Assembly (NCBI RefSeq): GCF_964019385.1
Contig: NC_088646.1
Coordinates: 254,410-318,409, forward strand
Direction: 5' to 3'
Length of the DNA: 64,000 nucleotides
Origin: Sycon ciliatum
Taxonomy: Eukaryota > Porifera > Calcarea > Leucosolenida > Sycettidae
The stretch's first letter is position 1; every line of letters begins with the position of its first letter. The notes under the pieces were generated by a model. That model saw only the letters and a list, made by a program, of their open reading frames with translations. It was not told the origin of the DNA and did no database searches. A program made the position numbers and the translations under genes. Below are positions 1-64,000 of the stretch, one piece after another.

Positions 1-66
1 TATCGGTTTTCTTCCCGATGGCGAGGGATCAGGATAAAAGAGGACCGGATAAGCGAGGTCTGACTG
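1..66. mobile_element. Right end of a pogo/Tigger-like MITE
   Basis: The segment ends in GAGGTCTGACTG followed by TA. It matches the right end of the complete element at 34495-34943, which has CAGTCAGACCTC termini and TA target duplications. The left part lies outside the window. It sits in the OCA2 intron or 3' region, beyond the last exon seen. Confidence 0.7.
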
Positions 67-125
67 TATTACCGTAATGTCAAGTAGTCGGCAAGAGGGG
101 AAAAAGAAAACAATAAAAAACTAAC

Positions 126-1074
126 CGAAGCAGTCCGTATGCACCGACCATACAGAAAGTAATACCAATGAACAAATGAAGAGTGAACGTTGAGAAAGTA
201 ATACCCTGTACATAGCCAGCAGAACACAGCAAAGTACAGCAAACAACAATGAGACAACACAAATATCGTATGAGTTGGTGATTACTCACCACTCAAAACA
301 ACCAAAGTTTGATGATGGCTAAAAGCTATTTTTTGAGACCGGCGAAAGTTTAATATCGACTGGATTTTGTGGATTTACGCTTTACAGTATCATAACCGCG
401 AGAGTATGCAACTTTGCCTATGGGTCTGGTGTGGCGCGCTGCCTGCATTACGTACTACTGTCGTGGACATGGAAATCCGGTCGGAGGTCAAGTGGCCCCA
501 GGGCGTTGTCCATGCAGTCGTGACTCAGGCGTGAGTACGCATACGATCAACATGTGCACTGCACGCAACGTTCTGTACGCACTGAGGGCGCCGGCCCCGG
601 TTATTCGACTGGATTTCCATGTCCAGGACAGTAGTAGCCACGAGCTGTGGGCCATTGCATTACGATTTCCTGCTTCCAAATTCGCTTTCCTCGGCTTCGG
701 TTGGTTTTGCAGGTGATGTGTCACCCACAGGCAATGCCTTTGAATTTACCGTATTGCATGTGAAATCGCTGAGGCTAAACCGCAGGAAAGCCCAAAACCA
801 GGCAGCTGGACCGTCATTAATTTTCACTACGTACATGTAATGCAGGCAGCGCGCCGCGCAGGGCACCTATACTGCTATAGCTCGGAGATCAAAGTTGCAC
901 ACCCTTGGGGTTAGGTACTCTTGGTATCATTGTACACAATGACACATAGTATTTATCCCTAGCTGCATCTCCTCCCATCCTACAGTACCAACCGACAAAT
1001 CCATGAGCTTCATGTCAGGCCAACGTATTTATGTCTGGTTGTGTGTGTGTGTGTGTGTGTGTGCGTATGTGTGC

Positions 1075-1122
<48 letters not shown>

Positions 1123-4100
1123 CAAACTGTTGGAAGGCTGCCATCTTGCCAAAGCATTTGGAAGTTGGACTAGTTTCGGCTCCACAATCCAGTTTGTCGT
1201 TACTATTAGCTTTCATGGCTGAGGTTGTTGGTATGTCTGTTGGCTCTGGGTTCCCAGTACTCAGTAGCCGAGGCTGGTTGGTAAAGTAACTCCAATTTCA
1301 CTTCAAGGTACCAGTGCATCTAGTGTCTGCTTTTATCAAAGCAGCGTGCTGTCTATACTGGTTACCCCAGCAAGTGTAGGCTGTGCATAGGTAACTGTCT
1401 TGGCCGTTTTATGCCGATGTACTCCGTGTGGTGTAGACCAGGTGTGCATTGGTGGTCGATTCACATGGCTTCGTCAGTTGTGTGAAATAAACAGTTATCT
1501 GGCGCAAGTCTTGATCTGTCTCATTCAGATCTTGTTCGCTATTGTTGCTATAAGAGAAAATCTGTGGGTGCACATCCAGTGCATTTGCAGATTTGCGTGC
1601 TTCTCTTGCGACGGGCGTATACATGGGCGTATACATACATGGTGTGTGTGTGTTTCTGTACTGTACAGAACACAGCGAGTTTCATTCAGAATACATCAAT
1701 ACTATCGGTGTGGAATGTAGATGAAACCCCGAAGAGAATGAATCCCACTAGAGAGCTAGTCCCGGTTTATGCACTTAGAACCATGGCAAGACATCCACCG
1801 ATACTAGCAGTCACTAAATACTAGCATACAGTACTTACAGCTTCCAGGATAGCTTTGTTGGAGACAATGATGACATTGGGAGGATCTCCAACAGCTGTTA
1901 TCACACACACACACACACACACCACACACACACACACACACGCACGCACACATGTAGAACAGAGCGGAGAGAAGACCAGATCAGTACAAGGGAAGAGTTT
2001 CAGCACTAGAGTAGACCCTTGATAATATGCCCCCCCCCCCCCCCCCCTGGGGATCAGGAAATTGAGCAGTACTTAGTATCCAAATATACTTCAATACGGA
2101 GCACTACACCTTTTCTCGGACATGCTCGTACTAAGCAAGTCTATGTCTTACCAGAGTACGCCCCAAGTGAGTTCACATGTATAGCGGACTGCCATGGCTG
2201 CACAAGAAAGTTAAACAAAAGAGCCCCCACAGTCACCCAGTACCCCCCCCCCCCCCTCTCATACATACTGGCTACCAGCCAGGACTGATTCAGCACCAGG
2301 GTCACTGGTTGAAAAGTCAACAGTTGAATGCATGCATGCAGGCACCCAGCCTGACAGCCTCATAGCCACACAAGCAGACAGCCTCACCTGTTGCTGTACC
2401 ACCAATGTTGGAAAAGACAACTTCTGCCATCAAAACTCTAGTGGGATCCAAGTTGAGCACTTGGCAGAGACTGTAGAACACAACAGCACGTGCTGACAGA
2501 TTTTAAAAGCTAACTGAACAAGCCCAGATGCTCATTGTGTTACATTGCCAATAGACTCAATACAATGTACTTGTACAATTCAGCATTGCTAAAACCAGCA
2601 TGAAATCCAGATACAGGCTCCCCACTGCAGTGCAAAGACCGCTCAAAAGATCAATACTGTATTTTATACTTAGTTTGTTAGGTTATAAGCTGACCCCCAA
2701 TCCAGAGATCTTGTGTCTGGTTATTCCCAACCAAGCACTACTAACACATAACAAATCACAGAAACACTTCCTTCTCATCGCAGGGTGAAGTGTCCAAACC
2801 CAGGCAAAATGCGTACACATGGTGCACTCGCGCATGCGGTGCAGGTCGTTTATGAATTAGTTCAACCTCCCTCCGTATCCTCGTATCACTGGACTTATAA
2901 CTGGAAAAAGACGGCAACAATAGAGAACAGCTGCTACATGAGCATGTACAGGTAGCAGAACTAACCGAATAGAGACGGGTGTGAGTAACAAGATGGTGGT
3001 GACATTGTCCTGTACAGAGAACAAACAACAGTCAATGCAGGCATGTAGCACCAGCAATGTCAACAATGTGCTTTGAGCAGAATAGTACTACTGGCTACCA
3101 CTAACAAAATGATGCTTGTAGGAACAGGCCGAGATGGACAAAAGACACACATGTAGACATGGTCGACATTTTACTGTGCTATTTGTGCTGGCTGCCCACT
3201 GTAGCAATTGTAGTACATAATGGATAGTATTTCAATTCCAACACAACTATCGGTGGGACAAGGGCACCCTGGCAACAACACACCATGTACATGCACCCTC
3301 GACTTGCCTAGTTTTAGTCTTTTTTCACCGGGTGCGTCAAAGATATCTGCTCTAAAGCCGATTCATACTTCATTTCGCGCACGGGAAACGCGTCGCGAAA
3401 AATTTGATCTGAGCTCAACTATTTCCCGTACGCGAAATGAAGTATGAATCGGCCTTAAAGCTTGCTGTGGTTCTGCAGTTAGTGCACTCTGACTTTGATG
3501 CGTTAAGGGGCTATCCGGCATTATCGATAATTTTCACGAAACGAAAAAGTTTTGTTAGGACCCTCCCCCACCCACCCACCCCCCTGAACGAAAAATAGAT
3601 CGATTTGACAGCAAGAATGCCTTGATGTCTCTCATATCAATATTTTTCAAAACGAAACTCCCCTTGACCCACCCACCCATATACGAAACTTTTTCTCTTC
3701 GTGTAAAAGATCGATAATTATGGACGGCCCCTAACGCTATTTCGCAATAAACTTACCAAGAAAGCGGACACGATTCCAGAGAAGAAGCAGAGGATTGTGA
3801 TGAGTGGCCAGACCTTACCCTTAGCAAGTTTGTATGCCTGTGAGAGTCATGGGAGAAAGAACAACATATTAATGGTGGTTTAGCGTGTGCGCTAAGCCCT
3901 GTTAACGAACGTGGAACATCTACCACTCATACTTAGTCTGATGATCATGCATCTGATTATGATGTCATTGCTATACATGCGCATGCGCAGCGCGCGCCAC
4001 TCTCCCACGCGTGCTTTCCAAATCTTGCTTTAGAGAGAGAGAAAGAGAGAAAAGAGAGACTCCTTTGTCACTTCTGCTTTCTGACGACTTGACTGTTCAC

Positions 4101-6954
4101 TGGTTTGTCCGTCAGTTGTCAATTTCCCCTTCCCTCCCAACCCCATTCGACTGGGGATCACTATCTCTCCGTCACTGTCACCATAATTTCCTCAATCACA
4201 GTGTCAGTACAACTCTTGTCAATATACTTATATCGGGTGAGGGCAGTCTATCTCCGCAGCTGGCTCATTTCAATCACTACCGGTCGCAGCTCCTGCCCAC
4301 GGCAGGCCGACCGTCTCTCGTTCACACTCTGTGTGCTCCAGGTCACAGCTCCTGCGCAGAGCAGGCCGACCTGTCTGTCTCTCTCTCTCACACACACTAT
4401 GTGTGCACCGGGTCACAGCTCCTGCGCAGAGCAGGCCGACCTGTCTTTCTCATGCACGCCAGCTGCTCCGCCCAATATCCCTGATATGCCAACCAGAAAA
4501 CAATGTGTTCTGAGCCGGGTGCATGCCTGTATGTGGAGAGTGCGTTAATTATATTATTATGGTCTGTTTGCTACATGTAACTACAGTACTTCACTGCAGT
4601 GCTGGGCCAAGCAGGCAGATTCTCTGTATGAATACATTTCGCTGATTTTCGCACTTAGTCATATCATGACTAGGGGCATGAGAACTACATGTAGTAGGAG
4701 TACTAAGGGGTCGTCGCAAAAGTTTGTTGTCGTCCCTGAAACGAACATGGGGAGGGGGTGCGAGCCAAAATCGCAAGTCGACCGACACTGTACATATGAC
4801 ATGTACATGCATGCGATTTTCGTCGTCCAGCATAGCAAGCTGTGTTCGTTTCAGAGGGAGGGGAGGGGGTCCAAGTACAAAATGAACGACGTCCATTTCA
4901 GGGACGACAGGAAACTTTTGCGACGACCCCTAACACTGGTACAGGCTATGGAAGAGTACACAGGCCATGGCATACACAGGCCATTGCATACACAGGCCAT
5001 GGCATACACAGGCCATTGCATACACAGGCCATTGCATACACAGGCCATTGCATACACAGGCCATGGCATACACAGGCCATTGCATACACAGGCCATGGCA
5101 TACACAGGCTATGGCACACATAGGCCATGGCATACACAGGCCATTGCATACACAGGCCATGGCATACACAGGCCATGGCATACACAGACCATGGCATACA
5201 CAGGCCATGGCATACACAGGCCATGGCATACACAGGCCATGGCATACACAGGCCATGGCATACACAGACCATGGCATACACAGGCCATGGCATACAGAGG
5301 CTATGGCACACACAGGCCATGGCATACACAGGCCATGGCATACACAGGCATACACAGGCCATGGCATACAGAGGCTATGGCACACATAGGCCATGGCATA
5401 CACAGGCCATTGCATACACAGGCCATGGCATACACAGACCATGGCATACACAGGCCATGGCATACACAGGCCATGGCATACACAGGCCATGGCATACACA
5501 GGCCATGGCATACACAGACCATGGCATACACAGGCCATGGCATACAGAGGCTATGGCACACACAGGCCATGGCATACACAGGCCATGGCATACACAGGCC
5601 ATGGCATACACAGGCATACACAGGCCATGGCATACACAGGCTATGGCACACATAGGCCATGGCATACACAGGCCATTGCATACACAGGCCATGGCATACA
5701 CAGACCATGGCATACACAGGCCATGGCATACACAGGCCATGGCATACACAGGCCATGGCATACACAGGCCATGGCATACACAGGCCATGGCATACACAGG
5801 CCATGGCATACACAGGCCATGGCATACACAGACCATGGCATACACAGGCCATGGCATACAGAGGCTATGGCACACACAGGCCATGGCATACACAGGCATA
5901 CACAGGCCATGGCATACACAGGCTATGGCACACATAGGCCATGGCATACACAGGCCATTGCATACACAGGCCATGGCATACACAGACCATGGCATACACA
6001 GGCCATGGCATACACAGGCCATGGCATACACAGGCCATGGCATACACAGGCCATGGCATACAGAGGCTATGGCACACACAGGCCATGGCATACACAGGCC
6101 ATGGCATACACAGCCGTGGCATTCACAGGCCATGGCATACACAGGCCATGGCATACACAAGCTATTGCATGGTCACCAGTACACTGTCATTGCATGTTTG
6201 CACACACCATACCTTCAGTGCCAACCAATCAAACACTCCTGTTGTAGAAAATACTCCCACAAGTGTCATCTGCACATACAAAGGAGAGAATGTACAGGCG
6301 TACAGTTGTGCATTGGAATATCTCCCATGTTTCTCGTTGACAATGATACAATGTCATATTGTACAATCACTGCTGGAACATATCAAGCAGGCTTTCTTCT
6401 TCTTTTCTTCTTGTTTTGTGAGTGAGAGAAAAGATTGACTGCTTACACATGCATGTGCTGCATGTACTAGGAAGCACAACATGACTCATCTGTTAGGGGA
6501 TCACAGATACATGTGGTCGATGATGTCTGGCAATGGTATTGAATGCACATGTCGATGCCCAATGGCGCACTAACTATACAAATGTTACGCAATGAGTACA
6601 AATAGATCAATGCTAACATGTCTGACGTATGCAATTGCAAGGTAAAATGTTTGCTGTACATGTACATGTACTAACAATAAATCGAGTACCATTGTAAACA
6701 CATAAGCTATCTTGAGGTACCTGTAGTCACTGCTCTCAGAAATCAAGGAAATGCACCATGCTGCGTATGCTGTGTATGGCATGGATGCAGACTTTGCAGT
6801 ACCTGCTTGCTCCACATTCATGATCGTTGGACAAAAAGCTGGACAAGTGGATACACCACATTCATGATTCTCACCATGCCAAAGAGCAAGCCGATTGTTT
6901 CGTAATCAATCCATTCAACAGTTTTATCCAGGGATGGTCGCTGGGAACAGTCGA

Positions 6955-7000
<46 letters not shown>

Positions 7001-7154
7001 CATGACAGTAATAGTGGGTAGTTAGTCACCCAGGTATATGCTCCAAATAAATACGAATCAAAAAGACATACCGTAATGCATGTACACCCACACATGCACA
7101 CATACATATGTACCCCCCCCCCCCCACACCCACATGCACACATACATATGTACC

Positions 7155-7185
<31 letters not shown>

Positions 7186-10100
7186 ACCCACATGCACACA
7201 CACCCACATGCGCACATACACACCCACGCACACACGTACGCACGCACACACACACACACACATATACACTGAACTGTACCTTGTTTAGCAAGGAGAGTGT
7301 CATCAGTGCCAGCAAGCTACCAATCATGGCAGCGATGGTACGGTGAACAAGCTGTGGGAATAAAACAGGCCCAGTGAAACGTCAGGGATCGATTTACTTT
7401 ATTTTTTTGCATAGCAGTCACTGCTACACAGTTTTACAATTGACTAGCAACTGCCAGTATTGATTGGCAGTTTTCCTTCATCACAAGGTTACAGGTATAT
7501 CTGTACAATAGCAAGATTTTGTACAGAAGAGGACAATAGCTGCAGTTGCTATTTTGCTTTTCCAAGCGAACGGTTGAGCTGAATATTTACGTTCGGGTTT
7601 TGCTTGGGCTTGTTTCATGTTACGTATCAGTGATCAAGGCCAAACACGCTCCAGACACAACTCTACCGTGAGAGCACTGGCACACATGTACTGAATACAC
7701 ACTCATCAGACACAACTCTACCGTGAGAGCAATGGCACACATGTACTGAATATACACTCATCAGCCCCCATGTTCAAAGGCTTAATAAGTAGAGAGCCCT
7801 CCAATCAAAGCACAAAAAAGGTTGAGTCTGCAACCATGACAATGAAATAGGGGGGGGGGGGGGGGGGGGGGGAGTACAACAATTCATGACTGCAAAGAAA
7901 ACTCTGATGAATGGCGCATAGACTATCCAGGGGCCTCAGCTCAGGTGGCTGCTCGAAGGTCACTTTATAAGACCAGCATGGTGACCCATACTCAACACTT
8001 AGGAATAAATCAAACACGGAATCGTCCTAAACACCATAAATGTACAAGTGAATATAGGTTTTGAAAAAGTTCCGATGCCCCAACTCCTTTGGTCGGGATA
8101 TGGTCAATCATAGAAAACTGACAAGCACCACCAACTCACCTCAAAAACAATCAGTACGTAGACAAAAACCAGTATAATTCCAGCGAAGACGGTCTAGGAC
8201 ATAGAAAGAGGGACAATAGTGCAAGTGATGAAGGCAACACACACTAACAGATAGATGCGAGTTTAGGGCAACCAGCCAAAACACACACACACACATCCAT
8301 ATGGCATTCCGCAAGACAGAGAAGGCAGGGTTTTAGCCAAAGGGAGGTAGGGGTGCAGCGTCCTCCTACTCTGATTGAGCGCCCCCGATGAAAAAGTGCC
8401 TGCCCCCCCCCCACCCATTTGTTGATTTTTATGTTTTTCATGCCATTCAACGAAAAATGCAATCGATAATCACTACTAGAGGGTTCAGTGATAGTGATGA
8501 AGTTGGTTGTTCTTACGTGTAACACAATTGTTCCACGTAGGAACAACCAACTTCATCAAGACAAATTTGGAAAATGGGTTACGGCCCGGGGTAACTGTCT
8601 CCCCTGCGCGCCCTCTACTATTTACACCTGGCTAGAACCCTGGAAGGGCATTTTGCGTGCAAAATGAACTGACCAGTACAGTCGTCCCTCTCTAATCTGG
8701 CACTTGTTTATCCGGAACCCTTGCCAACCGGCGCACTTTCTGACGAAACCGATTTTTTTCGTTCAATTCCTACATCTTAATCCGGCACTTGAATTCGGCC
8801 TCCGGCAGTGACTTTTTGAAACGAATCGCTCAAACTGCACGTAGGTTGATTTCATAATCCGGCAGTCGTAAATCGCGTGCCATACAGGTACACTCCTTGC
8901 CAGGCCAGGCTAGGCCAGTCTGGTCAGTGCAACGCGCGCGGGGCCACTTCAGAGTTCAGTTCAGTTGACAACTGTACTCGACCTCGCGCGGGAGAGTTCA
9001 GTTCGGTTGGTTGTTAGGACTTTTCCGAACCCTAACTCAATTTATACAAAGAGAAAGACCAAGAAACTACAAGTTACGCTATACTGTCTACTAACACCAC
9101 CAGTTACTAAACAATCAGCTCATGCGATAACAATATAAAGCCGTGCACCAAAAACTTGGGTCGACACGGAAAAACCCTGCGTTTTGACGTATGATACATG
9201 CATGCAATTGGGTAGGGCCGGATTTCTTAATCCAGCACCCTCGTTAATCCAGCAGAAAACGCCGTAGCAAAAGGTGCCGGATTAGAGAGGGACGACTGTA
9301 TAGGAGTACAGGATCATCATAGTGCAACACATAACATACCTGGTATCTGCCAGATGCCGGCAGTGCGTCAAATACCAATCCAAATGGCACAAGACGTGTG
9401 TCTTGTGATTCAAACTGGAAGTACAAACGGCTATATCTGGAGAGCAACCGAGCGTAAACAGAAGGAAACAAAATGGTTCAACGGACCAGGCAACATTGAT
9501 TTCATCGTAATGACACATGCACTCACACATACCAGAACACCAATGGCAATGACATACAGCAGAAGCCAGAAACAGCACCAAGTCAATAATCCTTTTAACA
9601 AATCTTGGTACACCACAACTCACTTGTGCTGTTCAACTGTAAAGTCACGCTCCACAGTTTCAATAACTCGGTTCGGATCTAAGTTTAACGAGATGTTGTT
9701 AGACTGCAACAACAACAAATAGATAAAACAGATATATCGTCACATGTACATGTGTTATCGACAGGCTTGGCATTGGTACTAATCCACATAAGTGCACTAT
9801 ACGGTCTATACTCAATACACTATATCATATACACTGCAATATACCCAATACACTATAATTATAGTCTGCACAATACTCAATACACTATATACACTGCACT
9901 GGACAGTGGACACAATGCTGTATGGAAGACACCAAGATGTATAGCTAATGTATGAGAGGGGCTGCACATTGGGGCTACAGCAGATAAAAAAAAGCATGTT
10001 ATTCGGTGACAAATGGGCTGCACTGTTGAGGCATTGCACAGCGAATTTCAAGACACTAGAAATGCAGCAGTTAGCAAGCAGTGACACCAAACCTTACCAC

Positions 10101-13100
10101 AACTTGGGCAGTGTCTGAACCCTCCAGTATTCCCATTACACGCACAGTGAAATTCAAAGTTGTATTCGTGACCTCTGTACATACAACGCATATAGAACGC
10201 AAATTCACACACATGGGGAGAGGCAAAAAGACAGGCATGACAGTTACATGCAATGAAGTAGTTTCAGTTCTCATAAGTCTGCACTAGAAGACAAAGATCC
10301 GCCCAGACCCGTAAAGATCCGTTATCTTCCACCATCATTTCATGAACTGAGCTAGTAGGTCTGTGATGAACACCCTCCTTCCAAAGAGCAACAACAAGCA
10401 TGTATGCGTACCATATTTTACCGGATCAACTTGAAATTTCGTTGTCGTCCAAAACAGCTCAGGTGGTGTATGGTCCCCTTGTCTAGGTGACTTTGCATAT
10501 GCTCACTCTCACTCATGGTCTCATAGTCAAACCCAACTTGGAAAATTCTCAGGAACTTTCACCTCACATCGCATTCGTTAACTACGCCTCAACAATCCTG
10601 ACAGATAAATTCTCTTTAGCCGACTAGACCCTCCTGCACACAACCATCACCATTGCGAGGACACTTCCGTAGACGATATTGATAAACTCCTTCAGGCTAA
10701 AGAGCGCAGTTTAATGGTGGAGGTGACTCAACATTTTCTTCAATGGCCGAGAGCTCTGTCGCACCCTGTAATAAAGATAAATTCTCAGTTCAACAAATAA
10801 CAGTTACCGTACTTCCCCACATATAAGCGCATGCGCTTATAAGCGAAAATTTGCTGCAAAAAAGATCTTTGGCTGTGTAAACATGTTCGGGTAGAAGCCC
10901 ATGCGCTTATATGCGCAATACAGGTTTGTCTGTGTCCTAAACAATGGTGTCATCACACTACTTAGTGGTATATTTCGCTCCCGCCTTTTCACCAATAGTG
11001 TTCACATATAAGCACATGCGCTTATAATTGAGGGGTGCGCTTATATCCGGACATAAGCACATGCGCTTATATGTGCGGAAGTACGGTATAAAGTTACAAG
11101 AGTTACTAGTACAAGGACTGAAAGATATGAAAGTAGAGTCAACAATAAGGCGAAACCTTTCAGTTTTCCACCACTAAAACCCATGCTGAAGATCTAAAAG
11201 ATCTAAAATATAAATAAAGCAGGATGACAAAGAACTTACCTCCAACTCTCACTTTGGTTATGAATGGACCGGTGAATTTTGATTCCAAATACGCATGTGG
11301 ATGGTCAAGCGGGATATCATGCTCTGCAGCAATTAGTAACACAAGGTGTTGAACAGAGATTTAACGGACACACATTTAACCACACGCAGTAAAATAGCTT
11401 GTCAACTATCAAAACATTTTCCAAGAACTTTTTTTGACCCACTCACATGAGTCACTACATGGGTATGATGCTATGAAAATCAGAACGTTCCATTTTACAA
11501 TAGAAATGTGTATGATGACATCGAACGCTAACAATAACCTATCAGGCTACCACATTGTGACATACTTTACATAGGGAAATATGAGGGAGAAAGAGAGAGA
11601 AAAGGCGCGGGTTTGAACACAAGCAGACATACATCTAGTTCACTGATCACATCACTGGTCACCTGAGGTAACGATATCAGCACAGTGACATACTGTTTCT
11701 GTGCGCAAAGCACTGTTCTTTCTTATAATGTCACGCTGAGGTGATCATTGCGCGGCTCTTGGACTCACGCTGACTGCTTCTTGAGGTACCTGGTGATACC
11801 AGTGACACAGGCGATACGAGTACTAATGTCACTCTTCACTAGGCGCATGTCTCTAGGTGACAGCTTACTGCTAGCACTAAATGTCATCACATGCTGTTCC
11901 AATAGAGTATACTTTGGATTGCTCTGATTTTTATGGCACAAAATCACCTGTACATGTACATGTATGCAGTGAGTGGCAAGCTTACCTCCAGGTGAAGTCA
12001 CGCTGATGGCTTCAAAGTGCATAGTGTGCTCATCCTCGTCATAAGAGCCAAAAAGAAACTAACAACACACACAGTGCAATTCAAAAAAGATCTGTCAAAA
12101 CGTCTCAGTATAAAGCAATTGAAGATACCTTGCTACCGTGTATCCAACACATGTATACTGTCCATGCCCTGCAAAGTAATGACACATTGCTACCACTAGC
12201 TGCATTCAATTACAGTCATGTGCCTTGGAAAGAAATTGCCATGCCCTGGTTACAAAATGTAGCAAGAAGGAGCCAAAACTTCACAGGAAACAGGCAAGGC
12301 CTGCCTGCTTGCAGAAAGAAAGAGACGGATCATGAGACCTTTTTAAAACACAGAAATCAATAGCGTTGCTTACCGTAGCCACCACTACCAATAGAAACAG
12401 TATGCCAATCTTGATATGACGCATTCTAGAAACAATAGGAACATACAGCAAATAAACATAGGCTAGAGTGTGTCGCAAAGCACACCAAGTCAACACGCAT
12501 TTAAATAGGAGCCAAGTGAAGCCTAGCAAATGTGCATGCTTTAGAAGACAATAAACATCAACCAGACTCGACCTTCCCAAATAAGCTGCTACAGTTATGC
12601 CAACCATCGCAGCAGAAAGTTGTGGCAAATGTCATGAAAGTGCTCCTTGCCCAGAGTTATGGGTATGAAGAAAAGAGCGGGTGCCAGCCCGCAGACTACC
12701 AAGGTGTGGGTCCACAGCTCTCAGGGCTGTATGATCTAGCTAGCACTGACTGTCACACGCCTCTTCACCTCCAACAACTGGTATTTAGCGCCATGCCTAA
12801 CGCATCGACAGTATTACAATGATCAGCTCCCCAGTTTGGTTATCAGTTGTCTCATGATTGCTTGAGCATGAAACTGTAAGTCACAACCCAATCTTATTGG
12901 ACATCTTCTCTTCATCTGATGTAGAGCTTTGAATACTAGATAAGAGCACTGCCAGTGCGCTGTCGGATAACCAATATGCCACATGACTGAGCGCCGGATA
13001 AGCGGTGCACAGCTGTACCCATAAACGATTTCAAGAGCAAATTTGAAATCAATAAGGAAAAGTAAGGCTAGTTGCTTTCTTGATCCACATGTCTCATACA

Positions 13101-14051
13101 TTATTATCTTGGCTTGAAACATGAAATAACACCTTTTTCACCATGGTCCCATCTTCGAAATGGGGTATTATACACTATGCTCTGGGAAATACGGCACTTC
13201 CAAAATAGGCTCCAGCTCCAGCAGATTAGGAGATGGGAGAGCTGCTGACCTATTTGGTACCAGTATTTTGAAAATGAGTCCGAATTGTGAACACAGCATT
13301 CTTCGGCTATAAATTCCAGCTGCACCTTATAGAGCCGCACCCAAGGAGTTCTTGATGTGTATCTGTGTAAGTACTGTATTTGTCAGTGCAGTGCAGCGTA
13401 GTACACAGTTTGGACGTGCTATTTCAGACTCATGATTCGAAAATGGGCTATGTGTGTACTATGAGCGTATACTCCAGATATGGAATATACAGTAGTCAGC
13501 AGGATCAAATGCACTCCTTGTCTACCTGGAGATAGTCCAATTTTGTTGTCAAATGAATTGTGAGTGCGCATAACGCTTTCACTAGTTTTTTATAAGTGTA
13601 AGACAAAGTGCCCACTGCGCAGTCGCATACCGTGCTAAAAATGAAACTTATCTTCTTCCATGTGATTTCTTCTGTTTTAATTATATTTATTGGCTCAGTA
13701 TCCGAGTTATATCCTCTGATGGTGCAAATATTCATTAGTTTGAGGGAACGTTGCAAACAGGATACAGGAATTGTGTAAATACCTGAGCTTTCCCCTATCT
13801 GAACAAGACAGGCCACGTCGCAACATTTCCACAACAATGTAAGCTGTGCTTTGCGTTGACTGGGCACTTGCGCCATTGTTGCCAATCAAGGGTGAACGTT
13901 CATGATTCCCATTCGCCTTCCCATCTGTCGTGGATTGGGTGGAGGCCAATAGATCAGCGTGAAGAGCATCATTAGTATGCTGCTGCTGACCGTCAATCAA
14001 GTCCTCCGGACCATCTCCGGACCGCATCACGTCGACATAAATTTCGGCCAT
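126..14051 (-). CDS. OCA2: OCA2 (P protein) homologue, C-terminally incomplete at the window edge
   Basis: This is a multi-pass transporter of the ArsB/NhaD-like (SLC13-like) fold. In vertebrates it is a melanosomal membrane protein affecting anion conductance and lumenal pH; its role here is unknown. Exons in transcript order are 14051-13783, 12425-12374, 12058-11986, 11323-11240, 10174-10098, 9703-9624, 9436-9340, 8193-8140, 7351-7280, 6940-6875, (one missing), 3837-3757, 3009-2966, 2470-2388, 1894-1839 and 205-126. All phases join cleanly except at the missing exon. The start ATG has an in-frame TGA 36 nt upstream and a good context (ACAATGG). Exon 1 carries ERSPLIG, a dileucine-type sorting motif at the same place as ENTPLL in human OCA2. 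Exon 2 encodes the first membrane helix. Strong family blocks include [50 protein letters not shown] and [13 protein letters not shown]. The exon for the roughly 19 residues after LLFGM was not found between 3838 and 6874. About 300 C-terminal residues lie off the left edge. Confidence 0.93.
1038..1122. repeat. (GT)n microsatellite
   Basis: About 85 bp of GT dinucleotides with a few GC/AT interruptions, in the OCA2 intron between the exons at 205-126 and 1894-1839. The rest of that 1.6 kb intron shows no exon I can support. Confidence 0.9.
1903..1942. repeat. (CA)n microsatellite beside an OCA2 splice acceptor
   Basis: CA dinucleotide tract on the plus strand, which is (GT)n on the coding strand. 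It ends about 8 nt upstream of the acceptor of the OCA2 exon 1894-1839. A C-homopolymer follows at 2031-2046. Confidence 0.9.
3357..3454. mobile_element. Short foldback MITE-like element
   Basis: Arms of about 35 nt beginning GCCGATTCATACTTC are repeated in inverted orientation and end GAAGTATGAATCGGC, around a short AT-rich spacer. It is flanked by TAA on both sides, which would fit a 3-bp target duplication. It lies in an OCA2 intron. Confidence 0.6.
4280..4450. repeat. Three-copy 40-bp repeat with CT-rich spacers
   Basis: A unit around CACAGCTCCTGCGCAGAGCA occurs at about 4280, 4340 and 4410, separated by TCTC-rich spacers. It lies in an OCA2 intron. The long open frames across it are shadows of the repeat. 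Confidence 0.75.
4707..4930. mobile_element. MITE with TAA target duplication (PIF/Harbinger-like)
   Basis: Terminal inverted repeats GGGGTCGTCGCAAAAGTTT / AAACTTTTGCGACGACCCC bound a 224-bp element, with TAA immediately outside both ends. A 3-bp TAA/TTA duplication is typical of PIF/Harbinger elements. There is no transposase. It lies next to the large minisatellite in an OCA2 intron. Confidence 0.75.
4957..6168. repeat. 16-bp minisatellite, about 75 copies
   Basis: Near-perfect tandem array of CAGGCCATGGCATACA. Variants are CAGACCATGG, CAGGCCATTG, the block CAGAGGCTATGGCACA, and a shortened CAGGCATA unit. The shortened unit plus the GGCTATGGCACACATAGG block recurs every ~265-285 bp, so a higher-order repeat is superimposed. 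The unit has no stop codon in most frames, and 16 is not a multiple of 3. Long open frames therefore run through in several phases on both strands; they are not genes. The array lies in the OCA2 intron after exon 10. Confidence 0.97.
6959..7262. repeat. (CA)n tracts and two C-homopolymer cassettes
   Basis: Contains (CA)n at 6959-6996, then two copies of a roughly 60-bp cassette (ATGCACACATACATATGTAC followed by a poly-C run) at about 7080-7130 and 7132-7175, then more CA to 7262. The tract lies between OCA2 exons 7351-7280 and 6940-6875. Confidence 0.9.
7652..7760. repeat. 52-bp direct tandem duplication
   Basis: CAGACACAACTCTACCGTGA and the following ~32 bp are repeated twice head to tail with two or three mismatches. 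They lie in the OCA2 intron between exons 8193-8140 and 7351-7280. Confidence 0.85.
8496..8557. repeat. Hairpin, 24-bp arms
   Basis: GATGAAGTTGGTTGTTC is followed after a short loop by its inverted copy GAACAACCAACTTCATC. It is a likely MITE remnant in an OCA2 intron. Confidence 0.7.
8679..9298. mobile_element. pogo/Tigger-like non-autonomous DNA transposon
   Basis: A 620-bp element with termini CAGTCGTCCCTCTCTAATC and GATTAGAGAGGGACGACTG, and TA on both sides. CAGT termini with TA duplication fit the pogo/Tigger branch of Tc1/mariner. The interior repeats 'ATCCGGCA'-like motifs but shows no transposase frame. It fills the OCA2 intron between exons 9436-9340 and 8193-8140. A 185-bp relative lies at 56921-57105. 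Confidence 0.85.
10807..11086. mobile_element. CCGTA-family MITE, copy 1
   Basis: Termini CCGTACTTCC and GGAAGTACGG are flanked by TA. Inside each terminus is a nested palindrome, ATATAAGCGCATGCGCTTAT. It is 280 bp with no coding capacity, in the OCA2 intron between exons 11323-11240 and 10174-10098. It is related to 15307-15616 and 21241-21562. Confidence 0.85.
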
Positions 14052-16540
14052 TGTCTCGTCAGTCTCATAGACCGGGATCGACCTTCAACGATACTAATAC
14101 ACTAGTAACACTACTATGGAAGACTGCCCTATAGGCCTACAAGGCTACAATGTAACTAAAGTTATTTTCAATATTATTGAAATATTCCTCAAAACATTCC
14201 AACTTCGAAGAGCTGCTATATGCATGCATCAACTACATACAATCCACGAAACTCATCATTCACTGATCGTCCAAAGTTTGAAGTGCTATGAACTACTCCA
14301 CGTTTCCTCTTCAATACGAGACAGAACAAATAAGAAGCTTCAGACTTGAGCTTTGCTGTCCGGAGATATCGGGGCTCGGGACAGATGCGAGACTTGAGAG
14401 ATGTGTCAAAACTTTGACAAAAGGATGAAAAGGCCGATCTTCCGTACATTTGTACTTCGTGTACGTAGATGTCTGATCAAGACAAGAGTTCATGAACTCT
14501 TGCTGTGCATGCATGAAAACACCATACGAGTACCAACGACGTGCACGAATGCAACTCCACCAGATCATGCAGATTTTGCAGAATCCATCCACTGCACTGG
14601 TCACATGCACAATCACATGCACAGTCATTTTATTGATTTCACGCAGTAGCTCATGCACGTGCGCGTGCAAGTCATGAGATTCGGCCCGGGGACACGTGCG
14701 ATCGTGCGATCACACAGCAGGATAGGATGCAGGTAGCGCTACCGCTAGCGCGCGGTGGTCATATCATGCATGATAATAATTATAATGCATGCAACAAATT
14801 ATTGAACATTTTTTGAAGATTGAGTATTTTTCGAGTTTCAGATATTCAAACTGCGAGAGAATGACTCAATGGAAAATTGATCTTTGGCTGTGCCTGTACT
14901 AATACTAGCAAAAGTATAATTATAACCCATACTCTTACTGTTAGTCATAAGACTGCGCTTTTCATTCTGTTTCATTACGCTATTGATAATAGCGAAAGAT
15001 CGTTCTGCATTGACGAACAAAGTATTAGTTTAGTGATCACCACATGGCTTTCGAATTATGGCCAATGTAATTCTGCAGTATTCTGGCCGGATCAGATGAC
15101 GCACTAATTGTGAGTTAAAACTTTTTTTTTCCTTTTGACTTGTACATGTGCGTGTACTTGTATAGTATTCTCTACAACTCCATGGTAACATGGTCCATGC
15201 TGTAGAAATTGTGGTTTGGGTACGTGTCAGTGAAAACCAGGTACTTTGTATATTATAATAACAAGAGTGCATAAATAATGGTTTATGTACTCTTGATAAT
15301 AATATACCGTAGTTCCGCGCATATAAGCCCATGGGCCTATATCCGGATATAAGCCCACATCCGTTTTTAGGCCCATGGGCTAATAAACAGACCCAAACAC
15401 CGTAGTACAGCATGTCAGTGCCGACTACATTACCAGTACCGGTACCTACAGTAGGCGGACAACCGCGCACGGACTTGTACTTTTTCGCGTGCCAGCTGCC
15501 TTCAAAATTCGAATATAGGCCCAGGGCTAAAAACGAACCATTATTACTGACTTTTTTTCCCGGAAAATGCATTATTTCGTATATTAGCCCATGGGCTTAT
15601 ATGCGCGGAACTACGGTAATAATAATGACAGTTCGCATATCACTCATTGCACTATCAGAAGCAGATTGCACAGCATCCAGAAGTGAGATAATTTAAATAA
15701 AAAAGGTCCATTCCACTGGCCCCATATCATGCCTACAGGAATTTTTTCATGAGATTGTTTTGGCCCAAAGCTAGTGGACTATTGTGCTAGAATACATGTA
15801 GTTGTGAGTATGTAGTGCTCAGCGGTATGTCCAATGGAAGTGCAGTACTAAAGTCTTATGGCTGGTTACAACCTTACAGACATGAATCTGGATTAAAAGA
15901 CGTGATGTAGGCCCAGAGGGGCACTCAGGTGAAAAGAAAAGACACTTTGGAGTCCGTGAAGTAGTTTGGGGTATTGAGTCAAATGGTCTTGATCGGAAGA
16001 GCCTGTGGCACACCGCTTTTCGCGTACTCCCTTCAAAGTCCTACTCTCATTCAAAGACAATCTCCCATTGTGCTGCATTCCAGTGATTAGGTCACTGAGT
16101 GCAACCAACCGTAGAGCCACACAGTCCTGTTTGAGTGCAAAATGGCCGACACTGAAGCCTGTTCAACAGGGCAAGAACGGTGCATGATAGCCTCTTTTCC
16201 GACCACACTGGAGGTAGGGATGTACATTACCTCGTACTTTGCGGTAATGGATCAGAGAACCTTGAGGCACTAACAGTCAGTTAGTATCTCAACGGTGCAT
16301 ATTGTCCAGGCAAAAACAGTTCCAGTTCATCCGGTGACGACTTGGTGTTAGCGTTCTGTTGGCAGACTTGAGCAACATGCCATCTCTTCTGAAATGCTTT
16401 CTCAGCACACTCATTGCATATACATGTACTACTTGGGCCTAGATTCCACTAGTGACACAACTCAACCTACCCACTAATGACCTATCTGTTTGTGTATGTG
16501 AACAGGTACGTAGAGGAGAGGCCTGACTTCGACTTTCATC
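14052..16540. promoter_or_regulatory. Intergenic region between divergent OCA2 and ABHD18
   Basis: The start codons of the two genes face away from each other across 2.5 kb, so both promoters should lie here. A GC-richer patch with repeated CACGTGCG/CGATCGTGCGATCAC palindromes lies at about 14650-14750. At 16142 an ATG opens 24 codons ending at GAG|GTAGGG, which could be an upstream exon or uORF; no homology supports it. No TATA box is convincing. Confidence 0.4.
15307..15616. mobile_element. CCGTA-family MITE, copy 2
   Basis: 310 bp, termini CCGTAGTTCCGCGCATATAA / TTATATGCGCGGAACTACGG, TA on both sides, with internal AAGCCCATGGGC palindromes. The interior is the reverse complement of that of the copy at 21241-21562. 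It is non-coding; the long minus-strand frame through it is incidental. Confidence 0.88.
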
Positions 16541-26753
<10,213 letters not shown>

Positions 26754-27969
26754 TGGTCACCACTACACATCAATGACAATGGTCATGTTTAGCGTCTGTA
26801 AGTTGCTTGCTTCCATGGGCACATCAATACTGGAAGTATATGACAGACAGACCCCTATTGCTGCAGGAAAACTGGCCAGGCCCTGCTCTACCACCACAGG
26901 CCATGCCTTGCTACCTCAGCCATGCCGTGCTGTGCTTGACTACCTCAAGACCAGCTCGTGTACTTGGTGCCGTACGCAAGGATATGGAGTTGAAATGTGT
27001 GATTGCAGGCGCTCCTGCACTGCAGCCTAGCCTGGGTTATCAATATTCTTATGTAGTTGCCAGCATTGCCAGCAACTTGAGAGGGCAGTTGAGAAGTCTA
27101 AATGGATATTTGAACTTGGACCTCTGACTGTTTTTGTATGCCAGCAAATAGCGGCAATGAGAAATTTTAGCGCCTACTGGTACACATGTTGTCTACTGGT
27201 ACACTCATGTTTTCTAATTTACCCAACTGTACTGTCAAGAGTATTCTAAATTTGATCAGTGCCGTAGCTACCATTAATAGTTATTACAACATTTCTCTTT
27301 TTATTTATTTTCAAATCTTAACTTTAACCTACCAGCCCTATGCATACTGCGTGTACTTGGCTGTATAGCCTAGCTGTGTCAAATTTAGAAAACAGTCGGT
27401 ACTGAAGATGACAGTAGTACTTCAACTACGTGTAACATATTTAAAATCCAGTTTATCTCCATCGTGATACATGATGTGGTACAAGTCTGTCAAATCAGCT
27501 TACTCCTTGGGTGTAACTTGTGGTGCATAAGCAACGGTGTGCAGTCATGTACTCTGGATACATTTGCAGTGCTGCTCAATGAAATCCGTTCGCCTGCGTC
27601 ATGCGCCATCTACCATTTCGCATCAGTAAATGCTGCACAATGTCGGGTGCGTACTTGAGTGACTCGACCGGATTTCCTTGACCAGTACTGTACTATCAAG
27701 CCGAAAGAGATCACAGTCACTGTCACAGCCACAGCCACAGTCACAGTGACATGCTCATGGTGACGTATGGAATCTTGTTGTCTTGGCATTTCATGCACAG
27801 TGTGTTCATTTGGTCCAGAGTAGTAATATGCTTCTTTTAAAAGTTTTAGGACTTCCTGATTTGTTCCATGGTCCAGCTCAGTCCCCCCCCCCCCTAACTC
27901 TTGGTTGTGTGTGCATTGTGTTCATAGTTAGAACATGCATATCGGCTGTTAATTGCGTGAATGATTTAT

Positions 27970-27975
27970 AATAAA
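27970..27975 (+). terminator. Candidate polyadenylation signal for ABHD18
   Basis: AATAAA, 1.2 kb after the stop codon. Transcript data would be needed to confirm its use. Confidence 0.25.
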
Positions 27976-29903
27976 GACAGTACAGTACCCTGACCCATAA
28001 CCACAGTTGCATGCGCTTGTTTATGGACTCTTCATACTTGTAATACAATCATGTGCAATACATTGCACTGTAGTATGCCTGTGTTTCCTGCCTCATACAG
28101 TCATAGCTGTCCTAAAGCCATGCAGCTACATGATGTAGCAACAGTTATAGCATGGACACAGTTCCATCAACCATCATCAGAAACCACACACACTATTCCA
28201 CTGATTCTGCTATTTCCTAAAATCACTAGCTACACATGTACATGTCCCCAAGAGTAAACGAAAGAGCTTGGAAGCTCAGGGCCCTACGCTATGCTTTTAT
28301 GCTTTTTTTTGCCTAGCTCATCGTACATGTTATTAGAACTGATGTAAATGTTTTATAGCCCACAATGCATGAGAAGCTTGGGTCCTCATGGTCCAAGGCA
28401 TGCAGTAAACATGCCTACAATGAGTCCATCTACATGAACTTCTAAATAAAATAATTTCAGAACAATGGCTGCCAGGCAACAATTCAAAGCTCAAACAGTG
28501 CACACTCATTGTACATAATTATTATGACGTACACAGCTCATGTACAAGTAGGCCATCATAGCTAGCAGAGTACCAAAACTTCAGAAAGTGAGTGCAACTC
28601 ATTGCGAACGACACAAAAAGAAAAGCACAGTACGTGTACAAGCTAAAATGTGCTGCAAAAGAAGTGGTTTGGATCAGTGAACACCAGCAGAATGCACAAC
28701 ATTCAAAATGAACAATGTTCCAAATAGATCACCAGAATGTGTGACTGAAAAGGAAACACACATCTGTGATGGCAGTAAAAGTAATTAGCTATGATGTTTG
28801 TATGTAGTGATGCACAATGTTCCATGACTAGTACCAAGAGTATAATATACTCTTGCTAGTACATGTAACTAGCACAGAACAAGGCTTTGTACTTTTGAGT
28901 AGTGAACTGTGCTCATGGGATGTATGGAGAAATAGACCTGATGAGATGAGCAGCATGAAGAAATATGACTTAAAATTGTATCAGAAAGCACACAAACTTG
29001 ATCACCAGCCAACGTACATTGGACAAGTACAGACACAAGGTTCATTCAAGTGACTGGTAGTGGCATAAGTAACTGTTACTGGGCAAGGCTGGGTTGGGCT
29101 GCTCCTAAACCAAGGTTGAACTTTTTTAGGAGCCAACTAATTGATTGCAAGCAGTGCACGTCATCTCTGGAGTAGTGCTGCTACTGTTGCTGCAAACTGC
29201 AAATACTTGTCACATACACACACGTATGCTGCAAGTGGTATCAACAGGGCAGCACAACACAGAACCAGTCAGCATAGCTACCCGTTGAGTCCACACTGAG
29301 TACTGGCACATACACGTTGATTGGTCTAACACCATTGGCGGCCGGAGCAGTACAATGTCAACGCCTCTCCCAAACTCCTCTAGCTACTACTGGACACTTT
29401 GCGAGTGTCTTGAGATGTTTCTTTCACCAGTAAACGACATTGGCCAATAGCTGTAGACAAAACGTCACACAACATCACACAACACACAAACTACTAGTAA
29501 GCACACATGACAGCATTCCCACACATTCCCACACATTACTATATGCTCGTGCAAAGCTCGCTACGTTCATCACAATTAGAGCACTGTGACTTAGATGCGG
29601 GGAGCCAGGCTAAATATGCAGTTTGTTGTTCATTAGCCTTCATTGTGATCGATTCGGCCAGTAACTCTGGGCTTTGCTGAAGAGACCTAACAAGGTGAAA
29701 ACAGCTAGCTATCCGGAGATTGACTATAATTATGCTCATGTAACTACTACAGAAGTAGTGTAACAAATGATTGCCATCGTGTATACTGGTATTAGAAATG
29801 CACACCATCGCACCGATAACATACTTTGAAGTACATATACAAATTACTCCATCTCCGAGAAGCTAGCTATTACAACCTTCCTAGGTCTCCTCAGCGGAGC
29901 TTA

Positions 29904-30229
29904 GGGCCGGGTTCCATTGCGGCTCCGCTGCTCAACATCCGCGGCTTGAAACGTCATCATTACCATAGTGACCGCGGCTCAAGCTGGAGCAGCGAGGCCA
30001 CGGCTCACCGTGACCTTTCGCTACGATTCTTGATCAAAAACTGTTTCCCGTACTTTGCATTGTTTTGTACGCGAGAATTTTAAAATTCAAATTTTATTTC
30101 GTTGCGCAGGCCAGAACACGAGGTTTTTTTTATTTTGCGCCGCGAATGACGAGTGTCAGTGGAACCGCGCTGCTCCGCTACATGCAGCCAAGTGCCGCGG
30201 AGCAGCGGAGCCGCAGTGGAACCCGGCCC
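29904..30229. mobile_element. PIF/Harbinger-like MITE with TTA target duplication
   Basis: 326 bp, termini GGGCCGGGTTCCATTGCGGC and GCCGCAGTGGAACCCGGCCC, TTA at 29901-29903 and 30230-30232. The interior is rich in GCGGAGC/GCTCCGC words. No transposase. Confidence 0.85.
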
Positions 30230-30548
30230 TTAGAGTCACATGTACAAATTATGTAGCATTCCTAGTGTGCATAACACACAGGTAAGTTAAAACCCAATCC
30301 GCTACAGCCTGGTAATAGTGAGGTTCTCTGAGCTCCGATGAGATCTAACAAGGTCGAAACAATCAGCAATGATCAACTAATAATAACTATTGCACATGTG
30401 GGGTAACCAAGGCAACACATCACGACAGCCACCGTTTTTAAAGGTAGAGTTGCGCTATGGACCTTAGACACAGATTTCACGGATACTGAACTGACCGGCA
30501 CAGCCTGCTCATGGAAACTGAACTGACCAGTGTTAGTCTTGGTCATAT

Positions 30549-30591
30549 GCTGTCTGATGAAGTGTTCTGACACGAAACTCGGAGTAACAGC
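30549..30591 (+). ncRNA. Hammerhead ribozyme motif (variant 2)
   Basis: Read 5'-3': stem I GCTGT, core CTGATGA, stem II GTGT-loop-ACAC, core GAAA, mini stem III CT-CGG-AG, cleavage dinucleotide TA, stem I ACAGC. All invariant core bases are present, and stems I and II pair perfectly. Short stem III is typical of retroelement hammerheads. It is followed at 30631 by a TATG tract, as are the other copies in this cluster. Confidence 0.75.
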
Positions 30592-30630
30592 GGAATGAGA
30601 CTTGTTTGATTCATTGCTGTGTAATATTTG

Positions 30631-30658
30631 TATGTATGTATGTATGTATGTATGTATG

Positions 30659-30688
<30 letters not shown>
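30631..30688. repeat. (TATG)n microsatellite
   Basis: About 14 copies of TATG. The same tetranucleotide recurs at 30884-30966, 34469-34494, 34945-35042, 35145-35190, 36728-36766, 43174-43191 and 44624-44650, always at a retroelement or ribozyme-unit boundary. Confidence 0.97.
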
Positions 30689-30690
<2 letters not shown>

Positions 30691-30757
30691 CTCGGAGGGA
30701 GTTGTGGTTGCTCGTGAGAGTGCTCAATACACCAAGGTGCAGAGCCTAGTACACACA

Positions 30758-30885
30758 CTTGAGAGGGACGAAAAGCGTTTCTTCTGTAACTCTGAGTTTC
30801 ACGGTTTTAAAGTTGCTGTCTGATGATCGATTAAAACCGTGAAACTCAGAGTTACAGAAGAAACGCTTTTCGTCCCTCTCAAGTG
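30758..30885. repeat. Inverted repeat, 52-bp arms, with a degenerate hammerhead in the right arm
   Basis: The arm beginning ACTTGAGAGGGACGAAAAGC is repeated in inverse orientation around a 23-nt spacer. On the plus strand at 30816-30857 the spacer and right arm give CTGT, CTGATGA, a weak 2-bp stem II, GAAA, CTCAGAG, TT and ACAG. That is a hammerhead layout with a poor stem II. The arm shares GAAACTCAGAGTTACA with the main ribozyme family. TATG tracts bound it on both sides. Confidence 0.7.
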
Positions 30886-30966
30886 TATGTATGTATGTAT
30901 GTATGTATGTATGTATGTATGTATGTATGTATGTATGTATGTATGTATGTATGTATGTATGTATGT
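30884..30966. repeat. (TATG)n microsatellite at the 3' end of Penelope-like copy A
   Basis: About 20 pure copies, running directly into TACATAGCAGACTC, the 3' terminus of the minus-strand element. Confidence 0.97.
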
Positions 30967-30999
30967 ACATAGCAGACTCAGCGGAGGACGTTCAGGTTG

Positions 31000-31043
31000 G
31001 TTGTAACTCTGAGTTTCATGCCGCTAGGCAATCATCAGACAAC
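31000..31043 (-). ncRNA. Hammerhead ribozyme (variant 1), copy A 3' region
   Basis: On the minus strand: GTTGT / CTGATGA / stem II TGCC-TAGC-GGCA / GAAA / CT-CAG-AG / TT / ACAAC. The predicted cleavage is after TT. Sequence is identical in the core to the copies at 34333, 36797, 39497, 40338 and 43039. Confidence 0.85.
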
Positions 31044-31425
31044 TGATACTCGGGCCTACCCAACAGTATGCTTATAAACATAGAGCCACAAGCATAAACA
31101 AATTTAGCGCTAAATCTGGTGTGAGGTATGGGGAGAAAGCTAGCGCGGGCCAAGGCGCGACAGGGGAAGTGCCAGGATGGTGGCGGGCAACAGGCAGGTG
31201 TGAGCATGAAAGCGCGGAAAGAGGCGATGGGGAGGCAGTGTACAGCAGATGGGTGGAGGTGCCAGGAGGGTGGCGGGCAATGGGCCAGTGAGATCGCTAC
31301 AAGTAGGGAGTCGTTTGGTGACGGGCAGGCGTGAGCAGAGTGGCATCGCCGACTACAGGCCAAGGGATTTTTGTTATTAATAATAATGGGTGCTCAGGCA
31401 AAGTGCAGTACAGTACTTGGTCAGT

Positions 31426-33537
31426 TCATTTGATAGGTGTGAAATTTGCGAGGCGGAACTTATTCTCGTGCCTGCATTTCGAGACCATCTCGGACCGCTT
31501 GTTGAGTAGGAGCTTCTTGGGTGTAGTCAGGATGTGGAATTTTTCCGCGGTACAAAGATTGCATTTTTTTGACTCACATCTGTATGATCGGCTCTTCTCC
31601 CGCACCTTCCATGTAATGGTCAACGGCTTTCCCTCGCTCTTCAGCTCCCATACGTGTTTTGCGAGCTCAGTGCTGTTTTTGTATTTTTCATGACGCATGG
31701 AGGTCAGGTGGTTGGCGTGACGGGCTTTGAAAGGTGTCTCTGATAGGCCGATGTAAATCTTGCTGGTAGATTCTGCAGTGGCCTCATACACAATCTCCTT
31801 CGTCTGGCACTCTCCGCGCAGCGGGCAGGATTCCTTGATTCTACAGTTGCATGCCTTGGTTTGTTCTGGCTCTCGGAGGTTGCTCTTGTTGTGGCTGCTG
31901 ATGACCGCTCCCATGTTGGGCATGCAACTGTAGCTCACTTTCAGAGTGTTACGGTTGAAAATCTTCCCGAGCTTGGATGCTTTCGGGAAGTGCCTGGAGA
32001 CAAGGCTCAGGAACCTACCAGCGACGTTTGTGCTAACGTTTTTGGAGTAGGGAGGGTTGAACCATATGATCTTCCGGCTGCGGTTCTTCCTGCCCATGTG
32101 CTCATGTGCCTCGGGCTGAAAGCTCAGCACTTCGGTGTATCCACTGGCCTTTAATGCGGTCTGGTACACGGGGGCTGCATGGTTGAATGCCTCCGCGTCG
32201 CTCGATATAGCGGAAAGGCGCTTGTTGACAGCAGCAGGGATGTTGTTGGTGATCCCAGGCGGGTGGTTGGACTGCTTGCTGACGTAGAGCGGGTTGTCAT
32301 TTGGTTTTCGAAAGGGTTGAAATTTCCCGGTGTCCAGGTTCATGGTGACATCCAGGAAATCCACCACCTTCAAGTTCGCTTCGATGGTAATTTTGAGGTC
32401 GAAGCGCTTGAAGATTTCCGTCAACTTTTTTCTGAGGCGGTCTGCAGCCTGTGGGCTGGTGTCCTTGAGGGCGGCCAGTCCATCGTCTCTGTAGAGGCCG
32501 ATAGCGGATCTATCGACGAGGCTTGAGAGCTGGTTGAGAAGAAAGGCTCCCACAAGTTCGCACGTCTCGGCGCCATCGTAACTTCCCATTGTTACGTCGA
32601 ACATGTCGCCCTTGTCCTTCATCCAGGGGCGGCCATCGTGGAATAGGAGCGATTTCCGGGCGTGAAAGATGATGTCCATTTCACGCGGCTCGATCGTGGT
32701 GAATTGCTCCGCGAACGATAAGGCCTGACGGAGGAGCTGCTCACCAATTGACGGGTAGAATTCTACCACGTCAAAGCATAGGAACGTGTGGCGCTGTTTG
32801 TCGGGTATCTCCTTGAACCACTCGATCACTGACATGGTGCTCCTCCATAGGTTCACGGCCGTTTGGCGACGCACAGCAGCCACGATCTTCTCCAGTATAG
32901 CCTTGCTCACCACACCCACCTCCGATTTGGCTGGGTTAATGAGTCTGCAGGGCAGCGCTCTAGCGAAGTTGTTTTTGTGGTCTTTCAGTGTTATAAATGC
33001 TTCCGACTTAGCCAGTACATCCATCCTGTTTTGAAGATCTAGATCCTCTGCGATCTCCTTCGCCTCGCTGTTGACTTCATCGTAAGCATTCTCAGGCGCG
33101 ATCTTGTAGTTTTTGGTGATGTTCTCCTTCATCAGCTTGCTGTATTGCTCTTTTGGTACTTGGTACAAATTCCGGGTTTTATCGGCTTTCACGATGATGT
33201 CTTTAGAGTTTTTGATCGTTTTGGTGTCTTTTCTCATAGTGTCTTGGAGGCTGTCTGATACTTGGCGGAAGCTGACCGTTTCAGCCACGCCAATGAGGTC
33301 CTCTTCGAAGGCCTTCAGTTCATCGACTTGCGGAGGACACGTCCTGCTTCTGAAGCCGAAGCGTTCTGGTTGCTCCTCTTCGCGTTCCTCACCATTGAGG
33401 TAGAAGAAGGCAGCCCACCTCATACGCTTGATGACTTGCTCAATCCTGTCAATCAGACATTTCCGGTACTGCTTGGGTGACGGTAGAGGGATGTTCTTCA
33501 GGGAATATCCAAGTTGCATTGGCCTTGAAGCGTCCAT
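31426..33537 (-). CDS. Penelope-like polyprotein: reverse transcriptase and GIY-YIG endonuclease (copy A)
   Basis: 703 codons, intact. The frame is open for 35 further codons to an upstream ATG at 33642, but copies B and C start at the MDASRP methionine, which is preferred. Approximate residue positions: IIVKADKTRNLY (114-125; counterpart of the N-terminal DKG-type motif of Penelope-like RTs), LKDHK (184-188), CFDVVEFYPSI (254-264; palm motif A), GLYRDDGL (347-354; catalytic DD), a Cys cluster CNC..C..C (563-577), KIYIGLSETPFKAR (593-606; GIY-YIG core), E665 and N679 as the usual GIY-YIG acidic and Asn residues, and KCRHENKF near the end. The order RT then C-terminal endonuclease is the canonical endonuclease-positive arrangement. 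Reverse transcription and target cutting are inferred from the family. Confidence 0.9.
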   Translation of the reverse strand: MDASRPMQLGYSLKNIPLPSPKQYRKCLIDRIEQVIKRMRWAAFFYLNGEEREEEQPERFGFRSRTCPPQVDELKAFEEDLIGVAETVSFRQVSDSLQDTMRKDTKTIKNSKDIIVKADKTRNLYQVPKEQYSKLMKENITKNYKIAPENAYDEVNSEAKEIAEDLDLQNRMDVLAKSEAFITLKDHKNNFARALPCRLINPAKSEVGVVSKAILEKIVAAVRRQTAVNLWRSTMSVIEWFKEIPDKQRHTFLCFDVVEFYPSIGEQLLRQALSFAEQFTTIEPREMDIIFHARKSLLFHDGRPWMKDKGDMFDVTMGSYDGAETCELVGAFLLNQLSSLVDRSAIGLYRDDGLAALKDTSPQAADRLRKKLTEIFKRFDLKITIEANLKVVDFLDVTMNLDTGKFQPFRKPNDNPLYVSKQSNHPPGITNNIPAAVNKRLSAISSDAEAFNHAAPVYQTALKASGYTEVLSFQPEAHEHMGRKNRSRKIIWFNPPYSKNVSTNVAGRFLSLVSRHFPKASKLGKIFNRNTLKVSYSCMPNMGAVISSHNKSNLREPEQTKACNCRIKESCPLRGECQTKEIVYEATAESTSKIYIGLSETPFKARHANHLTSMRHEKYKNSTELAKHVWELKSEGKPLTITWKVREKSRSYRCESKKCNLCTAEKFHILTTPKKLLLNKRSEMVSKCRHENKFRLANFTPIK

Positions 33538-33640
33538 AGCTAGCTTGCAGTGTAGGGGTAGAGTGCTCGACTGGGTAAAGCCAGGAGCGTAGACGAATCC
33601 GTTGATCCCCGAGCTGCAGAGAGTGCTCAATGTCAGAGAC

Positions 33641-34466
33641 ACCTTTCAAAGCCCGTCACGCCAACCACCTGACCTCCATGCGTCATGAAAAATACAAAAA
33701 CAGCACTGAGCTCGCAAAACACGTATGGGAGCTGAAGAGCGAGGGAAAGCCGTTGACCATTACATGGAAGGTGCGGGAGAAGAGCCGATCATACAGATGT
33801 GAGTCAAAAAAATGCAATCTTTGTACCGCGGAAAAATTCCACATCCTGACTACACCCAAGAAGCTCCTACTCAACAAGCGGTCCGAGATGGTCTCGAAAT
33901 GCAGGCACGAGAATAAGTTCCGCCTCGCAAATTTCACACCTATCAAATGAACTGACCAAGTACTGTACTGCACTTTGCCTGAGCACCCATTATTATTAAT
34001 AACAAAAATCCCTTGGCCTGTAGTCGGCGATGCCACTCTGCTCACGCCTGCCCGTCACCAAACGACTCCCTACTTGTAGCGATCTCACTGGCCCATTGCC
34101 CGCCACCCTCCTGGCACCTCCACCCATCTGCTGTACACTGCCTCCCCATCGCCTCTTTCCGCGCTTTCATGCTCACACCTGCCTGTTGCCCGCCACCATC
34201 CTGGCACTTCCCCTGTCGCGCCTTGGCCCGCGCTAGCTTTCTCCCCATACCTCACACCAGATTTAGCGCTAAATTTGTTTATGCTTGTGGCTCTATGTTT
34301 ATAAGCATACTGTTGGGTAGGCCCGAGTATCAGTTGTCTGATGATTGCCTAGCGGCATGAAACTCAGAGTTACAACCAACCTGAACGTCCTCCGCTGAGT
34401 CTGCTATGTACTAAGCTCTGTCTCTGACATTGAGCACTCTCTGCAGCTCGGGGATCAACGGATTCG
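33641..34466 (+). mobile_element. Penelope-like element, copy D (5'-truncated)
   Basis: Plus-strand fragment starting inside the GIY-YIG domain at SETPFKARHAN. It keeps the last ~100 codons to the stop near 33950, then the complete pseudo-LTR with hammerhead (34333-34376), ending ...GGGGATCAACGGATT before a TATG tract. It is the inverted partner of copy A. Confidence 0.9.
34333..34376 (+). ncRNA. Hammerhead ribozyme (variant 1), copy D
   Basis: Same 44-nt structure as at 31000-31043, here on the plus strand: paired GTTGT/ACAAC, stem II TGCC/GGCA, intact CTGATGA and GAAA. Confidence 0.85.
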
Positions 34467-34494
34467 ATTATGTATGTATGTATGTATGTATGTA

Positions 34495-34943
34495 CAGTCA
34501 GACCTCGCTTAACCGCACACATCTGTTTTCCATAAAAATATCCGGATAGGCGAGGGAACCGGATAACTGAACACACATACTGGATATGTATGTGACATGT
34601 CAAAAGCAGTGGCATCGTACATACATGTAGACGGGTCCTATGCCGTACAACTGGCGTGCACAGTATGTAAAACAAGCGAGAAAAATGACAAGTGCATGCA
34701 ACTGAGTGCTATCCGCATGCATCCAGCAGGTCAAGGACCTCATTTGCTTCTGCAACCGGATACGACAAAGCTTTTTTGTACACATTTTAACCAGTTTGTA
34801 CACAAAATCATGCACCGGCATGCGGATCGGGAGGTCCGGTTATGTTGTATGCATAACATATGCTGCACATCGGTAACCAGCGATTTTCTTCCGGATGGCG
34901 AGGGATCCGGATAAACGAGGACCGGATAAGCGAGGTCTGACTG
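34495..34943. mobile_element. pogo/Tigger-like MITE inserted in a TATG tract
   Basis: 449 bp, termini CAGTCAGACCTCGCTTAACC and a right end GGATAAGCGAGGTCTGACTG, TA on both sides, with TATG repeat on both flanks. It is the full-length relative of the fragment at 1-66. Interior words CCGGATAA/TTATCCGG are typical of such elements. The short frames across it are not genes. Confidence 0.85.
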
Positions 34944-34944
34944 T

Positions 34945-35190
34945 ATGTACGTATGTATGTATGTATGTATGTATGTATGTATGTATGTATGTATGCATGT
35001 ACATGTATGTATGTATGTATGTATGTATGTATGTATGTATGTGTGGAAATTTTTATTTTCATTGCTATCAGGTTCGGCCTCATTTCCTCTGTGCTGCGCT
35101 GATGAGTTCACAAAGAACGAAACAGCATGCTGTCCGCAGATTGAGTATGTATGTATGTATGTATGTATGTATGTATGTACGTATGTATGT
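34945..35190. repeat. Two (TATG)n tracts bracketing a 100-bp ribozyme unit
   Basis: TATG runs lie at 34945-35042 and 35145-35190. The sequence between them (35043-35144) is not repeat; it holds a hammerhead motif (separate entry). The second tract leads into the 5' end of a LINE. Confidence 0.95.
35087..35145 (+). ncRNA. Hammerhead ribozyme (variant 3) with canonical GUC site
   Basis: Read 5'-3': CTC, internal loop TGTG, CTGCG, core CTGATGA, stem II GTTC-ACAAA-GAAC, GAAA, stem III CAG-CATG-CTG, TC, CGCAG, loop ATT, GAG. Stem I is 5 bp plus a second 3-bp helix beyond an internal loop. Stems II and III pair perfectly, and cleavage would follow GTC. This is the best-formed hammerhead in the window. 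No coding sequence is attached; the unit stands alone between TATG tracts. Confidence 0.85.
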
Positions 35191-36727
35191 TGGCAAGCTG
35201 TGTGGTCGCCTGTTACAAAACCGCCTGCAGTTGATTGCAAACCGTGAGCTTCCTGAATCTCAGTGTGGGTTTCGACCAGGTCACGGCTGTATGGATGCTG
35301 TTTTCTCCGTATGCCAACTTGTGGTGAAGTCGTTTGAACACCGGCAGCAGACATTCTGCATCTTTGTGGACCTCTGCTAAAGCTTGGTGTACCTCCCAGC
35401 CTCGTCTCCCTCATTGAGTCCTTCCATACCAACATGGAGGCTACCGTACGAGTTGCTGGTGAGTCCTCTGGCACGATTCATGTGCGGAATGGCCTGAGGC
35501 AAGGCTGTGTGATGGCACCCGTTTTGTTTAATCTGTTCTTCAGGTTGGTCATGGAGCGTTGGCGTGAGACTTTGGCTGAGCGTGACATCGATGCTGGTGT
35601 GTCCTTCCGTCATGTCGATGGTAACCTTTTCCCGCGTTCTGTTCGACGAGCACAGTCGACGGTGGCTACAGACTTTGAATATGCTGATGATGCTGTGCTA
35701 CTTGCGTCTTCTCTCGCCGTGCTGCTGAGGATTGTCTAGTTGTTTTCTATGACGTAGCGGCTTCGTTTGGTCTGTCCGTAAGCATCCCCAAAACGAATTT
35801 ATCATTGCGGGTCATTTTGCTTCTGAGGCGGATTGTGCCCCCATCCTGGTTGCTGGCGACCAAGTCGAGTGTGTACCGTCTTTTGTATATCTTGGAAGCG
35901 TCATCACACCTGACACCAGATCCTGTCATGACGTCGCTCGGGATCGCTGGGGAGATCCCATTGCGCTATCGGAGAAGATCCGGCATCGGCGCCTCGAATG
36001 GCTTGGTCATGTTGTATGCCTTGAACCTGAGCGTGCGCCGCGACAGCTCTTGTTTGGGTCCCTGGAAACGACCCGGCCTGCCCAGGGTCCTCGTTGGCGC
36101 TGGAAGGATGTGTTGCGTGGCGACCTCCAACATCTTCCAAACTGGTTTGACGTGGCCTCGGAGAGGTCTGAATGGTGCCAGTTTGTGCATGCACCACCTT
36201 CATCGAAGCCAGCACCTGCTCGCGTGGAATGCACCGTATGCCGCAGAACATTTGCAAAGCCGCACTACATGGCTCGTCACAAGTGTACCGCTGAGAAGAG
36301 GATGCCCATCCATCTCCAGCGTGGTGCACTCCAAAGTGATATCTGCAGCAGATGGTTTGCCAGCGCTGGAGGCCGTGCTGTCCACAAGTGCACCCGCAGT
36401 ACGATCAGCACCCAAGCTCGCCCGCCCTCGTCTAGTCGAGAGTCGATTCTCCTGGACAGTGGCAAACTCCAAAGCTCAATGTGCCAACGCCAGTTTTCGC
36501 CATCCGGTTTTAAGCGGCACAAATGCAGCCGTGGCAGTCGCCCTACTTGTAAACAGAGGGAAACCTTCGAATATGAGTGCCGGCTCTGCAACAAACGTTT
36601 TCGGCTTCCACGAGATCTCAACCGGCATGTGGCTCGCCAGCATGGACTCTCTTACCTTGACTCTGGCTCCCTGTCACAAGGGAGTGACATGGCCCTATGG
36701 GGCAGTCATGCTAAAAATTTAAAAAAA
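35190..36727 (+). mobile_element. Degenerate LINE with C-terminal zinc fingers, copy 1
   Basis: Pieces in order: RT motif ESQCGFRPGHGCMDAVF (about 35260), LRQGCVMAPVLFNLFF (about 35490), FEYADDAVLLASS (about 35680), FVYLGSVITPD (about 35880), then the C-terminal region RRLEWLGHVV...PRWRWKDVLR and zinc fingers of the type C-X2-C-X12-H-X-C plus one classical C2H2, to about 36690. The frame breaks several times (near 35380, 35740 and 36050), so it is dead. It ends in an A-rich tail followed by TATG repeats. Clade is uncertain: an endonuclease-RT LINE of the kind common in aquatic invertebrates. Confidence 0.8.
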
Positions 36728-36766
36728 ATGTATGTATGTACGTATGTATGTATGTATGTATGTACA
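36728..36766. repeat. (TATG)n microsatellite
   Basis: Short TATG/TACG tract that joins the A-rich tail of the LINE at its left to the 3' terminus of Penelope-like copy B at its right. Confidence 0.95.
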
Positions 36767-36796
36767 TAGCAGACTCAGCGGAGGACGTTCAGGTTG

Positions 36797-36840
36797 GTTG
36801 TAACTCTGAGTTTCATGCCGCTAGGCAATCATCAGACAAC
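36797..36840 (-). ncRNA. Hammerhead ribozyme (variant 1), copy B downstream pseudo-LTR
   Basis: Same 44-nt motif and stems as at 31000-31043. Confidence 0.85.
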
Positions 36841-37237
36841 TGATACTCGGGTCTACCCAACAGTATGCTTATAAACACATAGGGCCACAAGCATAAACAA
36901 ATTTAGCGCTAAATCTGGTGTGAGGTATGGGGAGAAAGCTGGCGCGGGCCAAGGCGCGACAGTGGAAGTGCCAGGAGGGTGGCGGGCAACAGGCAGGTGT
37001 GAGCATGAAAGTGCGGAAAGAGGCGATGGGGAGGCAGTGTACAGCAGATGTGTGGGGGGAGGGTGGGGGTGCCAGGAGGGTGGCGGGCAATGGCCCAGTG
37101 AGATCACTACAAGTAGGGAGTCGTTTGGTGACGGGCAGGCGTGAGCAGAGTGGCATCGCCAACAACAGGCCAAGGGATTGTGTTATTAATAATAATAATG
37201 GGTGCTCAGGCAAAGTGCAGTACAGTACTTGGTCAGT

Positions 37238-39349
37238 TCATGTGATAGGTGTGAAATTTGCGAGGCGGAACTTATTCTCATGCCTGCATTTCGAGACCAT
37301 CTCAGACCGCTTGTTGAGTAGGAGCTTCTTGGGTGTAGTCAGGATGTGGAATTTTTCCGCGGTACAAAGATTGCATTTTTTTGACTCACATCTGTATGAT
37401 CGGCTCTTCTCCCGCACCTTCCATGTGATGGTCAACGGCTTTCCCTCGCTCTTCAGCTCCCATACGTGTTTTGCGAGCTCAGTGCTGTTTTTGTATTTTT
37501 CATGACGCATGGAGGTCAGGTGGTTGGCGTGACGGGCTTTGAAAGGTGTCTCTGATAGGCCGATGTAAATCTTGCTGGTAGATTCTGCAGTGGCCTCATA
37601 CACAATCTCCTTCGTCTGGCACTCTCCGCGCAGCGGGCAGGATTCCTTAATTCTGCAGTTGCATGCCTTGGTTTGTTCTGGCTCTCGCAGGTTGCTCTTG
37701 TTGTGGCTGCTGATGACCGCTCCCATGTTGGGCATACAACTGTAGCTCACTTTCAGAGTGTTACGGTTAAAAATCTTCCCGAGCTTGGATGTTTTCGGGA
37801 AGTGCCTGGAGACAAGGCTCAGGAACCTACCAGCGACGTTTGTGCTAACGTTTTTGGAGTAGGGAGGGTTGAACCATATGACCTTCCGGCTGCGGTTCTT
37901 CCTGCCCCTGCGCTCATGTGCCTCGGGCTGAAAGTTCAGCACTTCGGTGTATCCACTGGCCTTTAATGCGGTCTGGTACACGGGGGCTGCATGGTTGAAT
38001 GCCTCCGCGTCGCTCGATATAGCAGAAAGGCGCTTGTTGACAGCAGCAGGGATGTTGTTGGTAATCCCAGGCGGGTGGTTGGACTGCTTGCTGACGTAGA
38101 GCGGGTTGTCATTGGGCTTTCGGAAGGGTTGAAATTTCCCGGTGCCCAGGTTCATGGTGACATCCAGGAAATCCACCACCTTCAAGTTCGCTTCGATGGT
38201 AATTTTTAGGTCGAAGCGCTTGAATATTTCCGTCAGCTTTTTTCTGAGGCGGTCTGCAGCCTGTGGGCTGGTGTCCTTGAGGGCGGCCAGTCCATCGTCT
38301 CGGTAGAGGCCGATAGCGGATCTACCGACGAGGCTTGAGAGCTGGTTGAGAAGAAAGGCCCCCACAAGTTCGCACGTCTCGGCGCCATCGTAACTTCCCA
38401 TTGTTACGTCAAACATGTCGCCCTTGTCCTTCATCCAGGGGCGGCCATCGTGGAATAGGAGCGATTTCCGGGCGTGAAAGATGATGTCCATTTCACGCGG
38501 CTCGATCGTGATGAATTGCTCCGCGAACGATAAGGCCTGACGGAGGAGCTGCTCACCAATTGACGGGTAGAATTCTACCACGTCAAAGCATAGGAACGTG
38601 TGGCGCTGTTTGTCGGGTATCTCCTTGAACCACTCGATCACTGACATGGTGCTCCTCCATAGGTTCACGGCCGTTTGGCGACGCACAGCAGCCACGATCT
38701 TCTCCAGTATAGCCTTGCTCACCACACCCACTTCCGATTTTGCTGGGTTAATGAGTCTGCAGGGCAGCGCCCTAGCGAAGTTGTTTTTGTGGTCTTTCAG
38801 TGTTATAAATGCCTCCGACTTAGCCAGTACATCCATCCTGTTTTGAAGATTTAGATCCTCTGCGATCTCCCTCGCCTCGCTGTTGACTTCATCGTAAGCA
38901 TTCTCAGGCGCGATCTTGTAATTTTTGGTGATGTTCTCCCTCATCAGCTTGCTGTATTGCTCTTTTGGTACTTCGTACAAATTCCGGGTTTTATCGGCTT
39001 TCACGATGATGTCCTTAGAGTTTTTGATCGTTTTGGTGTCTTTTCTCATAGTGTCTTGGAGGCTGTCTGATACTTGGCGGAAGCTGACAGTTTCAGCCAC
39101 GCCAATGAGGTCCTCTTCGAAGGCCTTCAGTTCATCGACTTGCGGAGGACACGTCCTGCTTCTGAAGCCGAAGCGTTCTGGTTGCTCCTCTTCGCGTTCC
39201 TCGCCATTGAGGTAGAACAAGGCAGCCCACCTCATACGCTTGATGACTTGCTCAATCCTGTCAATTAGACATTTCCGGTACTGCTTGGGTGAAGGTAGAG
39301 GGATATTCTTCAGGGAATATCCCAGTTGCATTGGCCTTGAAGCGTCCAT
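37238..39349 (-). CDS. Penelope-like polyprotein, copy B (intact, 703 aa)
   Basis: Same domain order as copy A, with all catalytic signatures present: KADKTRNLY, FDVVEFYPSI, LYRDDGL, the Cys cluster, IYIGLSE and the C-terminal KCRHENKF. Compared with copy C I see four substitutions: G for D in MNLDTGK, MP for IS in YSCISNM, and H for R in KARRANH. The two inverted copies are therefore near-identical but not identical. Confidence 0.92.
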   Translation of the reverse strand: MDASRPMQLGYSLKNIPLPSPKQYRKCLIDRIEQVIKRMRWAALFYLNGEEREEEQPERFGFRSRTCPPQVDELKAFEEDLIGVAETVSFRQVSDSLQDTMRKDTKTIKNSKDIIVKADKTRNLYEVPKEQYSKLMRENITKNYKIAPENAYDEVNSEAREIAEDLNLQNRMDVLAKSEAFITLKDHKNNFARALPCRLINPAKSEVGVVSKAILEKIVAAVRRQTAVNLWRSTMSVIEWFKEIPDKQRHTFLCFDVVEFYPSIGEQLLRQALSFAEQFITIEPREMDIIFHARKSLLFHDGRPWMKDKGDMFDVTMGSYDGAETCELVGAFLLNQLSSLVGRSAIGLYRDDGLAALKDTSPQAADRLRKKLTEIFKRFDLKITIEANLKVVDFLDVTMNLGTGKFQPFRKPNDNPLYVSKQSNHPPGITNNIPAAVNKRLSAISSDAEAFNHAAPVYQTALKASGYTEVLNFQPEAHERRGRKNRSRKVIWFNPPYSKNVSTNVAGRFLSLVSRHFPKTSKLGKIFNRNTLKVSYSCMPNMGAVISSHNKSNLREPEQTKACNCRIKESCPLRGECQTKEIVYEATAESTSKIYIGLSETPFKARHANHLTSMRHEKYKNSTELAKHVWELKSEGKPLTITWKVREKSRSYRCESKKCNLCTAEKFHILTTPKKLLLNKRSEMVSKCRHENKFRLANFTPIT

Positions 39350-39496
39350 AGCTAGCTTGCAGTGTAGGGGTAGAGTGCTCGACTGGGTAAGGCCAGGAGC
39401 GTAGACAAAATCCGTTGATCCCCGAGCTGCAGAGAGTGCTCAATGTCAGAGACAGAGCTTAGTACATAGCAGACTCAGCGGAGGACGTTCAGGTTG

Positions 39497-39540
39497 GTTG
39501 TAACTCTGAGTTTCATGCCGCTAGGCAATCATCAGACAAC
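39497..39540 (-). ncRNA. Hammerhead ribozyme (variant 1), copy B upstream pseudo-LTR
   Basis: Same 44-nt motif. It lies upstream of the ORF, so a transcript starting in this pseudo-LTR could be cut here to define its 5' end; that is inference from the family. Confidence 0.85.
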
Positions 39541-40337
39541 TGATACTCGGGTCTACCCAACAGTATGCTTATAAACACATAGGGCCACAAGCATAAACAA
39601 ATTTAGCGCTAAATCTGGTGTGAGGTATGGGGAGAAAGCTGGCGCGGGCCAAGGCGCGACAGTGGAAGTGCCAGGAGGGTGGCGGGCAACAGGCAGGTGT
39701 GAGCATGAAAGTGCGGAAAGAGGCGATGGGGAGGCAGTGTACAGCAGATGTGTGGGGGGAGGGTGGGGGTGCCAGGAGGGTGGCGGGCAATGGCCCAGTG
39801 AGATCACTACAAGTAGGGAGTCGTTTGGTGACGGGCAGGCGTGAGCAGAGTGGCATCGCCAACAACAGGCCAAGGGATTGTGTTATTAATAATAATAATG
39901 GGTGCTCAGGCAAAGTGCAGTACAGTACTTGGTCAGTTCATGTGACCAAGTACTGTACTGCACTTTGCCTGAGCACCCATTATTATTATTAATAACACAA
40001 TCCCTTGGCCTGTTGTTGGCGATGCCACTCTGCTCACGCCTGCCCGTCACCAAACGACTCCCTACTTGTAGTGATCTCACTGGGCCATTGCCCGCCACCC
40101 TCCTGGCACCCCCACCCTCCCCCCACACATCTGCTGTACACTGCCTCCCCATCGCCTCTTTCCGCACTTTCATGCTCACACCTGCCTGTTGCCCGCCACC
40201 CTCCTGGCACTTCCACTGTCGCGCCTTGGCCCGCGCCAGCTTTCTCCCCATACCTCACACCAGATTTAGCGCTAAATTTGTTTATGCTTGTGGCCCTATG
40301 TGTTTATAAGCATACTGTTGGGTAGACCCGAGTATCA

Positions 40338-40381
40338 GTTGTCTGATGATTGCCTAGCGGCATGAAACTCAGAGTTACAAC
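40338..40381 (+). ncRNA. Hammerhead ribozyme (variant 1), copy C upstream pseudo-LTR
   Basis: GTTGT 40338-40342, CTGATGA 40343-40349, TGCC 40351-40354, GGCA 40359-40362, GAAA 40364-40367, mini stem III 40368-40374, TT 40375-40376, ACAAC 40377-40381. Confidence 0.87.
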
Positions 40382-40529
40382 CAACCTGAACGTCCTCCGC
40401 TGAGTCTGCTATGTACTAAGCTCTGTCTCTGACATTGAGCACTCTCTGCAGCTCGGGGATCAACGGATTTTTGTCTACGCTCCTGGCCTTACCCAGTCGA
40501 GCACTCTACCCCTACACTGCAAGCTAGCT

Positions 40530-42641
40530 ATGGACGCTTCAAGGCCAATGCAACTGGGATATTCCCTGAAGAATATCCCTCTACCTTCACCCAAGCAGTA
40601 CCGGAAATGTCTAATTGACAGGATTGAGCAAGTCATCAAGCGTATGAGGTGGGCTGCCTTGTTCTACCTCAATGGCGAGGAACGCGAAGAGGAGCAACCA
40701 GAACGCTTTGGCTTCAGAAGCAGGACGTGTCCTCCGCAAGTCGATGAACTGAAGGCCTTCGAAGAGGACCTCATTGGCGTGGCTGAAACTGTCAGCTTCC
40801 GCCAAGTATCAGACAGCCTCCAAGACACTATGAGAAAAGACACCAAAACGATCAAAAACTCTAAGGACATCATCGTGAAAGCCGATAAAACCCGGAATTT
40901 GTACGAAGTACCAAAAGAGCAATACAGCAAGCTGATGAGGGAGAACATCACCAAAAATTACAAGATCGCGCCTGAGAATGCTTACGATGAAGTCAACAGC
41001 GAGGCGAGGGAGATCGCAGAGGATCTAAATCTTCAAAACAGGATGGATGTACTGGCTAAGTCGGAGGCATTTATAACACTGAAAGACCACAAAAACAACT
41101 TCGCTAGGGCGCTGCCCTGCAGACTCATTAACCCAGCAAAATCGGAAGTGGGTGTGGTGAGCAAGGCTATACTGGAGAAGATCGTGGCTGCTGTGCGTCG
41201 CCAAACGGCCGTGAACCTATGGAGGAGCACCATGTCAGTGATCGAGTGGTTCAAGGAGATACCCGACAAACAGCGCCACACGTTCCTATGCTTTGACGTG
41301 GTAGAATTCTACCCGTCAATTGGTGAGCAGCTCCTCCGTCAGGCCTTATCGTTCGCGGAGCAATTCATCACGATCGAGCCGCGTGAAATGGACATCATCT
41401 TTCACGCCCGGAAATCGCTCCTATTCCACGATGGCCGCCCCTGGATGAAGGACAAGGGCGACATGTTTGACGTAACAATGGGAAGTTACGATGGCGCCGA
41501 GACGTGCGAACTTGTGGGGGCCTTTCTTCTCAACCAGCTCTCAAGCCTCGTCGGTAGATCCGCTATCGGCCTCTACCGAGACGATGGTCTGGCCGCCCTC
41601 AAGGACACCAGCCCACAGGCTGCAGACCGCCTCAGAAAAAAGCTGACGGAAATATTCAAGCGCTTCGACCTAAAAATTACCATCGAAGCGAACTTGAAGG
41701 TGGTGGATTTCCTGGATGTCACCATGAACCTGGACACCGGGAAATTTCAACCCTTCCGAAAGCCCAATGACAACCCGCTCTACGTCAGCAAGCAGTCCAA
41801 CCACCCGCCTGGGATTACCAACAACATCCCTGCTGCTGTCAACAAGCGCCTTTCTGCTATATCGAGCGACGCGGAGGCATTCAACCATGCAGCCCCCGTG
41901 TACCAGACCGCATTAAAGGCCAGTGGATACACCGAAGTGCTGAACTTTCAGCCCGAGGCACATGAGCGCAGGGGCAGGAAGAACCGCAGCCGGAAGGTCA
42001 TATGGTTCAACCCTCCCTACTCCAAAAACGTTAGCACAAACGTCGCTGGTAGGTTCCTGAGCCTTGTCTCCAGGCACTTCCCGAAAACATCCAAGCTCGG
42101 GAAGATTTTTAACCGTAACACTCTGAAAGTGAGCTACAGTTGTATCTCCAACATGGGAGCGGTCATCAGCAGCCACAACAAGAGCAACCTGCGAGAGCCA
42201 GAACAAACCAAGGCATGCAACTGCAGAATTAAGGAATCCTGCCCGCTGCGCGGAGAGTGCCAGACGAAGGAGATTGTGTATGAGGCCACTGCAGAATCTA
42301 CCAGCAAGATTTACATCGGCCTATCAGAGACACCTTTCAAAGCCCGTCGCGCCAACCACCTGACCTCCATGCGTCATGAAAAATACAAAAACAGCACTGA
42401 GCTCGCAAAACACGTATGGGAGCTGAAGAGCGAGGGAAAGCCGTTGACCATCACATGGAAGGTGCGGGAGAAGAGCCGATCATACAGATGTGAGTCAAAA
42501 AAATGCAATCTTTGTACCGCGGAAAAATTCCACATCCTGACTACACCCAAGAAGCTCCTACTCAACAAGCGGTCTGAGATGGTCTCGAAATGCAGGCATG
42601 AGAATAAGTTCCGCCTCGCAAATTTCACACCTATCACATGA
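40530..42641 (+). CDS. Penelope-like polyprotein, copy C (intact, 703 aa)
   Basis: The ATG at 40530 follows an in-element leader that starts near 40425. Domains are as described for copy A: N-terminal region with KADKTRN at about 117-123, RT palm with D256 and D351/D352, a Cys cluster at 563-577, and the GIY-YIG domain from 583 with Y595-I-G597, R606, E665 and N679. No stop or frameshift. With copies A and B this makes three intact ORFs in 11 kb, which implies recent activity. Confidence 0.92.
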   Translation: MDASRPMQLGYSLKNIPLPSPKQYRKCLIDRIEQVIKRMRWAALFYLNGEEREEEQPERFGFRSRTCPPQVDELKAFEEDLIGVAETVSFRQVSDSLQDTMRKDTKTIKNSKDIIVKADKTRNLYEVPKEQYSKLMRENITKNYKIAPENAYDEVNSEAREIAEDLNLQNRMDVLAKSEAFITLKDHKNNFARALPCRLINPAKSEVGVVSKAILEKIVAAVRRQTAVNLWRSTMSVIEWFKEIPDKQRHTFLCFDVVEFYPSIGEQLLRQALSFAEQFITIEPREMDIIFHARKSLLFHDGRPWMKDKGDMFDVTMGSYDGAETCELVGAFLLNQLSSLVGRSAIGLYRDDGLAALKDTSPQAADRLRKKLTEIFKRFDLKITIEANLKVVDFLDVTMNLDTGKFQPFRKPNDNPLYVSKQSNHPPGITNNIPAAVNKRLSAISSDAEAFNHAAPVYQTALKASGYTEVLNFQPEAHERRGRKNRSRKVIWFNPPYSKNVSTNVAGRFLSLVSRHFPKTSKLGKIFNRNTLKVSYSCISNMGAVISSHNKSNLREPEQTKACNCRIKESCPLRGECQTKEIVYEATAESTSKIYIGLSETPFKARRANHLTSMRHEKYKNSTELAKHVWELKSEGKPLTITWKVREKSRSYRCESKKCNLCTAEKFHILTTPKKLLLNKRSEMVSKCRHENKFRLANFTPIT

Positions 42642-43038
42642 ACTGACCAAGTACTGTACTGCACTTTGCCTGAGCACCCATTATTATTATTAATAACACA
42701 ATCCCTTGGCCTGTTGTTGGCGATGCCACTCTGCTCACGCCTGCCCGTCACCAAACGACTCCCTACTTGTAGTGATCTCACTGGGCCATTGCCCGCCACC
42801 CTCCTGGCACCCCCACCCTCCCCCCACACATCTGCTGTACACTGCCTCCCCATCGCCTCTTTCCGCACTTTCATGCTCACACCTGCCTGTTGCCCGCCAC
42901 CCTCCTGGCACTTCCACTGTCGCGCCTTGGCCCGCGCCAGCTTTCTCCCCATACCTCACACCAGATTTAGCGCTAAATTTGTTTATGCTTGTGGCCCTAT
43001 GTGTTTATAAGCATACTGTTGGGTAGACCCGAGTATCA

Positions 43039-43082
43039 GTTGTCTGATGATTGCCTAGCGGCATGAAACTCAGAGTTACAAC
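43039..43082 (+). ncRNA. Hammerhead ribozyme (variant 1), copy C downstream pseudo-LTR
   Basis: Same 44-nt motif as the upstream pseudo-LTR. Confidence 0.85.
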
Positions 43083-43173
43083 CAACCTGAACGTCCTCCG
43101 CTGAGTCTGCTATGTACTAAGCTCTGTCTCTGACATTGAGCACTCTCTGCAGCTCGGGGATCAACGGATTTTG

Positions 43174-43191
43174 ATGTATGTATGTATGTAT
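43174..43191. repeat. (TATG)n microsatellite
   Basis: Short tract between the 3' end of Penelope-like copy C and the 5' end of the next LINE. Confidence 0.9.
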
Positions 43192-43192
43192 T

Positions 43193-43473
43193 ACTTTGCC
43201 AGCAACGTCGAGGAGTGATATCCCACGCCAGTTATCGCATAACGTCAAATTGCCCTTCTTAGGAATCGGGACCAAAACGGCATCCTTCCACTCCTGTGGA
43301 ACTTCACCCGCCTGAAAGCAGTCAACCGCAAGCTCATGTAGCTTGGAGACGAGCATCGGGCCACCGTATTTCAGTAGTTCGGGCAAAATACCAGAGTATC
43401 CAGGTGCCTTCCTGTTTTGCAGAGTCCCAAGGGCCTTGCGGACTTCCTCAATTGTTGGCACCCCTGCGCACAT
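43193..43473 (-). pseudogene. Inverted 5' segment of LINE copy 2 (RT fingers region)
   Basis: On the minus strand an open frame encodes EEVRKALGTLQNRKAPGYSG, LPELLKYGGPMLVSKLHELA, PQEWKDAVLVPIPKKG and CDNWRGISLLDVAGKVI. This is the N-terminal part of a LINE RT (motifs 0 to 1). It is directly followed on the opposite strand by the C-terminal part of a LINE of similar type, so it is the inverted 5' portion of one insertion. Confidence 0.85.
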
Positions 43474-44623
43474 CAGCAGATGACGTGCAGCATGTCACTG
43501 AGTTTACCTACCTTGGTTGCCTCATAACACCTGATGGCACAACATCTGCAGACGTCACCCATCGCATAGCTGCAGCCTCCAAAGCTTTCGGACGCCTCCG
43601 TAAGCCAGTCTTACACAACAGAGATTTACCGGTCTCCACGAAACGTAATGTATACACAGCCACTGTTCTCTCAGCATTGCTGTATGGCTCTGAAACCTGG
43701 ACACCCCTGCAGCGGGATGTGCGTCGTTTGGAAGTATTCCACAACCAATGCTTGCGGACTATATTTGGCATCAGCGGAAAGAGGCAGCAAGAGGAACGCT
43801 TGTTCTCATCCACAGTCCGAACGTGGTGGGGTGATACCGAGCTAGTTACAGAGAAGATTATGTTTTGCAGACTGACTTGGCTTGGTCATGTTATCCGCAT
43901 GTCGCCCGAACGCTTGCCACGGCTACTCCTGTTCGGTTCACTGACCCAGACGCGACCTCAACACAAGCCCAAGAAGCGGTGGAAAGATGCAATCCGTGCT
44001 GACCTCAAGATGGCCAATGTCAAGGAGAGAGACTTGTGTGATGCAACCAGCTGCCGGAGTACTTGGAGGTCAGAATGCCGTGAAGCTGTTGCTTGCGCGC
44101 ACCGCACCAGGACTGAGCACAAGATCAAGCCGGTCCTGTGCGACACCTGCGGCCGGAGTTTCTCTCAGCCCCGCTACATGGCGCGTCACAAGTGCACAGT
44201 GGAGCGAGCAAAGCCGGTGAGAGAGCAGTCTGGGTCTGTTCAGTGTAATGCGTGCGGCCGCTGGCTCCTATCTCGTGGGGGCTTGGCGAACCATCGGTGC
44301 GGCAATGATCCAGCTCATTCCCTCAGCCAGCCTCGACGGCAGCAACAACAACAGAAACCGCCAGCAGTTCGAGACGGGGCAGGTTTGACGTGCCTTGTAT
44401 GCCAGCGAACCTTCACGTCCATCAGTGAAAGGACTCGACACAAGTGCAAACTGACTGACATCCAAACTACAGCGGCACCACCCCTGGAGTGCTCCACCTG
44501 TCACCGGACCTTCCGCTCGACTAGCGGCCGGACACACCACCGATGCGGCAGGGTGACTAGTACCATTTGACTTGTCCCTTCGGGGACTGCGTAGCCAGAC
44601 TTGGCAGCAGGATCAAGATCAAG
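43474..44623 (+). mobile_element. LINE copy 2, 3' segment with four zinc-knuckle-like fingers
   Basis: Frame 43484-44570 starts in the RT thumb region (FTYLGCLITPDGTTSADVTH, VLSALLYGSETWTPLQRDVR, FCRLTWLGHVIRMSPERLPR). It continues through KKRWKDAIRADLK into four fingers of spacing C-X2-C-X12-H-X-C (about 44140, 44240, 44395 and 44490). The catalytic YADD block is missing between this and the inverted segment. The 3' end meets a TATG tract at 44624. Confidence 0.85.
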
Positions 44624-44644
44624 ATGTATGTATGTATGTATGTA

Positions 44645-44683
<39 letters not shown>

Positions 44684-44690
44684 TGTGTAT
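44624..44690. repeat. (TATG)n followed by (GT)n
   Basis: TATG at 44624-44650 grading into GT, at the 3' end of LINE copy 2. Confidence 0.93.
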
Positions 44691-44769
44691 GTGTGTTGGC
44701 CTGGACGGCTGGGGACACCCCAGGTGGGGTATTCTGAGGTGGGGTATTCACCCCTGAGGTGGGGTATTC

Positions 44770-45118
44770 ACCGACAGAAGACTTGGTCGGATAGTTACGA
44801 TGCTGACACTCTCCTCGTCGCCCCCACCTCGGAGTCCTTCGCGAGGCTTTGCAAGCCCGCGAGTGGAGCAAATTACCGCACGAAGACGACGACTTGGAAC
44901 GACTCTGAGCGTTGGCTCATGGAATGTTCGCTCTGTTGTGGAGAGTGATGGACCAGTTCTAGCGGCAGCCGTGAGAGGAATCGTTTCCGATGATAAGCCA
45001 GAGCCATAGCTGCTGGAGATGGCTCTCTCGAACATGGTCCCGCTCGTCGTTCTATATTGTCGGCCCCGTAAGGGGACACGTGACCGTAATGGCAGTGTTT
45101 ACCAGGACCAGGACCAGG
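44770..45118 (+). mobile_element. LINE endonuclease-start fragment
   Basis: The frame at about 44800-45009 contains LSVGSWNVRSVVES, the typical first strand of an APE-type LINE endonuclease. It stops after about 40 more residues without further conserved blocks. Probably a 5' piece of a LINE; the family is unknown. Confidence 0.45.
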
Positions 45119-45212
45119 GTATGTGTGTGCATGTGTGTGTGTGTTTGTGTGTATACATGTGAGTACACATGTATACTGGCACTTTACTACAGTACATCTT
45201 CTTATGTTCTGT

Positions 45213-45322
45213 ATGGTTGAGTGGGTAGGGAATTTGGTTGAGTGGGTAGGGAATTTGGTTGAGTGGGTAGGGAATTTGGTTGAGTGCGTAGGGAATTTGG
45301 TTGAGTGGGTAGGGAATTTGAT
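45213..45322. repeat. 21-bp tandem repeat, five copies
   Basis: GAGTGGGTAGGGAATTTGGT repeats; it lies just downstream of the CDK2AP exon donor (minus strand). Confidence 0.9.
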
Positions 45323-45354
45323 GTGCACACGACTAAGGTCATAAGTGTACTTAC

Positions 45355-45933
45355 ACTTCTTTAGTCTCTCCATTGCAATACGAGATCCAGCGTACGCAGG
45401 TTTGATATCACGGCCAATTTCTTCTACAGCCACCATCAGTGCATGATACCGCTTTTCTAATTGTTCCTCTGGCGTTAGTACTACTGGTGCAGGCATGTCA
45501 GAACTGGGCACAAGATACTGGATTTGCTGTGTGATCGGCGCAGGCATTGTAGCAGGCACTGTAGTACTGGCAGTAGCTCCAGCAGTTGTAGCAGTTGTAG
45601 CTACTGCAGCAGCAGCAGCAGCAGCACCAGCAGTTGTGACAGTAGCTGGAGTTGGAACAGCAGCAGCAGGTATTTGGGAAGTATCTGTTGTTAACTGTTG
45701 ACTCATTGCTTGAGCTGCGATCGTGGAAGTGCTAGGAGTAGCCGTTGCAAGCATAGTGCTTGTAGCTGTTGTTGATGGTGCAGATGATGCCAGCGATGAC
45801 ACAGGCGCAGTTGCACCTGGTGCAGGTGCAGGCATTGGTGTGAGGCGGTCACTTGCTTCGGCAGACGTGTCCATAGTCGTCTTGCCAGTGGAAGCCTGTG
45901 CAGCACCGCTGGTATTGCCACTGTCACTCACAT
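45355..45933 (-). CDS. CDK2AP1: CDK2AP1/2 (DOC-1) homologue, one internal exon
   Basis: Exon of 579 nt, phase 1 in and phase 1 out, with acceptor TGTTCAG at its 5' end and donor GTAAGTAC at its 3' end. The last ~36 codons (EKRYHALMVAVEEIGRDIKP and AYAGSRIAMERLKK) match the conserved core of CDK2AP1/2, small proteins found in the NuRD chromatin complex and linked to CDK2 control. Before the core are about 150 residues rich in Ala, Thr, Pro and Ser with poly-Ala, much longer than in vertebrates. The first exon may be MDVAG (46510-46497, joining in phase), but that is weak. The last exon (about 20 residues) was not found and may lie beyond the transposon cluster. Whether this is CDK2AP1 or CDK2AP2 cannot be decided. 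Confidence 0.78.
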
Positions 45934-46019
45934 CTGAACATTTATACGCAGAAGCAGCACATATGCGTACACATGCACACACGCACATACATGTACACAC
46001 ACACTCAGACACTCAGATT

Positions 46020-46233
46020 CAGACACACACACACACACACGCACGCACACACACACACACACACACATGTACATCCATACATGCACGCGCGCACACACAC
46101 ACATACACACACACACACACACATACACACACACACATACACACACACATACACACACACACATACACACACACACAAATGTATAGACACATGTGCGCGC
46201 ACACATGCAAGCACACACACACACGCACATACA
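46020..46233. repeat. (CA)n-rich tract
   Basis: Over 200 bp of CA dinucleotides with TACA and GCGC interruptions, 87 nt upstream of the CDK2AP exon in its intron. Frames through it are artefacts. Confidence 0.93.
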
Positions 46234-47571
46234 CATCTAACGATGGCAACGACAACACCCTACTAGTCTGTAGTACCAAGTAGGCAAGGGGGCATACGCC
46301 AGCATGTGACCAGAATGTGCAAATCTGCATACCATTTTTTCCAGGGTCAAGGCCGCAGAAAATGACCCCTGCGGCTCGCATATCCCAAACATGTATTTTC
46401 ATACAAACAATACAAACTAAAATGTGACATTTCGTGTCCAGGGGGGGATCTTGGAGGCCGTGAATGCCGTCTTGCACTACACGTGCATTTGTACCACCTG
46501 CGACATCCATTTAGACTACTAACCGTAACAAACTGCTCACCACAACCAATAAGGCACCAGAACTAAGAGAACGCCTGCACACATCATGACATCACTAGCC
46601 ACCGACTGTTTTTACCTCCCGCATCCGAAATTGGATCAGGACTATATTATTACTAATAGGCACATGGAAACACTCAAATAATTCCACACATCTACACAAA
46701 AATACAGAATTTAGGTGCAACGAGGGCAAAGTCAATTTTGCAGAATGTGGTCAATTTCTGGCTGTACATTTGCAATAAATTCGAATGCGTATGTAATGTA
46801 TCTTGTAATCAGGTACACACTCAAACGAAATCTTGAGTTTGGACTTGCTGCTGTCTGGGGGTAAGAGCTTCGACTTTAGCCTTGAGTAGTTCCTAACAAT
46901 ATACAATAATTATAATACCGCCTTTTGGCTCTGGGTGGCTTACCTCTGTTGGGCTCCATGGATTCCATGTGTTCACGTATCTACAATTGTACGTCCTCTT
47001 GAAGTCAAAAGTACTAAAATGATACGAATGAAAAAGTATTCAATGAAAGTGCAATTGCTTGAAAGGAAATAATTGACGACACCTCAACAGCTTACAACGG
47101 ACAAAGTGACACGGAAGATCACCAGTACAACGCGAAACATAACGTCCGTGCATTCATCGTCAAAAGTGGCATACGGACATACAGAGTTGCGTACCTCATT
47201 TTTGCGCAAAAAAGAGTGAAATTGCAGAAAAATTCCCACGTGGCGCCAAATTTTTGATTCGTCAAAATATTCATCAAATGAATTCAGCTGGAGACAGAGT
47301 GGAGGATAATCCAACGAAGTATTAGTTTGAGTATTCTCGTTCTCTTCGTTAGGGAGGAAGGCAGAAGAGCTGCTTGTTCAAGAGGGAAGGCTGCCAGGAC
47401 ACTTGGTAGTATTTAGACGAAAGTCGCGGAGAGCATATGATTGTTTGCTTTTGAGGTGAAAAACGAATCTGAATTCCTCTGTCAACCTCTAATTCAGTGA
47501 ATTTGCTCACTAGTTTTTGAGAATGCATTCATGATGACACATGTGGGCATACACATAGTAATAAAGTAGTG
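46234..47571. promoter_or_regulatory. Intergenic region between divergent CDK2AP and ANAPC1
   Basis: No exon is supported apart from the doubtful CDK2AP start at 46510. The sequence is unique and AT-rich. The ANAPC1 ATG lies at 47572 and the CDK2AP 5' end on the other strand, so a two-way promoter is likely. No TATA box is clear. Confidence 0.4.

Positions 47572-64000
<16,429 letters not shown>

Follow-up and report, generated by a model that had tools for sequence, protein, structure and literature searches.

A pair of hairpins located beside a hammerhead ribozyme is common to families of Penelope-like elements (PLEs) and to retrozymes lacking an open reading frame (ORF) in the genome of Sycon ciliatum, and PLE insertions stop just upstream of one hairpin or the other, with retrozyme insertions mostly stopping just upstream of the first. 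PLEs and retrozymes were already known to carry hammerheads; the hairpin pair beside them is new, as far as the literature was searched. Its presence in enzyme-coding elements as well as in tiny enzyme-less ones suggests how the small ones get copied, and it is probable, judging from the sequences, that the hairpins seat a dimer of the PLE protein and that the retrozymes borrow this machinery. The evidence for the cassette comes from one genome and from sequence analysis throughout; the window referred to below is the whole analysed stretch of 64,000 nucleotides.

Within the window, six identical 44-nt hammerheads (variant 1) are carried by two head-to-head PLE1 insertions, in their pseudo-LTRs. 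Copy A (30965-34464) is a minus-strand element with an inverted plus-strand 3' arm of 779 bp (100% identity, within 30965-34411, by self-BLAST), having hammerheads at 31000-31043 (minus strand) and 34333-34376 (plus strand). Copy B (36762-43170) consists of two pseudo-LTR–ORF–pseudo-LTR elements arranged head to head, forming a palindrome of 6.36 kb (36762-43117, 99.7% by self-BLAST), with hammerheads at 36797-36840 and 39497-39540 on the minus strand and at 40338-40381 (predicted cut 40376/40377) and 43039-43082 on the plus strand. When the ends are read, both copies are tailless at the left and tailed at the right. The hairpins were scored with R1, a model whose training set consists solely of PLE hairpins, the PLE1 family included. 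Hairpin 1 obtains 38.8 bits in the plus-arm tail of copy A (34411-34443, plus strand) and, in copy B, in the minus arm (39430-39462, minus strand), in the plus arm (40416-40448, plus strand, GCTC at 40420) and in the tail (43117-43149, plus strand). Hairpin 2 obtains 34.1 bits 5' of the copy A ORF (33557-33592, minus strand) and 34.4 bits in both the minus arm (39369-39404, minus strand) and the plus arm (40475-40510, plus strand, GCTC at 40479) of copy B.

The PLE1 ORF of 703 residues (40530-42641, plus strand) codes for a reverse transcriptase with a C-terminal GIY-YIG-like part, as do the ORF of the copy B minus arm (37241-39349, minus strand) and the stop-to-stop ORF of copy A (31426-33537, minus strand), which shares 97.9% identity with its copy B counterpart. 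There are 2,381 homologues at E<=1e-5 among the 7,996 scored. In 11 aligned homologues, at 44-59% identity, the YRDDG motif, which we take to be a mark of PLE reverse transcriptases, is invariant, and by its sequence the PLE1 enzyme is related to these reverse transcriptases. The window ORF matches no Pfam family at E<=1e-3, GIY-YIG included; its C-terminal stretch is conserved, with Y-x-G followed downstream by R and H, and one homologue (P0002) carries PF01541, presumably the GIY-YIG family. PLE1 is probably an EN-containing Penelope-like element, with pseudo-LTRs, inverted copies, a tail at one end and a hammerhead in the pseudo-LTR all being present. Like the GIY-YIG PLEs of the Penelope/Poseidon clade (PMC11167929 and the available part of PMC3846280), it has a reverse transcriptase ORF with a C-terminal GIY-YIG-like part, pseudo-LTRs and a minimal hammerhead, as well as an optional tail on one inverted end, a target duplication and an RNA-internal start of reverse transcription.

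The order of the cassette is hammerhead, site 1, hairpin 1, site 2 and hairpin 2, followed by the PLE start codon or by the rest of the retrozyme unit of about 230 nt. Hairpin 1 is a covarying GCUC-stem-loop-stem'-UU-GAGC-ACU motif, 17-52 nt past the cleavage site in the three families measured, and hairpin 2 lies 59-67 nt beyond it. When counted from GAGC to GAGC, the spacing is 62, 65, 64 and 59 in PLE1, 2, 5 and 6 and 67, 65 and 67 in retrozymes A-C; both hairpins are found in seven families. Genome-wide, the pattern CCTGANGA..GAAA..GAGCACT has 560 matches (7 in its built-in reversed control), and the same hammerhead pattern with the reverse-complemented motif has 36 (reversed control 10). 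The hairpin-pair pattern has 4,059 matches versus 35 in the control, a count that is inflated because GCTC occurs twice in hairpin 1 of retrozyme A, so that many forward sites are doubly counted. In a motif-blind sample, the exact GAGCACT is present in 10 of 27 hammerheads, every time at offset 63-67, and the control motif in 0 of 27; of the other 17 hammerheads, 16 apparently end at site 1, before the motif, and one carries a version of it with a mismatch.

It could be argued that a few repeat families produce this enrichment merely by their copy number, since families with many copies supply most of the 560 and 4,059 matches and overlapping matches are double-counted. This is hardly credible in view of the number of families with both hairpins and of the pairing that is maintained through sequence changes, including covariation among hairpins of distinct PLE families. 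In 47 hairpins, whose contexts share less than 75% identity and whose stems were defined by the anchors, 85.1% of the positions are paired, versus 48.8% after shuffling (maximum 61.7% in 5,000). In the hairpin alignment, 26 cells are altered on both sides versus 8.0 expected (reached in 0 of 500 shuffles); the number of pairs with a two-sided change (5 versus 4.0, equalled by 151 of 500 shuffles) is not above chance. When 40338-40530 of PLE1 is folded without constraints, both hairpins, with the 2-nt bulge, are present in the minimum-energy and the centroid structure; over its full length, the PLE1 leader is no more stably folded than its shuffles (z -0.51). For a retrozyme A unit, hairpin 1 is predicted to form but hairpin 2 is not. 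With R1, hairpin 1 of retrozyme A obtains 31.6-36 bits, its hairpin 2 24.7-25.2 bits and hairpin 1 of retrozyme B 24.4 bits; the hairpins of retrozyme C and hairpin 2 of retrozyme B are not reported at E<=1, and in hairpin 1 of retrozymes B and C, of the 4 inner positions that were counted, only 2 are paired. In contigs chosen by the pair pattern, R1 scores as high as 24.6 bits, with matches at E<=1 in 8 of 11, and isolated matches near 24 bits therefore prove little.

Counted to the end of GAGCACTNT, hairpin 2 lies 22, 20, 22 and 17 nt ahead of the start codon in PLE1, 2, 5 and 6, which would suit a transcription or translation element (an internal promoter or a 5' UTR structure). The retrozymes, which need transcription, would then retain it by descent from PLE leaders, and this descent would account for the shared hairpins. 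We consider this explanation quite improbable, since both hairpins are kept at the same spacing in retrozymes that have no room for an ORF, and since it leaves unexplained both the insertion ends just 5' of the hairpins and the use of one site per arm in head-to-head inserts.

End 1 and end 2 of PLE1, as mapped from PLE1 matches, are at 40411-40419 and 40469-40472, respectively. Among the 40 listed PLE1 matches that start at the ribozyme, 24 end at site 2, 4 end at site 1 and 12 read through, and all 16 tailless arms are broken off 3-11 nt ahead of hairpin 1. All 7 head-to-head insertions of the motif-blind sample have one tailed and one tailless arm, each site being used by one arm. The palindromes are joined with a spacer of 0-1 nt in 9 of 10 mini-insertions, as would be generated by fold-back self-priming of one cDNA, instead of priming at two ends; such self-priming was proposed in 2013 for rotifer PLEs, and the available part of PMC3846280 argues for it on an antisense template. 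Fold-back, however, predicts identical ends on both arms, which is contrary to the tailed and tailless pair in 7 of 7, and extension of both strands is reported in PMC11167929; we regard it as unlikely.

The retrozyme A inserts have a single orientation. Of 44 pieces, 36 have their 3' end at unit positions 50-56, shortly before hairpin 1 (position 59), and 0 have it at site 2, and thus the full PLE pattern is not followed by the retrozymes. The commonest length of the target duplications is 13-14 bp in PLEs and retrozymes alike, and shared flank words of at least 10 bp are found in 12 of 14 PLE insertions (versus 3 of 182 mismatched flanks) and in 19 of 33 retrozyme A insertions (versus 28 of 1,056). 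Alternatively, a LINE may move the retrozymes, the common duplication length and the cassette being relics of PLE ancestry; LINEs are left open as an alternative in the available part of PMC7229834, and ORFs resembling LINE remnants by eye are present in the same window. This is very unlikely when considering the equal duplication lengths and the 3' ends at hairpin 1, which occur in near-identical copies, so that the signal appears to have been used recently.

In the mechanism that we infer, each hairpin would be the docking site of one protomer of the PLE protein, and the docked protomer would begin reverse transcription a few nucleotides upstream of its hairpin. In PLEs, the two protomers would prime from opposite sides of a staggered cut in the target, one at site 1 and the other at site 2, so that the inserted arms meet head to head, only one of them carries a tail, and a duplication of about 14 bp flanks the whole. 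As the retrozymes carry the PLE cassette without an ORF, their RNA, made circular or multimeric via the ribozyme, could be copied by the PLE protein in trans, as SINEs use LINE enzymes. It has perhaps an even chance of being correct that Penelope-type reverse transcription has its bipartite start signal in the duplicated hairpin by the ribozyme, with a dimer on the two hairpins of one RNA priming both sides of the cut, one protomer per site, and with the retrozymes as minimal parasites that keep the cassette on a ribozyme-made circle. This would account for the single-end tail and the inverted pseudo-LTRs, two odd PLE traits for which the cassette offers one explanation. In SINE/LINE tail sharing, the non-autonomous element bears the recognition structure of its autonomous partner; the retrozyme would do likewise, with a PLE as its partner, a pair of hairpins next to a self-cleaving ribozyme as the structure and, probably, a circular or multimeric template. 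For the anole PLE, two adjacent start sites of reverse transcription, cutting and extension of both strands and a predicted dimer are described, and an AC-rich stem loop is mentioned (PMC11167929); in the available part of the rotifer PLE paper (PMC3846280), "hairpin" and "stem-loop" have 0 occurrences. Unlike in these papers, here the two-hairpin cassette is defined by covariation and the ends are mapped onto it.

The family of variant 3 is, by its sequence, a canonical type I hammerhead retrozyme. The units of 228 nt (A) and 237 nt (B) are tandem, without protein genes, and within the retrozyme range of 150-450 nt. Such tandem units without room for an enzyme, a canonical type I hammerhead and target duplications longer than 4 bp are also features of metazoan non-LTR retrozymes in the accessible text of PMC7229834 and PMC7761336, where PLEs are strong or likely candidate movers of animal retrozymes, linked to them by shared type I ribozymes, tandem copies and co-occurrence. 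Unlike there, the link found here is a specific shared RNA cassette, a common insertion end (site 1) and an equal commonest duplication length, which makes PLE mobilisation testable in other animal genomes and in vitro.

In PLE units as in retrozymes, the ribozymes mark the 3' part. The six variant 1 copies, present where the original prediction had located them, were recovered by the descriptor scan and obtain 55.4 bits each with the covariance model R2, trained on 19 hammerheads from other families, none of variants 1-3 (top control score 16.5 bits among 45 viral contigs). They are not independent, as they derive from two insertions of one family. The claim of type I hammerheads with covarying stems is borne out by the alignment of these 19, from other loci, in which two-sided pair changes occur in 29 cells versus 7.5 in shuffles (reached in 0 of 500). 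Variants 2 and 3 were also recovered by the descriptor scan, but the three variants are three different elements, which had not been recognised, and the proposed pseudo-LTR placement holds for variant 1. Variant 2 (30548-30592, 39.6 bits with R2) lies in a 5'-truncated PLE2 end (30531-30628, plus strand) that ends at (TATG)n; PLE2 has at least 40 copies genome-wide, and of 29 additional loci, 10 encode a PLE-like protein nearby, at 41-60% identity for the most part and at 28% in one segment. Variant 3 (35094-35139) is in a retrozyme A fragment (35043-35145, plus strand) inside (TATG)n that stops at site 1, without the hairpins; retrozyme A has at least 40 copies, some as a 228-bp tandem. Being of the retrozyme type, variant 3 scores only 11.3 bits (E 0.49) with R2. 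The match described as weaker, at 30815-30858 (plus strand), obtains 46.8 bits and is no chance match: it belongs to a further family, as part of a PLE3 head-to-head mini-insertion in (TATG)n (30689-30884; inverted repeat 30750-30891) with a tailed minus arm and a tailless plus arm, its hairpin 1 (30714-30749, minus strand) scoring 44.4 bits with R1, which had this copy in its training set.

The Rfam covariance search by which the original prediction proposed to be judged gives 0 hammerhead matches at the gathering thresholds in the whole window, and this test, read literally, therefore goes against it. Below threshold, the sole Rfam hammerhead match in 29000-46000 is variant 3 (HH9, 25.9 bits, cut-off 52), and the RF00163 cut-off of 34 bits is passed by four variant 3 relatives from other parts of the genome (L001 and L002-L004; 4 of 21 matches). 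Overall, the motifs are real and their earlier interpretation is partly supported; it missed the downstream hairpin pair, which is what is unusual here. The density of ribozymes is caused by repeated, nested insertion of elements beside (TATG)n arrays and not by a ribozyme array. Further hammerhead-like R2 matches are present outside this region, at 16722-16765 and 18808-18852 (minus strand) and at 12846-12887 (plus strand), where a decayed PLE end has a hammerhead with a mutated core (41.4 bits) and, on reading the sequence, GAGCACT about 60 nt downstream.

The original prediction placed six identical hammerheads in the window, and these are borne out, sitting at the ends of two insertions of PLE1, a family of Penelope-like elements (PLEs). 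Copy A (30965-34464) consists of one unit and an inverted 779-bp 3' arm, which is 100% identical, and copy B (36762-43170) consists of two complete pLTR-ORF-pLTR units (pLTR, pseudo-LTR) arranged head to head as a 6.36-kb palindrome with arms that are 99.7% identical. A Pfam search of the PLE1 ORF gives a domain-free result. The other two predicted variants are also hammerheads, and the three variants do not belong to one element: variant 2 derives from the terminus of a second PLE family, PLE2, and variant 3 lies in a piece of retrozyme A, an ORF-less hammerhead element. In the genome of 538 Mb (313 contigs) on which all genome-wide counts are based, at least 40 PLE2 copies are scored, and a PLE-like protein is encoded near 10 of 29 further variant 2 loci, mostly 41-60% identical to PLE1, with one segment at 28%. 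At least 40 copies of retrozyme A are scored, part of them as a 228-bp tandem. The match at 30815, described as weaker, is retained as a hammerhead and is assigned to a head-to-head mini-insertion of the PLE3 family. The dense cluster is present and, because (TATG)n arrays adjoin every one of these window pieces, is read as repeated insertion into one microsatellite. A (TATG)n-specific target is dropped, as only 3 of 30 variant-2 and 3 of 30 variant-3 loci end there, with the window copies counted in. Similar PLE1 variants are also clustered at G000:C8:18.80-19.23 Mb, probably by segmental duplication.

The window hammerheads are predicted to self-cleave, and the covariation of the hammerhead stems also stands, in an alignment of 19 hammerheads from other loci (A3). 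When compared with shuffled sequences, 92.8% versus 79.2% of the cells are paired, two-sided changes occur in 29 versus 7.5 cells, and the covariation score is 0.454 versus 0.186, each value being reached by 0 of 500 shuffles, for a set hand-picked from a larger one. A scan with looser criteria and no selection takes in 76 hammerhead-like strings, false hammerheads among them; pairing is 73.0% versus 50.5% in stem I and 75.4% versus 51.3% in stem II. A covariance model built from the 19 hammerheads, with variants 1-3 excluded (R2), gives 39.6-55.4 bits to all six copies of variant 1, to variant 2 and to the match at 30815, and no more than 16.5 bits in 45 viral contigs. The proposed covariance-model check with Rfam fails, giving 0 matches in the window at the gathering thresholds; below these thresholds, the microRNA matches in the window mostly track palindromes and microsatellites.

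Downstream of the ribozymes, the motif GAGCACT is seen in unrelated families, with GCTC and a stem that varies ahead of it. The resulting hairpins are GCTC-TGTC-TCT-GACA-TT-GAGCACTCT in PLE1, GCTC-TGTCC-AGT-GGACA-TT-GAGCACTGT in PLE2 and GCTC-CTGCT-CTTGT-AGCAG-TT-GAGCACTCT in retrozyme A, starting 43, 52 and 17 nt downstream of the predicted cut, respectively. Across 47 hairpins whose context identity is below 75%, a set that takes in several variants of retrozyme A and a small number of GAGCACT sites that are not hairpins, 85.1% of the inner positions are paired versus 48.8% (sd 3.6) when the 3' strands are shuffled, with a maximum of 61.7% among 5,000 shuffles. The stems were set from the GCTC and GAGC anchors, independent of pairing, and this test is the fairer one because the A3 hammerheads and the 20 PLE hairpins of a second alignment (A2) were hand-picked from larger sets. 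In A2, two-sided changes occur in 26 versus 8.0 cells and the covariation score is 0.455 versus 0.160 (0 of 500 shuffles in both cases); when pairs rather than cells are counted, two-sided change is at chance level (5 versus 4.0, matched by 151 of 500 shuffles).

A second hairpin is found in PLE1, PLE2, PLE5 (loci L151 and L161) and PLE6 (L154), with the start codon 17-22 nt further, and the same hairpin pair is present in retrozymes A, B and C, which have no space for an ORF. The GAGC-to-GAGC spacing is 62, 65, 64 and 59 in PLE1, PLE2, PLE5 and PLE6, and 67, 65 and 67 in retrozymes A, B and C. When the PLE1 leader is folded without constraints, both hairpins form with their two-base bulge, in the minimum-energy structure as well as in the centroid, and the stability of the whole leader is not unusual (z -0.51); the predicted fold of the retrozyme A unit contains hairpin 1 and lacks hairpin 2 (z -2.42 for the unit). 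A covariance model trained only on PLE hairpins (R1) detects both retrozyme A hairpins and, in retrozyme B, hairpin 1; hairpin 2 of retrozyme B and the retrozyme C hairpins are undetected at E<=1. At this threshold, R1 reports nothing in 80 viral contigs (L166-L245), taken among the matches listed for a looser IMG/VR pattern, and gives matches in 8 of 11 contigs fetched by the pair pattern, up to 24.6 bits, so that weak single matches are no proof. The IMG/VR search for the hairpin-pair cassette returns 2 contigs that have one common phage-like stretch and lack the hammerhead, and a slightly stricter pattern returns 9 stretches from 257 Gb of prokaryote genomes.

Genome-wide, the hammerhead followed by the motif at 60-90 nt gives 560 matches (reversed control, 7), the hammerhead with the reverse-complemented motif 36 (reversed control, 10), and the hairpin-pair pattern 4,059 versus 35 in the control, many forward retrozyme A sites being double-counted in the 4,059 because their hairpin 1 has GCTC twice. 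Forty distinct-looking loci were hand-picked among the matches listed (100 of 560), with the GAGCACT box as selection criterion; the fixed position of GAGCACT is tested free of motif selection only in a motif-blind sample. The hammerhead pattern alone has 809 matches (control, 0), and every fifth among the matches listed (100 of 809) yields 27 hammerheads in 20 loci. Exact GAGCACT follows 10 of the 27 at an offset of 63-67, one more has it with a mismatch, and the control motif follows 0 of 27. In the remaining 16, the sequence breaks 3-11 nt ahead of the hairpin position, where only the nearness is informative, as the references were cut at the hairpin start, and where two alignments (L132 and L146) are weak. 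These 16 look like insertions ending at a site just 5' of hairpin 1 (site 1).

Insertion ends are also found at site 1 and at site 2, just 5' of hairpin 2. The listed PLE1 matches number 59, of which 40 have their start at the ribozyme; 24 of these 40 stop at query 132-135, just 5' of hairpin 2, 4 stop at 74-82, just 5' of hairpin 1, and 12 continue through, as counted from best matches only, some of which are segmental duplicates (C8). For retrozyme A, 36 of 44 deduplicated pieces end at unit 50-56 (hairpin 1 is at 59) and 0 of 44 have their 3' end at site 2, the loci having been retrieved with a query ending near site 1. Seven pieces (in L046, L059, L060, L064, L065, L067 and L002) begin at 118-119, just 5' of hairpin 2 (127). 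Several of these seven end at site 1, leaving a 162-165-bp insert without the between-site stretch. Flank words of at least 10 bp are shared in 12 of 14 PLE insertions (3 of 182 mismatched flank pairs) and in 19 of 33 retrozyme A insertions (28 of 1,056), after leaving out 11 of the 44 pieces as fragmented or interrupted (L017, L028, L054, and two each in L002, L042, L060 and L062). The words are read as putative target duplications; 6 of the 12 and 9 of the 19 are 13-14 bp long, and part of the long words are simple repeats.

The head-to-head pairs of the motif-blind sample have one arm with the tail, the stretch that carries hairpin 1, and a partner that stops before hairpin 1 (7/7). The same pattern is observed in all three head-to-head insertions of the window and in seven PLE1 insertions (L069-L071, L085-L088), which are those with both ends visible among 20 loci fetched by similarity; in L075, the left arm is tailed. 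Among the matches listed (100 of 809), there are 15 close minus/plus hammerhead pairs; exactly one arm is motif-listed in 14, and one arm of the 15th carries a one-mismatch motif, as compared by eye between two lists, with the sequences read for 7 only. The mini-palindromes close with a spacer of 0-1 nt in 9 of 10 cases. Fold-back as the sole source of the palindromes is rejected, as the arms are unlike, tailed and tailless, in 7 of 7 pairs. In the mini-insertions L069-L071 and L139-L145, both arms begin at or near the 5' side of the hammerhead.

For an anole PLE, cutting and extension are shown on both target strands, RT is initiated at two neighbouring internal positions that bound the tail, and a dimer is predicted; a start-site difference between the strands is not reported in the main text (PMC11167929). 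For rotifer PLEs, one of the inverted pseudo-LTRs is described as carrying the tail optionally, and self-priming is proposed (PMC3846280). A link between PLEs and retrozymes has been suggested, based on the ribozymes that they share, their tandem copies and their co-occurrence (PMC7229834, PMC7761336). We consider it likely, from the sequence comparisons, that the hairpins seat a PLE protein dimer and that retrozymes borrow the PLE machinery. Each RT start site would have its own hairpin, one protomer would be seated per hairpin, and the two ends of the target cut would get cDNAs from the two different sites. Since retrozymes retain the same cassette, they could serve as templates for PLE protein acting in trans; it is in this sense that we infer binding, dimer roles and trans-mobilization. 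Against this reading, all data are from one genome, the retrozymes are inserted in a single orientation, hairpin 1 is imperfect in retrozymes B and C, hairpin 2 of retrozyme A is missing from the predicted fold, and insertion in vitro is ribozyme-independent.

Elsewhere in the window, an old PLE end at 12846-12887 (+) has a mutated hammerhead core and still has GAGCACT about 60 nt downstream. The segments 16722-16765 (-) and 18808-18852 (-) have weak R2 scores (26.4 and 22.2 bits) and are perhaps decayed copies; the motif is absent, by eye, from the 170 nt downstream of each. An element with inverted ends (CAGTCAGACCTCGCTTA... / ...CGAGGTCTGACTG) at 34495-34940 adjoins (TATG)n and resembles a small DNA transposon, and L045 and L163 have similar ends next to their retrozymes. 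The long ORFs at 17121-18317 (-), 35191-36725 (+) and 43201-44570 (+) appear, by eye, to be LINE reverse transcriptase and zinc-finger remnants, and the open frame of 1293 aa at 57358-61239 (+) presumably resembles APC/C subunit 1.
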